Source: Bacteroidota bacterium (lineage in GTDB: Bacteria; Bacteroidota; Bacteroidia; NS11-12g; UBA955). Taken from it: a DNA stretch of 64,000 nt. The notes under the pieces were generated by a model, which searched no databases, had not been told where the DNA came from, and saw nothing but the letters and a program-made list of their open reading frames with translations. Made by a program: the position numbers and the translations under genes. The DNA lies in assembly GCA_027488835.1 (NCBI GenBank), contig JAIYAW010000009.1, positions 62,001 through 126,000 on the forward strand, in the 5' to 3' direction. Each line of letters starts with the position of its first letter. Positions within the stretch are counted from its first letter, which is position 1. Positions 1-64,000 of this stretch are shown here, piece by piece.

Positions 1-3000
1 GGTCCAGATAGTTTTTCTTCAACAGATACTGTTTGGTTTATGAGTAATTTGAAATTCAAAAATGCAGGGAAATACTATTTAAGAATTACAGATGCCAATG
101 GTTGTAATATTGATACTTCCATCACAATCAAGGTAAATCCATTGCCAAGTGCTAACATTACTCAAAATGGTCCCAAATGCAAAGACGAATCACTGAGTTT
201 AAAGGTGAGAGGAACTGGCGGAGCGGGCAAAGGTTATAAGTATACATGGTTGTTGCCTAATAAAAATACAGAAGTTGACTCAATTATCAATAGGAAAAAT
301 GCCCAAATGGCAGATTCTGGCTATTACAAACTAACCATAGAAGATGCAAATGGATGTAAAAAAGACACCTTTTTACGCGTAACAATTTATCCAAAACCGG
401 TTCCGAAATTTACAGTGAATGATTCTGTATTTTGTTTTAATCAGCAAAACGCATTTTTTAAAAATAACTCAACAATTACATCCGGATCTATTAGCTATTA
501 TAAAATAAATTATGGCTTTGGAAAGGATACAATGATTTATAACAAAAACAATTTAACAAGAAAATATCCGAGTGCTAAAAAGTATATTTTCAAAGCCGTT
601 TTAAAATCAGATAAAGGATGTTTTGATTCTGTTTCATTTAATATCAATATAAAAGGGTCGCCCAAATCGGTGATTTCTGTAAAAGATACTATCTCTTGTC
701 TTCGCGGAAATAAATTTGCTTTTGATGGAAAGTTTAGTGATTCAGTGATTAAGCTTTCTCGCTATAATTGGGATTTCACAACAAATGCTACACAACAATT
801 TAGTATTTCAAAAGGGATTGTAAATGTAATTTTTAAAGATACCGGTAAATTCCGTATTCAACTGGTGGTGAAAGACACCAATGGATGTTGGGATACGAGT
901 TATCGCAGAATAACAATCAAAGGTCACCCCAAAGCTGTGATCAAGGTAAATTCGGATTCAATGTGTTTCAGGGGAAATAAATTTATTTTTAATGCAAATG
1001 GTAGCGTTGGCGTTGGCATTAGTTCAGGTTCCAGTATTTCAAGATACGTTTGGGATTACGACGGTGGCAGTCCCTCAAAAAGTTCACGCATTGGACCGGA
1101 TACAGTAAAGTATAGCAGCATTGGGCAGAAAACGATTAAGCTCTTAATAAGGGATACAAATGGTTGTTGGGATACAATAGCCAGAACGATAGGAATATGG
1201 CCACAATCCACGCCGAATTTTACAATAACACCAAAAGATACCCAATGTTTAAAAGGAAATGACTTTGCATTCACCAATACAAGTAAAGTAAATCCGGGAA
1301 GTATTAGTAGCAATAAATGGATTTTTAGTTCAACGTCAAATGATACACTGAGACAGTCTACTGTTACAACCACCAATAAAAAATATTTGGCGGCTGGGAA
1401 CTACACCGTTAAGCTTGTTACTTGGACGAATAGGGGATGTACAGACACAGTTAGTAAGAGTATAGTAGTTAAGCCACAAGCAACATTGAGTTTTACCGTT
1501 AATGCCGACAGTCAGTGTTTAAAGGGCAATAGATTTAATTTCACAGGTAGCAGCAGTATCTCTAGTGGAAGTATTTCAAGTCAGCGTTGGGACTTTGGCG
1601 ACGGCACTACCTCAATAGGTTCTTCAGTAACAGGTAAGCGATATGGTAGTGATGGCATCTATGAAGTGTTATTTATTACGAAAAGTGATTTTGGTTGCTC
1701 AGATACGGCAAGAAAAATGGTGGGTGTTTGGCCAAAACCATCATCGAGTTTTAGCACATCAAAAGATACGCTTTGTTTAAAGAGTAGTTTCACGTTTACG
1801 AATAAAAGCACGGTAACACCTGGAAGTATAAGTAGTAGTAAATGGATATTTAGTTCAACTGCAAGTGATACGCTTAGGCAATCTACGATAACAAGTACTA
1901 CCAAAACGTACGCAACAGCAGGGAATTATTCTGTAAAATTAATAACCTGGACAAATTGGGGTTGTAGAGACACATTAAGTAAGAACGTTGTTGTCATGCC
2001 ACAAGCTACATTAAGTTTTACGGTAAATGCAGACAGTCAATGTTTAAAGGGAAATAGTTTCAATTTTACAGGTAGTAGTAGTATAGCAAGTGGAAGTATA
2101 GCCAGTCAGAGTTGGAACTTTGGAGATAGTTCTACATCAACTGGTTCAACTAAAATAGGAAAGAGTTATGCCAAAAAAGGCACCTATGAGGTTTTGTATA
2201 TAACCAAAAGTAATTTTGGTTGTATCGATACTGCAAAAAGGAATGTAGGTGTTTGGGCACAGCCAGAAACAAGTTATACGACTTCAAAAGATAGCCAATG
2301 CTTAAAAGGGAATAGCTTCACATTTAACAATACCAGCACTGCAAAGCCAGGCAGTATCAGTAGCAGCAAATGGATCTTTAGTTCAGCGGCGGGTGATACA
2401 TTAAGACAATCGACAGTAACAAGTACAACCAAAAGTTTTACTTCCGTTGGAACATACAATATAAAATTAATTACCTGGTCAAACAGAGGGTGTCGTGATA
2501 CCGTAACCAAAAGCATAGGTATTTGGCCTCAATCAGTTCCAAACTTTACCGTATCCCTCAAAGACAGCCAATGTTTAAAAGGAAATACCTTTACTTTTGA
2601 CAATAAAAGCACGGTAACATCTGGAAGTATAAGCAGTAGTAAATGGATCTTTGGTTCCACCGCTAGCGATACAATCAGACAATCAACCTTAACGAGCACT
2701 TCAAAGAAATACACTTCTGCTGGCAATTACACCGTAAAACTTGTTACATGGACAAATCAAGGCTGCCTAGATACCTTGGGTAAGAATATTGTAATTAAGC
2801 CACAAGTAAATATATCCTTCACTGTAAATACGGATAGCCAATGCTTAAAAGGCAATAGTTTTAATTTTACAAATACATCTACAATTGGAAGTGGAAGTAT
2901 AAAGAGTTATAAATGGGATTTGGGGGACGGAAGTACATCTGCGGCAACATCAATAACGGGCAAGAAATACATAGCGAAAGGAACTTATGAAATAAGTTTA

Positions 3001-6000
3001 ACTGCCATTACTGATTTTGGATGTAAAGATACTTTGATCAAAAAAATTGGCGTTTGGCCTCAATCAACTACAAATTTTACCACATCTACGAAAGATAGTC
3101 AATGCTTAAAGGGCAATAGTTTTGCTTTTACAAATACAAGTGCAGTGACTCCCGGATCTATAAGCAGTAGCAAATGGATTTTTAGTTCAACCGCCAATGA
3201 TACACTGAGGCAGTCAACAGTTACAAATGCAACAAAGAAGTATGCCACAGCGGGCGATTATTCAGTAAAACTAGTCACTTGGACAAATAGGGGCTGCAGG
3301 GACACTGTGAGTAAGAACATAGTTGTTAAGCCACAAGCCACAATAAGTTTTACAGTAAATACGGATAGTCAGTGCTTGAAAAGAAATAGGTTCAACTTTA
3401 CTGGAAGCAGTAACATTTCAAGTGGAAGTATCAAAAGTCAAACTTGGAACTTAGGCGACGGCACTACATCAACAGGTTCCTCAGTAAACGGAAAGAGATA
3501 TGGTAGTGATGGCACATATGAAGTGTTGTATATCACCCAAAGTGATTTTGGATGTTTAGACACGGCAACACGGAATGTTGGGGTCTATCCGCAATCGAAA
3601 ACTGACTTTACAATTGCACCAAAGGATAGCATATGTTTGAAGAGTAGTTTCACGTTTACAAATACTAGCAAAGTAAATACAGGCAGCATCAGCAGTAGTA
3701 AATGGAACTTTGGTTCAACAACATCAAGCGATACCCTGAGACAATCAACGGTAACCACTGCCACGAAGAAATATGCTTCGGCCGGTAACTACAGTGTAAT
3801 GCTCGTTACTTGGACAAACAAAGGATGTAGTGACACAATATCAAAAAAAGTAGTGGTAAAACCTCAAGCCACAGTAAGTTTTACTGTGAACACAGACAGC
3901 CAATGCTTAAAGGGGAATAGCTTTAATTTTGTAGGAAGTAGCAACTTATCAAGTGGTAGTATTTTAAGTCAGAGTTGGAACTTAGGCGATGGATCAACAG
4001 CAACAGGTTTATCTGTATCAGGTAAGAGTTATATAAGCAAGGGAACCTATGAGGTTTTGTATATCACCAAAAGTGATTTTGGTTGTTTGGATACAGCCAA
4101 AAGAAAGATTGGAGTGTGGCCGCAACCCAATACAAGTTACACCACTTCAAAAGACAGTCAATGTTTCAAAGGGAATAGTTTTACATTTACGAATAATAGT
4201 ACAGCAAGTCCTGGGAGTATAAGCAGAAGCAAATGGATTTTCAGCTCAGCAAATGGCGATACACTGAGGCAATCAGTATTAACGAGTACAACAAAGAGCT
4301 ATACAGCTGTAGGAACATATGAAATTAAATTGATTACATGGTCAAATAACGGTTGTAGCGACACACTAACCAAGAAAGTTGGCGTTTGGCCCCAATCCGT
4401 TCCAGATTTTGCAATTGCGCCCAAGGACAGTCAATGTTTGAAAGGAAATAGTTTCACATTCAATAATAACAGCAAAGTATCTGCAGGAACCATTAGTAGC
4501 AATAAATGGATTTTTAGCACTACAGCGAACGATACACTCCGTCAAACAAGTGTTGCAAATACCACAAAGGTGTATTCAACAGCCGGGAATTATAATGTAA
4601 AACTCGTCACATGGACAAACAGAGGCTGTTTAGATACTCAGAGTAAGAATGTGGTCGTAAAACCGCAAGTAAATATTGGTTTTACACTTAATTCAGATAG
4701 CCTATGTTTAAAAGGGAATAGTTTTAATTTCACTAACTCGTCTACAATTGGTAGTGGAAGTGTTAAAAGTTATAGTTGGGATTTAGGCGATGGAAGTACA
4801 TCAACAATAACATCAGTAACTGGTAAGAAATACGCCACAAAAGGAACATACACAATCAGTTTGATTGCTATAAGTGATTTTGGGTGTAAAGATACATTGA
4901 TCAAGAAAATAGGAGTTTGGCCTCAATCCTTACCAAGTTTTACAATTGGAACAAAGGATACGCTTTGTTTAAAAAATAGTTTTACATTCACAAATACGAG
5001 CACAGTTAGTCCAGGAAGTATAAGCAATAGTAAATGGGTATTTAGTACAACTTCTGGTGATACTTTAAGGCAATCATCTGTAACTACAACTACAAAGAAA
5101 TATGCAACTGCGGGCTCTTATTCTGTGAAATTATTAACATGGACGAATAAGGGCTGTAGGGACACTGTGACTAAGAATATTGTTGTGAAACCCCAAGCTG
5201 CGCTGAATTTTACTGTCAATGCGGATAGTCAATGCTACAAAGGAAATAGTTTTAACTTTTCGGGAAGTAGCACTATTTCAAGCGGAAGTATTTCAAGCCA
5301 GCGATGGAACTTAGGCGATGGAAGCACATACAATGGGTCAACTGTAACAGCAAAGAATTATAGCAGTTGGGGGACATATAAAGTGACGTTCATCACTCAG
5401 AGTGATTTTGGTTGCTTAGATACATTTACAAAAAATGTAGGCATATATCCACAATCGAATCCAGACTATACCATTGCACCAAATGATAGCATTTGTTTGA
5501 AGAATAGTTTCACATTTACTAATACAAGTTCAGTAGTTAAAGGCAGTTTGAGTAGCAGTAAATGGAACTTCGGCTCAAAAACGTCAAGCGATACCCTTAG
5601 ACAATCAACAGTTACAAGTGCCACTAAGAAATATACTTCGGCCGGTAACTATGACGTAATGCTTGTTACTTGGACAAATAAAGGATGTAGAGATACAATA
5701 ACAAAAAAAGTAGTGGTAAAACCTCAAGCTTCACTGAGTTTTACAATCAATACGGACAGTCAATGTTTGAAAGGGAATAGCTTTAATTTTACAGGAAGTA
5801 GCAGTATATCAACCGGAAGTAGTATTACAAATCAGAGTTGGAACTTAGGCGATGGATCAACAATAACAGGTTCCACAGTAACCGGTAAGAGTTATACAAC
5901 TAAAGGTACGTATGAAATATTGTATATTACCAAAAGTGATTTTGGATGTTTGGATACAGCAAAAAGAATGGTAGGTGTATGGCCTCAATCAAATATAAGT

Positions 6001-9000
6001 TATACCACATCAAAAGACAGTCAATGTTTCAAAGGGAATAGTTTTACATTTACGAATAATAGTACAGTAAGTCCAGGAAGTATAAAGAATAACAAATGGA
6101 TATTCGGTACCACAACCAATGATACCCTGAGACAATCAACAGTTACCAATACTACCAAAAGCTACTCAGCTGTAGGCACTTACAATATCAAATTAATAAC
6201 ATGGACTGATAGAGGGTGTAAAGATACCCTAACTAAAAGTGTGGGAGTATGGCCCCAATCCGTTCCAAACTTTACCGTATCCCCCAAAGACAGTCAATGT
6301 TTGAAGGGAAATAGTTTTACATTCGACAATAAAAGCACGGTAACCCCGGGTAATGTAGCCAGCAGTAAATGGATGTTTAGTTCCATTGCTGGCGATACAC
6401 TCAGGCAGTCAACAGTTACAAGTACAACAAATACATACCTGGCGGCCGGGAATTATACAGTAAAACTCGCTACATGGACAAATAGAGGATGTAAAGATAC
6501 TCAGAGTAAAAACGTTGTAGTTAAGCCTCAAGTGAATATTGCTTTTACAGTGAATACGGACAGCCAGTGTTTAAAAGGAAATAGTTTTAATTTCACGAGT
6601 ACATCAACCATTGGTAGTGGAAGTATAAAGAATTTCGAGTGGAATTTAGGCGATGGAAATACTTCCATTGCATCATCAATCACCGGTAAAAAATATACAA
6701 CAAAAGGAACTTATCCGATACGTTTAATTGCAAAAAGCGATTTTGGTTGTATCGATACATTAGTCAAGAAAATTGGAGTATGGCCACAATCGACACCAAG
6801 TTTTACAACCACTTCTAAGGACAGTCAATGTTTGAGAGGGAATAGTTATACTTTTACAAATACGAGCACTGTAACCCCAGGAACGATAAGCAGCAACAAA
6901 TGGATATTTAGTACTACAGCGAATGATACAATGAGGCAATCAACGGTTACTACCACAACCAAAAATTATGCTACTATAGGGAATTATTCAGTGAAACTGA
7001 TTACGTGGACGAACAATGGGTGCAAGGATACGGTAATTAAAAATGTTAAGATATTGGCTCACCCACAGGCAAAATTATTGGCAATAGGCAAAGATACTCA
7101 GTGCTTAAGAGGGAATATATTCAGATTGAAGGACACTAGCTCAGCCGTTTCTGGAAGTAAGCTATCTAGATATAATTGGTGGTTAGATAGTGGAGCCTTT
7201 GTGGGTAGAGGTCCTTTGTCAAAAAGTTACAATTATACCGGTGTAAGAATTGTTCGATTAATTGTGAAGGATACAAATGGTTGCTGGGACACTACTTACA
7301 AGAAGCTTTTTGTTTTAAAACATCCAACTGCAATAATTTCTCAGAGTACAGATTCAATTTGTTTACGGGGGAATAACCTCAATTTATATTCAACAAAATC
7401 TACCTTAGTAGGAACTGGAACCGCTAAGTATTTATGGACAATAGGAACGAGAGCGAGTGTTCAAAGTGCAAATACTCAAAACGTATTAAATCTAAAATAC
7501 AAATCGACTGGAAAAGATACCGTTAAATTAATCCTTACAGATCCAAATGGTTGTAAGGATACAACGAATAAACTGAATAAAGTGTTACAACATCCCAAAG
7601 CAGTAATCGATATTACATCAAATGATTCTCAATGTTTGAGAGGGAATAAGTTTGATTTCAGTGCCAAAAATAGCATATCCATCTCTTCTTTAACTAAAAA
7701 TAATTGGAGTTTTGGGGCTTTGGCTAATCCTACGAAATCAAGTTTGACAGCTCCAACAGGAATTGTTTATTCAGACAGCGGTAAGTTTAATGTTCAATTG
7801 ATAGTTCGCGATTCCAACACTTGTGAAGACACAATAAATAGCACTTTAAATGTGATAGGAACCCCTAAGGCCAATTTTATAACGTCCGATACTGGTGGTT
7901 GCGTAGGAATTACCAAAATAAAATTCACCAATAATTCCTTCTATAAAAATCAAAAATTAAATAAGTTAAGTTGGTTAATTGATGGAGGTCAAAAGAAAAA
8001 TATTGATACATTCAGCTATGTTTTCAAAAGTTCAGGGGTTTTTAATGTAGCGCAAATTGCATACAATGATTTTGGTTGTTCCGATACTTTTAAAAGGAAT
8101 ATTTATATTGATACAATACCAAATGTATCGTTTTCTATCGTAGAAAATGACACCCAGTGTTTTAAGTATAACAAGTTTACATTGATTGATAATTCTAAAA
8201 CGATTAAGAATCAGAAATTAAGTAAAATTAAATGGGATTTTGGAGATGGAAAAATTGACTCATTAACGAAGAATAAAGTGATCCATACTTATTTGGATAC
8301 TCAATTGTATAAAATAACTTTAATGAGATCTACGTATTTCGGATGTTCTGATAAGTTTACGCAATTAATTAAAATTTTCCCAAGTCCTGTAGCGCGGATT
8401 ATTTTGGTAACGCCTATCATTTGTAGAAATCAAAATACCGCCGTATTAGCGGCATCGGCATATAAAGGTCTTCAGCCATATAATTATAAATGGGATAATA
8501 ATGCTGTTTTAAATAGTGTTAAATATTCAAATGTTTCTCCGGGATTCCATTTTCTTGAGGTAGAGGATCAAAATAAATGTACCGGAATTGATACAATTTA
8601 TGTTGTAAATCCCGATTCTCTGCAAGCCAAAATTTCAATTTTAGATGCAAATTGTTTTGGATTTGAAGATGGAAAAATAACCATTTCAAATATTAACGGC
8701 GGAATTACACCGTATGTGGTATCATGGACAGGTCCAACTAAAGGTATTCCCAATAATTTTACCGCAGCCAATCTAAAAGCAGGGAATTATACTGCTATAG
8801 TGACAGATGCCAATGGTTGTAGTTATTACAAATACGGAACTGTAAAGGAACCGGCTCCACTAAAATTAAACATTGATACACTTTCTCCAATTAAATGTAA
8901 TGGTGACTTTAACGGTAAAATAAAATTCCTTGTTTCGGGAGGTACCAAGAATTATTATTACAATTTGAATAATTTGGGTTGGATCACTGATAGTGTTTTT

Positions 9001-10617
9001 ATAAATCTTGGAAGAAGTGATTACTTTGCACAAATCATAGATCAAAATAATTGCAGGGTATCTGATTCATTTATTTTTTGGGGACCAGAAAAAATTAAAA
9101 TTAATTTATCTGTAGAGGAATTAAAATGTTACAATGATTCTATTGGCAAGTTAAGCGCCGCTATTTTAGGAGGGACGACTCCAATTCAGTATACTTGGTT
9201 GAATAGTGGTGGTCAAGTAGTTTCAAATCAATCTAATGCCAGTTCTTTAAAAGCGGGTACATACATTTTAAAGATAGCTGATATTCAAAAATGCACAGCG
9301 CAAACTTCAGTTAAGTTAATGAATCCCAAACCTTTCTTGCCAATTGTGAATTTTCAGGATACATTCTGTAATCATGGGATTTTGAATTTTTCTGCAATCG
9401 GTGCAGATAGTTCAATTTGGTTACGCAATCAGTGGTTAACAACAGGGAATAATGTAAATAAATACAATAATATCTCTAAAGATCAAGGCATTTATAATTA
9501 TATTGGTTTTGATACGAACGGATGTAAATATGAAACGAGCAAACCAATTTTCATGTATGCTGCACCAAAATTGTTTTACGACTCACTCGTTTGTGTAAAT
9601 GCATCAGTTCAGTTTGAGTTTGTTCCAAAAATCAAAGATTTTTATTATACCAAGCCAAACAACACAAATAAACTATATGCATCGGGTAGTCAAATGTTTA
9701 TTCCGTTTTCAAAGTCAGCGGATTCTGGTATTTATAAATTTTACATAACCGATTTGAATAATTGTTATGATACCATAAGTGCAAATTTGGATGTTAAAGG
9801 GCTGCCGAAAATTAAAATCATTCCCAATAAAAGCAAAATATATTGTTTGGATGATTTTTTACAATTTGATGTATCATTAAATGAAAAATCCAATTTGATT
9901 TGGCGTGGGCCTAACATGAAGTCCACTAATTCAAGTTCATTATTTAAATTTGGATTAACCACCCAAGATGAGGGAACTTATTGGGTAAGTGCTACTAATA
10001 ATTTTGGTTGCGTTGATTCGATGCCGTATTCCATTATTGTTAAGCCTAAACCAATTGTGAAATTCACCGCCGATCAAGCTGGTAGCTGTGGTTTCAAGGC
10101 TAAGGATTATGTCGATTATAAAGATTTTTCAACAAATGTTAGAAGTAGACTATTATATGTTGATACCGCTTTGGAATTAAACAATATCACATCTGCAAAT
10201 GTTTTCAGAAATCCAGGTACATATTCTTTTAAGTTGGTACTTGAAGATAATTTTGGATGTAAAGACTCATCAATTAAAAACATTACCATATATCCTAAGC
10301 CCTATTATTTTATTCCAGATGCATTTACCCCCAATAAAGATGAATTGAATCGCTATTATAAACCTGTAACGTCACCTGAAATTGAAAAATATAAAATGCA
10401 AATATTTGACCGTTGGGGTAATTATATCTATGGTTGGGAAGGATATGTTTCGGATAAACCTGAAGTAGGTTCGTGGGACGGAATGACGAAAATGAGTGGA
10501 CGTGGAATTTTTCGGAATGCTCCGGACGGTGTTTATGTGGTTATTTTGCGTTTTAAAGCTAAATGTGAATCTGGTTTTGGTGAAAACCAAAAATTGACAA
10601 TTACTTTAATTCGATAA
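1..10617 (+). CDS. Giant PKD-repeat surface protein with SprB repeats and T9SS type B (gliding) C-terminal domain, 5'-partial
   Basis: The reading frame is already open at base 1, so the 5' end lies outside the window; over 3,530 codons are visible. Most of the visible part (to about base 8,400) is tandem PKD-like domains of roughly 80 residues. Each has a Cys near its start (QCLKGN), a W-x-FGDG or W-IFSST centre and a closing GC-x-DT, so each carries two Cys. From about 8,600 to 9,330 come SprB-type repeats (NGGITPYVVSW, DANGC). The last 110 residues (IPDAFTPN, IFDRWGN, WDG, DGVYVVILRF) match the gliding motility-associated/T9SS type B sorting domain. The family is exported through the type IX system and held at the surface, acting in gliding or adhesion. 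Neighbouring repeats are nearly identical at DNA level, so copy number may vary between strains or be misassembled. Confidence 0.93.
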   Translation, partial: GPDSFSSTDTVWFMSNLKFKNAGKYYLRITDANGCNIDTSITIKVNPLPSANITQNGPKCKDESLSLKVRGTGGAGKGYKYTWLLPNKNTEVDSIINRKNAQMADSGYYKLTIEDANGCKKDTFLRVTIYPKPVPKFTVNDSVFCFNQQNAFFKNNSTITSGSISYYKINYGFGKDTMIYNKNNLTRKYPSAKKYIFKAVLKSDKGCFDSVSFNINIKGSPKSVISVKDTISCLRGNKFAFDGKFSDSVIKLSRYNWDFTTNATQQFSISKGIVNVIFKDTGKFRIQLVVKDTNGCWDTSYRRITIKGHPKAVIKVNSDSMCFRGNKFIFNANGSVGVGISSGSSISRYVWDYDGGSPSKSSRIGPDTVKYSSIGQKTIKLLIRDTNGCWDTIARTIGIWPQSTPNFTITPKDTQCLKGNDFAFTNTSKVNPGSISSNKWIFSSTSNDTLRQSTVTTTNKKYLAAGNYTVKLVTWTNRGCTDTVSKSIVVKPQATLSFTVNADSQCLKGNRFNFTGSSSISSGSISSQRWDFGDGTTSIGSSVTGKRYGSDGIYEVLFITKSDFGCSDTARKMVGVWPKPSSSFSTSKDTLCLKSSFTFTNKSTVTPGSISSSKWIFSSTASDTLRQSTITSTTKTYATAGNYSVKLITWTNWGCRDTLSKNVVVMPQATLSFTVNADSQCLKGNSFNFTGSSSIASGSIASQSWNFGDSSTSTGSTKIGKSYAKKGTYEVLYITKSNFGCIDTAKRNVGVWAQPETSYTTSKDSQCLKGNSFTFNNTSTAKPGSISSSKWIFSSAAGDTLRQSTVTSTTKSFTSVGTYNIKLITWSNRGCRDTVTKSIGIWPQSVPNFTVSLKDSQCLKGNTFTFDNKSTVTSGSISSSKWIFGSTASDTIRQSTLTSTSKKYTSAGNYTVKLVTWTNQGCLDTLGKNIVIKPQVNISFTVNTDSQCLKGNSFNFTNTSTIGSGSIKSYKWDLGDGSTSAATSITGKKYIAKGTYEISLTAITDFGCKDTLIKKIGVWPQSTTNFTTSTKDSQCLKGNSFAFTNTSAVTPGSISSSKWIFSSTANDTLRQSTVTNATKKYATAGDYSVKLVTWTNRGCRDTVSKNIVVKPQATISFTVNTDSQCLKRNRFNFTGSSNISSGSIKSQTWNLGDGTTSTGSSVNGKRYGSDGTYEVLYITQSDFGCLDTATRNVGVYPQSKTDFTIAPKDSICLKSSFTFTNTSKVNTGSISSSKWNFGSTTSSDTLRQSTVTTATKKYASAGNYSVMLVTWTNKGCSDTISKKVVVKPQATVSFTVNTDSQCLKGNSFNFVGSSNLSSGSILSQSWNLGDGSTATGLSVSGKSYISKGTYEVLYITKSDFGCLDTAKRKIGVWPQPNTSYTTSKDSQCFKGNSFTFTNNSTASPGSISRSKWIFSSANGDTLRQSVLTSTTKSYTAVGTYEIKLITWSNNGCSDTLTKKVGVWPQSVPDFAIAPKDSQCLKGNSFTFNNNSKVSAGTISSNKWIFSTTANDTLRQTSVANTTKVYSTAGNYNVKLVTWTNRGCLDTQSKNVVVKPQVNIGFTLNSDSLCLKGNSFNFTNSSTIGSGSVKSYSWDLGDGSTSTITSVTGKKYATKGTYTISLIAISDFGCKDTLIKKIGVWPQSLPSFTIGTKDTLCLKNSFTFTNTSTVSPGSISNSKWVFSTTSGDTLRQSSVTTTTKKYATAGSYSVKLLTWTNKGCRDTVTKNIVVKPQAALNFTVNADSQCYKGNSFNFSGSSTISSGSISSQRWNLGDGSTYNGSTVTAKNYSSWGTYKVTFITQSDFGCLDTFTKNVGIYPQSNPDYTIAPNDSICLKNSFTFTNTSSVVKGSLSSSKWNFGSKTSSDTLRQSTVTSATKKYTSAGNYDVMLVTWTNKGCRDTITKKVVVKPQASLSFTINTDSQCLKGNSFNFTGSSSISTGSSITNQSWNLGDGSTITGSTVTGKSYTTKGTYEILYITKSDFGCLDTAKRMVGVWPQSNISYTTSKDSQCFKGNSFTFTNNSTVSPGSIKNNKWIFGTTTNDTLRQSTVTNTTKSYSAVGTYNIKLITWTDRGCKDTLTKSVGVWPQSVPNFTVSPKDSQCLKGNSFTFDNKSTVTPGNVASSKWMFSSIAGDTLRQSTVTSTTNTYLAAGNYTVKLATWTNRGCKDTQSKNVVVKPQVNIAFTVNTDSQCLKGNSFNFTSTSTIGSGSIKNFEWNLGDGNTSIASSITGKKYTTKGTYPIRLIAKSDFGCIDTLVKKIGVWPQSTPSFTTTSKDSQCLRGNSYTFTNTSTVTPGTISSNKWIFSTTANDTMRQSTVTTTTKNYATIGNYSVKLITWTNNGCKDTVIKNVKILAHPQAKLLAIGKDTQCLRGNIFRLKDTSSAVSGSKLSRYNWWLDSGAFVGRGPLSKSYNYTGVRIVRLIVKDTNGCWDTTYKKLFVLKHPTAIISQSTDSICLRGNNLNLYSTKSTLVGTGTAKYLWTIGTRASVQSANTQNVLNLKYKSTGKDTVKLILTDPNGCKDTTNKLNKVLQHPKAVIDITSNDSQCLRGNKFDFSAKNSISISSLTKNNWSFGALANPTKSSLTAPTGIVYSDSGKFNVQLIVRDSNTCEDTINSTLNVIGTPKANFITSDTGGCVGITKIKFTNNSFYKNQKLNKLSWLIDGGQKKNIDTFSYVFKSSGVFNVAQIAYNDFGCSDTFKRNIYIDTIPNVSFSIVENDTQCFKYNKFTLIDNSKTIKNQKLSKIKWDFGDGKIDSLTKNKVIHTYLDTQLYKITLMRSTYFGCSDKFTQLIKIFPSPVARIILVTPIICRNQNTAVLAASAYKGLQPYNYKWDNNAVLNSVKYSNVSPGFHFLEVEDQNKCTGIDTIYVVNPDSLQAKISILDANCFGFEDGKITISNINGGITPYVVSWTGPTKGIPNNFTAANLKAGNYTAIVTDANGCSYYKYGTVKEPAPLKLNIDTLSPIKCNGDFNGKIKFLVSGGTKNYYYNLNNLGWITDSVFINLGRSDYFAQIIDQNNCRVSDSFIFWGPEKIKINLSVEELKCYNDSIGKLSAAILGGTTPIQYTWLNSGGQVVSNQSNASSLKAGTYILKIADIQKCTAQTSVKLMNPKPFLPIVNFQDTFCNHGILNFSAIGADSSIWLRNQWLTTGNNVNKYNNISKDQGIYNYIGFDTNGCKYETSKPIFMYAAPKLFYDSLVCVNASVQFEFVPKIKDFYYTKPNNTNKLYASGSQMFIPFSKSADSGIYKFYITDLNNCYDTISANLDVKGLPKIKIIPNKSKIYCLDDFLQFDVSLNEKSNLIWRGPNMKSTNSSSLFKFGLTTQDEGTYWVSATNNFGCVDSMPYSIIVKPKPIVKFTADQAGSCGFKAKDYVDYKDFSTNVRSRLLYVDTALELNNITSANVFRNPGTYSFKLVLEDNFGCKDSSIKNITIYPKPYYFIPDAFTPNKDELNRYYKPVTSPEIEKYKMQIFDRWGNYIYGWEGYVSDKPEVGSWDGMTKMSGRGIFRNAPDGVYVVILRFKAKCESGFGENQKLTITLIR

Positions 10618-10681
10618 ATTCATACATAAACTTTCATAAAATTGAATCTTTCTTAAAAATTAATAATTGAAATCAACAATC

Positions 10682-11194
10682 ATGAAAAAAAATAACATAG
10701 TATCAAATGCAATCATCGGGGTTGCGATCCTTGTTGCCGTTAGTTGTGGTAACAACAATCAAAATGATAAAATTAATGTGACTTCATCACCAGCGGAGGA
10801 ATTGCCCAAATCTGAGGAGCCAGTTTTGGCAGCAGAATACCTAGGGAATTACCATGGTTTTCAGGAAAGTTATAATTTAAAAAATCAATATGGCGATGAT
10901 ATGGTCATTAATGGGAATGCGGTTTCTGTTCCTTCAAGTGACTATAAATTTTTGATTAAAGAAAAGAATATTGTTAGTTTACAGCAAATTAATCTCTCAG
11001 ACAATAGCCGGATATACTATAACGGAAAGTATAGCATTGTTTCGGAAAATGAAGATAAAGTTGAAATAAAATGTTCATTAAGCGATGGTAGTACTTCAAA
11101 TCCGAATTATGTTTTAGAAATTAACAAAATTGATAAATCTGGTTTTTGTATCGGAAGCAATGAACCAAAATTTGCAATTGAAAAAAATAAATAA
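10682..11194 (+). CDS. Putative lipoprotein, function unknown
   Basis: This is a 170-residue protein from the ATG at 10682. A TTG 15 bases upstream is open but the ATG directly precedes an ideal signal sequence. Residues 1-23 form a lipoprotein signal peptide with lipobox VAVSC and Cys followed by GNNNQN, so the mature protein should be lipid-anchored. The mature part contains a YLGNYHGF segment and a C-terminal half that looks like a small beta domain. I recognise no family. It lies 64 bases after the giant adhesin and two bases before another small lipoprotein, so the two lipoproteins are probably co-transcribed. Confidence 0.75.
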   Translation: MKKNNIVSNAIIGVAILVAVSCGNNNQNDKINVTSSPAEELPKSEEPVLAAEYLGNYHGFQESYNLKNQYGDDMVINGNAVSVPSSDYKFLIKEKNIVSLQQINLSDNSRIYYNGKYSIVSENEDKVEIKCSLSDGSTSNPNYVLEINKIDKSGFCIGSNEPKFAIEKNK

Positions 11195-11196
11195 TT

Positions 11197-11601
11197 ATGA
11201 AAATAAAAGTATTTACAATTAGTACAATTGCAATTGTGTTTGCATTGATTTCTTGTGTTAACAGCAATAGCTCAAAGAGCAATAGTTCTGTCACCAATCA
11301 AAATAATGCATCGTCATCAAATTCTAACAATACATCTAACGAACCAAAGTGTAATTGTAAAAAATCGGATATAGAATCCTTAGCAAATAAATTCATGTCT
11401 AATTTTGATCAAGTTCAAAATAACTTAAGTTCGGATATTGCCAGAACTATATCTCTAGAATCGATTTCGGACAATGGAAATTGTACGTGGCATGTGAAAT
11501 TTAGAATATCATGGCCATTTGGAAATACAGATGGTGCGCATCCTGATGAGTATATTTCCAAAACCGGTACCTGCGACGCAAATGAAGTTTATTTACAATA
11601 A
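11197..11601 (+). CDS. Putative small lipoprotein, function unknown
   Basis: This 134-residue protein has signal peptide residues 1-20 ending in lipobox FALISC. A low-complexity Ser/Asn linker (residues about 22-46) follows, then a compact domain with four Cys (CNCKK, NCTW, TGTC). The Ser/Asn linker is typical of Bacteroidota surface lipoproteins. The gene starts two bases after the stop of the upstream lipoprotein gene, which suggests one operon. No family is recognised. Confidence 0.72.
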   Translation: MKIKVFTISTIAIVFALISCVNSNSSKSNSSVTNQNNASSSNSNNTSNEPKCNCKKSDIESLANKFMSNFDQVQNNLSSDIARTISLESISDNGNCTWHVKFRISWPFGNTDGAHPDEYISKTGTCDANEVYLQ

Positions 11602-11635
11602 TAGAATTGATCATTTATTAAGCGATTTCACACCC

Positions 11636-11740
11636 CTAATTCTCTGCCATTACTTCATCTGTTGAACGGACCCCCTCGCGTTTTGCAATCAGCTCAGCTA
11701 TAATATAAGCGGGTTCTTCGTTTTCGGTGAGCGAGTATGC
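11636..11740 (-). pseudogene. 3'-terminal relic of a paralogue of the 14207-14962 gene
   Basis: Bases 11652-11732 match 14220-14300 in the same orientation with only a handful of differences. On the minus strand the relic reads LTENEEPAYIIAEL followed by AKREGVRSTDEV and a stop, nearly the same C-terminus as the intact gene at 14207-14962. Nothing upstream of the LTENEE part is preserved: it runs straight into the A-tract of the terminator at 11741-11771. It is a dead gene end, probably left by a duplication and deletion. Confidence 0.8.
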
Positions 11741-11771
11741 AAAAAAAAAAGCGTTAATTTTTAGTTAACGC
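11741..11771 (-). terminator. Rho-independent terminator for the minus-strand secreted-protein operon
   Basis: A 7-bp stem (gcgttaa 11751-11757 with ttaacgc 11765-11771) has a 7-base loop. On the minus strand it is followed by an unbroken run of ten T (A10 at 11741-11750). It lies 26 bases past the stop of the 11797-13704 gene. Confidence 0.85.
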
Positions 11772-11796
11772 TTTTTGATTTTATTAGAGACAATTA

Positions 11797-13704
11797 TTAA
11801 TCTAATTTCATTGCGTAAAGATATCCGTATTCACTTCCAGTTCCGAGATTCATCATTTTGCCGATTAAATAATATTTTCCGTTGGACGTGATTAGATTAC
11901 CTACGTTTTTGGTCGAAGATGAAGAAACAAAAATGCTGTTAGAAGTCAGTGAATTGAGCGCTTTTGAATCAAAATAGGATTTTAATAACCCTGTTTTTTT
12001 ATTGATAGAATATGAAACACCGTTGTTCCAAAAAACGAAATTTGTTTTTGTTGTGATAATGGAATTGGCAGTAGGGTATGGAGGTAAATTGACAAGCTTA
12101 GTTTCTTTCTTGGATAAACTTTTTAATACGCCTGCGCTCAATTGGAACTTTGTAGCTAACCCAATTGGTTTGAAATCGCCCCTTATCAGCATGTAACTAT
12201 TGGAATTCATAGTGACAGCGGCAGAAGTCATTTTTGATCCATTAAATTGTGTTAGTTCAATGGAATCAAAGGGAATTAATTTATCCGTAGATCTAATGTA
12301 TTTGTAAATGTAGTAATATAAGTCGCTTTGGTCTGCTTTTTGAAAACAAATATTGAATGTGTCTTTGCTTTTAGAAAAGCCCATTAATTGATATTGTGAA
12401 CTAGTTGGATTTGTTGAATATGTCAATTTGTTAAAAAATCCTGCAGCTGCCGAACTGGCACTTGGAACTATATAATAAGCATCAGTTTTTGCTTTGTAAA
12501 CATAAAAGCTACTGTTGGCAAACCAAGAAAAACTTGTGTCCATTTTATCGGGTGTGATGGTTTGGTCTAAGAATACATATTGGTTTTTTAAATTTGAATT
12601 TATTGATCTGAGTGAAGAAATAGAATTACTCGTTGCATTGAAATTTAAAATCCCAAATGGGGTGTTGGTCTGCATACCAAAAATATACGTATTTCCACCT
12701 AAATCTATGTTGCAAGACAAATCAATTGAATTGCTAATGTTGGGGAAAACACTTGTTGTATTTGTATTGTATGTGCCTGAGAAAATTGGGTCCCCAACTT
12801 GTGCAATTGCATTATTTAAGGTGTCTTGTTCTTTGTTTCCCAATAGTACAAATTGCTTTGATTTCGTTAGTCGCAATGTATCATGTGAAATTCTGAATTG
12901 TTGAATTTCATTTAATGTATCATTGTCAACAAGTTTCACAAATCCCCCATTTGAAAGAAAAATGGTATCTTTGTTTTTGCTAATTTGTTGCAATTCATTT
13001 GTTGGGCTATCATCACTAAGTTTCACATATTTTCCACGATCAAGGAAAATGGTATCATTTCTTTTCGACAAAGATTGAATTTCATTAATCGAATCTCTAT
13101 CTAAATCTTTTGGTAACTTGATGAATCCACCTTTAGTTAAATAAATAGTATCTTTTGAAATAGATAAAGTTTGAATTTCGTTTAACGACGATGTGTCTTT
13201 TAGGAATTTGCTAATAGATTGATTGTCTATGTGATCAATGGTGATACATCCCTTACAACTAAGATTAAACGATGACATAGAAACATTTGATGTATCTGCC
13301 TTTTGGGCAATAAATGCAAAAGGAACTGTTACCAATTCACTGGTGGCATTAAGAATGTAACTGTTACCTCCGGCTAAATCAAATTCGGATTTGAGAAAAT
13401 AAGGTCCTTTTTCCCATTTAATGTCATCAAATTTACCAAAAACCGATGCTCCTTGACCTAATAAAATTGTTAATAGTCCATTGGAATTCGTATTTTGAGT
13501 ATGGGTTTCAACATATACAGATGATCCGAATTGATTGCCTTGAACAATGCTTAATCTAACTCCAATAGGCAATTTGGTAATTAACGCACCTGAAGAAGAG
13601 CGTATAACAGATTGAAAAGCTACTTTTTGAGGGACAATATTCTGACCTTGTAAGAGAGAGCAGTTAAAAAGCCCAATCAAAAATAAGCACTTTATATATT
13701 TCAT
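11797..13704 (-). CDS. Secreted repeat protein of the Bacteroidota fibre-like type
   Basis: This 635-residue protein has a signal peptide (residues 1-20, ending LLQGQ). Residues about 25-135 form the N-terminal domain common in Bacteroidota secreted proteins (KVAFQSVIRSSSGALI, VYVETHTQNTNSNGL, VPFAFIAQKAD). Residues about 160-290 hold four to five repeats of NEIQ-x-DTIxL-x-GGFxKL. The C-terminal half (about 300-635) is beta-rich with no recognised family and no T9SS tail. The start overlaps the stop of the upstream gene by four bases (ATGA), so translation is probably coupled to the T9SS-tail protein. An extracellular structural or adhesive role is an inference. Confidence 0.72.
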   Translation of the reverse strand: MKYIKCLFLIGLFNCSLLQGQNIVPQKVAFQSVIRSSSGALITKLPIGVRLSIVQGNQFGSSVYVETHTQNTNSNGLLTILLGQGASVFGKFDDIKWEKGPYFLKSEFDLAGGNSYILNATSELVTVPFAFIAQKADTSNVSMSSFNLSCKGCITIDHIDNQSISKFLKDTSSLNEIQTLSISKDTIYLTKGGFIKLPKDLDRDSINEIQSLSKRNDTIFLDRGKYVKLSDDSPTNELQQISKNKDTIFLSNGGFVKLVDNDTLNEIQQFRISHDTLRLTKSKQFVLLGNKEQDTLNNAIAQVGDPIFSGTYNTNTTSVFPNISNSIDLSCNIDLGGNTYIFGMQTNTPFGILNFNATSNSISSLRSINSNLKNQYVFLDQTITPDKMDTSFSWFANSSFYVYKAKTDAYYIVPSASSAAAGFFNKLTYSTNPTSSQYQLMGFSKSKDTFNICFQKADQSDLYYYIYKYIRSTDKLIPFDSIELTQFNGSKMTSAAVTMNSNSYMLIRGDFKPIGLATKFQLSAGVLKSLSKKETKLVNLPPYPTANSIITTKTNFVFWNNGVSYSINKKTGLLKSYFDSKALNSLTSNSIFVSSSSTKNVGNLITSNGKYYLIGKMMNLGTGSEYGYLYAMKLD

Positions 13705-14168
13705 GATTTTATAAATTTAATAGTTTTCGAATTAGAATTTTTAAAATGTATCACATAAACTCCCTGAGTTAAATGTGATAAATTTATGGTTGTAATGTTG
13801 GTTGAAATTTCATTAGAATAACAAATCTGTCCCATTTGATTGTGGATTTCTATTTCCAATGGTTCAAAATTAGATAATTCAAAAGTGAGGGTTTCTAAAA
13901 CTGGATTAGGGTAAATTTTAATTTTAGTTGCAGCCGAAAGTATTCTAATATTTGTTGTAAATAATTCAAAAGGCTGCTGAATCCCTCCATAAATATCATA
14001 TTCAGATGACTCTATAGACATATAGTCTATTGTTCCAATAGTGAAAGAGATTTCGCCATTCCCACTAGAAATATTGCCACCGCCAGAACAAATTGACGAT
14101 TGTGCAATCAATCTATTGTTAATCAAACATAAAAGCAATGTGAGAATGAATGATAATTTTCGAATCAT
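13701..14168 (-). CDS. Small secreted protein with T9SS type A sorting domain
   Basis: This 155-residue protein has a signal peptide (residues 1-22, ending LIAQ). The short domain with ISFTIGTIDY and YGGIQQPFEL is typical of Bacteroidota T9SS cargo. Residues about 83-155 form a Por-secretion-system C-terminal tail (KIYPNPV, GVYVIHFKN, KTIKFIKS). The family is exported across the outer membrane by the type IX system and the tail is removed on secretion. It is the first gene of a two-gene minus-strand operon, overlapping the downstream start by four bases. Confidence 0.85.
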   Translation of the reverse strand: MIRKLSFILTLLLCLINNRLIAQSSICSGGGNISSGNGEISFTIGTIDYMSIESSEYDIYGGIQQPFELFTTNIRILSAATKIKIYPNPVLETLTFELSNFEPLEIEIHNQMGQICYSNEISTNITTINLSHLTQGVYVIHFKNSNSKTIKFIKS

Positions 14169-14206
14169 CTCACAAAATTAACATTTATTTTAGTTTGAAT
14201 CAAATT

Positions 14207-14962
14207 TTATGTTGCCAACACTTCATCTGTTGAACGGACCCCCTCGCGTTTTGCAATAAGTTCAGCAATGATGTAAGCGGGTTCTTCGTTTTCTGTGAGC
14301 ATTTTGTTGAATGCCCAGAATATGTCGCATGAGATTTTGTAATGATGGGTGATGTGTTTTTGAATTGCATTTTCCGTGAAAATGATTTCTGGAAAATGAT
14401 AGGTTGTTCTGAATTCGATATAATTTAGACGAACATCAACAACTACGGATCCATGATTCACTTGGTTGTTGAAATGCTGCGCCAAGATGAAAATATTAGT
14501 GGTTTGCTCTACCGGATAATTGGGAATAATCGCTGCACGGAAATACAACCTATCGGAATACATCATGTACCAAAAATTACCCAAGATATCTGGAGCTAAA
14601 TGAAATTTGGTATACACGGTTTTCTCAGATTCTTTCACTTCATGTTTGAACGGTACAATTTTCAATTCCTTTTTTAATAACTTCCAAACTATTTCCTCGT
14701 GATGATTTTCACCCCGAATGGCATAGTATTGTATCTGAAGAAAGGTTGCAATTTTCTTGTAGGTTTTTTTTATCCATTTTCCTGGCTTGAACTCGCTCCA
14801 ATCGGGTCTGAACGTAAACACCATGATGATAATTACCGGTTTTAATAAATTAAGCAAAAGATTGTCGTTCGCCGCCATGAGGGTGTAATTTACGAAGAAA
14901 TTTGGATTTTGTCGATAACTTCTAAAACATTCCTTTCTTTCATTCACTAAATTGTACCTCAT
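14207..14962 (-). CDS. YbjN-like protein, probable
   Basis: This ORF of up to 251 residues has a C-terminal half with the pattern seen in YbjN/T3SS-chaperone-like folds: a strand pair around YTKFHLAP and LYFRAAIIPNYPV, a helix with FILAQHFNNQVNHGSVVVD, strands YIEFRTTYHFPE, then two helices. The family assignment is by pattern only. The first Met is five bases from the divergent ATG at 14968, leaving no promoter space, so an internal start is more likely (MAANDN at 14878 or MVFTFRPDW at 14824). The end of the gene has a relic second copy at 11636-11740. Confidence 0.6.
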   Translation of the reverse strand: MRYNLVNERKECFRSYRQNPNFFVNYTLMAANDNLLLNLLKPVIIIMVFTFRPDWSEFKPGKWIKKTYKKIATFLQIQYYAIRGENHHEEIVWKLLKKELKIVPFKHEVKESEKTVYTKFHLAPDILGNFWYMMYSDRLYFRAAIIPNYPVEQTTNIFILAQHFNNQVNHGSVVVDVRLNYIEFRTTYHFPEIIFTENAIQKHITHHYKISCDIFWAFNKMLTENEEPAYIIAELIAKREGVRSTDEVLAT

Positions 14963-14967
14963 TTTCT

Positions 14968-16197
14968 ATGGATCCCTTTTTGCAAAATACCTTTCGGAAA
15001 GAATATTTGAAGCTGGCCAAACCTGAACCGAAATTCAGGATTGAAACGCTGAAGGATTATTACCTGTATCGCGATGATCTCCTTGATTATCAATACAACG
15101 AAAGCGTGATGCTCGATCTCATACAATTGAATTTGCACTGCTTTGATGTCCCCAAAAGAATCGACAGATATGGAATGCTCAAGATTACCATCAATAACGT
15201 AATTGATAATGTTCCTACTTTTCGATTTAGCCGACTTTTTGAAACCGAGTTAAAGGCGAAGCCTTCCCAAGCGGTGATAAACGGTATTTTTCAAATATTT
15301 CAACGCATTACCACAGATAAGGTTCATCTTGTTGTCAATGAGAAGATTAGCAAAGTTGTTTACTGGTTCTATGTCAATTTTCTAACCAAGGTTAAACTGG
15401 ATAATGAAAAGTGGGATTGGGTGTTGGCGCAAGCAATTGACAATGAATACGTTCGACCCCTGATTGAAACGACAACTGTCCCTCATGAAAATATTGCGAA
15501 ATGGGTTGAACAACACGCTCAATTGGATTTTGTTGCTGCGCAAAGGGCCCGTTATACCTCCCATTTGATAGATTGGAATCATCATTTTGAATTGTCAAAT
15601 GAGCAAATTTTGAGGGACTGTGACCGATTGAATATTTTGGATCAAGCCCATATAGATCAGGTGATTGATGCCTATAACCAGCAACAATTATTGGATAGTA
15701 TTTGGGAAACCGAAGAGCCCATAAATTGGATTGAAGAGCTAAAAAATGTGCCAGTTTTGAAGTATTCAATTGATGGACTCTTGAAAGAAGATGGCTACAG
15801 GAAAATGACACCGGAGGAAGAGGAGGAGGAATATTCGTTGAAACGGTGCCGGAGTTTTTCGGAAAAATACGGAAATCAACAGAAGTCCGATTTCTACGGT
15901 TTCCATTTAAGTTACTGTTTTTTGCCGCATTCGCGGCGCTTGTATCCGGTTCCCACAAAGACGGAAAAAGTGGGTAACGTGTTTTTCCCAGACTTTGAAG
16001 CTGCCCGCAATTTATTGGAAATGAACATTGATTTGGCTCGTTCGAAATACATGCTTTGGGCCATCGCAGAATCGCGATTAACAAATGCTGCCAAGGCAAA
16101 GTTAATGAAAAAATACTGGCATGAAGATTTGGCAAAAACATGGCTCCACATTGCCAAAGCAAAGAAAAATGCAGAAATGCTGAAGGGGCTGTTTTGA
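14968..16197 (+). CDS. Hypothetical protein, helical
   Basis: This 409-residue protein has no signal peptide or membrane segment. It is rich in Lys, Glu, Trp and Tyr and mostly alpha-helical in character, with a very acidic stretch near residue 285 (TPEEEEEEY) and a basic C-terminus. I do not recognise a family. It is divergent from the YbjN-like gene with overlapping promoter space. The reverse strand also holds a 256-codon open frame here, but the forward ORF is longer, has an ATG and reads as an ordinary cytoplasmic protein. Confidence 0.7.
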   Translation: MDPFLQNTFRKEYLKLAKPEPKFRIETLKDYYLYRDDLLDYQYNESVMLDLIQLNLHCFDVPKRIDRYGMLKITINNVIDNVPTFRFSRLFETELKAKPSQAVINGIFQIFQRITTDKVHLVVNEKISKVVYWFYVNFLTKVKLDNEKWDWVLAQAIDNEYVRPLIETTTVPHENIAKWVEQHAQLDFVAAQRARYTSHLIDWNHHFELSNEQILRDCDRLNILDQAHIDQVIDAYNQQQLLDSIWETEEPINWIEELKNVPVLKYSIDGLLKEDGYRKMTPEEEEEEYSLKRCRSFSEKYGNQQKSDFYGFHLSYCFLPHSRRLYPVPTKTEKVGNVFFPDFEAARNLLEMNIDLARSKYMLWAIAESRLTNAAKAKLMKKYWHEDLAKTWLHIAKAKKNAEMLKGLF

Positions 16198-16278
16198 AAA
16201 TATTAATTAGAATACGCTAAAAATAAATTAATTCAATTAAATTCGCTTGTATAGAAAATTAGGAAACAAACAAAATAT

Positions 16279-16782
16279 ATGAAATCAGTTATATTATTCA
16301 TGGGTATGGGAGCTGCAGAATTGTTAATTTTATTGTTAATAGTTTCAATTCCGTTGACCATTAAAATCTCCTTCATCAAACAATTAAATATTTTATTGGG
16401 TAATGATGAATCACAAAGTAATGAATCCATTATCAGTTTTAATTGGTTAATTGCTGTGCCATTTATTGGATTTATTTATTCGATATTTATTTGTAAAAAA
16501 ATTGATAGAATAATCAGCGATAAACTGGGTAAGCCATATCGTATTTATAAAAAAATTATAAATCTTAACTATTGGATTATTTTAGTTAAATTTATTGGAA
16601 CAATTTCAATGTCAAATGAACCAAGGTATTATCAATCAAACAATAATTCCGGGGTTTTTGTTTTTAATTTGATAATACTTGGTTTGTGGCTGATTAGGCT
16701 TCACCATGGACAGAATTTGATGCGAGACATTAAAGCAATAAACGCCAGTGGTACTCAGGGAGAATCATTTTCTCAAGTTTAA
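16279..16782 (+). CDS. Small integral membrane protein
   Basis: This 167-residue protein has a hydrophobic segment at residues about 10-27, a second at about 52-70, a third at about 90-105 and a fourth at about 125-140. A Lys-rich cytoplasmic loop (KKIDRIISDKLGKPYR) lies between the second and third. No family is recognised. Confidence 0.65.
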   Translation: MKSVILFMGMGAAELLILLLIVSIPLTIKISFIKQLNILLGNDESQSNESIISFNWLIAVPFIGFIYSIFICKKIDRIISDKLGKPYRIYKKIINLNYWIILVKFIGTISMSNEPRYYQSNNNSGVFVFNLIILGLWLIRLHHGQNLMRDIKAINASGTQGESFSQV

Positions 16783-16994
16783 GTTAATGTAATTCCTTCA
16801 AATTTATTCGAATCAGTATATTTATATGTACCACTGATTAAAATTAATTGGCTTAGGATGGTATAATCTCTCAACTAAATAATTCTATTTTAATACATTT
16901 TTAGAGATACTGACTACAATTTATTTCAACAACTTATAAGTATATTGAAAATCGCCATTCTAATAATCCATTTTTTGATAATCAAAACACAAAT

Positions 16995-17486
16995 ATGAAT
17001 AAAAAACGCTTTGTTTTTCTTTTGGGAATTACAATTTCAGTAGTTCTCCTTTATTTTTTCAGGTTCAAAATTTTGGTTTTGGCTTGTATTTTTGGGGGAT
17101 ATTTTGTCTCCCCCGAAGGGTCGGCAGTATTGACAAACTATTGCTTCCACCATACCGACACGTTGATTTTGGATTCGAGTTACTTACAACGCTCTCCAGT
17201 AATTGTAAAATATGCCAAAAAACTGAAAATTGGCCAAACCAAAAAATGCATTGGCTTCAAACAATACCAAGATTATAGGTTGTCGTATGCATTAAATCCT
17301 TTCACCATTTCCCGCTCCAAGGACAGCTACACCATCTCCCAATGGATCGCCTTCGACACCACCGGAAAAGTCCACACCACGCTCAATCTCTTCTTATTCA
17401 AGGTGCGCGTCCCTGACAACTTCGTCCACACCTTTGATTGCACCCCGTTTATGGTGATATCGAAGTTTAGGAATTTGAAGGGGTGA
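16995..17486 (+). CDS. Membrane-anchored hypothetical protein
   Basis: This 163-residue protein has one or two N-terminal hydrophobic segments (residues 6-22 and 26-37), then an extracytoplasmic-looking domain of about 120 residues. The 3' third is visibly richer in GC (17290-17480) than its surroundings. No family is recognised. The 212-base gap before it holds no gene. Confidence 0.6.
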   Translation: MNKKRFVFLLGITISVVLLYFFRFKILVLACIFGGYFVSPEGSAVLTNYCFHHTDTLILDSSYLQRSPVIVKYAKKLKIGQTKKCIGFKQYQDYRLSYALNPFTISRSKDSYTISQWIAFDTTGKVHTTLNLFLFKVRVPDNFVHTFDCTPFMVISKFRNLKG

Positions 17487-17513
17487 GGTATTTCAAAATC
17501 AATTAATTTTAGA

Positions 17514-17918
17514 TCATTTTAAAAAATAATATATTAATAAAATCCACGATGCAATCGTATTGTAAATGAAAAACCTACCTAATCTACTAGCAATTCTAGA
17601 GGTATAATTTTTAATATGCTTAGTATTCAAATGTGATGGACTACCAACGGGTATCAAAAACATAACTATCTGAGTAATAGGAACACTTAAAAACAATACA
17701 ATCAATGTATTCAGCGCAAAAATTAATATTGAGTTAAAATTTGGGAATAGTTTAATTATTGGCCAAATGGGCATTATTAATCCGCAAAAAACACTATAAA
17801 TTTTAATATAATTATATTCAAAGAAAGGAGGTCGATCCCAATCGTCAAGTGATTTTGCGAGTACTGAGCAACCCATTGTGACCCAAAAAAGTAAAATGAT
17901 TGTAACGAGTAAGATCAT
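17514..17918 (-). CDS. Small integral membrane protein
   Basis: This 134-residue protein has about four hydrophobic segments (residues 2-17, 40-57, 65-85, 115-132). A cytoplasmic or periplasmic loop contains NTKHIKNYTSRIASRLGR. It is convergent with the 16995 gene and 17 bases downstream of the DUF6804 gene in the same direction. No family is recognised. Confidence 0.6.
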   Translation of the reverse strand: MILLVTIILLFWVTMGCSVLAKSLDDWDRPPFFEYNYIKIYSVFCGLIMPIWPIIKLFPNFNSILIFALNTLIVLFLSVPITQIVMFLIPVGSPSHLNTKHIKNYTSRIASRLGRFFIYNTIASWILLIYYFLK

Positions 17919-17935
17919 GATAAATTAAAATTCGA

Positions 17936-18247
17936 TTATTTCTTAAAATTAGAAGTCTCATTTATTACAATCACCACCAACATAATTGCAACAACAACAT
18001 CTACGATGTTCCATAATTGCCGTCCCAATGATATTTTAACCAATGGTTGAAACAATAGTGCCAATGATCCAAATAGAATCATCAAGCCTTGCTTTTGATT
18101 GGAATACGCTTCAAAAGCAAAATACCCAAAAGCAATGAGCGAAATGAATCGTATAAATTGGTAATAACCATAAGGCATATCCGCCAAACAAAGGCATAAT
18201 AAAACTGCTAAAACGATTTTGATAATGTTTTGAATGTTCATGTTCAT
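17936..18247 (-). CDS. DUF6804-type small membrane protein
   Basis: From the ATG at 18247 this is a 103-residue protein with four hydrophobic helices and the conserved order LADMPYGYYQFIRF, then ALLFQPLVKISLGRQLWN, then VDVVVAIML. I associate this order with the DUF6804 family of Bacteroidota. The open frame reaches 18295, but the family normally begins just before the first helix, so the internal start (MNMNIQN) is preferred. Function unknown. Confidence 0.75.
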   Translation of the reverse strand: MNMNIQNIIKIVLAVLLCLCLADMPYGYYQFIRFISLIAFGYFAFEAYSNQKQGLMILFGSLALLFQPLVKISLGRQLWNIVDVVVAIMLVVIVINETSNFKK

Positions 18248-18290
18248 ACAAATAATTGAGTTGGAGCTTTTCCAAATATATAAATTTCCC

Positions 18291-18327
18291 TCCAAAATTT
18301 TCTAAAGCTTTTGTGTATCCCTCAAAA
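18291..18327. repeat. 37-bp intergenic repeat, copy 1
   Basis: It matches 20404-20440 in the same orientation with three differences; the shared core is cttttgtgtatccctcaaaa. Both copies sit in intergenic space upstream of plus-strand genes (18514 and 20534). A shorter atccctcaaaaaaac occurs just before the 21156 gene. It may be a shared leader or promoter element. Confidence 0.6.
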
Positions 18328-18513
18328 TATTTAGTGGGGAAGAGGTGCCGAAATATATTTCAAAATGACCGTGTTTTTTCCTTGGAAATGAAATTGATTT
18401 TCATACATTTGAATTGTTCGGCAAATTAGATTTATCTCCTTAAATGCAAACTTTAGCTCATTTGTATTTGATATTTTAGATAGACGAACGCCGCAAAATT
18501 TAACAAAAACATC

Positions 18514-19413
18514 ATGACAGCTCAAGTAGGGGAAAAGCTAATTTATAATGGAAAGGAGCATTGGATGGCCTCCGAACCGCTGAGCGATTATCTTAAAACA
18601 AAACGGGATATCAAATTTGCATTTGACAGTACGGCTTGTATGAGAGGATATTGTGGTACTTGGGAAATAATCGATGATCAACTTTATCTGGTTGAATTAA
18701 AAGGCAAAATTAAAGGGTATGTTCCGGTGGGGGTGAGTCATGTTTTTCCTGGCAGAGACTATGCTTTTGCAAGTTGGTTTAACGGATCAATCCGAATTCC
18801 ACATGGGAGAATGTTGAAATATGCACATGCCGGTTTCTTCTCCATTTTCGAAAAAGATCTCTTCATGGAATTTGAAAACGGAGTGCTAAAAAATCAATAT
18901 GAAATTGACAATGTAAAAGAATATGAAGAGGGATTATTAAAAAGAGAGCAAGAGGAAAAAGATAGAATTTTACATAAAGATGCAACAAGCAAAAAAGTCA
19001 AAATACAAAATCGCATTTTTAGCATAGTTTCAGTCATCGTATTTGCGCTTATTTCCTTTGGATTATTCCGCTATTATCAATGGGGGACAATGCTCTCACG
19101 AATCACTTCAATCTGGATGTTTATAGAATCATTCCTTGTTTGTGGAAGCATAATATGTTGTGCTATTTTTGAAACAGGAAATAACCGAGACACAGAAAAC
19201 TTCATAATTTCAGCGGCAATAAATTTTATCATGCTCATTCTAATTGCACTAGGTTTATGTATTTATTATTCAATTCAAATGAATACCACTTGGGGCTATT
19301 TAATTGCAGGTACATTGAGTTTTGGTGTTTCGTGGTTTGTGTTTTTAGTAATTAGAGCAAGTTTACACCGTAGAAAAGAAAATAATCGAGGTAAAATTAC
19401 AATTTTGGATTGA
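18514..19413 (+). CDS. Membrane protein with N-terminal soluble domain
   Basis: This 299-residue protein has residues about 1-135 forming a compact domain with a regular pattern (GEKLIYNGKEHWMASEPL, TACMRGYCGTWEI, HVFPGRDYAFASWFNG, IRIPHGRMLKY). I recall this pattern from uncharacterised bacterial proteins but cannot name the family. A charged linker (about 140-170) follows, then about four membrane helices (residues 172-190, 200-222, 232-253, 262-283). The soluble domain is probably cytoplasmic. Confidence 0.7.
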   Translation: MTAQVGEKLIYNGKEHWMASEPLSDYLKTKRDIKFAFDSTACMRGYCGTWEIIDDQLYLVELKGKIKGYVPVGVSHVFPGRDYAFASWFNGSIRIPHGRMLKYAHAGFFSIFEKDLFMEFENGVLKNQYEIDNVKEYEEGLLKREQEEKDRILHKDATSKKVKIQNRIFSIVSVIVFALISFGLFRYYQWGTMLSRITSIWMFIESFLVCGSIICCAIFETGNNRDTENFIISAAINFIMLILIALGLCIYYSIQMNTTWGYLIAGTLSFGVSWFVFLVIRASLHRRKENNRGKITILD

Positions 19414-19468
19414 GGTTGGAATTGATTGATATTTGCAAAAATTGAATATTAAAATCGTAATTTTGTTT

Positions 19469-20326
19469 ATGCCTTTATTGAGATTGACCATATTTATTGT
19501 AATTTCTTTCGTCGTTCATTCTTGTGCTACACAAAATCAAAGTATTGTTGTGGAACCCATCCCAATACCGATGATGTCTCATAATGAGGTTATGACACAA
19601 GATTTCCCAACAAAAAAAACTGTTTTTGTAAGATTTGGAACTCCAACAAGTAAAGAAACATTCGAGAATATTGAGAATTGGTATTTTAAAATATCAGAAA
19701 TCACAAATTCAACAAGTAAAGGTTTATCCTTTGGAAATGGAATGATTTCACAAAATCAAATGAATCCTTATGTTTTACCAATACAAAGGTCAATAGAAAC
19801 AAGTAATACTGTGATGAGTCATGTGCGAACAAATACTACGACAATTGAAACCTATGTAAAATTTTGGTTTATTCATGATTCAGTTGTAAAATGGGAGACA
19901 TTAGGAGTTGATTATTCTCGACCTAAAATAATCTCGCCCGTTTTCGAGCAACTAAAGTATACTTCAGAATATATTTTTTATGATTCAACGGAGAATATTA
20001 ATATTTTTTCTCATAATTCAATTTTAAGAAAAGTCAATTCTGGATTAAATGGTCCTATGACAATTTATGAAGTTAATAATTGGATTGACAACCATCCCGA
20101 TTTTAAGTTGACATTTTTGCCATCGTTGGCAGATTTACTAAAAATATACCAATCGGATACTAAGTTGAGTAATTTAATTAAAAATCAAGGACTAACGGTT
20201 TGGAGTGAAAATAAAGGGGTCAATGGATTGATAAAATGTTTAGATTTTAGAACGGGACAGACAATTGAAAAAGAACCACAATCTCTGAATTATTTTGTAC
20301 CGTTGGTTGGTGTTCCTAGAAAATAG
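19469..20326 (+). CDS. Putative lipoprotein
   Basis: From the ATG at 19469 this is a 285-residue protein with a clean lipoprotein signal (RLTIFIVISFVVHSCATQ). The open frame extends to a TTG at 19433, but the ATG gives the better signal peptide. The mature protein has a region resembling small lipoproteins that bind partners (TKKTVFVRFGTPTSKETFE, residues 42-60) and a C-terminal half of no recognised family. Confidence 0.68.
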   Translation: MPLLRLTIFIVISFVVHSCATQNQSIVVEPIPIPMMSHNEVMTQDFPTKKTVFVRFGTPTSKETFENIENWYFKISEITNSTSKGLSFGNGMISQNQMNPYVLPIQRSIETSNTVMSHVRTNTTTIETYVKFWFIHDSVVKWETLGVDYSRPKIISPVFEQLKYTSEYIFYDSTENINIFSHNSILRKVNSGLNGPMTIYEVNNWIDNHPDFKLTFLPSLADLLKIYQSDTKLSNLIKNQGLTVWSENKGVNGLIKCLDFRTGQTIEKEPQSLNYFVPLVGVPRK

Positions 20327-20403
20327 GAATTAATGTTATCCAACTGAAGGAATTTTTTTAGGTAGCGATGTTTGCCAAACGGTAATTCTCCAATGTTATG
20401 TTT

Positions 20404-20440
20404 TCCAAAATTTTTTGAAACTTTTGTGTATCCCTCAAAA
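20404..20440. repeat. 37-bp intergenic repeat, copy 2
   Basis: It has three differences from 18291-18327 and is described at that entry. Here it lies about 95 bases before the ATG of the 20534 gene, just ahead of a large inverted repeat. Confidence 0.6.
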
Positions 20441-20474
20441 AAATGAGTGGATTTCACCCACCCCAAACTATAAC

Positions 20475-20533
20475 GTTTTCACTATTTATTTACTCACCCT
20501 ACAGGGGTGAGGTAAGTAAATAAATAGTAAAAC
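20475..20533 (+). promoter_or_regulatory. Long imperfect inverted repeat abutting the start codon of the 20534 gene
   Basis: The left arm is 20475-20499, the loop tacag is 20500-20504 and the right arm is 20505-20533. The right arm is the reverse complement of the left apart from a four-base insertion (gtaa) and a one-base gap, and ends directly against the ATG at 20534. In RNA it would form a hairpin of over 20 bp burying the ribosome-binding region; as DNA it could be an operator. Function is inference. Confidence 0.6.
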
Positions 20534-21115
20534 ATGAAAAAGACCCTGATAATTCACCCCGCCGATCCAACCACAGATTTTTTGAAAATCATTTATCAAG
20601 ATCGTGGATTTACCGAAGAAACACAAAACTTCGATCCAAACCATTTAACGCAGTTGATTCAGAATCACGATCGGATTGTAATGCTGGGACATGGCTACCA
20701 CCATGGATTGCTGAATTTCATGCAGCCCATCATCGATGAATCCTTCGTGCCTTTGTTGAAACAAAAGGAACTCGTGGGCATTTGGTGCTTCGCCAAAGCC
20801 TTCTTCGACCACCACGGACTATCTGGGTTTCACACCGATATGTTCATTTCCGAAACAATGGAAGCGTTTGTGATGGGAGTGAAAGACAGTCACGAATCCA
20901 TTGAAGAATCCAATGCAGTATTTGCAAAAGCGGTGAGAAGCAATCTCTTTCACCCAGAATGTCTTGATCGGGTGAGAACCACCTACAACAAGTTAGATTC
21001 GCCAGTTTCGAGATTCAATGGAGTGCGTTTGCATTATAGAAATCCAAATGATCCCAAAGTAAAATGCAATGTCAGCAACTTGAACGATTACTTAATGAAC
21101 ATGGGATTATTGTGA
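20534..21115 (+). CDS. Conserved hypothetical protein, partner of VWA protein
   Basis: This 193-residue soluble protein opens with KTLIIHPADPTTDFL, a TIM/Rossmann-like strand. It continues with a strand-turn RIVMLGHGYHHGLLN, a conserved VGIWCFAKAFFDHHGLSGF, and MFISETMEAF. The GHG and His-rich loop could be a ligand or catalytic site, and the overall pattern resembles caspase-like or CHAT-like alpha/beta proteins only loosely. It is followed 40 bases later by a VWA-domain gene, so a functional pair is likely. Its leader holds a large inverted repeat. Confidence 0.7.
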   Translation: MKKTLIIHPADPTTDFLKIIYQDRGFTEETQNFDPNHLTQLIQNHDRIVMLGHGYHHGLLNFMQPIIDESFVPLLKQKELVGIWCFAKAFFDHHGLSGFHTDMFISETMEAFVMGVKDSHESIEESNAVFAKAVRSNLFHPECLDRVRTTYNKLDSPVSRFNGVRLHYRNPNDPKVKCNVSNLNDYLMNMGLL

Positions 21116-21155
21116 TCCATTATCCCTCAAAAAAACAAAACCAAAAAAACATAAT

Positions 21156-21881
21156 ATGCTATTAGACAATCAAAACCAACCAAACTTTGGCTGCAGAGCC
21201 AACAGAAACAATTCAGTTTTTACAAACGAAGATTTAAAAATGCACAGTACGGGGTATGCCTTTTCCCAGAATGGAGGGAACTTCATTTCGCTGCTCATTA
21301 TCGATGAAAGCGGTTCAATGGGAAATATCCGTAAGGCCGTTGTTGAGAGTTACAACGACTTGGTGGCGAGTATTTTAAAAGATGCGAAAGAAATTCCAGA
21401 CTTGCTACAACACATGAATGTGTATACTTTTGAGGGACAAAATATTGTTGAAAGGCTGCCGCTTACAACGGTGAGTGACAATCCAGTGAGTCAACACCTG
21501 AATTATATCCCCAAAGGCGGTACTCCATTGTATGATGCTATTGGGTTGTCGATTTCGAAGTTGGAAAGACTTATCATTGAATCGAATATCCCTTCAAACA
21601 AGTTCAAAGTGTCTGTGGCAATTTTTACCGATGGACTGGAAAATGCTTCGAGGGACTTTAGTTTGTTCGACATTCAACAATTGGTGCATAGATTGAAATC
21701 GTTGGGTTGGGAATTCAACTATTATGGAACAGACCATGACGTTGAAGATATTGCCACATTGCTTGAAATGAATCGTTGTGAACGCTTTGAAAAAACCTCA
21801 TACGGCCTCAAAAACAGCATGGAAAACTATTCCAACAATGCCAAAATCAGCAAATCCGATTTTGTGAAAAGGTTTAAATAA
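21156..21881 (+). CDS. VWA-domain protein
   Basis: This 241-residue protein has a von Willebrand A domain from about residue 42. The MIDAS motif D50-E-S52-G-S54 sits in SLLIIDESGSMG; the threonine-bearing loop is GGTPLYDAIG and the third MIDAS loop is FTDGLENAS with Asp159. All metal-binding positions are intact. There is no signal peptide or membrane segment, so a cytosolic scaffold or metal-dependent adhesion role is expected. It pairs with the 20534 gene. Confidence 0.88.
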   Translation: MLLDNQNQPNFGCRANRNNSVFTNEDLKMHSTGYAFSQNGGNFISLLIIDESGSMGNIRKAVVESYNDLVASILKDAKEIPDLLQHMNVYTFEGQNIVERLPLTTVSDNPVSQHLNYIPKGGTPLYDAIGLSISKLERLIIESNIPSNKFKVSVAIFTDGLENASRDFSLFDIQQLVHRLKSLGWEFNYYGTDHDVEDIATLLEMNRCERFEKTSYGLKNSMENYSNNAKISKSDFVKRFK

Positions 21882-21920
21882 AAGCCGAATAGACTGAGTG
21901 GGAGAGCTGCCAACCAAATG

Positions 21921-21954
21921 ATAAAACAAAACCGCTCAGGCGGTTTTGTTTTAT
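21921..21954. terminator. Bidirectional terminator between convergent VWA and Fic genes
   Basis: A 15-bp perfect stem (21921-21935 with 21940-21954) has loop tcag, core accgc/gcggt and A/T-rich flanks on both sides, so it works for either strand. The bases just before it (21897-21916, gtgggagagctgccaacca) match the tail of the hairpin repeat units at 23.0 and 63.5 kb. Confidence 0.9.
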
Positions 21955-22916
21955 TTTACGCTATATTTCGTTTTATTGTGATTGCCAATGCTTTCTAACA
22001 GATTCATTTCCAATCCCTTTTTCAAATCTCTGCTTGCTGTTGCGGATGACAAATCTTTAAAAACGTTCATGTAATCTTTTCGATTAAATTCTTTGATGCC
22101 GAGATTCAAAAAGTATTCTAAACGATCAGTATCTTTTAAAACTCGATTATTGTAATTCAGTAAATTTTTCAATGATTTTTCAATGACATCAAGCATATAT
22201 TCAATGAAGATAGTTGACTTCCCAGATTTGTCACTTAATGCTAATGATTTATAATATTCATCTTGAGTTTTGCTAATTAATGTTTCGAAAGGCAAAAACT
22301 CAAAAACTGGATATTCAGACATTAAAATCAGCGTTTGCCATAATCTTCCCATTCTACCGTTACCATCAAGGAAAGGATGAATGAATTCCATTTCGTAATG
22401 AAATACGCAACTTTTTATTAATGTTAATTCATCAGAATCCTTCAAATATTCAAATAATTCTTTCATTAAATGCGGAACATTTTCAAATGGTGGTGCAATG
22501 TGTTCAACGATTGCTCCTTTAACTATTCCAACTCCTTGGGTTCTATACTTTCCGGCACTTTCAATTAGTCCAATCATTAACTGTTGATGTGCTTTCAAAA
22601 AACTTTCGGCTGAAGAAAATTTATATTTCTCTAATTTTTCATAAACTTTTAGCGCATTTAAGACTTCTAAAACATCTTTTTCTGGACCAAAAACTCTTTT
22701 GTTTTCTATCAATGCTGTAATCTGTTCTTCTGTTAAAGTGTTACCTTCAATTTTTAAAGAAGAATGAATAGTTTTTATTCTATTCTGCTTACGAAGTTGT
22801 GGAGATTGTTTGGTGAGGTAATTTGCATTGACCTCTCCAATTTTTTCAGAAATAGAAGTTATTAACTTTAAAATTTTCGGAGTAATTTCATAAGGAGGCT
22901 TCATTGATACTATCAT
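21951..22916 (-). CDS. Fic-family protein with inhibitory motif
   Basis: This 321-residue protein has an intact Fic catalytic motif, H180-PFLDGNGRMGR. An N-terminal inhibitory helix motif S53-LKI-E57-G58 makes it a class II, self-inhibited Fic enzyme. The C-terminal 70 residues look like a winged helix (NRKDYMNVFKDLSSATASRDL), typical of the Fic/DUF4172-like layout. Fic proteins transfer AMP or related groups to target proteins. The first Met is at 22916; Met5 (MKPPYEIT, 22904) fits family starts better. It sits directly at the left edge of the putative island. Confidence 0.92.
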   Translation of the reverse strand: MIVSMKPPYEITPKILKLITSISEKIGEVNANYLTKQSPQLRKQNRIKTIHSSLKIEGNTLTEEQITALIENKRVFGPEKDVLEVLNALKVYEKLEKYKFSSAESFLKAHQQLMIGLIESAGKYRTQGVGIVKGAIVEHIAPPFENVPHLMKELFEYLKDSDELTLIKSCVFHYEMEFIHPFLDGNGRMGRLWQTLILMSEYPVFEFLPFETLISKTQDEYYKSLALSDKSGKSTIFIEYMLDVIEKSLKNLLNYNNRVLKDTDRLEYFLNLGIKEFNRKDYMNVFKDLSSATASRDLKKGLEMNLLESIGNHNKTKYSVK

Positions 22917-23108
22917 TTGATATTATCAAAAGTAATCTTTTTTTTGTGAACATCCAATATCCACAAATTACATCGGGATTGATTCCCAATAATCAATTTA
23001 GGGATTACTCGCTTCACTCGTGATCCCCAGGTGGGAGAGCGGCTAACCATAGCAGTGATTACTCGCTTCGCTCGTGATCCCCAAGTGGGTGAGTTGCCAA
23101 CCAATTGC

Positions 23109-23142
23109 AAAGCCAAGCTGCGAAGCAGCTTTGGCTTTTTTT
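23109..23142 (+). terminator. Strong hairpin terminator (left copy)
   Basis: The stem is aaagccaagctgc/gcagctttggcttt with loop gaa and one bulged T, followed by a T-run. It is the same element as 63685-63719. Confidence 0.8.
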
Positions 23143-23186
23143 ATGCGCATTTTTCGCTTGAGCAGAGCTCAGACTCTCATGCGCAT

Positions 23187-23213
23187 AAAAAAAGCCCCAC
23201 GAAGTGGGGCTTT
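23187..23213 (-). terminator. Orphan copy of the tRNA-Ser terminator
   Basis: The stem is aaagccccac/gtggggcttt with loop gaa and a minus-strand T-run. It is identical in design to the terminator after the intact tRNA-Ser at 63762-63788, but here only a tRNA stub lies upstream. Confidence 0.8.
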
Positions 23214-23224
23214 GCATTTGGTTG

Positions 23225-23245
23225 CGGAGGGAGGGGGATTCTAAC
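23225..23245 (-). pseudogene. tRNA-Ser 3' end fragment (candidate attachment site copy)
   Basis: These 21 bases equal the discriminator, acceptor 3' strand and part of the T arm of the tRNA-Ser at 63800-63886, with one change (23242 t for g). Homology stops abruptly after 'aac'. It cannot encode a tRNA. Confidence 0.8.
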
Positions 23246-23358
23246 TATTGGTTCATATCGATTGATTATCAATTAAATAAAATTTATTCACATTCGTAAA
23301 TTGAAACATTTTGAATTATTATTATTTGAAAGTTTCACCAAGAACATGAGATTGTTTG

Positions 23359-23715
23359 TTAATTATTAGGGATTTGCTTAGGTAGAAACAATTGAAAACA
23401 GTTAAACAAAAGTTCATTTTCTTCACTTGGGATAACCTTTATATCTGTATCCACTAATAGATCTAATTGTAATAAATTCTCTTCAAACTCTATTTGAGGG
23501 AAACTCTTCTTTATTGTTTTCTTAAATTCTGTAGTTTCAAATTTTAGATCTTGATCTTCAAATAAATAATATGTCCAAAAACTTCCATTTGGAAATTTTT
23601 TAACAAATTTGAAATTAAACTCAAACATAATATTTGAAATTTGAGGATAGAATGCATCAATGTTTGCATTATTGATAGCTAATACGACTGGCATTTGATT
23701 TTGGTTCATATTCAA
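23359..23715 (-). CDS. Hypothetical protein
   Basis: This 118-residue soluble acidic protein starts MNMNQNQMPVVLAINN and has alternating strands (FEFNFKFVKKFPNGSFWTYYLFED). It is nine bases downstream of the 23725-24354 gene in the same direction, so the two are probably co-transcribed. No family is recognised; size and context resemble immunity-type proteins, which is only a guess. Confidence 0.6.
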   Translation of the reverse strand: MNMNQNQMPVVLAINNANIDAFYPQISNIMFEFNFKFVKKFPNGSFWTYYLFEDQDLKFETTEFKKTIKKSFPQIEFEENLLQLDLLVDTDIKVIPSEENELLFNCFQLFLPKQIPNN

Positions 23716-23724
23716 TTTATGTAT

Positions 23725-24354
23725 TTAATTATTTTCTTTTTTTATTTTAGTTGTAAAATCTGTTTTAGTTTTAACTGATGATGTTAATATATATGAATCA
23801 TTTTCTGAATTTGTGAAACTTGCTGAATATAGTATTAAGTCGTCATTGAGATTTTGTATTTTATCAAAAAATGTATCAATCAAAAAATCATCCTGAAATT
23901 CAAAAATCATTCCATGATCGCCATCATCATTCTTAATGCGAGAAGAATATTTAATAATATTCCAAAAGGCACCATTTTCAAGGACCATTTGAGCGAAATC
24001 ATTAATTTTGAAATCTATAGAGTTGTTGTTGATTTGATTATCCCAAGAAATTAAAAAATTAGTTAAAAGACTATTCCATTTTTCAATGTTTTTACCAAAA
24101 TCATCTTGGATTATAATCATTATTTTCCAATAACCTAAATTTTCGCTACTATCCCAAAATAAATCATCATTTTCAATAAATAACCAATTTTTTATGTACT
24201 CTTCTGAGTTCTGGATACTATTTTTTAACATGGTTAAAAATCTGTAACATAAATTTTCATTATTTATTAAATTATCGAATAATTCAAAATCGGATATTGA
24301 AAATTTTAATTCATATACTAGTCTTAATTCTATCATTACGGAAAATAATAACAA
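23725..24354 (-). CDS. Hypothetical protein, first gene of a small operon
   Basis: This is a 209-residue soluble, acidic protein; Met7 (MIELRLVYEL) is an equally good start. It has aromatic and Asp/Asn-rich stretches (WDSSENLGYWKIMIII, KNDDGDHGMIFEF). No family is recognised. It forms a two-gene minus-strand unit with 23359-23715. Confidence 0.6.
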   Translation of the reverse strand: MLLFSVMIELRLVYELKFSISDFELFDNLINNENLCYRFLTMLKNSIQNSEEYIKNWLFIENDDLFWDSSENLGYWKIMIIIQDDFGKNIEKWNSLLTNFLISWDNQINNNSIDFKINDFAQMVLENGAFWNIIKYSSRIKNDDGDHGMIFEFQDDFLIDTFFDKIQNLNDDLILYSASFTNSENDSYILTSSVKTKTDFTTKIKKENN

Positions 24355-24685
24355 TTATATTTATTTTGTCGTAAATATATACGATCAATCCAAAATAAAA
24401 AAATCATTTAATCAATAAATTAATGCTAATCGCTACTAAGTTTTAATATTAATTACATTAACATAGATCTAACTAATTCTCTTGCAATTTATCAGGTTAA
24501 TGCCAAAAGGATTTTTTTAAAGTATTTTTATATTCCAAAATAAAATTAACATAGTTTAATCTTTGAGTGAACAATAAATACTTACAGCATAAGCTGAACT
24601 TATTCATGAATATTCAATTTGCATTAATTATGATACTTAACTATCATTGCGTAATTCAATTCGTTTATAATTAACAAAAACGCAA
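24355..24685. other. AT-rich intergenic region with a duplicated leader
   Basis: These 331 bases between divergent genes hold no open frame. The 3' part contains a 58-bp block (24599-24656) found again before the 26431 gene, listed separately. Confidence 0.6.
24599..24656 (+). repeat. 58-bp duplicated promoter/leader, copy 1
   Basis: It matches 26350-26407 with one base change (24650 c, 26401 t). It begins cttattcatgaatattcaat and ends 29 bases before the ATG of the hydrolase at 24686. It contains the inner palindrome gaatattc and a direct tgatacttaactatca partial palindrome. It is probably the promoter or operator region of both genes. Confidence 0.75.
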
Positions 24686-25177
24686 ATGGTATTATTTTTT
24701 CATGGTTTTGAAAGTTCCCTTCCTTCTGGTAAGGTGGATGTCTTAAATGATTTTGGTTTTAATGCTATTGGCGTACCAATGAATTACGATTGTAAAAATC
24801 CTTATTCCTTGACACATGACTTCACCGTTAAGTGTAAGTCCAAACTGATTATTGGTTCCAGTATGGGAGGCTATTTTGCCTTGAAAATTGGTACACATTT
24901 GAATATCCCCCTGATTTTGCTCAACCCAGCTTTGGTGCACCGTCAAATTAGTTTTGATGAGCCAATAGAATACGGGCATCACAGGCCTAAAATATGGTCG
25001 TTGTTAGGCGAACTGGATGATCTTATTCCTTTTAAAGAAAACCAAGTGGAGTTATTGAAATATGGCGCCATTATTGAGATAGGAAAACATGGACATCGCA
25101 CACCAAACGATGTGTTTCGTAACTACATCCAAGGCATTAAAGGGGAATTGGATCAAATAGTCGAAATCATTGATTGA
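24686..25177 (+). CDS. YqiA/YcfP-like alpha/beta hydrolase
   Basis: This 163-residue protein has an oxyanion-side HG (FFHGFESS, H6-G7) and nucleophile elbow G57-S-S59-M-G61. The acid is in LLGELDDLIP (D111 or D112) and the His in GKHGHRTP (H135 or H137). This is the compact esterase type seen in YqiA/UPF0227 proteins, and all catalytic residues are present. The substrate is unknown. It is expressed from a leader shared with the 26431 gene. Confidence 0.85.
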   Translation: MVLFFHGFESSLPSGKVDVLNDFGFNAIGVPMNYDCKNPYSLTHDFTVKCKSKLIIGSSMGGYFALKIGTHLNIPLILLNPALVHRQISFDEPIEYGHHRPKIWSLLGELDDLIPFKENQVELLKYGAIIEIGKHGHRTPNDVFRNYIQGIKGELDQIVEIID

Positions 25178-25233
25178 CCTACAGAAGTAAAGTTAATTTT
25201 GAAATATCATATTCGTTAGTATATATTTGAAAT

Positions 25234-25602
25234 ATGATGTTAAATGAAATAATAGAAGAAAATATTGTTCTCACTAAAGAACAGTCTGATGCAATTAATG
25301 ATTATTTTTTCAACATATCAAGTTTGTTGGATGAGTGTGAGAATGATCGTGGTATTAATTCTGCAGCGGAACAAATAGTTGATTATTTTATGAATGAAAT
25401 TGGTGCTGATGGTTCTGCGATAATCGATTTAGATAAAATTGCAATTCCATCGACTGAATTTTATAATAAATGTTGGAGTGATGATGAAGACGCCCCCATT
25501 TATTATGATGGAATTTCACAGGATCAATCGAGTGGAACAAAAGCGATTGATAAAGATGTCATGGTAAAACTCGTAAGATTACATTTGGAATTTTGGATGT
25601 AA
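25234..25602 (+). CDS. Hypothetical acidic protein
   Basis: This 122-residue soluble protein is strongly acidic (CWSDDEDAPIYYDG). It starts at either of two adjacent ATGs. No family is recognised. It lies 56 bases after the hydrolase gene on the same strand and is followed by a weak hairpin terminator. Confidence 0.6.
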   Translation: MMLNEIIEENIVLTKEQSDAINDYFFNISSLLDECENDRGINSAAEQIVDYFMNEIGADGSAIIDLDKIAIPSTEFYNKCWSDDEDAPIYYDGISQDQSSGTKAIDKDVMVKLVRLHLEFWM

Positions 25603-25630
25603 CAAATTACCCGAATTATTAAATAAAACA

Positions 25631-25653
25631 AAAGCCCCGTCCAAAGGCTTTTA
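25631..25653 (+). terminator. Possible terminator after the 25234 gene
   Basis: A 7-bp stem aaaagcc/ggctttt has a 9-base loop and a short T-tract. It is weaker than the other terminators in this window. Confidence 0.4.
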
Positions 25654-25787
25654 GGTTCTATGAAGAAAATAATAAATTTGGTTTCGCAGAAGCAAAAGAA
25701 TGATTAGAATCAAATTGCCAACCTAGTCACTGAAATATATATATCAGCATTTACATGTTGCGTAGATAGACTCTATTAAACAGAAGG

Positions 25788-26240
25788 TCATTCGGATTTA
25801 ATTTTTGATAATATTTCTAGAATTTGTTTTCCAATGTTAGTTTTTTCAAAATCATTATATGTTGAACAATCCACAGTTAAAAATTCATTGTTGTTTTCTA
25901 AAGTTAAACTATGTAACCAATCATATTCGTAGTCTATAGAAATTGTTTCTTGTTCTCCATCACCTTCAAAAAGATTAGATAATTCATTATCAATTTCTTT
26001 TTCCTCAATATAAAATCTGATTGATTTATTTTCGCCTCCATCTGTTTCTTCGTAATCACAATTTTCAAATTTTAACGACTTAAAATCATTTATTGCTCTA
26101 TTGATATCATTTTTGTTGGAAATGTTATAAATGAATCTATAAATTGCTTTGTTATAATAGAGAGCATAACATTCTTTATTTTCAATTGTGCCTAATTCTT
26201 TTGCAATGTCTCGGGTTAGTCCACTAAAGGTAATTTTCAT
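25788..26240 (-). CDS. Hypothetical acidic protein
   Basis: This 150-residue soluble protein has pI-lowering Asp/Glu clusters (DYEETDGGENKS, NLFEGDGEQETISIDYEYDW). No family is recognised. It is a single gene on the minus strand, divergent from 26431. Confidence 0.6.
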   Translation of the reverse strand: MKITFSGLTRDIAKELGTIENKECYALYYNKAIYRFIYNISNKNDINRAINDFKSLKFENCDYEETDGGENKSIRFYIEEKEIDNELSNLFEGDGEQETISIDYEYDWLHSLTLENNNEFLTVDCSTYNDFEKTNIGKQILEILSKIKSE

Positions 26241-26349
26241 AAAATATTATTTATATTCCAAAAGTAAATAATATTTTCATATGGGTTGATTTATTTATAA
26301 AATATCTTGATGTTAGATTGAATAATAAGCACTCACTGAATTAATTATT

Positions 26350-26407
26350 CTTATTCATGAATATTCAATTTGCATTAATTATGATACTTAACTATCATTG
26401 TGTAATT
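26350..26407 (+). repeat. 58-bp duplicated promoter/leader, copy 2
   Basis: It differs at one base from 24599-24656 and ends 23 bases before the ATG of the 26431 gene. Confidence 0.75.
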
Positions 26408-26430
26408 AATAAAAACAAAATTGAATTAAA

Positions 26431-26814
26431 ATGACACACGAAGAATTTGTAGAAAAATATGCTAATCTGCTTGAACAGGAAGATTTTATTCAAATTCAGT
26501 TATCTAGAGGTAATGGAGAACTTGATGATAATCAATATTTAGATAAACTTATTGCTTTTGGTGTTTTAAAAGAGGATGCACTTGGTTACATAGAAGCAGA
26601 TAAAGCGATGATGGAGATGTTTGACCAGGAAGGTATGCTAGAGGATCTTGAAGCAATCACCATGCTCATGGTTAATGGAATAAGTGATTTAGATGAATTG
26701 AGACTGTCGGCGAAAAATGATAGTGTCGCAGTTCGGTCGAATTTGATTTCTGAATTCAATTTTAGCAGCGAGGATGCTAACAAGGTTGTGGCATATTTAT
26801 TAAAGCCAGAATAA
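26431..26814 (+). CDS. Hypothetical acidic helical protein
   Basis: This 127-residue all-helical, acidic protein begins MTHEEFVEKYANLLEQEDF. Its second half (SDLDELRLSAKNDSVAVRSNLISEFNFSSEDANKVVAYL) looks like a helical bundle. No family is recognised. It shares its leader with the hydrolase at 24686, so the two may be co-regulated. Confidence 0.65.
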   Translation: MTHEEFVEKYANLLEQEDFIQIQLSRGNGELDDNQYLDKLIAFGVLKEDALGYIEADKAMMEMFDQEGMLEDLEAITMLMVNGISDLDELRLSAKNDSVAVRSNLISEFNFSSEDANKVVAYLLKPE

Positions 26815-26877
26815 AGGTTGTTTCGATTAAAAAAATTAAAGCTTGTAGTTTATTCTCTTTTTTGAATTAACATGAGA

Positions 26878-27654
26878 TTATTCATTCTCATTGGAAGAAT
26901 TTTTGGAAATTTGTTTTGCAATTAAATCATAGATAAATTCACTTTGAGGGATGAGGCTCATACTTTCAAAGTCAATTTTCAACTCTTCCTCTTTGTCTGT
27001 GTTTAATTGGATTCCAATGAGTTCAACTAATTTTCCTTTAGCTTCTAAAATTTTCTCACATGATTCTATTTCGGAAAATTTGATTTCATTAACGAGTTTG
27101 TTTTTGTCGTCTAACCATTTTAAGGTTTCATCATCAATTAAAATATAATCTTCTTTATTTTGAATTAGACATTTCACGGAATTTATAATTTGCACGACTA
27201 TACCAATTGTGAAAAATAAATCAATGAATATGATAAAATAATCCATAGACGAATATTGATTATTACTATCTGGCATATAGAAGGATGCCAAAGCACATAA
27301 AATCGATCCTGTAACAATAATTGATATTTTGAAAAATATTGTAAGCCAATGATTAGTGAAAAGGTATGAAGAATTAATTTTCGAATAAAAATCAATCGAA
27401 AAACCACTACTAGAATTTAATAAAAGTCCAATAAGAACTAATGGAATACCAGTAGAAAAAAGCACCTTATAAAAAGCAAAAAAATGAGTATTTTTTACAA
27501 CTTCAGCGTCAGCTGCAGTTGTTCCTGATGGGGAATGAATACTAAAAATAACAATAAAAAATAGTATAAAAAAGAAAAGAGGTATACTCCAAAGAGAGTC
27601 TTTATTAATTAGATATTTTTTGTGCTTTCCGATTTTTTTTGTTTTTTGTGTCAT
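26878..27654 (-). CDS. Membrane protein with C-terminal PH-like domain
   Basis: This 258-residue protein has a basic N-terminus and four hydrophobic helices (residues about 24-44, 65-85, 107-128, 143-162). A cytosolic C-terminal domain of about 90 residues follows, beginning EDYILIDDETLKWLDDKN and ending with an amphipathic helix. The same order (TM helices, then D-x-I-x-IDD-x-L) occurs in the 55261 gene and more loosely in 46261. Function unknown. Confidence 0.68.
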   Translation of the reverse strand: MTQKTKKIGKHKKYLINKDSLWSIPLFFFILFFIVIFSIHSPSGTTAADAEVVKNTHFFAFYKVLFSTGIPLVLIGLLLNSSSGFSIDFYSKINSSYLFTNHWLTIFFKISIIVTGSILCALASFYMPDSNNQYSSMDYFIIFIDLFFTIGIVVQIINSVKCLIQNKEDYILIDDETLKWLDDKNKLVNEIKFSEIESCEKILEAKGKLVELIGIQLNTDKEEELKIDFESMSLIPQSEFIYDLIAKQISKNSSNENE

Positions 27655-27859
27655 GATTGTATTTCAAGTATATAATATTTTGTATAGTTGGTAAAAATAA
27701 AAGGAATAAGAAAAGAAGAAACTTTAAAATGATAAATCACCATTGAATCGTATGAATAGGAGTAAACCTAGATATTGTTCATAATTCAATTTCATTATAA
27801 CAACATGTTGTCATAATAGTTAAAAACTGGATTAAATCAGTGAAATTTCCCCAAAAAGG

Positions 27860-28054
27860 TCAATCCTCAAGAGTATGTTCTAATTCTTCTTCTCCAGAAA
27901 TTTTGTCCCATTCCAAATTTCTGTCTCCTTGGTAATCAACCGTCTCAAGAAACGCTTCGGGATTTTCTTTAAATAATTTTGCTTGCTCTTCAGTGATTTC
28001 AGCAGAGTATTTTGCTGAAGTTTGGAATGTTTCAATCCAATAAAATTTAGGCAT
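27860..28054 (-). CDS. Small hypothetical protein
   Basis: This 64-residue acidic protein (MPKFYWIETFQTSAKYSAEI, then ITEEQAKLFKEN) has helical, charged composition typical of a real protein. It is isolated in a gap of about 900 bases. No family is recognised. Confidence 0.5.
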   Translation of the reverse strand: MPKFYWIETFQTSAKYSAEITEEQAKLFKENPEAFLETVDYQGDRNLEWDKISGEEELEHTLED

Positions 28055-28251
28055 GTGTAAAAAGTTAGTTTAAATAATTGCTAAACGAAAATATAACTAT
28101 AATTATAAACGATTATTTATTAATTATTATTTTATTGTTACCCAATCTTAAAAAATGCGAGTTTTAGCAAAATATGCAAAATGATCATCAAATAAGAAGA
28201 TAAAGGCGAAAAATCACTGTTAAATTATTTTATTTATACACTGAATTGTAG

Positions 28252-28533
28252 TATTCCCCAAAATTAGGAACGGTTAAAATAAGAAAAACCATTAATTTTA
28301 GACACAGACGAAACAAATCAGATAATCAAGTTTTATTCGAATTACTTAATAAATTTGGATGGGATCATGAAGCAAAAAATAAATCTTTGGTAATGGATGA
28401 AATAAATAAAATTCCGAACCATGACGAATTCCATTCTTGTTATTTTATTGTTGGTTTTAATGATTACAATGTAGATCTTTCTCAAGATTTTTTTGACCAT
28501 GGTGATAATTCGTCAATTTATTTTAGTTTATAA
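28252..28533 (+). pseudogene. Coding-like frame without a start codon
   Basis: Ninety-three open codons end at the taa at 28531, with protein-like content (NQVLFELLNKFGWDHEA, SCYFIVGFNDYNVDLS). The only ATG in frame is at 28393, giving 46 residues. The frame runs upstream to a stop at 28249-28251 with no ATG, GTG or TTG. This is probably the 3' end of a truncated gene. The rest of the gap 28055-28583 shows nothing. Confidence 0.5.
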
Positions 28534-28583
28534 ATTCATTTTCATTAAACTTTTATCTATCATATATTTGTGATATTTGAAAA

Positions 28584-28877
28584 TTGACTAGACTACTTAT
28601 TCTCATTGGTATTAGATTTTACTGGCTTTTTGTTAAGCCATTTCATAATAAAACATGTTTGTTTAAAACATCGTGTAGCCAGGCTGTTTATCATGCTGCG
28701 AAACATAACAGTGGGAAATTTGCTTGGAAGATGTTTTTGTTCAGATATAAAAATTGTAGGGATACTCATCAAATTTTTTATTCCGATCAATTTAATGTGT
28801 ATTATTTGAAATTAGGGGATGGCACGATTGTCCCTCAAAATGAAATTAATCCTAAATTACTTTTGTTAAATAAATAA
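28584..28877 (+). CDS. YidD-like membrane protein insertion factor homologue
   Basis: This 97-residue protein has an N-terminal hydrophobic helix (LLILIGIRFYWLF), the YidD signature region CLFKTSCSQAVYHAAK with two Cys, then the basic FRYKNCRD segment. The C-terminal extension (LGDGTIVPQNEI) resembles a Bacteroidota variant. YidD assists insertion of membrane proteins next to YidC. The start is a TTG; no in-frame ATG precedes the conserved part. It stands alone, away from any rpmH/rnpA/yidC genes, so it is likely an accessory copy. Confidence 0.75.
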   Translation: MTRLLILIGIRFYWLFVKPFHNKTCLFKTSCSQAVYHAAKHNSGKFAWKMFLFRYKNCRDTHQIFYSDQFNVYYLKLGDGTIVPQNEINPKLLLLNK

Positions 28878-28914
28878 TAATTAATTTATCTAGTAGGATA
28901 GTTTAATTTTCAAT

Positions 28915-29010
28915 TAAATTTGTTTTATGAGCTTTGTTTGTAAAACAGTTGATTGTGCGATTTCAATTTCTGGGGCATCCTTTCCCGTTGAAATGAATTG
29001 CCCCGTTTAT
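28915..29010 (+). repeat. Imperfect direct repeat, left flank of STAND module 1
   Basis: It resembles 35435-35532: shared pieces include aatttgttttatg, aatttctggg and catcctttcc in the same order and spacing. It ends 33 bases before the ATG of the 29044 gene and could hold its promoter. Confidence 0.65.
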
Positions 29011-29043
29011 CCAATTGCTTTTGAATGTTTTTAATATTTATTT

Positions 29044-30573
29044 ATGATCATTAATTTTAATACAAATCTACCTGCTGCTATCTTAAATAAGATAGAGGCA
29101 GTGAACGCAGAAGACCCAGCTTATGCAGCAGATGAATTGGTGGAGCTTTCTGAGGAAATTCTCCAGCAAATTGCCGCTGTAGGTATGGTGCAATATTTAA
29201 AATATGCCCCGCAGAAAGAAGTCTACAACGATTTTTTGGTGCAGCTGTTTAGTTCCTCTGGACATGATTATAATGCAGGTCCTTTATTTAGATGGGCCGC
29301 GAATATGATTAAAGAATGTTCGAAAACCCAAAAATCACCTCTTTATAATTTCTATTGGGAAAAATCTGGGGAGAAGGAAGTTCTTTGTCATAAGGTTCAC
29401 CGTCTAGCAGAATTGCGAAACAGCGTTATGCATGGTTTTTTTGTATTGCCTCCGGAAAGAAACCTAGAAGAAGCAGCCCATATTGAGAGTTTATTAAATG
29501 ATCTTTCCAATGCAGGATTTTTTGATATTACGGCTGACTTTCATTTTTTTCAGGAAAAGAGTTTTTCAGGAAAATGGAACATAACTGAAAATTCAGAATG
29601 GAATAAATTAATTTCAGATAAAACTTTCGGTAAATTGTGTGAACGAATTGTCAACGAACAAAAAGATAGTTTCTGGGCCGATGAAGAAAAGGTTTTTGAA
29701 CTTGGGAAAGTTAATTTAGTGCCAGATTCTTTGAATGAGTTTTTAAACGAAAAAAATCAGGGCGCATTTGCATTGTGGACCCGTCCTACTGATTTAATTA
29801 AATCAAATGAGTTATTTACATCAATTGGCAGTTGGCTGAAAGCTCAGTCAAATATAGTTTTTGTGGGATATGCACTTCACGATATCGGAATTTCATTCAC
29901 TGGCAATTTTCTGATGCAACGTTTGCTAAAAGTGCTCAATCCGCAAAATAAAACACTCTCTAAAGGGAAAAAAATAGAGGATCATATTAAGTTGCTCAGA
30001 AGAGAAATCAAGGATAAAAAAGTTGTGGTTTTGATTCAGCACTTTCACATTGCATTATTTAGTCCACTTCATGTTTCTAAATGGATAAACTTTTTGTTCG
30101 AAAACAATATTATTCTAATTGCCATTGGGAAACATTATGAGCATTTCAATACTTTTTTTAATAAGCAACATGATTTAGCTTCACCGGTTGAATTGCCTTC
30201 CAAAGAGATTGCATTGATTGAATTGCAAAATTATTTGAGATTTAAAGGTCCCTCAAAAGAAAAAAATGATGAATTGTCTGACGTATTATTACTTGAAGAA
30301 ATTTTAGATAAAGTTATAAATTCTTTGGAGATGGGTGCTCCAATATTTGCAAGAAGGTTTGCCGATGAAAATAATTATTCTATAGAATATGTACATGAGG
30401 TATTCGCATTATTACACCCATGGGTAAATGCCTCAAAGAGTCCATTTCAGGAAGACGTTGTAGATGAACTTTACGGCTTTCCATCAGAAATGACGGAAGT
30501 AACCCCAATTTACCTTGCGCTAGGCCGCAGGGATGTTAAACTTGAGTACCAGCATAAAGTATTATCAATATGA
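29044..30573 (+). CDS. HEPN-like domain fused to a degenerate STAND/AAA-type NTPase
   Basis: This 509-residue protein has residues about 1-190 helical with LAELRNSVMHG (R125-N-x3-H130), matching the HEPN RNase-type R-x4-H motif. From about residue 270 the NTPase pattern is present but broken. FVGYALHDIGISFTGNFL sits where FVG..G.GKS would be (no GK-S/T), VVVLIQHFHIAL stands for Walker B without acidic residues, and IILIAIGKHYE corresponds to a sensor strand. It therefore probably cannot hydrolyse ATP and may act as a regulatory partner. Its stop overlaps the start of the next gene by four bases (ATGA). Function as defence or abortive infection is inference. Confidence 0.7.
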   Translation: MIINFNTNLPAAILNKIEAVNAEDPAYAADELVELSEEILQQIAAVGMVQYLKYAPQKEVYNDFLVQLFSSSGHDYNAGPLFRWAANMIKECSKTQKSPLYNFYWEKSGEKEVLCHKVHRLAELRNSVMHGFFVLPPERNLEEAAHIESLLNDLSNAGFFDITADFHFFQEKSFSGKWNITENSEWNKLISDKTFGKLCERIVNEQKDSFWADEEKVFELGKVNLVPDSLNEFLNEKNQGAFALWTRPTDLIKSNELFTSIGSWLKAQSNIVFVGYALHDIGISFTGNFLMQRLLKVLNPQNKTLSKGKKIEDHIKLLRREIKDKKVVVLIQHFHIALFSPLHVSKWINFLFENNIILIAIGKHYEHFNTFFNKQHDLASPVELPSKEIALIELQNYLRFKGPSKEKNDELSDVLLLEEILDKVINSLEMGAPIFARRFADENNYSIEYVHEVFALLHPWVNASKSPFQEDVVDELYGFPSEMTEVTPIYLALGRRDVKLEYQHKVLSI

Positions 30574-32081
30574 ATCCTTTTTACCAATATCATCAACGTT
30601 ATGTTGAAATAAAATCATCACTTGGAAATGAATTAAGTGAAAATAATTTTGTCGATTTTGTAGAGAATCAGTCAGCACATTTAAACAATTTATTTATGGC
30701 TGGACTTGGCATGAGTACCTTGTTTCTGCGAATGGGTGCTGTTATACAAATGAGTCAAAAATTGCATGATGGGGATACAAGTAATGATGCCTTATTTATG
30801 AAACAGGTGATGGACAATCTGCGAGAAACATTACCTAGTGACACCAACTGGAAAAATTTATGGTATGCATCGATGCAATCGGGCAGTTTGTGGGAAGCAT
30901 CTATTCCAAGGGATAGCAATAAAAATACCATTTTAGATCGTTTTGTTACTTTTAGAAACAAGTTTGTGCATCAACAAATTCGTATAGTGCCTGAACATTT
31001 ATTAGACCTAAAAAAAGGGTTGCAAATTTTTGATGAAATGGCGGCACTATATGTTCTTTTTGAAGAAAGTGAAATTATTCTTAAAGAAGGTTTATACTTT
31101 TGGCATAGCCATGATTCCTATCTCGAATTGCATCCATTTGTTCAAAATGGTGATCACGATGGGTTACCGTATTTGTTTCAAGGGATGTATGAAAATAAGT
31201 CGCGGGCCAAGTTTATCAATACCTTACGTGGTGATGAAACCGAACCGCAGCAAAATGAACCTTTACAATTGAAATTTCAGCCTATGCAAGAAGCCTTGCG
31301 GGGTGGAGCCGGTCAGGTTTTTGATCATAGTGAGCGAATGAAATATTATTTGGACTGTTTTGTAGGTCGAGAAACTGAAGTCCAATCGGTTTTAAATTGG
31401 GTCGGTGGAGATTCAGAAAAACGGGTGTTGCCAATTTATTCAGAAGCAGGAATGGGGAAAGGTGCACTTTCGGCAGGTATTATTGATGCGTTAATTCGTG
31501 AAAATATACCAGTCATGTATCATTTCTGTGGGTCAGGTATGGCAAATAGCCTTCATGCCGTGTTGTATCATTTGATTTTACAAGGTAAAAAAATGCCCGG
31601 AATGAATGGCGCTGGTATTTGGAAAGTGGAAGATGAAGCTTTGAAACGCAAGATGGAACGATTGCCGTCACGTTATCATGATGTAATTCATCTTTTTCAG
31701 GCATTACTTACTGATTGTTATACACCTACGGCTAAATATCTTGGAAAACCTTTGGTAATAATTTTAGACGGACTTGATGAGGCATTTGTTGCGAATAGTC
31801 AAATCAAAGTAAACGACTGGTTTTATACATACAATGAAAAAGATGAAATCGATGAAGAATGGTCTTCCCCTGAATATATCAAATGGATTTTCACATACAG
31901 GGCACTTCCAACCAAAAGCAATAGTGGATTTAATCTTGAGGGACGTTTTGGCTTAGAGGAAATTCCAACGCTTCAACCTCTTCAAGGGCTTAATGAAAGT
32001 TCTGTTAGAAAGGCCTTAGAAATATTTGATGTTTCTGAAGAGTTTTTACAGGCTGTTTTAAAAAATGGTGCAATAGTATGA
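30570..32081 (+). CDS. HEPN-STAND NTPase, N-terminal half of a split protein
   Basis: This 503-residue protein has an N-terminal helical domain with FVTFRNKFVHQQ (R129-N-x3-H134, HEPN-type). A middle segment (LELHPFV ... LFQGMYENKSRAKF) is of the type often seen before STAND domains. A STAND NTPase starts at FVGRETEVQSVLNW: Walker A is EAGMGKG (K297, with Gly where Ser/Thr is usual) and Walker B is VIILDGLDEA (D400). It ends just before the point where such proteins normally continue with an NPLYLR-type helix, which is the beginning of the next ORF. The ends overlap (atga) and a slippery heptamer lies at 32057-32063. Confidence 0.82.
   Translation: MNPFYQYHQRYVEIKSSLGNELSENNFVDFVENQSAHLNNLFMAGLGMSTLFLRMGAVIQMSQKLHDGDTSNDALFMKQVMDNLRETLPSDTNWKNLWYASMQSGSLWEASIPRDSNKNTILDRFVTFRNKFVHQQIRIVPEHLLDLKKGLQIFDEMAALYVLFEESEIILKEGLYFWHSHDSYLELHPFVQNGDHDGLPYLFQGMYENKSRAKFINTLRGDETEPQQNEPLQLKFQPMQEALRGGAGQVFDHSERMKYYLDCFVGRETEVQSVLNWVGGDSEKRVLPIYSEAGMGKGALSAGIIDALIRENIPVMYHFCGSGMANSLHAVLYHLILQGKKMPGMNGAGIWKVEDEALKRKMERLPSRYHDVIHLFQALLTDCYTPTAKYLGKPLVIILDGLDEAFVANSQIKVNDWFYTYNEKDEIDEEWSSPEYIKWIFTYRALPTKSNSGFNLEGRFGLEEIPTLQPLQGLNESSVRKALEIFDVSEEFLQAVLKNGAIV
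32057..32063 (+). promoter_or_regulatory. Candidate -1 frameshift slippery heptamer (T TTA AAA)
   Basis: In the zero frame of the 30570 ORF the codons read GTT TTA AAA AAT, placing T TTA AAA in register 15 bases before the stop. A -1 slip continues without a stop straight into the 32078 ORF. A lost base in the A6 run would give the same fusion, so this may instead be a mutation or a sequencing error. Confidence 0.45.
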
Positions 32082-35000
32082 ATCTAACAGATCCAGTTTA
32101 CTTGAGAACCATCTATGATGGCTTACTTTCCGGAAATTTCCATAAAGACAATGCTTCATCTTTGCCAATTGGTCTAATAGGAATTTATGAAGATGCTATT
32201 CCATCTGCGAATCATATAAATGAAAGACAAAAGTTCTTGGAGTTCTTTTCGACTTGGGCTCTTATTAGGAAGGAGGTTAGTATTAAATTTGTGGCTGCCC
32301 TTTTGGACTGGCCTGAAGAGCAAGCGTTGTTTTATATAGCTCAATACAGCAAATGGTTTAATGCCCCTGTAAGCGGTAAATATTTGCTGTATCATGAACG
32401 TTTGAGAAGCTTTATTTTACAAAAAATATCCCAAACTCATTTATTGAAATTGAATGAGGCAATTATTAGAATGGGGCAGGATGCACTAAAATTGCGACAA
32501 GGAGATGAATGGGAACAATATTCACTGGAATATCTTAGTTCACATCTGTTAATTCAAGCAATGCATTCTGGTATGGCAGATGCATTGAAAGAATTGGCAT
32601 ATAACATCAATCATTGGAATCGACAGTTAGAAATTAGCAAGGGTTTTGAATGGAGCAAGCGCATGCTAAACGACATGATGCTTTGGGCCTCAAAATTTGA
32701 TGAAGATGAAGTTATAGAATGTGCACTCAATAAGGTTGATTTATATCACCAGGAACAAAATGACGCACCACGCATTGTAGAATTGGTTGCACAAAATGAT
32801 ATTGATACGGCCCTGCAGCGTATTGAAGCCTTTGGCGGAAATGACAAAGAAGGCCTACAGCGAAAGTTTATACTTTATATGCTTTGCCTGATGGAACTTA
32901 CTCTGTTGGGTAGTAAGGATAAATCTTTCAGAAAAGATGCAATCGAAAAATTGCTCAAACACCTAGACGATAATCTTCCAGTGGATCATTCAGTGCTTAA
33001 CTGGAATGATTTTTTCCCAAGCAATTTAGTTTTCCATATGGCCTGTGAGTGGGTAGCGTTAGATTTGGAATATATTAATATTTTTAAGCGAACGGAGGTT
33101 TGGGAAACGAATTGGTTAGCGCATATAGGAACACCTGATATTTTGCAGTTATCGATATTGGAAAATCTTGCCAATGAGATAGATGCTGAAGAATATTATA
33201 AAAATAAATTACTCGAAATTGTTTGCCGGCTTCATGCTCGAAATTTAAATTTTAATAAAGCATTGGAAATAGCAGGTGGAATAGATTCAAGACCTATCAG
33301 AAATAGTGGTCTTTGGTATACATTTGGACAAATGGCAGTAAAGTCAGATTTGAATAAAACTATTTATTTAGTAAATGAAATTGAGGATAGTCAGGAAATC
33401 TGTTTTGCATATTTGGAAATCATTTCAAGATTAATAGTAGAGGGAAATAAGGCAGACGCCGAAACTTTGCTTTTGGATGTTAGAAAACGCGCAGATGAAA
33501 TGGAGGTAGACTCCGAAAGGGGAGAGGTTTTGGCTCAGATTTCTACAGAATATTTAAAATTGGGGAATCAAATACAATCAAATGTTTGCATGGGTCAAGC
33601 GTGTAAAATAGCATCAGGTTTTGATGATGAATACGATGCCGATTCATTATTTAAGTTTATTGCTTTGCAATTTTGCTCTCAACATAATTTTATTGGTGCA
33701 ATTGAATTGATAAAAAATATGAGTGATGAGTCGATGATTGCGTCTACTCAAAAGAGTATTTCCGTTCAATTGGCAGAGAATGAAAAAATTGAAGATGCTA
33801 TAGTTTTGGCAGATGCAATTGAGGATGATTGGGAAAAAAGTTCGGCATTTTCAGGAATTGCAGCTTCCATTGCAGAAATGGGAAAGTTTAAACGTGCCAT
33901 GGATATTACACAAATGATTGAAGAAGAGTCTGATTTGTCGGCAGCATCAAAGAAAATTGCAATTCAGTATGTTAAATTCGATCAATTGGATAACGCTATG
34001 GAAATTGCTTCCAAATTCGACGAGGATTGGGAAGCGGAAGCGTTACGCGATTTTGCATCAGAATGGGCTACGGGCTTAAAATTTGGGCAAATTGAAAAAT
34101 TATATATTACTAAATTAAAATACACAAAAGGTAAAAAATCAGCTGGATTTAGAAATAAAATGCTTGATCACGTTATCAATGGGTTTGCATCTTTTGGCAA
34201 TTTAGCAGATTTTATGGCGACTACTATGTTTATAAAAACTGATATTGAAAGGATCGAAATATATTTATCTGGAGCGGATATGTTTTATGAGCTTGGGAAA
34301 ATTGATTGTGTGACGGAAATAATCGAGCAGGCATATCTAACGGCATTAAATATTGATGATGATTATGATAAAGCTGCTACCCTGATAAGCTTATATGCTA
34401 AAGTTGTTAGATATAATTTATTATCAACGTATCAAACAATAAGGGATGAATCAATAAAAATCTCAGGCTATATTGATGATGTGTACTGGGCAAGTATTGT
34501 ATTAAAGAAAATAGCATTTGAGTTAATTAATTCCGAGGATTTAAATTATGCGGAGAAAATTATTGAAAGGATTACAGAAGATTCAATTAGAGCTGAAGCT
34601 ATGGTTGAATATGCGAACAAGTTAATTGAAAGAAGTGAAATATCTGATGCTGAATCTTTATTAGAAAAAACAATCAAAATTGCTACTAATTTAGAATTTG
34701 ATTCAGATAAAGTACCGTTGTTAGTAATGATTTCTGGTGCATACGGAAAGTATGGAAATAAACAAAAATCTGAGTCAATAATTAATGAATTACAGATTGA
34801 ATTTCCAAGAAGTGCCTGTAAGGTTATGCTGAAAAATGCAAGTAGTTTGATAAGTTTGGGTCGTGTTGAAGAAGCTTTTGAATTGTATGAAAACTCAATA
34901 AAAAATGCCAATAATATTAAAGATCTAAAGGATAAGAGCTATGCTTTTTGTGACATAGTTGAATACCATCTACAATTAGGGAATTTCTCTCAAGCTCAAA

Positions 35001-35374
35001 TATTTTCAACGGCTATTCCCTTATTTGATGAGAAACTAAGGTGCTGGAATCAAATTGCTAATTTTGCGGTGAATAATTACGGGTATTTTGAGTCTCTTGA
35101 TTATGTGGGAAAATTAAATAGCAATGATTCTAAAAATATTTATTTGAAATCTTGGGTTGATTCGATTGAGCCGCATCAACTCACGAAAATTATAACCCTA
35201 AGGTCTTGTTTTTATTTAAAAGATGATATTTCAAGTTTGGAAAAATTACTTTTAATTCATTCTTTACATGAGTTATTCTTCAATAATGCCACTTTTGAGC
35301 AAACAAATCACTTCAACAAAACCCTAAATATACAATGGTCGATAGATCTTAAAAATGCCATAAATCCAAGCTGA
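32078..35374 (+). CDS. C-terminal half of a STAND protein: winged-helix region plus TPR-like repeats
   Basis: This 1,098-residue protein has an N-terminus (NLTDPVYLRTIYDGLL, LPIGLIGIYEDAI, LLDWPEEQALFYI, YLLYHERLRSFIL) corresponding to the segment that follows the ATPase in STAND/NACHT proteins. Residues about 360-1,040 are TPR-like helical repeats of about 36 residues with the recurring pattern A-x2-IA-x-I-DD-W (AIEDDWEKSSAFSGIA, ASKFDEDWEAEALRDFA). No effector domain is seen at the C-terminus. It is probably the sensor half. Overlap with the upstream NTPase ORF suggests translational coupling or an original fusion. Confidence 0.78.
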   Translation: MNLTDPVYLRTIYDGLLSGNFHKDNASSLPIGLIGIYEDAIPSANHINERQKFLEFFSTWALIRKEVSIKFVAALLDWPEEQALFYIAQYSKWFNAPVSGKYLLYHERLRSFILQKISQTHLLKLNEAIIRMGQDALKLRQGDEWEQYSLEYLSSHLLIQAMHSGMADALKELAYNINHWNRQLEISKGFEWSKRMLNDMMLWASKFDEDEVIECALNKVDLYHQEQNDAPRIVELVAQNDIDTALQRIEAFGGNDKEGLQRKFILYMLCLMELTLLGSKDKSFRKDAIEKLLKHLDDNLPVDHSVLNWNDFFPSNLVFHMACEWVALDLEYINIFKRTEVWETNWLAHIGTPDILQLSILENLANEIDAEEYYKNKLLEIVCRLHARNLNFNKALEIAGGIDSRPIRNSGLWYTFGQMAVKSDLNKTIYLVNEIEDSQEICFAYLEIISRLIVEGNKADAETLLLDVRKRADEMEVDSERGEVLAQISTEYLKLGNQIQSNVCMGQACKIASGFDDEYDADSLFKFIALQFCSQHNFIGAIELIKNMSDESMIASTQKSISVQLAENEKIEDAIVLADAIEDDWEKSSAFSGIAASIAEMGKFKRAMDITQMIEEESDLSAASKKIAIQYVKFDQLDNAMEIASKFDEDWEAEALRDFASEWATGLKFGQIEKLYITKLKYTKGKKSAGFRNKMLDHVINGFASFGNLADFMATTMFIKTDIERIEIYLSGADMFYELGKIDCVTEIIEQAYLTALNIDDDYDKAATLISLYAKVVRYNLLSTYQTIRDESIKISGYIDDVYWASIVLKKIAFELINSEDLNYAEKIIERITEDSIRAEAMVEYANKLIERSEISDAESLLEKTIKIATNLEFDSDKVPLLVMISGAYGKYGNKQKSESIINELQIEFPRSACKVMLKNASSLISLGRVEEAFELYENSIKNANNIKDLKDKSYAFCDIVEYHLQLGNFSQAQIFSTAIPLFDEKLRCWNQIANFAVNNYGYFESLDYVGKLNSNDSKNIYLKSWVDSIEPHQLTKIITLRSCFYLKDDISSLEKLLLIHSLHELFFNNATFEQTNHFNKTLNIQWSIDLKNAINPS

Positions 35375-35434
35375 ATTTGTAGTATTTTCAAATATAATAA
35401 CACTTTAAATTAATTATGGCTTTGAATTCTTGAT

Positions 35435-35532
35435 TTAATTTGTTTTATGCTTTTTGTTTAAAAAATAGTTGAATGTGTGATTTTAATTTCTGGGCATCCT
35501 TTCCTTATTAATGAATTCCCAGTTTGCTATCA
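35435..35532 (+). repeat. Imperfect direct repeat, right flank of STAND module 1
   Basis: This is the counterpart of 28915-29010. It begins 60 bases after the stop of the 32078 gene; the gap 35375-35618 holds no gene. Confidence 0.65.
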
Positions 35533-35618
35533 ATTATTACCTGAAAAAACGAAAATAATACACTGACAGTATTGAGGAGTTAATTATTCAGTGATTGACT
35601 TATAAAATTACCTATCCT

Positions 35619-36104
35619 TTACCCGTATATCACAAAAACCCTTTCCTTCCAAAAAACATCGCAAAACTCATTGTAGTCAGCTGTGAATTTAGAATTAGGA
35701 AGTGGTGGTGCATATTCTCCAGGATACATTGTAATGATGTCGTATTTGCCCTTATTTGACTGAACTATTAGGCAGAATTGGTTTGTGTTTGGAAGAATAT
35801 CTGATTTAACACATTGAATCAGATAACCATCTTTATCCTCCAAATAAATTGACTTTTCTGGATGATTTTGTTTTAAATCAACTGCGCATTTCCCCACAAT
35901 TGAATCAATTAATTTAAAAATATGTGCTTCACGACCATTCTCTTGCATTAACATTTCGTATGGTTGGTTTGAATTGCAAAACGCGATTAATTCACTTGGA
36001 GTTGAAAATACTTCAAGATTGAATTTGCTACCATCTAACTTCCCATTTTCATTGAAATGTTTACTCACATGTTGCAATGCAGACTCCGAAATGCTATATT
36101 TCAT
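35619..36104 (-). CDS. Hypothetical protein coupled to a CorA-like membrane protein
   Basis: This 161-residue soluble protein ends with a conserved-looking segment YDIITMYPGEYAPPLPNS followed by VFWKERVFVIYG. I do not recognise the family. It overlaps the stop of the upstream membrane-protein gene by four bases, so the two are translated together and probably act as a pair; toxin-immunity and effector-anchor arrangements are both possible. Confidence 0.62.
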   Translation of the reverse strand: MKYSISESALQHVSKHFNENGKLDGSKFNLEVFSTPSELIAFCNSNQPYEMLMQENGREAHIFKLIDSIVGKCAVDLKQNHPEKSIYLEDKDGYLIQCVKSDILPNTNQFCLIVQSNKGKYDIITMYPGEYAPPLPNSKFTADYNEFCDVFWKERVFVIYG

Positions 36105-37453
36105 TTGGAAAATAGTTTTTTCTTGATTTTTTTCTTAATCTTTTCAAGTTGTCGCGCAAACATATATTGAATGATGAAAAATACAATGATTAAAACTACA
36201 ACAAAAAGTAGGAAATAAAAACCGACAGGTGATAATCCAGATTTGATTTGCGTGTTCTTTATCATTCCAAAAACTGGTTCTACGGCTGAAATAGAAGACA
36301 AAACTGAAATAATTCCCAATAAAACAGCCTGTTTTTTTTCCTGCTCTTCTTGGATTTTATTCGCTAAATTATCCAAACGGTGTTCGAAAAAATCAATTTC
36401 ATCTGAAATATCAAATGATTTCTTAATTGAATCAAAAATGATGTTAGGTAAGAAATTAAATGAAATTACTTTTACATTATGATGGCCAATAAATTGTTGA
36501 AACTCATCTCGGGTTTTAATTGGATCTTCAATGAATTCTGCATTAAATCTAAATATGTTATATCGAATAAATAGATTATAAATATAAATTAAGAAATAAA
36601 CCCTGTTCCAAGTATTCCATTTTATAAATTCATATTTACCCTTATGATCCGAACTAAATAAACTATGTCCAACAACGGTAAAAGAGTCAACAAGTGCAAT
36701 ACCAGAATAATTGTTGAAAACGTTAATTTTGTTTTGCATAATTTCTTCGAAATACGATGATGATGGTGCATTATAATCATTCTTTTCAATTGAGCCAATC
36801 ATACTTGAAGTTCCTATTTCAAAAAGCAAATTATCTACTTTATCTTGATTCAATTCTTTTTCATTTAAATTTACAATTGCGTATGTTTTAAACTTTGAAC
36901 CACTGTATTCATCTGATTTAATTTTCTCACCTCTCAGAGAAATTCCGCTTAATAAGTTCATTGTAATCCAACTGTGTAATTCATTCTTTTCATCTACAAT
37001 CGTACTGAATGATTTGAGTTGATTGGTTAGATCTGAAATAAATCCAAGGGTGACATTCGCTAAGTCAAATGACAACGAAAAAATACCAGTGAAATTTGGG
37101 AAGAGAAATAGTTCTTGATTATTTGATTCAAAGTGTATTTTTTCACCGTTCCTTTTGGTTATGTTTAATAATAAGTTCTTATTTCTTGTGTATGATTTTA
37201 CGGATTTCTTGGTTTGGCCGAACATCATTTCGGCAAATTCTTTGTAATATGTATCTCTGTAAAACTTTACAGTTTCGTCAACTGAAATAAGATTCTCTTG
37301 CTTTTGAATAGGGGAATTATGATCATATTCAAATTCAGATACAGGGATTGGGTAATACCCATCTGATTCAAATTTTTTGATGTCAATGTTTCTATATGTG
37401 AAAACACCTACAATTTTAATGATTGATGATTCTATAACTGTCTCTATATGCAT
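36101..37453 (-). CDS. Membrane protein with two C-terminal helices (CorA-like topology)
   Basis: This 450-residue protein has a large soluble N-terminal part (residues 1-370), a coiled-coil stretch (FFEHRLDNLANKIQEEQEKKQ) and two membrane helices (about 377-396 and 410-432). A very basic tail follows (KIKKKIKKKL). The topology resembles CorA-like channels or RMD1-like proteins, but no GMN motif is present. It lies upstream of, and overlaps, the 35619 gene. Confidence 0.6.
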   Translation of the reverse strand: MHIETVIESSIIKIVGVFTYRNIDIKKFESDGYYPIPVSEFEYDHNSPIQKQENLISVDETVKFYRDTYYKEFAEMMFGQTKKSVKSYTRNKNLLLNITKRNGEKIHFESNNQELFLFPNFTGIFSLSFDLANVTLGFISDLTNQLKSFSTIVDEKNELHSWITMNLLSGISLRGEKIKSDEYSGSKFKTYAIVNLNEKELNQDKVDNLLFEIGTSSMIGSIEKNDYNAPSSSYFEEIMQNKINVFNNYSGIALVDSFTVVGHSLFSSDHKGKYEFIKWNTWNRVYFLIYIYNLFIRYNIFRFNAEFIEDPIKTRDEFQQFIGHHNVKVISFNFLPNIIFDSIKKSFDISDEIDFFEHRLDNLANKIQEEQEKKQAVLLGIISVLSSISAVEPVFGMIKNTQIKSGLSPVGFYFLLFVVVLIIVFFIIQYMFARQLEKIKKKIKKKLFSK

Positions 37454-37480
37454 ATTCGTTTTTGATTTATCCTTTGATTG

Positions 37481-37933
37481 TTAGGAACTCCAGGTTCCTT
37501 TTGATTCTATTTGAATCCAATGGTTTTCTGTTTTCTCCCATTTTTGAAAAACTCCATGACCCATTCTTGGAGTGTTGTGAAAGCCAAAATAAATAGAGGC
37601 TACATTTTCTAAATTTTGAGGGATTAATAACATGTTTTTTAACATAGTTGCCCTTGAAAGATGGTTTTTATTAATTTGTTTACAATTTAAAAATTTGGGT
37701 GGGGATTGATTGGATATTTCATATGTTATTATTTCGCAATTTAATGGTAATCCTTTTTTATTGAAATTAGAGCTCAAATTTTCATCAAAGTTTTCAATCA
37801 TTTTATAAAAACCTAATTCGAATTTGGTTGGATTAAAAAAGTTCTCATTGATTAATTTATAGTAAAATGCGCAACTTTCCTGCTCATTTTTAATTTGATT
37901 TAAGTTGAAAATATCTTCTGAAACTGTAAACAT
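37481..37933 (-). CDS. Hypothetical protein
   Basis: This 150-residue soluble protein contains VASIYFGFHNTPRMGHGVFQKW near the C-terminus. No family is recognised. It lies 27 bases upstream of the 36101-37453 gene on the same strand, so it is likely the first gene of a three-gene minus-strand operon. Confidence 0.58.
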   Translation of the reverse strand: MFTVSEDIFNLNQIKNEQESCAFYYKLINENFFNPTKFELGFYKMIENFDENLSSNFNKKGLPLNCEIITYEISNQSPPKFLNCKQINKNHLSRATMLKNMLLIPQNLENVASIYFGFHNTPRMGHGVFQKWEKTENHWIQIESKGTWSS

Positions 37934-38000
37934 TTATTTGCAATTTAATGTAATTACATGTTTAATCAAATAATAATTGGCATTTATTCGTTAACATAAT

Positions 38001-38372
38001 ATGAAGTTTGGAAATAAGATTAATTTATTCATTAAAAATCCATTTTTCATTTCAACAATTGGATTTTTCATATTTGCATTTTTTGCAGTACTTTTCAAAA
38101 ATATCATTTTTCTATATGTTGGTAATTTTGTGTTGTCTTTTATCAATGGTGTTTTTTTATATTTAGATTTAAATTCAAACTCTTTCACCCAAAAACAGAT
38201 TGGGAAAAGTAATTTGATCTATGGGACATTCATGGTCATCTTCATGATTCTAACTTTGAAAATATCACATCCTATTATTGGATTTTATTTTTGCATATTG
38301 ATGGGGAATTGTGCCGCAATGATAATGAGAAACTACTATTATGAAAAACAGTATTTAAATAATAATAATTAA
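38001..38372 (+). CDS. Small four-helix membrane protein
   Basis: This 123-residue protein has hydrophobic segments at about 13-30, 32-51, 72-88 and 91-107. No family is recognised. It is the first gene of a long plus-strand run. Confidence 0.6.
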   Translation: MKFGNKINLFIKNPFFISTIGFFIFAFFAVLFKNIIFLYVGNFVLSFINGVFLYLDLNSNSFTQKQIGKSNLIYGTFMVIFMILTLKISHPIIGFYFCILMGNCAAMIMRNYYYEKQYLNNNN

Positions 38373-38403
38373 AGCCAAAAATTGTCAAAACATATTGAAT
38401 TGA

Positions 38404-38880
38404 ATGAAAAGACTATTGATTTTAGATTTAGATGAAACGCTCATCCATTCTACATACATTGATTTAAAATTGAATCAAACTCCACATAAATACAAACTCT
38501 TTTATATTTATCAACGTCCATTTTTAGAAGAGTTTTTGGAATCTGTTAGTCTACATTTTGACCTCGCCATATGGTCTGCATCGAAGGCTGATTATGTAAA
38601 ACAAATCATTAAAAACACAGCTTTATCTAATTTTAAATTTCAATTTGTATTTACGAGAGCCAAATGTAAACGCATTTATTCGAAGGTTGGCAGTATTCGA
38701 TATTTAAAAAAACTAGAATTAAGTCCGGATTTTGATTCATATCACAAAATTATATTCTTAGATGATTATCCCGAAATGGTTGATCCAGTCGAAAATTGTA
38801 TTTTGGTGAAGGAATTCAGAGGTTCTGAATCTGACGATGAACTACTGAAATTAACACATTTGTTACTCAACAATTATTAA
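38404..38880 (+). CDS. HAD-superfamily phosphatase of the FCP1/NIF type
   Basis: This 158-residue protein has catalytic motif D8-L-D10-E-T-L at the N-terminus, typical of the NLI-interacting factor/SCP class. Motif II is in AIWSASKADYV and motif IV is FLDDYPEM (D120-D121). There is no cap domain, so it should act on macromolecular substrates such as phosphoproteins. The target is unknown. Confidence 0.87.
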   Translation: MKRLLILDLDETLIHSTYIDLKLNQTPHKYKLFYIYQRPFLEEFLESVSLHFDLAIWSASKADYVKQIIKNTALSNFKFQFVFTRAKCKRIYSKVGSIRYLKKLELSPDFDSYHKIIFLDDYPEMVDPVENCILVKEFRGSESDDELLKLTHLLLNNY

Positions 38881-38955
38881 ATTTTAATTAATTAATTAGA
38901 TCATTTACATAAAAATCAAAAAAAACCAATTAATTGTTTTATTATTGAATTTTGA

Positions 38956-39483
38956 ATGTCTGAAATTCAGGGTAAAATATTAATGAATGGGAAGATTATG
39001 GATTATTTAATCCATGGTCAAAAGTGTAAATTATCATTTGAATTTAATGATTCCAGATACCTTTTATTTTATAGTAGGATTCCATTCATGGGGAGTTACC
39101 ACAAAGCCCGTTTTTTTAAGCCTGGAAAAATTGGATTTTGGAATTTTTACAAATTCTTTAGTAATATCCAAATACAAAAGAATCCCTCAGAAATAGAATT
39201 TGTTGCTAACGCATATTATCCAGTTATTCATTTTTATATATTCAAACATTATTGGTCATTAAAACCGAAAAAAATGACAATAAATTTGAATATAAATTTC
39301 GTAAATGCGCAACCTTTGGATGTGCAAACAGAAAATAATTTAATGCAACTAAAAAACAATTCTGAATTAGAGATTCTTCATCAAACAATCAGAACTAAAA
39401 AATCAACATTGAAAATAAATATTGAAAATCCTTCAATTGTCAATCTTCCTATCAATCTAAATTATAAAAATTTCGAAATTTAA
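38956..39483 (+). CDS. Hypothetical beta-rich protein
   Basis: This 175-residue protein has no signal peptide and many aromatic and alternating residues in the first half (YLLFYSRIPFMGSYHKARFF), then an Asn/Lys-rich second half. It ends four bases before the DUF4407 gene start, suggesting co-transcription. No family is recognised. Confidence 0.55.
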   Translation: MSEIQGKILMNGKIMDYLIHGQKCKLSFEFNDSRYLLFYSRIPFMGSYHKARFFKPGKIGFWNFYKFFSNIQIQKNPSEIEFVANAYYPVIHFYIFKHYWSLKPKKMTINLNINFVNAQPLDVQTENNLMQLKNNSELEILHQTIRTKKSTLKINIENPSIVNLPINLNYKNFEI

Positions 39484-39487
39484 ACAT

Positions 39488-40780
39488 ATGAATTCAACAA
39501 CTGATTATTCTTTAAATCCACCGTCTTGGGTTACCCGTTTTTTATGGTGGTGCGCTGGTGCTGACAATTATTTTTTAAATCTTTCACCCAAACAAGACCG
39601 TGTAAAATATGCGGGTATTGGTGGAATTGTGCTTTGCACAGGAGTATTGGCTGCTTTTTCAGGTGGTTTTGCATTCCATACCATTTTTGGTCCAAAAGGT
39701 GATGCCATGGAAATTAGTGGAATGACAACCTTCATTGATATTGTTGGTAGTGCCATTTTTGGATTTTGTTGGGGATTAATCATTTTTAATTTAGATAGAT
39801 TTATCATTTCAAGCACGGGCAAAGGGGATGGAACAGACGTAATTACAGGTAAGGAAATGTTGCAAGCACTTCCGAGGATCATAATTGCTTTGATATTGGG
39901 TTTTGCTATTTCTGCTCCTTTGGAAATCAAAATTCTAGAAAGTGAAATCAATGCCGAACTTCAAAAATTTCAAGAAAGTTATGTTCAAGATTTAAATAAA
40001 GAAACCGATAAAGTTGCAAATCAACAAAAAGCGGTTTTAGAAAAAAGGAAAACAGAATACGAATTTAAATTGTCTGTATATCAAAAAGAACTAAAAGTAT
40101 ATGACGATGCAATAGATAATTTAGTTTCTATTCAGCAAAATGAAATGCAAGATAAACGCGCATACGGCTTTGGACCAGTTGCAAAGAAAATGCAATCAGA
40201 TATTGATAACAAGAAAGTGGAAAAAGATAAGTTTGTAAAAGACAAGGAAAAAGAAGTCAAAGCCTTAAATGATCAATTAACTAAAGTAAATTTTGAAATA
40301 GATAATTATGAAAGCGATCTTAGAAAAGCATATGCAAAAAACAAGGAAGTTGCGGGTGGTTACAGTGGTTTGCTTAAAAGAATCCAGATTTCACATGAAA
40401 TTGGCGGATGGATTCCTTGGATTATTTTATTGGTGTTCTTATCAATAGAAACGGGACCTATCTTTTTCAAAATGATGATGAACAAAGGTGTGTATGATTT
40501 CTTGGTGGAAAACCATAACAAAAGAAGGGAAGTTGAAAATGGTATTTGGAAAGAGGATTTTGCTTTTGAAGGAAAAGATGGTATCATTCACATGGAAAAA
40601 TGGCATTTCATGGAAATGGATAATGCTAAAGTTGAAAAAATCAAGAAATTAGACGCGCAAAAGAATATAAGTGAAAAGGCCATTGAAGAATGGGAAAAGA
40701 AAAAATTGAATGACTTAGCGAAAAATCCTCAAGATTTCTACACAGAGGGAAATAGAAGCACAATCGACAATAATGCTTAA
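39488..40780 (+). CDS. DUF4407-family membrane protein
   Basis: This 430-residue protein has an N-terminal LWWCAGADNYFL and paired helices (residues about 36-58 and 78-102) with GLIIFNLDRFII. A third helix (about 135-152, IIIALILGFAISAPLEIKI) leads to a long Lys/Glu-rich coiled coil (about 155-290), then a final helix (WIPWIILLVFLSIETGPIFF). This order is characteristic of DUF4407. Function is unknown in the family; the coiled coil probably projects from the membrane. It starts a cluster of envelope genes. Confidence 0.9.
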   Translation: MNSTTDYSLNPPSWVTRFLWWCAGADNYFLNLSPKQDRVKYAGIGGIVLCTGVLAAFSGGFAFHTIFGPKGDAMEISGMTTFIDIVGSAIFGFCWGLIIFNLDRFIISSTGKGDGTDVITGKEMLQALPRIIIALILGFAISAPLEIKILESEINAELQKFQESYVQDLNKETDKVANQQKAVLEKRKTEYEFKLSVYQKELKVYDDAIDNLVSIQQNEMQDKRAYGFGPVAKKMQSDIDNKKVEKDKFVKDKEKEVKALNDQLTKVNFEIDNYESDLRKAYAKNKEVAGGYSGLLKRIQISHEIGGWIPWIILLVFLSIETGPIFFKMMMNKGVYDFLVENHNKRREVENGIWKEDFAFEGKDGIIHMEKWHFMEMDNAKVEKIKKLDAQKNISEKAIEEWEKKKLNDLAKNPQDFYTEGNRSTIDNNA

Positions 40781-40782
40781 AC

Positions 40783-41850
40783 GTGCAACGTTTTACTTTA
40801 ACAATATTAGGTCTTGAAAGAGACATTTGGGAAGTTATAGAAGGTAAAGAAAAAGCGAAATACAATCTAGTCGCTATTTTCTTTTTAATTTCTATGCTGA
40901 TTGCCTTGTTGGGTATATATTTTGCTATGTTGATTATAACTGGTAATATTCCGCAATCCGTAATCGCAACTTTATTTTTATTTTTTGTTTATTTCAATAT
41001 TTTTAGATTTTCTATAATTACGATTCGTAGATCATTTTTCAATACGAGTAAAGAAGATTCTGAAATTCTAGATGAACAAAAAAAAGCTAATCCGATTTCG
41101 AAACAAAATTTAATTTCGAAAATTAGTGGTTTAAAACCAAGTTTTGGGACTAGTGTTAGAACATTTGTATATCTAATTTTAATTCAAATTTTGGTGTTCG
41201 GTTTGGTTGTTTGCTTCAATCTGAAATCAATAAAAAATGAAACTCAAATAATTCGAGAAAACATATTGAAAGATTATCTGAAATCCGTTACCGATTTTCA
41301 ATTGAATTCGATCAATAAACTGAAATATTCATTAGAAACAATAAACAACAAAATCAATTCTTTAAATTCAATGAATGGAGAAGAATCTATTTATTTTGAT
41401 AATTTATTGGTTAAAAAGAAATTAATTGAAAAACAAATTATTGAATTAACCCTATTCAATGAAAATGAATTTAATAAGAAAAATTCTTATTTCAAAGATA
41501 AAATTCAGCATCAATATTTTCCTTTGAAAATTATACTCAATTCCAAATATCGACAGAGTTTTCTTTTTTTTGAGTTGTTATTGATTATTGTGTTCTTTCT
41601 TCCAACAAGAACAATGCTCTCATTAAAGCAGAATAATAGCTATCAATATGCCAAATTAAGCAATGACAGATTCAGAGATGTTGTTTTGTTTGAACATCAG
41701 AAGTTAGAATTGGTTTTTAATGAAAAAATTAAAAAATACAACAAAAATGCTGAACTATTTTCGATTTGGGAAGATGTTCCATTTAACACAACTTATAAAA
41801 AGAAATCTGTAAAAAGGACACCTGTTTCACTTGTTCAACTCATAAATTAA
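40783..41850 (+). CDS. DUF4407-like multi-TM protein
   Basis: This 355-residue protein starts at a GTG two bases after the upstream stop. Helices lie at about 26-46, 57-77, 128-145 and 240-260, with a coiled-coil stretch (about 150-230) between the third and fourth. This is the same layout as the DUF4407 neighbour, so I regard it as a divergent partner. There is a basic C-terminal tail (YKKKSVKRTPVS). Confidence 0.65.
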   Translation: MQRFTLTILGLERDIWEVIEGKEKAKYNLVAIFFLISMLIALLGIYFAMLIITGNIPQSVIATLFLFFVYFNIFRFSIITIRRSFFNTSKEDSEILDEQKKANPISKQNLISKISGLKPSFGTSVRTFVYLILIQILVFGLVVCFNLKSIKNETQIIRENILKDYLKSVTDFQLNSINKLKYSLETINNKINSLNSMNGEESIYFDNLLVKKKLIEKQIIELTLFNENEFNKKNSYFKDKIQHQYFPLKIILNSKYRQSFLFFELLLIIVFFLPTRTMLSLKQNNSYQYAKLSNDRFRDVVLFEHQKLELVFNEKIKKYNKNAELFSIWEDVPFNTTYKKKSVKRTPVSLVQLIN

Positions 41851-41857
41851 ATAATCT

Positions 41858-43294
41858 GTGGCTTTAAAATACAAATACTATACTGGATTAATTGAATGTC
41901 AATTTGAACTCGTTGATTCAAAGCCATTAGGTAATTCAGGTAACAAACAAAATAAATTTAATCTTCATCCTAATTTTCGATTTTTTAATTTTAAGGAAAT
42001 TGATAAGGATCAATACGAGTCGAATACAAAAATTAAAAATGCTCCATTTGTTCATCATAAAAAAGAAGAATCAATTCATTTTATAGAAGAAAAACATGAG
42101 GATCAATTTAAATTTATCTCTGATGAACTTTTTCTAATTTTAGGAAATAATGAAGAAGAATTAACAAGCAAACAAAAAGAAGCAGGGCAAGAAGTTCACA
42201 TTCCAAAAACTCACAGCAAAGAAAGAATTTTAGTAAGCCAAAATGAAATTTTAAATTACCCAAGTTCCTTGTCTTTGAATAGTTTCTTAGTGAATAACGA
42301 CAAACATAAATTTGGTAGATTTCATGGCTTTGCTTTTGTTAGGATATTTGAGCATGTTCCAGATATCATAGAAAATACAATAAGTAGCGATTATCATAAA
42401 TGTAAATTCAAAGACAATATTGGTCTACAATGCGATAATAACATTCCATTGTCAGAAGAATTGTGCATCCTTCATAAACCAAAATTAATTACAGGTAATG
42501 AATTCATCGATCCCGTTCCAAAATCAGGAGGTTGCTTTGATAACAGTACTTTATTGTCGGATAAATATCTTTCTCCAATTGGATTAAACGCGCAGGGTGT
42601 AAAAGGTTGTTTTAATGGAAGTAATAACAATCCTAGTGGTTGTTTTAAACCGCAAATTTCTAATTCAAGAAGATGGGGCTGTGGATTATTTAGTTTAATC
42701 CCACTATTGATTTTACTTTGGTTCTTGTGGTGTTTATTATTTGGAAAGTGTGGTGAATGTAATAAACAAAATACTTCAAATTCAAACTTAAAAGCACCAG
42801 ATACAGTGTATGTTGAAGTTTTTAGAGAACTTAAGGATACACTAAAAATTATCCAGATGGACACTGTTAACTTTGTTGATTCAACAGTGAATAATAGATT
42901 TGATATGGTAAGTTTACCAAATGTTCAATTCTTTACCGATAGTGATGTATTGTTGCCATCATCAGCAAAAGAACTTCAGCAATTGGCGGAGTATTTAAAT
43001 AATAATGATAGTTTGACTGCGGTTGTAGTTGGACACACAGATAATACAGGTGATCCAAAACAAAATTTGGAGTTGTCGCAAAAGCGAGCCGAAAGCGTTC
43101 AGAAATTTTTAGAGAGTCTCGGCGTGAAAAAGGGTAGAATTCAGGCCAAAGGTTTGGGTGATAAATTGCCAAAAGCGTCTAACAATACAAATGAAGGGCG
43201 TTTAATGAATCGCAGAGTAGAAGTTCAGTTATTGAAAAACGAATTTGTTGTTACTAAGAGATCTGAGGTTCCAAAAGAAAAAGGAAATAAATAA
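41858..43294 (+). CDS. Membrane protein with C-terminal OmpA-like domain and GCF motifs
   Basis: This 478-residue protein has a GTG start. Its N-terminal cytosolic part (1-215) includes a Cys-containing patch (CKFKDNIGLQCDNNIP). A linker with GGCF, KGCF and SGCF motifs (about 225-265) is followed by one membrane helix (about 273-295). Residues about 350-462 form an OmpA/MotB peptidoglycan-binding domain (FFTDSDVLLPSSAKEL, VVGHTDNTGDPKQNLELS, NRRVEVQLL) with the Asp and Arg for diaminopimelate binding. The C-terminal domain would reach the cell wall. It shares its overall plan with the next gene, which it overlaps by one base. Confidence 0.85.
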   Translation: MALKYKYYTGLIECQFELVDSKPLGNSGNKQNKFNLHPNFRFFNFKEIDKDQYESNTKIKNAPFVHHKKEESIHFIEEKHEDQFKFISDELFLILGNNEEELTSKQKEAGQEVHIPKTHSKERILVSQNEILNYPSSLSLNSFLVNNDKHKFGRFHGFAFVRIFEHVPDIIENTISSDYHKCKFKDNIGLQCDNNIPLSEELCILHKPKLITGNEFIDPVPKSGGCFDNSTLLSDKYLSPIGLNAQGVKGCFNGSNNNPSGCFKPQISNSRRWGCGLFSLIPLLILLWFLWCLLFGKCGECNKQNTSNSNLKAPDTVYVEVFRELKDTLKIIQMDTVNFVDSTVNNRFDMVSLPNVQFFTDSDVLLPSSAKELQQLAEYLNNNDSLTAVVVGHTDNTGDPKQNLELSQKRAESVQKFLESLGVKKGRIQAKGLGDKLPKASNNTNEGRLMNRRVEVQLLKNEFVVTKRSEVPKEKGNK

Positions 43295-44934
43295 TGGAAA
43301 TACAATATTTTAAAGCTGATTTTACTGGGATTTTTAAAAATAAAAAGTCCAATTCTGTAGGTCATTTTATTTTCTCTGAAATACATTGGAACTATGTAAA
43401 ATTAGATAATTTAAAGAAAATAGATATTGATGTTTTCGATAAATTAAAATCTGGATACTATTCCTATACTGAATTATTAAAGCAAAAAAGAAAATTTAGT
43501 AAATCAACGGAAATTTTCATACCTCACGGTGAAACGGAATATCTAACAGGCGATTTGAAACATTTCTTAGTTCGTGATTTTCAATTAAATGCCCAGAAAT
43601 TGCCGCTTTTGACAGATTTGGGTAATGGAATGACACAAGTTTTTGGTAGTGCATATTTTGGGATTCCTAAAATTATTCAACCTCAAGTAATTCCGACTCC
43701 ATCGATTTCAAAAGGCAATGGAATGAATATTTTTGGTAATTTAATTCCAACCAATAACTCAGGCTATTCAAATTCAACAACACCGAATCAATTGCCTCAG
43801 AATGCCTCTGGATGTTTTAATAGAAACATTAACAATGTGAATCAACCATTAAATACAACATTGCCAAATTCGGGTGGTGGTTGTTTTCGATCATCCATCT
43901 TTGCAAATAATAATTCGGGTTGTATTGGCAATATATTCAGATTGATTGGATTGGTTTATTTGATACCATCATTGATGTATTTGTGGTATGCGAATCCTTT
44001 ATTATTTTGGGTTGTCGCTATATTAAGTTCAATTTGGTTAGTATCACGTTTTTTCTCATTTAAGAAATATTTTAGTTGGATTGGTTGGTTGCTTTTGGGC
44101 TTTGTTGCTTTTTATTGGTATAAAAATTACCATTTTATTAAAAATGATATAAAGCATACTGAAAATAAAAAAGGCAATATTAAAATTTATCCTCCCAAAG
44201 AAGATGGGAAATCATTTAAAAATAATGAGCGTGATTATCTAACAGCTAAAGAAATAAATTGGTTCGATTTTTTAAATAATAAATTAAATATTTTTTATCA
44301 AACATCGTCATTAGATTTTTTAGATGCACAAAAAAATCACGTAAAATTGGCCAATGTACAGGGAAGTTCAAATTCTGAATTATTTGCTAAAGTCTATAAT
44401 TCAATGTTAAATCATGATTTACCCTATATTGATAGTGTGGTAATTAAGTTGAAAGTTTTAGCAAAACAAAAGAATTTAAATAAATTGAAATTAGCTGAAG
44501 CAGTTACCACAATGATTCAAGAAATTCCTTATTGTTTGGTTCATGATCAAAGTTGTAAAGAACTTTTGAATGCCACAGACAATAGTTTTATACGAGAATA
44601 TCATGAAGAAGGGAAGCCCTGCCTGCCAAATATCATAGCCGGTGTGCAATCGCCATATGAATTTTTGCATAATTTAAAAGGAGATTGTGATACCAGGTCG
44701 TTATTGGCACACGCAATTTTAACAAAATTAAGAATACCAAGTTCTGTTTGGATAAGTGAGGCATATGGTCATTCTATATTGGGTGTTGGTTTACCTGTAG
44801 GTTCTGGTAATTTTAAAGAAATTAATGGGGTCAATCATTATGCCGTTGAACTAACGGCGAAAGGATTTCGCATAGGAATGATTTCGCCGGAACACAGAAA
44901 TATGGGAAATTGGGAAATAGCAACTTTTAACTAA
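43294..44934 (+). CDS. Membrane protein with C-terminal transglutaminase-like domain and GCF motifs
   Basis: This 546-residue protein has an N-terminal part of about 140 residues with the same layout as in the 41858 gene. A Ser/Asn/Pro linker carries SGCF, GGCF and SGCI (about 170-210), then three hydrophobic helices (about 212-285). A C-terminal transglutaminase/cysteine-peptidase-like domain follows: GDCDTRSLLAHAIL (C465), YGHSILGVG (H493) and NHYAVELTAKG. The catalytic residues appear intact. It is likely anchored with the enzymatic domain outside the cytoplasm. Confidence 0.75.
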   Translation: MEIQYFKADFTGIFKNKKSNSVGHFIFSEIHWNYVKLDNLKKIDIDVFDKLKSGYYSYTELLKQKRKFSKSTEIFIPHGETEYLTGDLKHFLVRDFQLNAQKLPLLTDLGNGMTQVFGSAYFGIPKIIQPQVIPTPSISKGNGMNIFGNLIPTNNSGYSNSTTPNQLPQNASGCFNRNINNVNQPLNTTLPNSGGGCFRSSIFANNNSGCIGNIFRLIGLVYLIPSLMYLWYANPLLFWVVAILSSIWLVSRFFSFKKYFSWIGWLLLGFVAFYWYKNYHFIKNDIKHTENKKGNIKIYPPKEDGKSFKNNERDYLTAKEINWFDFLNNKLNIFYQTSSLDFLDAQKNHVKLANVQGSSNSELFAKVYNSMLNHDLPYIDSVVIKLKVLAKQKNLNKLKLAEAVTTMIQEIPYCLVHDQSCKELLNATDNSFIREYHEEGKPCLPNIIAGVQSPYEFLHNLKGDCDTRSLLAHAILTKLRIPSSVWISEAYGHSILGVGLPVGSGNFKEINGVNHYAVELTAKGFRIGMISPEHRNMGNWEIATFN

Positions 44935-44939
44935 AAAAT

Positions 44940-45443
44940 ATGAAAATAATAATTATCGTTCAAACCATTCTAGCATATTGCATTGGAATTGGTTCTTTGT
45001 TGGTAGTGAATACCATTATGAACTCTATTTTAAGACGCCGTTTTCAAATAGAAGAAAAGAATTTAGCTTATGGTATTTTTCAGGTAGGAATTATCTTATC
45101 TACTGCAATTATTCTATCTTCTGTTATCGATCCAGGAGTTAATGCAATTAGATTAATGAATCAGGATGGCTTTACCATGAGTAGTATCGTAGCTTCCTCT
45201 GGTTTTGTAATTCTATTTGTTATAATTGGCATTTTCGCTACGTTTGTAACAATTGCTGGAAGTGTATTTACTCTTTTTCAAATCACTCACGTAAATGAAT
45301 GGGAGGAAATTAAAAACAATAACACAACAATAGCAATTATTTCTGCTGCAGTTATTTTGGGATTATCTTTAATCATGGATGATTATGTGGGTCATTTATG
45401 TGAAGTGATTGTTCCATATCCAGAGGTTTTGAATATTAGATAG
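44940..45443 (+). CDS. DUF350-like membrane protein
   Basis: This 167-residue protein has four hydrophobic helices. The N-K-N-L-A-Y-G-I-F pattern after the first pair and E-I-K-N-N-N-T-T-I-A-I before the last helix are the duplicated N-x-A-x-A elements of DUF350. It is a member of the envelope cluster. Confidence 0.72.
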   Translation: MKIIIIVQTILAYCIGIGSLLVVNTIMNSILRRRFQIEEKNLAYGIFQVGIILSTAIILSSVIDPGVNAIRLMNQDGFTMSSIVASSGFVILFVIIGIFATFVTIAGSVFTLFQITHVNEWEEIKNNNTTIAIISAAVILGLSLIMDDYVGHLCEVIVPYPEVLNIR

Positions 45444-45459
45444 TGTTAATTGGTTTCTT

Positions 45460-46257
45460 GTGAGATATGTTTTAATCATCTTTGTATTTTGTTGTATTCA
45501 CAATGCAAATGCACAGATATTAAATATTGACAGGGAAATCGAAGATTCAATGAAAAAACCTTGGTATTTATTGATATCAGGTTCATTTTCAAAAGATAAA
45601 CAAAAGGTAGATATCAATGATTTATCTACTTATTCTGAGTATGTTTATAAATTAAAATCAAATAACGCTTTTACATTTATTGGCCAAGTAGATGCAACTG
45701 TTTCGGGCAAACAAGTCTTACAAAATGAAGGGTTTTTTCAGGTTAAACACCGAGATTTAGACAAGAGGTTGAATAGCTTTGAATACTATTTGCAATATCA
45801 ATGGAATGGCGCTTGGGGAATGGTATCCCGAAAATTGGTTGGTGTAAATTTTAGAAGAAGAATTTTAGAAAAGAATGGATTAGATTTATACAGTGGAATA
45901 GGTTTATTTTATCAATTTGAAAATTGGAATTTCAATGGTGTTACTGATTCAAATTTAATTCCCATTGGGTATGATTTGGTTCAGAAAAATGACATAAGAA
46001 CAAATTTTTATATCAAAGGTGGGTTGAAATTATTTAAAAATTGCGATTTTGTAACTCAAACTTATTTGCAAAGTAATTTGGTCGATTTTTTAAGAAATAA
46101 TCAGTTGAGAGTGTATATTTCTTCAATGTTGAAATATAATATCAATACAAATTTTCAGTTGGGTTTCAATTTAGATTTAACGTATAACAGAAATCCTCCT
46201 GTCCCTATTAACGCTACATACTACGGTTATTTAATCAATCTTGGATTTAAATTTTAG
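45460..46257 (+). CDS. DUF481-like outer-membrane beta-barrel protein
   Basis: This 265-residue protein starts at a GTG. The signal peptide is residues 1-18 (ending NANAQ). The mature part consists of amphipathic beta strands with turn-rich repeats and a terminal aromatic residue (YLINLGFKF), as in outer-membrane barrels of the DUF481 type. It probably spans the outer membrane next to the OmpA-domain partner. Confidence 0.75.
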   Translation: MRYVLIIFVFCCIHNANAQILNIDREIEDSMKKPWYLLISGSFSKDKQKVDINDLSTYSEYVYKLKSNNAFTFIGQVDATVSGKQVLQNEGFFQVKHRDLDKRLNSFEYYLQYQWNGAWGMVSRKLVGVNFRRRILEKNGLDLYSGIGLFYQFENWNFNGVTDSNLIPIGYDLVQKNDIRTNFYIKGGLKLFKNCDFVTQTYLQSNLVDFLRNNQLRVYISSMLKYNINTNFQLGFNLDLTYNRNPPVPINATYYGYLINLGFKF

Positions 46258-46260
46258 AAT

Positions 46261-46953
46261 ATGATAGTAATGAAAAATATTGCCTACCAGTTTTTTGTGA
46301 GTGTTTTAATAATACTTGCATTGATTATTTTCTTGTTCGTAAAAAGAAAATTTAATTCATTTTTCTTTCGAGGACGCACTATTGAAAATAACAAAAGTAA
46401 AATTTACAATACTCCATTGTATTTTGAATTATTTTATATTTCTCTGTTTTTAGTATTTACTGGGTTTACAATATGGTCTTTGTTAGGTCAAAAATGGTAC
46501 TACCTTTTAATAAATATTGTCTATGTGATTCCAATGTTACAGAGTTTAATTAGAATGATTAAGTCTACCGATGATCAAATTGAAATTTCAGCAGAGTTTG
46601 TATCATTTAGAACGAGACAAGATCATATTGAAAAGTTAATAAAGCCCACTTCATTCGAATTTACGCAAATCCAAAGTGATCGCTTAACAATACAATCAGA
46701 TCCCAAAGATGATGTTATCATTGTTAAAAATGCACAAGGAGAATCTTTGATTATAAATTTATATAAATTGAATTTAGCACATTATCAAATTCAAATGAAA
46801 CGAGATATAAAAAAGTATTTTGGCTCGGATTATATAATTCAAAAAGAATCCTTTTTAGCCGAGATTTTGAAGAGTCCTAAAAAGACAATAAAATTGATAT
46901 TGACTGTTTTAGTATTTATATTGGTTGTATCAATTTTAACAAATATTTCTTAA
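46261..46953 (+). CDS. Membrane protein with PH-like soluble domain
   Basis: This 230-residue protein (Met1 or Met4 start) has three N-terminal helices (about 8-27, 55-72, 78-95), a soluble domain of about 95 residues (DDQIEISAEFVSFRTRQD onward) and a final C-terminal helix (about 208-228). The architecture is similar to the 26878 and 55261 proteins. It closes the envelope cluster. Confidence 0.6.
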   Translation: MIVMKNIAYQFFVSVLIILALIIFLFVKRKFNSFFFRGRTIENNKSKIYNTPLYFELFYISLFLVFTGFTIWSLLGQKWYYLLINIVYVIPMLQSLIRMIKSTDDQIEISAEFVSFRTRQDHIEKLIKPTSFEFTQIQSDRLTIQSDPKDDVIIVKNAQGESLIINLYKLNLAHYQIQMKRDIKKYFGSDYIIQKESFLAEILKSPKKTIKLILTVLVFILVVSILTNIS

Positions 46954-47029
46954 ATTCTTATTTTATGCTAATTAATTTTACTCTAATATAAAATCAAAAC
47001 ATTCTATAAAATATAACCTTTCCCAAGAA

Positions 47030-49501
47030 ATGATAAATAATTATATGATACATAACAACCACCTAGAAGAACTTCCAGTTCAGGTTGCGAGACCATTATA
47101 CTTAATTTCTCAAACAAATAATTATTTTAAAAAATTACATTTAATTTCAGATGTTCTTTTGGGATGTTTCAGATTGTATGGTCACGCTCTAATAACTATT
47201 GCGGAAAGTGGGAAATCGATAAATGATTCATTGGAACAATCAATTGCTACACTATTGTCTAAGGATAGTCATGGATTATGGAGTTCCACTATTGTAAAGT
47301 TAATTCAAGAATTTGATAAGCAAAATGCTTCACATCTTTCTTTGGAGTTAGCGGACTTATTTGGTGTTTCATTAAAAAGCATCAAACAATTATCCATAAA
47401 TAAAATGACTGTTCGAAATACTGTAATAGATGGGAAAGGGAAGAAACAACTTATTGAGGTAACAAATACACCTGTTGAGTTGCTAATAAATTTCCGAAAT
47501 AAATACGTAGGACATGGAACGGTTTATTCAGAAAGTGAAAGTAAGCAGATATATGAAATTTATGAACCTATATTATTTTCTTTTATTTTGTCATTGGTAA
47601 AATGTAATTCTTTTCAATTTGTTGATGGCGATACGGGGACAAGTATTCATGGATATGAAAAGTCTTGCGGCGGTAATATTACTTTGTGCTACAGAGAAAG
47701 TAAATATAATTTTAATTCTGTTGAACAATTATTGATTTCTGATTTAAATAATGATGTACCGGATGATTCATTGTTATTAAAATCATTTCATTTAGACGAA
47801 TATGATTCTAAAATAATTGAATTTTATCCATATTTTTTGGCGCATCCTTATAAACGAGCTTTAGAGGAAGAGGACAGTTTTAAACGTTTGCATTTATTAA
47901 AAGAAGTTTTTTTAAATTACTTAAAATATTTGGGTTTATTAACGGCATCTGAATATTTTAATAGCAATTTGAAAATTGGAGATATTAATCGAGCATTTAA
48001 GAGTTTTCTGTATCGCCCGCAATTTGGACATTGGAATGCATTTATGCGAAGTAGTATTCTGGCACTAAATGAAAACAAACATAACTGGTTTGTCAAAGAA
48101 CTATCTGAGTATTATGATGAAGTTGAGACTAAACCTTATGCTAGTCATGGCGAAACATCTATCGGTAAACTAATTTATTTTAGAAATCATTATCTCGGTC
48201 ATGGTAAAGTTCCTTCTGAACAGGAATGTCGTGAATTATGGAATTTGAATTTTACATTATTAAAAGACTTATTGATAAAATTGGAATTCTGTAAGAATTA
48301 TACAATAGTAAGTAGTGATAAAACCATATCTTGGAGATTGATGGGCGATGAAATTACTCAAGTTAATTTGCGAAAAAAATTAAAATCTAATGTAGCTATA
48401 CTAAATTCAGAAAATCAAGAATTGAGTATCGTTCCGTTCTTTATATTGCCAGGAGAGTATTTCATTAAAGAAGTTTCTGATAGAGCTAAATTAATGGTTT
48501 ATGAACAGAATACTGGAAGTCGAATCGTCTTTTTTAGTCCTGAAAGTGTTCACGGAGAAACGAATAATGAAAAAGTTCTTGAACAATTAAATCTGATGAT
48601 TCGCGAAAAAGAAAGACAAGAGCCTATTTCCATTAAGGATTTGAGCGAGACTTCTTGGAAGGCAATTATCAAAGAAAACAACGATAATACTTTGCAAACC
48701 TTATTAAGTGAAAAGAAAGTTATTAAGGGGATTTATCAAGAGAGACAAGATGCAGAGGTTGCCTTAAGATCATGGATTGGTGCCAGAGCCGGATTGTTTT
48801 TTTTAGCAGCTGAAGCTGGAAGTGGAAAAACAAATTTATTAGTTGAAATGAATCGTCAATATACTGAAAGAGGAATTGATACTATTTTACTGAGAGGAAA
48901 TCGCTTTAGAAGCCCTGATATATGGGAAGAATTATGTTATAGGTTAAATTTAACCCACAATAGTTCCTTTGAAGACGCTGATTTTTTGCAATACGAACAA
49001 GAAAATCCTTTGATGATTTTAATAGATGGGGCCAATGAGAATTCTAATGCAGTTGCTTTATTCAACTCTATCATTCAGTTTTTAGAAAAACACAAAGGTG
49101 GGCATATAAAAATTGTATTAAGTTGGAGAGTGAATACCAAAAGTGAGTTGCCTAAAACAGAAGACAATCATGAATCAATTATTTACAGCGATTCAAAAGA
49201 CGGTGAAAGAGAGGATAACATAATTGCCCGCTCATGTTATTGGCTTAAGCCATTAAATAAAGTTGAAGTTGAGGGTGCTTGGAATAAATATGTGAGCGAT
49301 AAACAAGATAAGGTTCGTCGCAAACCCAATTTCTCTTACGAAGAACTTACCTACCACGATCGATCATTAAGTGATCAATTAGATAATCCACTTTTACTTC
49401 GATTATTCTTAGAATTAAACAATGGCAAGGGCTTGCCAAAGAGTAGGGGTGGATTTATTAGTATTTGGGAGTTATATCATGAAAAATTGATTTCTCAATA
49501 A
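47030..49501 (+). CDS. Tandem-HEPN STAND NTPase, N-terminal half of a split system
   Basis: This 823-residue protein (Met1 or Met6 start) has two similar helical domains, each ending in a HEPN-like motif: FRNKYVGHG (R156-N-x4-H162) and FRNHYLGHG (R385-N-x4-H391). A linker with ELSIVPFFILPGEY precedes a P-loop NTPase with intact Walker A EAGSGKT (K600) and Walker B LMILIDGANE (D666). It ends after NPLLLRLFLELNNGKG, the helical region where a STAND protein would normally continue into its winged helix and repeats. Those parts appear in the next three ORFs. The next ORF starts five bases later. Confidence 0.85.
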   Translation: MINNYMIHNNHLEELPVQVARPLYLISQTNNYFKKLHLISDVLLGCFRLYGHALITIAESGKSINDSLEQSIATLLSKDSHGLWSSTIVKLIQEFDKQNASHLSLELADLFGVSLKSIKQLSINKMTVRNTVIDGKGKKQLIEVTNTPVELLINFRNKYVGHGTVYSESESKQIYEIYEPILFSFILSLVKCNSFQFVDGDTGTSIHGYEKSCGGNITLCYRESKYNFNSVEQLLISDLNNDVPDDSLLLKSFHLDEYDSKIIEFYPYFLAHPYKRALEEEDSFKRLHLLKEVFLNYLKYLGLLTASEYFNSNLKIGDINRAFKSFLYRPQFGHWNAFMRSSILALNENKHNWFVKELSEYYDEVETKPYASHGETSIGKLIYFRNHYLGHGKVPSEQECRELWNLNFTLLKDLLIKLEFCKNYTIVSSDKTISWRLMGDEITQVNLRKKLKSNVAILNSENQELSIVPFFILPGEYFIKEVSDRAKLMVYEQNTGSRIVFFSPESVHGETNNEKVLEQLNLMIREKERQEPISIKDLSETSWKAIIKENNDNTLQTLLSEKKVIKGIYQERQDAEVALRSWIGARAGLFFLAAEAGSGKTNLLVEMNRQYTERGIDTILLRGNRFRSPDIWEELCYRLNLTHNSSFEDADFLQYEQENPLMILIDGANENSNAVALFNSIIQFLEKHKGGHIKIVLSWRVNTKSELPKTEDNHESIIYSDSKDGEREDNIIARSCYWLKPLNKVEVEGAWNKYVSDKQDKVRRKPNFSYEELTYHDRSLSDQLDNPLLLRLFLELNNGKGLPKSRGGFISIWELYHEKLISQ

Positions 49502-49506
49502 TCTTT

Positions 49507-50940
49507 ATGACATCTAACCACCTCCTTCTTTATCGTCTCGCAGAACTAATGCTCGAAAATGAGCAACATAATCTCCCTGTAGATGCGTTGTTTGAAGATG
49601 AACAAATTGGTGATTTTGTAAAAAGCATCCAAATTGATTCCCCTTATCAGCAAATGCTATTTGAAGGGGTTTTAACAGAAACAGTAAGAGATGAAAAGTT
49701 GTATGTTAGCTTTACAGTTGAAGGATATTTTCATTATGTGCTAGGGGAGGTGATTTACAATCGAACTGAAGGAAGAAATCCGCAGGAATTGAAGGATATT
49801 GTTGATTTAAATAAACTCAATGGTGTCAAAGAAGGGATTGAACAATGTTTGATAAGGGATGTGAATTTAAAACAATTTGAAAGATTGTTTTGCCTTATTG
49901 ATTTTGGTGGAGGGATAACTAAATATTGCTCTGTACCATTTGCTCATGGATTGCTTCATGCAGATAATATTCAAAATGAATTCAATAAAACCAATCATTC
50001 GTTAAATATTGAATATCTGATAGAATCTTTGTTAGAAAATCCAACGGAAAATGATTTTAATGTTCTTTTGGATTCAATTATATATCTTGAGCAATCACAA
50101 AAAAATAAATGTTTATTATATTTATTTAATATCTTATGTAATCTAAATAAATATGGCAATATTGATTTTATTAAAATTGCCATTAAGGGAATTCCATATC
50201 TTGAGCAAGAAAATAAATTAGAAATTTTAAATAACATTGAATTTGAAATTGATAAATTTACGAATAACGAAGAATATCCTGAAATCATTTTTGAGATTGG
50301 CACAAAATGGTTACTATCCGCAAAATATGATAAGGCAATTGCTTTAATCGAAAAATCAAAATCAATATTTGAATCAAGAGCAGGGAATTTTGATAATAAA
50401 ATTGAAAAAATATATAGCAATTTGGGGGCAGCATATTGGTATCTTGGGAATATTGATATGACACAATATTACTTTCAATTATCATATGAAAAATGTATTC
50501 AAATCTATGGAATTCAGCATAAAAACACTTCTGGATCTCTCCAAAATTTGGCTTTAGTGAATGTGCTTAAAGAGCAATACGAAGAATCTATTTTGATTTT
50601 TAAAAAATCACTTGATTTGTCATTAAAGGAGGAAGGATTTAATCATCCAAATACGGCAAGAATATATAGTAATTTAGGTTCCGCATATTTAAAAGTTGGT
50701 AATATAAACTTAGCGTATGATTTGTTTCAAAAGGCATTGTCTATTGATTTAAAAGTATTACACCAATTTCATCCAAACTTAGCATTGGATTTTGATGATA
50801 TAGGTGATGTATTGTTTGAAAAAGGAGATAAAATTGAAGCTTTAAATCATTATAAAAAATCAAAATCAATATTTATTCAAAATCATGGCAATAATTATCC
50901 TCATGTAAAGTTGCTTGAAGAGAAAATCAATAAGTTATAA
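49507..50940 (+). CDS. Cassette 1: conserved adaptor N-terminus plus TPR array
   Basis: This 477-residue protein has residues 1-90 (MTSNHLLLYRLAELML ... YFHYVLGEVI) corresponding to the winged-helix part that follows a STAND ATPase. It is almost identical in DNA to the start of the next ORF (about a dozen differences in 245 bases). Residues about 90-135 also resemble cassette 3. From about 295 there are classical TPRs of the kinesin-light-chain type (ARIYSNLGSAYLKVGNINLA, NTSGSLQNLALVNVLKEQYE). No catalytic domain is visible. It is probably a sensor or partner subunit of the upstream NTPase. Confidence 0.78.
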   Translation: MTSNHLLLYRLAELMLENEQHNLPVDALFEDEQIGDFVKSIQIDSPYQQMLFEGVLTETVRDEKLYVSFTVEGYFHYVLGEVIYNRTEGRNPQELKDIVDLNKLNGVKEGIEQCLIRDVNLKQFERLFCLIDFGGGITKYCSVPFAHGLLHADNIQNEFNKTNHSLNIEYLIESLLENPTENDFNVLLDSIIYLEQSQKNKCLLYLFNILCNLNKYGNIDFIKIAIKGIPYLEQENKLEILNNIEFEIDKFTNNEEYPEIIFEIGTKWLLSAKYDKAIALIEKSKSIFESRAGNFDNKIEKIYSNLGAAYWYLGNIDMTQYYFQLSYEKCIQIYGIQHKNTSGSLQNLALVNVLKEQYEESILIFKKSLDLSLKEEGFNHPNTARIYSNLGSAYLKVGNINLAYDLFQKALSIDLKVLHQFHPNLALDFDDIGDVLFEKGDKIEALNHYKKSKSIFIQNHGNNYPHVKLLEEKINKL

Positions 50941-50959
50941 GTTGAATTTATTATTTTAA

Positions 50960-52471
50960 ATGACCTCTAATCACCTCCTTCTTTATCGTCTCACACAACT
51001 CATGCTCGAATATGAGCAACACAATCTCCCTGTAGATGCGTTGTTTGAAGATGAACAAATTGGTGATTTTGTAAAAAGCATCCAAATTGACTCCCCTTAT
51101 CAGCAAATGTTATTTGAAGGGGTTTTAACAGAAACGGTAAGAGATGAAAAGTTGTATGTTAGCTTTACCGTTGAAGGATATTTTCATTATGTGCTGGGGG
51201 AGGTGATTAATGATTTTTATTATCAAAAATCATTAAATAAAATTGTAATATTAGCAAAACAAAATAAACTCGTTGGAATTGAAAGGGCGATAGAATTATG
51301 TTTAATTAGAAATATTTACTCAGGCATATTAAAAAACTGCATAACCCTTGCACATGCAGGCCTAACAGTGGATATATTAACTAGTCCAATATCCGATCAT
51401 TTGGTATTGAATTTTAAAGAATTAGATTCTAAAGAATTAGTTGAATTTGTAAAGGCAATCGTAAAATCCAAACCAGAGCATATAAAACTATTAAAATTGG
51501 TGATAATTCGTTTGAGATCACTTGGGCAAAATGAAATTATTAAATATATCGTTCAGTGTGTATACAACGAATTAAAATCCAATTTTAATATTAGCGAAAA
51601 AAACAAATTTCAAATAATAGAAATACTTTTATTTTTTTCAAGTTATTTAAATAATAATGAATCCGATGGACTTTGTCAAATAGCGATAGAATATACTTCA
51701 AAAAAATCAATCAAACTTTCATCAGAATTTTATTCATCGTTAGGTCTTAGTTTAAAATTATTAAAGAGAGTATCAGAGTCAATTGCATTTTTTGAAATGG
51801 CACTAGATGGAGAAATAACTGATACTGATAAAGAAATTCAAATTTTAGGGAGAATAGCTAATTGTTTTGTTGAAATATCTTTGTTAAACAATGATGTAAA
51901 TGCAGCAAATAAAGCGATAACTAAGTTTAAAATTATTGATAAAAAAATTGCCCAAAATCCAATGTTTAATCCAATTTTAAAGGCAACTCATTTGAATAAT
52001 TATGCAAAGTCTATCTTTATCTTTTTTATGAAAAAATGGGAAATAAATTTCACAATAGAAGAACTAAAAAAACTTTTTGACGAAAGCTTTAATTTGACAG
52101 TTCAAAATTTCGGTTATTATTCTGATTTAACTGCAAAAATTCTTAATAATATTTCAATGTTCTTTGCTATGATTGGGAATCTAAATAAATCATTAGAATA
52201 TTGTAAAAAAGGTTTTAAAATAGTTGAAAAAGTTTTTCCATATTATTCAAATGATACTGCAATTTTTGCATTTAATGTAGGAAATCGGTTTGAACAAATG
52301 GACAATGTAATAGAGGCAAATAAATACTACAAAATTGCCTTTGATATTAACCAAAAGGAAGGTCGAATTCAATACAATAAACAAATGTGTATTGCCTACA
52401 TTCGAGTTTTAAAAAAGTTATCCTTGAATGATTTAGCAAACGAAATCGAAAATCAATATTCCATACCATGA
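50960..52471 (+). CDS. Cassette 2: conserved adaptor N-terminus plus divergent helical repeats
   Basis: This 503-residue protein shares its first 85 residues closely with cassette 1; identity then stops abruptly at GEVI. The rest is helical, with weak TPR-like pairs (LNNYAKSIFIFFMKKWEI, NTAIFAFNVGNRFEQMDNVIEANKYYKIAF). Its start is 19 bases after the cassette 1 stop and its own stop overlaps the cassette 3 start by four bases (ATGA). Confidence 0.75.
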   Translation: MTSNHLLLYRLTQLMLEYEQHNLPVDALFEDEQIGDFVKSIQIDSPYQQMLFEGVLTETVRDEKLYVSFTVEGYFHYVLGEVINDFYYQKSLNKIVILAKQNKLVGIERAIELCLIRNIYSGILKNCITLAHAGLTVDILTSPISDHLVLNFKELDSKELVEFVKAIVKSKPEHIKLLKLVIIRLRSLGQNEIIKYIVQCVYNELKSNFNISEKNKFQIIEILLFFSSYLNNNESDGLCQIAIEYTSKKSIKLSSEFYSSLGLSLKLLKRVSESIAFFEMALDGEITDTDKEIQILGRIANCFVEISLLNNDVNAANKAITKFKIIDKKIAQNPMFNPILKATHLNNYAKSIFIFFMKKWEINFTIEELKKLFDESFNLTVQNFGYYSDLTAKILNNISMFFAMIGNLNKSLEYCKKGFKIVEKVFPYYSNDTAIFAFNVGNRFEQMDNVIEANKYYKIAFDINQKEGRIQYNKQMCIAYIRVLKKLSLNDLANEIENQYSIP

Positions 52472-55014
52472 CTTCTAATAAATTACTGCTTAATCGCATT
52501 GCTGAGCGTATGCTTGACAAACAGCAACACAATATTGCTGTTGATGAATTATTCGACGATTCTGTAATTTCAGATTTCGTAAAAAGTATACAAATTGATT
52601 CACCTTACCAACAAATGTTATTGGAAGGGGTTTTAACTGAATCAATCCGAGATGAAAAGCTATTCGTAAGTTTTACGGTTGAAGGTTATTTCCATTTTAT
52701 TTTGGGGGATGTCATCTTTGAACAATCCATTGATAAAGATTCTGCATTTTTAATATCTCTAATAGAAAAAAACAATTTAAATGGTATTAAAGAGGGAGTA
52801 GAACAGTGTCTTATCAAAGAAGTTAACTTGGCTAAATTGGATAGACTAGTTGAAATGATAGACGCTGGTGGTGATGCAGAAATAGTGACTCGCTTCCCAC
52901 TTGTTCATGCATTCATGAAAAACAAAGTGGAAGATGTATTTCAAACCTTAATGGTGAATCCCTCCACAAGTGACTGGAACGTATTAAAGCATGTAAGAGA
53001 AATTCTATTGGGAAATCAAAAGCAATATGTAGTTGATCAACTTGATAGTATTATTAAGGAGTCAAACCAGCTTAAGCAAACTATTAATGATTTACTGAAG
53101 AGTAAAAATGAAATAGAATTCTCATCGGCATTAACACTCATTTCTTTTTATACAGATTTAAATGCACTTGATCAGGCAAAAGAATTCTATACAATTTTTA
53201 TTAAAGAATCTGAAATAAGAAATAATAATAATTCATTAGTAAGAGCATTAGAACTTTATGGGGAAAGTGAATATAAACGTTCCGGACAAGACGGATATAA
53301 GACGGCCATGGATGTTCTTATAAAAGCAGCATCAATGCGAGAGTTAGAAACTACGCCCCAAAAAGAAAAACTAAAAAACACTTATCGGCTCCTCGGTTTC
53401 GCATATTTATCACTCGGTTTGCAAGTAATCAAGTCTACTGAATATTTTGAAAAAGCGAAGACAATTATGCTTGAGGAATCTCCGGAAAGTGCTGAGTTAG
53501 CTGAAATAAATTTATATATTGGTTTGGTAAATTTTTGGCGTGGATTAAGAGGTGTAGGTCGCTGGGGTCACGCTGACCCGAGCCTAATTGAGGGATTAGA
53601 TGAAGATCTTTTTGAGTATGCCGACAGTCAATTTCAACGGGCCTTTTACTATAATCTCACTAACTTAGGTAAAACACACCCTGAAACTTTAAAAGCCATC
53701 CACTATCTACAAGAGAATCGATATGCCATGGGAAATTACGAACAGGCAATTCCATGGCTCAAAAAATATGTGGATGCACTTCCATTCAAAACTTATGATC
53801 ATAGAGATAATTTCTACCTTTATTGCTTTATCGTAGCCTTGGAAGAAAATGCCAAACGAATATCAACTCAAGAAAAAGAAAGAGCTTTAGCATTAATTCA
53901 GGAAGCCATATTGTATTGTGAAAACTATGATGAAGGAAATCATATTACTCAACGACTATTAGAGGTTAAAAAACAAATTGAAGAAGAGCAGTTAAAAGAA
54001 CTTCAATATTCTAATATTGATGAGTTAGTATCCTTGGAAACTGAAATTAATTTAAAATGTATTTGGAGTAACTGGGAGTTTTCAAAAGATTTAATTGGAT
54101 TTCAGACCAATAATTACATGCTTGATGAAAATGGAATTTGGTTTTTTAATTTAGAAAAAAAGCAGCTTTTTTATTGGAATAAAATCAATAATTCAATTAT
54201 TGAAAAAAATCCGGGTAATTGGCCTGAAGGGTGTGGAAGAATTGTCTATGATTCAAATAATCAAGCATTTTATGCTTGGTCTTCCATCCGTTCTACCGTT
54301 TACGAGTTGAATGCTTCGAATAGTAAATGGTCGAGATTGTCTTTTGGTGTTCATGATGTTCATGCCTGTGGTGCTTCCTATGCGTTTGATCCTGTAAATA
54401 AAAGACTGTTCGAGTTCGGAGGATATGGATACTTCACATACAAGAATTGGTTGTGGGTATATGATATTGCAGAACGAAAATGGATTCAACTCAAAGAAAA
54501 TAAACCAGGAATTTCCCCTTATCCTAGGAACGGACACTTGTTGCCTATTCAAAGTAGTAGAAAAGCGCTGCTTATATCCGGAATAGGAAGTGACACGGGT
54601 ATTCAACGCGAATACAAGCCCAGATTGGGCTTGGGTAATGCAACTGATGTCGGCTATTTCACCTGGTTGCGAGATGCGCATGAATTGGATTTAGAAACAA
54701 TGGAATGGACAGAAGTATTATCTACTAATCATGAGTCTATAAGACATGAAGGTGCATTTGGGTTTATAGAAAAATTAAATTTAATTATCAGTTGGGCAGG
54801 AATTATCCCATCACCAACATTTGGAGTTGAAGCAGAAAAACAATCTTTATTATCTTCTTGGCAATTATTAAATAATGAAGGGTTTAAGAACTTGAATTTT
54901 GAAGGCGATATCCCCCCTTTGACAGAGGGCTCATTTGTATCAATCTCAAACTCGAATTATTTACTATATATCCACAGTGAAGGAATTTGGAAACTAACAA
55001 TTAATGACCTCTAA
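52468..55014 (+). CDS. Cassette 3: adaptor N-terminus, TPR region and Kelch-like propeller
   Basis: This 848-residue protein has residues 1-90 homologous to cassettes 1 and 2 but more diverged (FVKSIQIDSPYQQML is kept). Similarity to cassette 1 continues to about residue 145 (NGIKEGVEQCLIKEVNLAKL). A TPR-type middle (about 220-500) is followed by about 300 residues of Kelch-like blades (LFEFGGYGYFTYKNWLWVYD, with alternating W/G turns). Kelch propellers bind proteins or ligands, fitting a recognition role. The gene ends within the start of a truncated fourth copy. Confidence 0.78.
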   Translation: MTSNKLLLNRIAERMLDKQQHNIAVDELFDDSVISDFVKSIQIDSPYQQMLLEGVLTESIRDEKLFVSFTVEGYFHFILGDVIFEQSIDKDSAFLISLIEKNNLNGIKEGVEQCLIKEVNLAKLDRLVEMIDAGGDAEIVTRFPLVHAFMKNKVEDVFQTLMVNPSTSDWNVLKHVREILLGNQKQYVVDQLDSIIKESNQLKQTINDLLKSKNEIEFSSALTLISFYTDLNALDQAKEFYTIFIKESEIRNNNNSLVRALELYGESEYKRSGQDGYKTAMDVLIKAASMRELETTPQKEKLKNTYRLLGFAYLSLGLQVIKSTEYFEKAKTIMLEESPESAELAEINLYIGLVNFWRGLRGVGRWGHADPSLIEGLDEDLFEYADSQFQRAFYYNLTNLGKTHPETLKAIHYLQENRYAMGNYEQAIPWLKKYVDALPFKTYDHRDNFYLYCFIVALEENAKRISTQEKERALALIQEAILYCENYDEGNHITQRLLEVKKQIEEEQLKELQYSNIDELVSLETEINLKCIWSNWEFSKDLIGFQTNNYMLDENGIWFFNLEKKQLFYWNKINNSIIEKNPGNWPEGCGRIVYDSNNQAFYAWSSIRSTVYELNASNSKWSRLSFGVHDVHACGASYAFDPVNKRLFEFGGYGYFTYKNWLWVYDIAERKWIQLKENKPGISPYPRNGHLLPIQSSRKALLISGIGSDTGIQREYKPRLGLGNATDVGYFTWLRDAHELDLETMEWTEVLSTNHESIRHEGAFGFIEKLNLIISWAGIIPSPTFGVEAEKQSLLSSWQLLNNEGFKNLNFEGDIPPLTEGSFVSISNSNYLLYIHSEGIWKLTINDL

Positions 55015-55090
55015 CCACATCCTGTTATATCGTCTCGCAGAACTCATGCTCGAACAGGAAAAGCATGTTCTTTCTGTGGATTTCATCTGA
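55004..55090 (+). pseudogene. Truncated fourth cassette
   Basis: Twenty-eight codons from the ATG at 55004 repeat the adaptor start (MTSNHILLYRLAELMLEQ) and then hit a stop at 55088-55090. The ATG lies inside the last codons of cassette 3, the same close-packed arrangement as the other cassettes. The bases after it, to 55260, show no further homology, so the remaining part has been deleted. Confidence 0.85.
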
Positions 55091-55260
55091 AACCACCACC
55101 ACTCGGTAATAGAAATATACATGAATTCCCTAACCTGAATTTGCATGAGCTAGCACAAGTTTTCATTGTCTAATGAGGTTAACTGTGATTTTTTTAGTTA
55201 ATTTTTCAATAATTAGGAATTTTATTTTTATTGTATTTTATTTACCAAAAATAAAAATAT

Positions 55261-55857
55261 ATGAAAAAAAATATCACAATTGTAATTACACTAGTAATAG
55301 GTGTATTGTTTTGTTATCTACTGTTTAAAGTATGGAATATTTTTGGATTTTGGACTTTGATGTGGACAGGTATTCTTGCAAGTATTGTAAATGTCCTTTT
55401 AGGCCAATTAATTGGGTCTAGAAATGAAAAAAATGGCTTAGTTACATACAATCCAAAAGAATGGCCAAAGCTTTTAGGAATGCTAGTGTCTTTAGGTATT
55501 GGTTACTATTTATTCACCATTGTCAACAAATCAGAGCTGTCTTCGTACGATAGATTTTTCGGGTTAGCCTATTTAATTTTATTAACGGCCGTTCCTCTAA
55601 TGATTGCGATTTATAAACTTATTAGAGATCGTAATGATTTTATTTCGTTGGATGATAAGTTTTTGAAATATAGAGACAATAATGAAAGTGGTGAGTTTGA
55701 AATCTCTTTAATAATTAAAGTTGAATTAGCGGGGGGTATAAAATTAACTTTTAAAGATGAAACGACTTTTACAATTCAAACAGCAAATATGAATTTTAAT
55801 ACAAAAGATTTAACTGGTGTTTTGTATGAGATAAAGGCTAAATTACCAACAGAATAA
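55261..55857 (+). CDS. Membrane protein with C-terminal PH-like domain
   Basis: This 198-residue protein has four helices (about 6-24, 28-47, 70-88, 98-116), then a soluble domain of about 75 residues beginning RNDFISLDDKFLKYRDN. This is the same design as the 26878 protein (EDYILIDDETLKWLDDKN). Function unknown. Confidence 0.65.
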   Translation: MKKNITIVITLVIGVLFCYLLFKVWNIFGFWTLMWTGILASIVNVLLGQLIGSRNEKNGLVTYNPKEWPKLLGMLVSLGIGYYLFTIVNKSELSSYDRFFGLAYLILLTAVPLMIAIYKLIRDRNDFISLDDKFLKYRDNNESGEFEISLIIKVELAGGIKLTFKDETTFTIQTANMNFNTKDLTGVLYEIKAKLPTE

Positions 55858-55881
55858 AACTTAAATAATTTTATTTTACAG

Positions 55882-56187
55882 ATGCTATGCAAAGTTAATG
55901 TAAAGGTTATCATAGAAAATGATACCTTTTATAGATTGGAATTATGGGATTTAGATCCATTGTTTGATGATAAAATTACTGAACGACAAATTAATAATTC
56001 AGGATTTTATGAATTTTTGTTTGATTCAAGAATAACTGGTGAGATAACTCCGGAATTGGAAATTAGGATTTTTAATGATCAAGACGAATTGGTTTATAGT
56101 ACTACTTCTGAAAATCATATAAATGCAATTGGGCTAAATCGAGTAGATAAAACTACGGTTGATTTTGGTGAAATAATTGTGAAATGA
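55882..56187 (+). CDS. Transthyretin-like/beta-sandwich domain protein
   Basis: This 101-residue single-domain protein has the pattern V-x-LELWDLDPLFDDKI, NNSGFYEFLFDSR, ELEIRIFNDQDELVYST. It matches the transthyretin-like or C2-like sandwich family in which W-D-x-D-x-LFDD is conserved. There is no signal peptide, so it is cytoplasmic as read. The role is unknown. Confidence 0.65.
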   Translation: MLCKVNVKVIIENDTFYRLELWDLDPLFDDKITERQINNSGFYEFLFDSRITGEITPELEIRIFNDQDELVYSTTSENHINAIGLNRVDKTTVDFGEIIVK

Positions 56188-56225
56188 GAAAATTAGTAAA
56201 AAAATATTATTGAAGAGAAAAATTT

Positions 56226-56900
56226 ATGGAAATAGAAAAATTATTTAACCCTAAAAGATCTATCTTCTTAGGTCTAGATGAACAAGGTCGAATGCAGGGG
56301 CGTGGTAGATTTTTCGCTGAACTATCGCCTGAAGAATATCTCGTAATAAAAGGTTGTGTAATTTCTGGTTTTAAAAAGAAAAATTTAATTGAATTGGTCG
56401 ATTTATTTCCGAATTTGATTGAATTAACAATTGAAAAAACTTCAAATTTGATAACTTTGGAAGGGGTAAATAGATTGACGGAATTAAGGGGAATTACTAT
56501 TGAAGAATGTCCTAAATTAGTTAATTTGTCATCACTAAGTAGTTGTGCTACAATTTCTGAAGTTAGATTAGGGTCATTTAAAACGGCAACAAATATTCTT
56601 GGTTTTATTTCGCCAGAAAAGCTTACTGCACTTTCAATTCATGGAAATGCAACTGATTTGGATAAAATCCTAAATTTCGAGAATTTAGACTATATGACTT
56701 TAAATGGTTACGGTTGTGATTTAGAAACATTGCCAATTCTTCCGAAAATTAGAAAAACTTTCACTTTGGAAGGGTTTCCAAAATTGAAAGATGCAAGTTT
56801 TATGGCGAACTTTGATCCAGAAATGAGATTGACTTGGTGGGGTCCAAAACCAATTGCAGGGATACCGGATCACCTAAAGAATTTGGAAACTTTTAAATAA
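56226..56900 (+). CDS. Leucine-rich-repeat-like protein
   Basis: This 224-residue protein has irregular LRRs of 21-24 residues from about residue 45 to 200 (NLIELTIEKTSNLITLEG, LTELRGITIEECPKLVNL). It lacks a signal peptide, so is probably cytoplasmic and protein-binding. The size is right for a small LRR effector-binding or immunity protein. Confidence 0.7.
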   Translation: MEIEKLFNPKRSIFLGLDEQGRMQGRGRFFAELSPEEYLVIKGCVISGFKKKNLIELVDLFPNLIELTIEKTSNLITLEGVNRLTELRGITIEECPKLVNLSSLSSCATISEVRLGSFKTATNILGFISPEKLTALSIHGNATDLDKILNFENLDYMTLNGYGCDLETLPILPKIRKTFTLEGFPKLKDASFMANFDPEMRLTWWGPKPIAGIPDHLKNLETFK

Positions 56901-56939
56901 TTTAACTTTAACTTAAAGAATTTCTATGTTAACTAATTT

Positions 56940-57401
56940 ATGTATTACATAAAGTGTTTTCGTGATAATCCGAAATCATTACATACGTTCATTTTAATGA
57001 AAAAAATGAATAATTGGACGTACATTGTGGCAATTGGATACGGTGGCGGAGGTGCATTTGAGGAATTCTGTTGTAAAGTTAAATTAAATGACAATAATGA
57101 GCCAGAAGGTCATTACTCTTTAATTTACAACCCCGATGAGTGGGAGTTTTCGATTTGTAATTCAATTTCCGAAAATGAATATTCTGATATTGATTCTGAT
57201 GATAAATCTATTGTTGAGGGTATGAATTTTGAAGTTTGGAATGATTATATTTTTTGGGATGAGGATGAAAATGATTATCGAATTAATACAAAATATGCGA
57301 TAAAATTAAAATCAAATTATTATTTTACTTCTACTGATTGGACTAATTCACCCGTTGATATAATTTCTAGAAGTTTTTGGGGATTAAGTTTGACATTTTA
57401 A
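56940..57401 (+). CDS. Hypothetical acidic protein
   Basis: This 153-residue protein has Gly-rich TYIVAIGYGGGGAFEEF and acidic stretches (YSDIDSDDKSIVEG, WDEDENDYR). No family is recognised. It stands between the LRR and kinase-like genes on the same strand. Confidence 0.55.
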   Translation: MYYIKCFRDNPKSLHTFILMKKMNNWTYIVAIGYGGGGAFEEFCCKVKLNDNNEPEGHYSLIYNPDEWEFSICNSISENEYSDIDSDDKSIVEGMNFEVWNDYIFWDEDENDYRINTKYAIKLKSNYYFTSTDWTNSPVDIISRSFWGLSLTF

Positions 57402-57469
57402 TCAATTTTAATAGAAATAATCATCCAATCATAAGTGTTTATCTCGTATTAAATTAATATATATTTTAA

Positions 57470-58099
57470 ATGTTGAATAAAAGGAATCAATGTGTTCAAA
57501 ATGGATTTTTCATCAAAAAATTCCAAATATCTTCTTTTGTAGATTATGATTGGAAGGATAGAATCGAAAAGCATAGTTGTATTCACCATTTTGGATCTAA
57601 TTTCCCTCAAATTCATTACCAAATAAATGAACTGGATAATACTTTAATTCAACGTATTCCGCATATAAAAAAAATAGAATTCAAATGTCAGCCTTATGCT
57701 GTTAAAAAAAGTGTATTCGATGAATTTTGTTTGGCTGTGGATTGTTTGCGGAAGAGCAGTCTCGTCCATGGTGATATTTTAATGAAGAATATAGTTTACA
57801 ACGGAAGAGAGTTTGTCTTATTAGATTTTGAACCTTCTTTAAAAATTAAAAATACTTCAAATAAAGAAGTTCTCAAAGTAACATATCCATGGATTCATGT
57901 TGATGACTTAAAAGTTCGTAATATTTCAAGTAAAACGGACATACTGTGCTTGAATGCGCTTGAATTATATTTATTCGATAAGTCTAAATATTATAATTTT
58001 AGAGCAAATCAAATGAGAAAATTACAGATTCAAAATTTGTTATCTCAGTCAAATATAAATTCCCTTCCGATAATTCCTAATATCAATTTAGATTATTAG
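57470..58099 (+). CDS. Minimal protein-kinase-like fold protein
   Basis: This 209-residue protein has LVHGDILMKNIVY (H100-G-D102 with N107), the catalytic loop of kinase and aminoglycoside-phosphotransferase folds. FVLLDFEPSL (D119-F-E121) stands at the metal-binding DFG position, with Glu for Gly. The N-lobe is very short (about 95 residues) and no clear glycine loop is visible. It may be a reduced, possibly inactive, kinase or a small-molecule kinase. Substrate unknown. Confidence 0.68.
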   Translation: MLNKRNQCVQNGFFIKKFQISSFVDYDWKDRIEKHSCIHHFGSNFPQIHYQINELDNTLIQRIPHIKKIEFKCQPYAVKKSVFDEFCLAVDCLRKSSLVHGDILMKNIVYNGREFVLLDFEPSLKIKNTSNKEVLKVTYPWIHVDDLKVRNISSKTDILCLNALELYLFDKSKYYNFRANQMRKLQIQNLLSQSNINSLPIIPNINLDY

Positions 58100-58137
58100 T
58101 TTTTTGGAATTTTCATTAAATTGCAATCAAATAAACT

Positions 58138-58734
58138 ATGAAAAACATATATATAACCTCAGATTTAATGCCTACTTATGTCATTCAAGAAGAATTGTCT
58201 GAAAAAAACGGAAATGAATTTACTGATTTTGTTACAAATTTAGTGGGCAATATGCTACATGAATTTGCTGTAACTATTAGAACTAATTTAGATTCAGATT
58301 GCTCTCTGTATTGGTTGCTTACCAATGAATCAGAATCAGTAGATAGATTTAATCTGCCAAATGCTGAAATTGTTGAGCCTAGCGCATACATTGAAATTGC
58401 CAAAAAAGCTCTTTCTAATATCAATATTGAAGCGTCATTTTTTGATGATTGTAAATATATGAAAATAGCATTCACAAGTGAATCTAATGATATTTGGGAT
58501 TATAGTTTACTCGAAGTGAGTTCATCTTTGTGCGATTACGTAAACCCGAGTTTTTATGTTTTTGGTTTTCACCCAGAATTTGAAGATACAATTGTAACGC
58601 AAGGATATTCAGAAGGAGAGTTTGACACAGGAATTTTAAATGATTTTGATGTAGATTCTTATGGTGGAGAAGATATTTTAAGAATGTTAACTGGAGTAAA
58701 CAGTGAAATGTTTAATGAATCTTTTTATCAATAA
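58138..58734 (+). CDS. Hypothetical acidic protein
   Basis: This 198-residue soluble protein is rich in Asp/Glu/Ser with aromatic strands (SFYVFGFHPEFEDTIVTQGY). No family is recognised. Confidence 0.58.
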   Translation: MKNIYITSDLMPTYVIQEELSEKNGNEFTDFVTNLVGNMLHEFAVTIRTNLDSDCSLYWLLTNESESVDRFNLPNAEIVEPSAYIEIAKKALSNINIEASFFDDCKYMKIAFTSESNDIWDYSLLEVSSSLCDYVNPSFYVFGFHPEFEDTIVTQGYSEGEFDTGILNDFDVDSYGGEDILRMLTGVNSEMFNESFYQ

Positions 58735-58780
58735 ATTTATAGTTAAATAGAGTATTTAAGAAATTAAAATTTCAACCACT

Positions 58781-59419
58781 GTGAGTTTAAAAGTTATTTA
58801 TCATACTCATCTAACAAGATTAGAGGGTTATGTCAGAGATTTAGAAGCACTACTTGTTTTAAAAAATAATGATGAGTTATTTTTCTTTTTAGAGAGGAGT
58901 AACGAATTAAAAGAATTATATTTTAATGGACTAATAGATAATGCCAAATCAGATTTAAAGGCCAAAAAATTGGGTACATCTTTTGATGAAATAAAAATTT
59001 GGATTGCTGTTAATTCACTCCTTTACAATGTCGAATATATTATTTTAGAAGATATTGTTCCTGAAGTTCAGTCTAAACTTAACTCAACTAATATCTTTGA
59101 AGGATTATTAGAGGAGGAATTGAATCCAAATAATCAGGATGATATTCCCAAGCTTATTAATAAATTTATTTTTATAACTTTATTAAATGTTCAAGCCTTA
59201 TTTTCATGCTGGGATAAAAAAGATTACCATGATATCTCTATTTCCGACTTTATGAATTTCATGATTAAATCAAAAAGTATCTATTTTAAGTCACCAGAGC
59301 AATTAACTGATTTTATTGAGTCTAATAAATTGAAATCTCGTTTGAATTTAATTAAGTTGTTAGTCATCCCAATTAAATCGGGGATTAAGAATGCTATGGT
59401 TTATTCCGATAAATTATAG
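58781..59419 (+). CDS. Hypothetical helical protein
   Basis: This 212-residue protein from a GTG start is all-helical, mixed-charge and cytoplasmic. No family is recognised. The gene ends 128 bases before the DNA-ligase-like cassette. Confidence 0.58.
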   Translation: MSLKVIYHTHLTRLEGYVRDLEALLVLKNNDELFFFLERSNELKELYFNGLIDNAKSDLKAKKLGTSFDEIKIWIAVNSLLYNVEYIILEDIVPEVQSKLNSTNIFEGLLEEELNPNNQDDIPKLINKFIFITLLNVQALFSCWDKKDYHDISISDFMNFMIKSKSIYFKSPEQLTDFIESNKLKSRLNLIKLLVIPIKSGIKNAMVYSDKL

Positions 59420-59547
59420 TATAATTGTCAGAGAAAGTTAATAGTTAAAATCCCATCAAATTATTTAAATTTAATTGTTTACATCCTATAAATAAATAAA
59501 ATCAAATTTGAGTAATATCAATCGTAATTAACCATAACAAAATAAAA

Positions 59548-60816
59548 ATGCTGAATTATATAACCATAAAACCAGAATTGATGGAGCGACAAATAGTTGA
59601 AACCGATCAATATTGGTGGTCCAGAAAATTAGATGGACATTTTATTCGAATTCAAAAACAAGGAGATGAATTGAAATTCATCAATAAATCAGGGAGGATT
59701 ATTGAACTTTCACATATAAAAATTTCAATTTCCCAGTTTGTGGGTGAATTATTCGGTGAACTTGTTTTGGGCGACGGTAAAACATGTAGCAATGCAGATG
59801 TTGCGTCGGCAATTGCAACTGGTTCAACTGATTTGAAGATTTTTCTTTTTGCAGCAAAGAATGAAAATGGCATTTTGCCAACTTCTAAATTCATCGAACT
59901 CACTATTGAAGGTGACAATATTCAAAAAGTGGAATGGAACAGAGTCACTAGTCGATCGGAAATCAGGCAGGCATTTGATGGCGTTGTCACCGATAAAGGT
60001 GAAGGTCTTGTGGTTTTAACTGAGACCGGTTTCGTCTATAAACTTAAGCCAATACAAACCGTTGATCTGGTTGTCGTGGGCTACTCTATGAATGTTGGTG
60101 AGAATGCCGGTACATTGAGAGACTTATTGCTAGGCGTGATGGACGATGAAAATAAAATCACATTGGTTGCAAGAACATCTTCTGGAATCAATAGTACCAA
60201 CGGTGGGGAACTGTTAAAAATTATCTCAACTATACATGTGAAATCAAATTACACGGAGGTGTCATCTGCAAAAACGGCATTTGTATTTATTGAGCCAAAA
60301 TTGATTGCCCAATGTACTTGCCTTGATATTCAAGGGGAAAATGCGTCGGGTACCATTTTGAAGCCGGTTCTGACATATTCAGCAGAAGACGGATATTTGT
60401 ATGCTAAGGATGGGGAATCTGTTTCAATATCTTCATTGGTGTTTCAGAATTTGCGTACAGACAAAATGCCAAATGCAGAACATGCAGGATGGAATCAGCT
60501 GAAACCCTTTTTAGGTTCGGCAGACGATACTGCAGAAATTCACGAGAAATTGCCTTCATCGATTGAAATCAAAGAAGTGTTTTCAAAAGATTCGAAGAAT
60601 GGACTGGCCGTGAGGAAATTGGTGTTATTAAAAACCAACAAAGAAAGCACAGGAAAATTCACCAGCTTTATCAATTTTTATACTGACTACAGTCCTGGGC
60701 GGAAGTCACCTATCGAGACGGATATCTATCTGCATCATAGCTTAGATGAAGCGAAAATTAAATTCTTAGCACTAAAAGAAGAGAACATTAAAAAAGGTTG
60801 GGAGAAAGTAAATTGA
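59548..60816 (+). CDS. ATP-dependent DNA/RNA ligase-like nucleotidyltransferase
   Basis: This 422-residue protein has motif I SRKLDGH (K27-L-D29-G30), the adenylation site; K27 would carry AMP. Motif III-like FGELFGELV follows, then motif IV EGLVVLT (E152) and motif V YKLKP (K165, K167), then an OB-fold-like region (about 175-300). The C-terminal segment (about 355-422, TDYSPGRKSPIETDIY ... NIKKGWEKV) resembles a WGR-like tail. All catalytic motifs are present. It lies one base before the next gene, giving a three-gene cassette. Confidence 0.85.
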   Translation: MLNYITIKPELMERQIVETDQYWWSRKLDGHFIRIQKQGDELKFINKSGRIIELSHIKISISQFVGELFGELVLGDGKTCSNADVASAIATGSTDLKIFLFAAKNENGILPTSKFIELTIEGDNIQKVEWNRVTSRSEIRQAFDGVVTDKGEGLVVLTETGFVYKLKPIQTVDLVVVGYSMNVGENAGTLRDLLLGVMDDENKITLVARTSSGINSTNGGELLKIISTIHVKSNYTEVSSAKTAFVFIEPKLIAQCTCLDIQGENASGTILKPVLTYSAEDGYLYAKDGESVSISSLVFQNLRTDKMPNAEHAGWNQLKPFLGSADDTAEIHEKLPSSIEIKEVFSKDSKNGLAVRKLVLLKTNKESTGKFTSFINFYTDYSPGRKSPIETDIYLHHSLDEAKIKFLALKEENIKKGWEKVN

Positions 60817-60817
60817 T

Positions 60818-61426
60818 ATGGCACGTTTAGTAAAATTTAACATAGGAACAGAATCATTTGATGCGGCAATTAATAAATTGGACCGCGATAAAGTATATGG
60901 TTGGATAGAAACTGTAGCAACAGATTCTGCAGGAAATACTTGTTTGACAGCATCATTATTAAACGATGGCAGGACGATGGTTGGCAGCGGTGGAATTGCC
61001 CAAAAAACACTTGATAGCAATAATGTGGAGGTTGACAAATCAACGCTCGTAGCAAAATTGCCAGATATGTCGTTGGCGGTCCTTCAACCCTCAATTTACG
61101 AGCAACCTGTCACTTTGATATTGGCTTCCATTGAAGATTTATTGGATCTTGATGTAACCGCAGTTTATGAGTTGACTTTCGATGACCTTGAAATCAAATC
61201 GAAAATGCAATCGAAGTTCTTGGGGAACGCGGTGTACTCATTTCCATTTAATTATCGTTCTGATTACGAAGCAGCAGATGCTTTTATGCTGTTTAACGGA
61301 TCGGTATTTTTCATTCTTACAGGCAATAAAAATCAATTTAAATTTTTAACAAATGAAATATCTGAACCAATTGTTGTTGAAGAAACTGAAGTTTCTGAAG
61401 AAGAATTGGATTTTGGTATGTTATAA
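60818..61426 (+). CDS. Hypothetical protein of the ligase cassette
   Basis: This 202-residue protein opens RLVKFNIGTESFDAA and contains KVYGWIETVATDSAGN, TMVGSGGIAQ and an acidic tail (VEETEVSEEELDFGML). No family is named. Tight spacing to the ligase gene (one base) and to the next gene (two bases) suggests a complex or one pathway. Confidence 0.7.
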   Translation: MARLVKFNIGTESFDAAINKLDRDKVYGWIETVATDSAGNTCLTASLLNDGRTMVGSGGIAQKTLDSNNVEVDKSTLVAKLPDMSLAVLQPSIYEQPVTLILASIEDLLDLDVTAVYELTFDDLEIKSKMQSKFLGNAVYSFPFNYRSDYEAADAFMLFNGSVFFILTGNKNQFKFLTNEISEPIVVEETEVSEEELDFGML

Positions 61427-61428
61427 TT

Positions 61429-62136
61429 ATGGCTAAGTTTATTCATATTTCCGATACAAAAGGCCGCGATGCCAATGTGCTTTTTACTGGATTTAGCAAA
61501 AAGTCCAAAATTAAATATTTCACACCAAATGATGAGGAGGTTCAAACTTTAAGGGTGTTAAAAACTACCTTGAATGGAAGTTACGAGAAACTCATAAAGC
61601 AGTGTGGCAGCGAGCCTGAATTGGCAAAATTGTTGATTTCTCAGGATCCAGAAATCGACTTTTTTCAAACGGGTTTGTTTGTCAATGGAAGTACAAAGGT
61701 GTTTGTTAATTCTGATTTTCAGCCATGTATTACTGTAAATCTAAAAGAACTTGTATATGATGTTCAAGGATTACTCAAAGAAGAAAGGACGCCAAAGGAA
61801 ATGCAAGGTAATATTTTAGAAGAGGTTGCTATAAAACCCTCCGGTAAATTATTTCCCAAGTCTGAAGTCTACGCCAAATTTGTGTTTTCTAAAAAATACC
61901 AATTGTCACATGTCAATGGTTTGACCTTTGATTTCCTTTACCAATTGTCAAAAGAGCTCGATGAAAAAAAATCTCTCATGTTAATTGGGAGTGGAGAGAA
62001 GGGAGTTGGTCCGCTGGTGTTTCAAAATGGCGGAAAAGCCTATCGAGCGTTTTTAGAAGGTAGAATAAAAGAAAATGGCTATATATTAATACTGCACCTT
62101 AGCAATTTAGAACTTAAAAGTGCAATCACCCAATAG
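61429..62136 (+). CDS. Hypothetical protein of the ligase cassette
   Basis: This 235-residue protein begins MAKFIHISDTKGRDANVLFT and later has FPKSEVYAKFVFSKKYQLSH and MLIGSGEKGVGPLVFQNGGKAYRAFLEGR. No family is recognised. It is the last gene of the cassette. Confidence 0.7.
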   Translation: MAKFIHISDTKGRDANVLFTGFSKKSKIKYFTPNDEEVQTLRVLKTTLNGSYEKLIKQCGSEPELAKLLISQDPEIDFFQTGLFVNGSTKVFVNSDFQPCITVNLKELVYDVQGLLKEERTPKEMQGNILEEVAIKPSGKLFPKSEVYAKFVFSKKYQLSHVNGLTFDFLYQLSKELDEKKSLMLIGSGEKGVGPLVFQNGGKAYRAFLEGRIKENGYILILHLSNLELKSAITQ

Positions 62137-62675
62137 TTTCCTTTAGCGCTTATGATTTTGATGATAAGAATATTAAAAAATATGGTCTTATCTATAACGT
62201 TCATGTTGTGAGACAAGCCGAATCTGTTGTTCCTAAAGGTACGAGATTGGCTACCTGTGATGATTGGTGTGACTTAATTGACACTTTAGGTAGCAATGAC
62301 CCTAAAGATAAATATTCTCAAAGCGAAGTGCTGCTTAAACTTAAATCAGATAAGGGTTGGGTTGGGAAAATAATTTGGAACTCCCTAGAGGGCGAGGAAT
62401 GGAAAACCTTAACCAATCCATTAACAGGTACAAATGAATCTGGGTTTACGGCTCTTCCTGGTGGATATAAAGACTCTGATATGTTTGGCGATAAAATATT
62501 CTATGAAAAGGGTAAAGGTGTAAGTTGGTGGACATTGGATTTTGCAAATCCTCATGTGTCTGCTAATGATAAAAATAAATTTGGATTATTTAACACATCC
62601 AATGCTGATCGTTTTTTTGATCTGAAAAATTCACATTACAAGTTGGGTCGCTACATTCGACTTGTAAAATTGTAA
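62118..62675 (+). pseudogene. FISUMP-domain gene fragment lacking its 5' end
   Basis: The frame reads SAYDFDDKNIKKYGLIYN, PKGTRLATCDDWCDL, NESGFTALPGGYKD, VSWWTLDF and LGRYIRLVKL, the Fibrobacter succinogenes major paralogous domain. It lacks the N-terminal W-M-A-E-N-L region and any signal peptide. Coding sense extends upstream of the first usable start (GTG 62208) into the end of the previous gene, so this is a 5'-truncated copy. If translated from 62208 it would give 155 residues. Confidence 0.72.
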
Positions 62676-62719
62676 TGTGAAATTTATTTTAACAATGAAT
62701 TATTTAAATTAAGCTTCAT

Positions 62720-63184
62720 TTGAGAACAATAAATGTAAATGTAGAGGGCGATTACGAAAGTGGTTGCTTTACCATGTTTTCTGTAAGGCTAGAGAGCAAT
62801 GGTATAAGTTTACCCATTTTTTTAACGGCAAAACAAACCAATTTAGCGATCTATTTTGATGACGCATTTGAACCTATTTTGGGTTTGCGCAATATTTTAT
62901 TAGAAAGTGGTTTTAACATTAATCAAACAATTGAAATAATTAATGGAGATGATTCTGAAGATCAAATGCAGTTTGTAAAAGATTTCAATAGAACATCTAT
63001 AGGATGGAGTGAAGAAATCCAGCCTATTAAAATGACTTTTTCAGATAATAAAAATCCTGATAACAGCAATATAATTATGGAATCTTGCGGTGATGGATAC
63101 ACTTTTACCATTTTTACCGAAACTAATGATCAAACACCAATAAAAATGATGAATACTCTGAAATTAATTCTTTCGCAAGATTAA
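62720..63184 (+). CDS. Hypothetical protein
   Basis: This is a 154-residue protein from a TTG start; no ATG is in frame before the first conserved-looking residues. It is acidic and beta-rich (CFTMFSVRLESNGISLPIF, DGYTFTIFTETNDQ). No family is recognised. It is the last gene before the right boundary repeats; 63185-63398 holds nothing visible. Confidence 0.52.
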   Translation: MRTINVNVEGDYESGCFTMFSVRLESNGISLPIFLTAKQTNLAIYFDDAFEPILGLRNILLESGFNINQTIEIINGDDSEDQMQFVKDFNRTSIGWSEEIQPIKMTFSDNKNPDNSNIIMESCGDGYTFTIFTETNDQTPIKMMNTLKLILSQD

Positions 63185-63398
63185 TATTTAGTTGGTAATT
63201 TGTATTGTAAAACTTAAAATTCATAGTGAATTGCCGATTAAGTAGAATAAACGAAAGTAAAAAAATCACACAATCCAAACTACAATTACAAATTTACTCA
63301 TCATTAATTTCCAACCTGTATTTAGTGATAAACTAATCACTTGTTTTTGCTGTTTTCGCTACTGATATGTAGAATTTTGTTTATTGAGTTTTTTGCTC

Positions 63399-63679
63399 GG
63401 ATTACTCGCTTCGCTCAAGCAGAGCTTGGCTCCGCATGAAGCAGGGATTACTCGCTTCGCTCGTGATCCCCAGGTTGGAGAGCGGCTAACCATATCCCGG
63501 ATTACTCGCTTCTCTCGTGATCCCCAGGTGGGGAGAGCTGTTAACCAATTGCAAAGCCAAACTGCTACGCAGTTTTAGTTTTTTTGTTTATACGCCTGCA
63601 CCCAAGCGGGGCTTGGCTCCGCATGAAGTAGGGAGTACTCGCTTCGCTCGTGATCCCCAAGTGGGTGAGCTGCTAACCA
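63399..63679. repeat. Hairpin repeat array, right boundary
   Basis: Units begin at 63399 (truncated), 63444, 63499 and 63632 (variant ggagtactc), each about 48 bp with the ggattactcgcttcgctcg...gatcc fold-back and a gtgggagagc.gctaacca tail. A second short repeat (gagcttggctccgcatgaag) follows units at 63422 and 63611. The two leftmost complete units correspond to those at 23002-23104. Confidence 0.82.
63559..63587 (+). terminator. Hairpin terminator inside the repeat array
   Basis: The stem is aaactgc/gcagttt with loop tac, followed by a T-rich run. Confidence 0.65.
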
Positions 63680-63684
63680 ATTGC

Positions 63685-63719
63685 AAAGCCAAGCTGCGAA
63701 GCAGCTTTGGCTTTTTTTT
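63685..63719 (+). terminator. Strong hairpin terminator (right copy)
   Basis: The stem is aaagccaagctgc/gcagctttggcttt with loop gaa, followed by eight T. It is identical in design to 23109-23142. Confidence 0.8.
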
Positions 63720-63761
63720 GCGCATTGTTCGCTTGAGCAGAGCTCAGACTCTCATGCGCAT

Positions 63762-63788
63762 AAAAAAAGCCCCACTTCGTGGGGCTTT
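63762..63788 (-). terminator. Terminator of tRNA-Ser
   Basis: The stem is aaagccccac/gtggggcttt with loop ttc and a minus-strand T7 run, starting 11 bases after the tRNA 3' end. Confidence 0.88.
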
Positions 63789-63799
63789 GCAATTGGTTG

Positions 63800-63886
63800 C
63801 GGAGGGAGGGGGATTCGAACCCCCGGAACAGTTTCCCGTTCGTCAGTTTAGCAAACTGGTGGTTTCAGCCACTCACCCATCTCTCC
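63800..63886 (-). tRNA. tRNA-Ser(GCU)
   Basis: This is an 87-base class II tRNA on the minus strand. The anticodon loop TTGCTAA gives anticodon GCT, there is a long variable arm (ACGAACGGGAAACTGTT), and the T arm GGGGGTTCGAATCCCCC is perfect. The acceptor GGAGAGA/TCCCTCC has one A-C mismatch at the fifth pair, and CCA is not encoded. It is followed by its own terminator. Its last 21 bases are repeated at 23225-23245. Confidence 0.95.
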
Positions 63887-64000
63887 AACAGGACTGCAAA
63901 TATAGTATTTTGTTTTTTATTATTTCAAGAAATTCAGCAAGTTTTCAAGAAAATAGAAGAGCATATTATTTTAACTCTTTCTAAACCTAATATTTGCAAT

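Follow-up and report, generated by a model that had tools for sequence, protein, structure and literature searches.

The locus described here lies on the plus strand of the window (the whole stretch of DNA analysed, 64,000 nucleotides) and consists of a gene for a large core protein, followed by three complete cassette genes and a truncated fourth, with coordinates as the earlier note had given them. Its features are as follows.

47030..49501, plus strand: core protein, 823 aa; two HEPN-like domains, then a STAND-type P-loop NTPase
About residues 31-240 and 251-440 of the core: the HEPN-like domains
About residues 560-720 of the core: the STAND-type NTPase; the core stops before the winged helix
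47495..47515, plus strand: HEPN motif 1, R156-N-K-Y-V-G-H162; R, N, V, G and H invariant in nine loci
48182..48202, plus strand: HEPN motif 2, R385-N-H-Y-L-G-H391
48812..48832, plus strand: Walker A, EAGSGKT (residues 595-601)
49010..49039, plus strand: Walker B, LMILIDGANE (residues 661-670)
49190..49498, plus strand: last 103 residues of the core, the predicted docking face for cassettes; mean pairwise identity 0.918
49507..50940, plus strand: cassette 1, 477 aa; winged-helix adaptor plus helical/TPR sensor, C-terminal type A
49507..49755, plus strand: adaptor 1, 249 nt, 83 aa, winged helix
50960..52471, plus strand: cassette 2, 503 aa; adaptor plus helical/weak-TPR sensor of a type found in the window only
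50960..51208, plus strand: adaptor 2, 95% identical to adaptor 1
52468..55014, plus strand: cassette 3, 848 aa; adaptor, TPR-like region and Kelch propeller; type K, found in four loci
52468..52716, plus strand: adaptor 3, 73% identical to adaptor 1
54292..54732, plus strand: Kelch region of cassette 3, residues 609-755, PF24681
55004..55081, plus strand: remnant adaptor 4 (truncated), the ATGACCTCTAA of which supplies the stop codon of cassette 3

A whole-genome search found the adaptor family only in these three full copies and one remnant, and the Pfam matches at the locus are limited to AAA, TPR and Kelch.

The assignment of tandem HEPN domains to the core, made in the earlier note, stands in part. 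Core residues 12-205 match residues of about 263-434 as an internal repeat (E 1e-12; hhalign profile-profile 98%), and each copy carries an RNxxxGH motif, both motifs being invariant in 9/9 loci. HEPN RNases are recognised by an Rx4-6H motif with a polar residue after the arginine (PMC3710099), a rule satisfied by RNKYVGH and RNHYLGH, the R, N and H of which are invariant; however, none of the HEPN Pfam models matches the core. Residues 1-230 were modelled as helical with a pLDDT of about 80, and fold and Pfam searches gave nothing significant. The AF2 model of the whole core was poor (pLDDT 58.6) and Foldseek returned no significant match with it, so the HEPN and STAND folds are assigned from motifs and profile matches; comparison of the core profile with the sequences of solved structures likewise gave nothing meaningful. 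The P-loop assignment is supported by the invariance of GSGKT (597-601) and ILID (663-666) in nine loci. The NTPase region matches the Avs2 HMM (2e-11) and AAA_22 (0.004). The Avs2 match reaches 38.2 bits against a cutoff of 1000 and covers about 200 of the 1317 model positions, in the NTPase region only; no full-length match of the core to an Avs family model was found. NPHP3_N matches seven of the nine core members (best value 0.0023), with both it and Avs2 remaining below their curated cutoffs.

Mean pairwise identity rises along the core, from 0.65 in the first HEPN-like domain and 0.77 in the second to 0.87 in the NTPase and 0.92 in the last 103 residues, which are its most conserved part, while that of the adaptor, taken over all cassettes, is 0.83; the two surfaces that are predicted to meet are thus under strong constraint. 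One core homologue (L072 417-3041) has an extra N-terminal zinc-ribbon-like segment (CSSSEC..CPEC) ahead of the tandem HEPN region, and fused relatives with a similar segment occur.

The claim that the NTPase stops where its winged helix should begin is borne out by single-chain relatives, which continue at that point. When the last 83 residues of the window core are joined to the first 140 of cassette 1, a continuous alignment to two fused homologues is obtained (E 2e-31 and 3e-24), with a gap of 3-4 residues at the join. The winged helix and repeat sensor are therefore carried on chains separate from the NTPase, yet are colinear with the fused homologues, in accord with a relationship between cassettes and NTPase. 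Single-chain relatives include L021 (1172 aa), L076 (1398 aa) and, in two other families of the class, G600 and G693. The AF2 model of cassette 1 (pLDDT 90.2) shows a winged helix and then a TPR-like superhelix, with the adaptor as its least confident part (blocks of 60-90), and the adaptor elements (H3-18, H25-30, H32-39, H46-52, E56-61, E64-69, H72-87) follow the winged-helix order. Because a structure search with this model was dominated by TPR proteins, the winged helix receiving no match of its own, the winged-helix call is based on the order of secondary structure elements and on the fused homologues.

In all nine loci in which a core followed by a cassette is visible, including the window, the core ends in LYHEKLI(S/A)Q and a stop codon, and the adaptor ATG follows after 5, 6 or 8 nt. 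The frame offset from core to adaptor is +2 in seven of these loci and 0 in two; a programmed frameshift or readthrough joining core to cassette 1 is ruled out by the spacing and the differing offsets. No cassette is fused to the core at any of the nine junctions. The position of the split between NTPase and winged helix is a real and conserved feature of these sequences. Fission is probably the derived state, since the fused form, as sampled, spans more of the class than the split form.

The plan is not a local accident, being present in 12 MAG loci, i.e. the window and 11 further loci from GTDB genomes, the latter all Bacteroidota MAGs by title and mostly from lakes or ponds. Core and adaptor were found together in every locus whose contig reaches far enough; several contigs break off within an array. 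Where both ends of the array are present, there are three cassettes in the window, L009, L012 and L013, four in L014, and three in L016 + L074. Every intact cassette has its own ATG, and start and stop overlap at 16 of the 18 cassette junctions: in 14 the previous stop lies inside the start of the next adaptor (ATGACCTCTAA type, 11-nt overlap), two overlap by 4 nt, and the remaining two have a gap of 10-20 nt. First-position adaptors mostly start MTDN, MTGN or MTEI, and those at later positions MTSN. Remnant adaptors after the last cassette, as in the window (about 78 nt), L018 (62 nt), L074 and L009 (degenerate), are signs of cassette loss; L015 carries a truncated cassette.

The occurrence of the system is patchy. 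It was found in none of 13 same-genus genomes; the split core is present in 4 of 108 genomes of the order and, among 395 genomes across the phylum, in the window genome only. One more genome, G064, which probably carries the L018 array, comes from another family of the order. Phage-borne cassettes were considered and rejected, as none was found in viral contigs, and a tandem-repeat or assembly artefact was rejected on the 12 loci that show the plan. A clean empty site in the sister genome G013 was also rejected, with unrelated genes lying on both sides of the shared upstream segment (91% DNA identity; window 45425-46434). This segment aligns with L036 1644-2651, from a same-genus genome, at 91% identity and stops abruptly at both ends; on its upstream side a copy of window 24635-24712 adjoins it in the sister sequence. 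Strong rearrangement marks this island.

The earlier note had seen about 245 bases shared by cassettes 1 and 2 before similarity was lost; the DNA is 95% identical over 249 nt and then falls to background level within ~10 nt. Its statement that the cassettes diverge completely after an N-terminus of about 90 residues is accurate for the DNA and beyond about residue 135 of the proteins, but the near-identical 83-residue block is followed by weaker homology to about residue 135 (62-68% over 135 aa). The three C-termini had been described as TPR, helical repeats, and TPR plus Kelch. The Kelch type is indeed a clear exception; otherwise this description needs refining, most C-termini of the family being of the TPR type and distantly related or unrelated to one another.

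The 28 cassettes represent 14 C-terminal types, and the same types occur at different array positions. The Kelch type, for instance, takes the third place in the window and the first in L010, and in L011 it comes after a cassette of type A. Type A itself heads the arrays of the window and L016, and type B that of L013, whereas in L014 type B stands second. Type C occupies the third position in both L013 and L014 but the first in L012, and type D the third in L009 and the first in L014. Cassette content and order, then, vary between loci with a constant adaptor. In their DNA, adaptors of one locus resemble each other more closely than adaptors of different loci do (the observed mean was reached in 0/5000 shuffles), and no such excess is seen between C-terminal orthologues (1150/5000 shuffles). 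Shared codon usage raises within-locus similarity, yet cannot account for identities of 92-96%. A maximum-likelihood adaptor tree, in which few branches are well supported and most are weak, requires 14 changes of locus label, against a mean of 20.0 when labels are shuffled (0/1000 as low), and 12 changes of type label, against a shuffled mean of 11.5 (891/1000). An exception to this homogenisation is the adaptor of window cassette 3, which groups with another Kelch adaptor (93/96).

Exchange of the sensor half, which the earlier note had proposed together with duplication or conversion of the adaptor, is directly shown by one pair of genomes, those of L013 and L014, and also by several loci in which the adaptors are homogenised and the C-termini unrelated. 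The sensor halves of L013 cassette 1 and L014 cassette 2 have a third-position identity of 79%, against 53% for their adaptors and 41.5% for the NTPases of the two loci; similarity rises from about nt 300-345 and ends just past the next AATGACCTCTAAC. The difference between sensor halves and NTPases implies that sensor halves move independently. In this one pair, a sensor half has been transferred between distant genomes, to different array positions and with each locus keeping its own adaptor: sensors move INDEPENDENTLY. The point at which homogenised tracts stop varies, lying at nt ~249 for the window and L012 and at nt ~400 for L009, a pattern more in keeping with general homologous recombination than with a site-specific recombinase. 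No recombinase, such as an integron would need beside a fixed recombination point, was found among the neighbours scanned, a part of all neighbours, nor was a reverse transcriptase, the mark of a DGR, found among those scanned. The sensor halves are under purifying selection: in orthologues dN is well below dS wherever dS is computable (0.11 vs 0.33 for L013/L014, the others being near saturation). In the TPR region of one L012 cassette (11834-12306), a 126-bp unit is repeated 3.8 times at 88% match, which points to repeats having turned over recently within a sensor.

In STAND proteins an N-terminal effector is followed by an NTPase switch and a C-terminal sensor, and the sensor half restrains the switch and detects phage proteins (PMC10907252, PMC12931631). 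We consider it likely that the locus encodes a STAND (NLR-like) receptor whose gene has been split, a HEPN-RNase/STAND core being served by several exchangeable sensor subunits, much as the modular core with interchangeable recognition subunits that had been suggested. At the level of sequence, the case comprises the split, the colinearity, the array plan, the shared adaptors with different C-termini, the locus-wise homogenisation and one inter-genome transfer. From here we infer docking, a mechanism of activation, RNase activity, simultaneous use of the cassettes and an antiviral function. The core, with its two HEPN domains and NTPase, would be the shared effector and switch, and each cassette a sensor subunit with a winged-helix adaptor and its own TPR or Kelch recognition part. 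The adaptor would dock on the conserved C-terminal end of the NTPase, such that any cassette could cap the core and keep it autoinhibited; binding of a ligand, most likely an invader protein, by any single sensor would release the core, which may then oligomerise and switch on HEPN RNase activity. With the 249-nt adaptor repeats as the substrate of homologous recombination and gene conversion, the repertoire would be renewed, sensor halves being gained, lost, reordered and exchanged between genomes and the docking part staying matched to the resident core.

On balance we favour a combinatorial immune receptor, in which an NLR-type core forms alternative complexes with several co-expressed sensors via a shared winged helix, with a recombining repertoire. 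As to a direct tie to defence, neither a phage ligand nor a known defence neighbour was found at the locus. The same machine might act in kin recognition or allorecognition, or as an internal stress sensor; surveys of the Aravind type tie such NTPases to several kinds of conflict (PMC7159879). We regard such a role as rather unlikely, however, in that HEPN and STAND domains, diversifying TPR sensors and patchy occurrence are together typical of invader defence, and the bacterial STAND proteins that have been studied experimentally sense phage proteins (PMC10907252, PMC12931631).

It is unlikely that cassette 1 alone is used, with the downstream cassettes forming a silent or poorly expressed reservoir recombined into the first position in the manner of CDI/Rhs orphans. 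C-terminal modules that each stand behind a shared repeat do resemble CDI orphan modules (PMC3150448), and first-position adaptors are somewhat distinct from the later ones. CDI orphans, though, are generally without start signals (PMC3150448), whereas every intact cassette is full length and begins at an ATG of its own, in most cases overlapping the stop before it by 11 or 4 nt, as in translational coupling, and purifying selection acts on the sensor halves. The separate start codons, the overlaps with preceding stops and this selection favour the production of all cassettes. It is very improbable that the cassettes are independent TPR/Kelch scaffolds, sharing an N-terminal domain for another reason and not docking on the NTPase: docking is itself inferred, but in the fused relatives it is precisely the adaptor that continues the NTPase, and core and adaptor co-occur wherever the contig is long enough. 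Finally, the use of MAG sequences, the contigs ending within arrays and the truncated L015 cassette might suggest a decaying or misassembled gene, with a pseudogenising stop as the split and assembly artefacts as the repeats, yet this is refuted by conservation and carries negligible weight, since the split and the start codon are the same in nine independent assemblies, in which the residues on either side hardly vary.

The component families of the proposed combinatorial receptor are already known; the arrangement itself would be a fissioned NLR-like core with an array of interchangeable sensors plugged in by a winged helix. The earlier note knew of no described system of this plan, and no split STAND with a sensor array was found described in the open-licence literature. 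Fused HEPN-STAND-TPR proteins (PMC3710099; L021, L076, G600, G693), present in several families of the class, have homologous HEPN, NTPase, winged-helix and TPR parts in the same order, but as one chain with one sensor, a single HEPN and no array. The antiviral Avs/bNACHT STAND proteins have in common the logic of nuclease-type effector, STAND NTPase and repeat sensor, and are single polypeptides, unlike the split core and cassettes. CDI/Rhs orphans (PMC3150448) are like the cassettes in that variable C-terminal modules each follow a core-derived repeat, with homology from repeat to repeat and exchange between genomes. By contrast, the CDI/Rhs core has one tip fused and its modules are toxins with immunity genes, the orphans being generally without start signals; each cassette is a complete translatable subunit with a sensor, and no fused tip occurs in nine loci.

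Thoeris (PMC7272460) likewise combines one ThsA effector with several diverse ThsB sensors, but uses a diffusible nucleotide signal and TIR/SIR2 enzymes, without a shared docking adaptor that exchanges C-termini; its components (a TIR sensor, SIR2/SLOG or other ThsA effector) are absent among the Pfam matches of the locus. DGR-diversified STAND and ternary systems (PMC10907252) also have a diversified sensor part in NTPase conflict systems, although there a reverse transcriptase point-diversifies a fused C-type lectin, with no cassette exchange. In EAD systems (PMC8195603) a small common domain couples separately encoded parts; these adaptors recruit effectors to N-termini on the NTPase side, whereas in the cassettes the adaptor is part of the sensor side, being the winged helix of the receptor itself.

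Another split HEPN-STAND, unrelated to the first, is encoded in the window at 29044-35374, in three genes, P0007, P0005 and P0006. P0007 has a HEPN-like LRNSVMH; P0005 has the HEPN motif FRNKFVH and an NPHP3_N NTPase (8.7e-11), and ends after the NTPase; P0006 is a separate 1098-aa sensor with a conserved N-terminus (TDPVYLR..LPIGLIGIYED) and weak TPR matches. Partners of the P0005 and P0006 types are adjacent in G019, which has a second, detached P0006-like sensor about 6-8 kb off, having the first 300 or so residues in common with P0006 and not the rest; in G064 the order is changed, the sensor gene coming first. A lone P0006-like gene (L014 17748-20396) and a 31-aa P0006-type fragment (L017 3845-3937) lie directly downstream of cassette arrays. 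Together these homologues indicate that this different split HEPN-STAND also has detachable sensors, and the two downstream of arrays suggest an insertion hotspot common to both split systems or an exchange of modules between them.

Other neighbours also recur. A minus-strand two-gene pair (window 35619-36104, 161 aa, and 36101-37453, 450 aa), the larger protein of which has a C-terminal membrane-effector-like similarity to CorA/PycTM models, is found near arrays in L009, L012 and L013 and beside a fused STAND gene in L027. A membrane gene cluster at 38956-45443 (DUF4407, OmpA/ZorB-like, DUF350 and others) is possibly a separate defence-like system; its DUF350 gene recurs in the vicinity of the arrays of L013, L016 and L018, and L013 and L018 also have a homologue of the gene at 43294-44934. 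At the start of the window (40-10617), a 3525-aa ORF with about 21 diverged repeats, spaced at about 260-270 nt, resembles an ORF next to the L019 array, with 26% identity over 1972 aa.

In NLR-like receptors the sensor is thought to be part of the same chain, such that a new specificity needs a new receptor. If the combinatorial reading is true, a core that takes many sensors by a constant winged-helix plug, from a recombining array, would be an economical way of widening and renewing bacterial innate recognition. The interface for autoinhibition and activation would in that case be intermolecular, so that the coupling of sensing to activation in STAND proteins could be assayed by mixing proteins, and the arrays would offer a collection of naturally occurring sensor domains that can be swapped on a single effector. 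Given the second split HEPN-STAND in the window, the use of detachable sensors would be a strategy that recurs.
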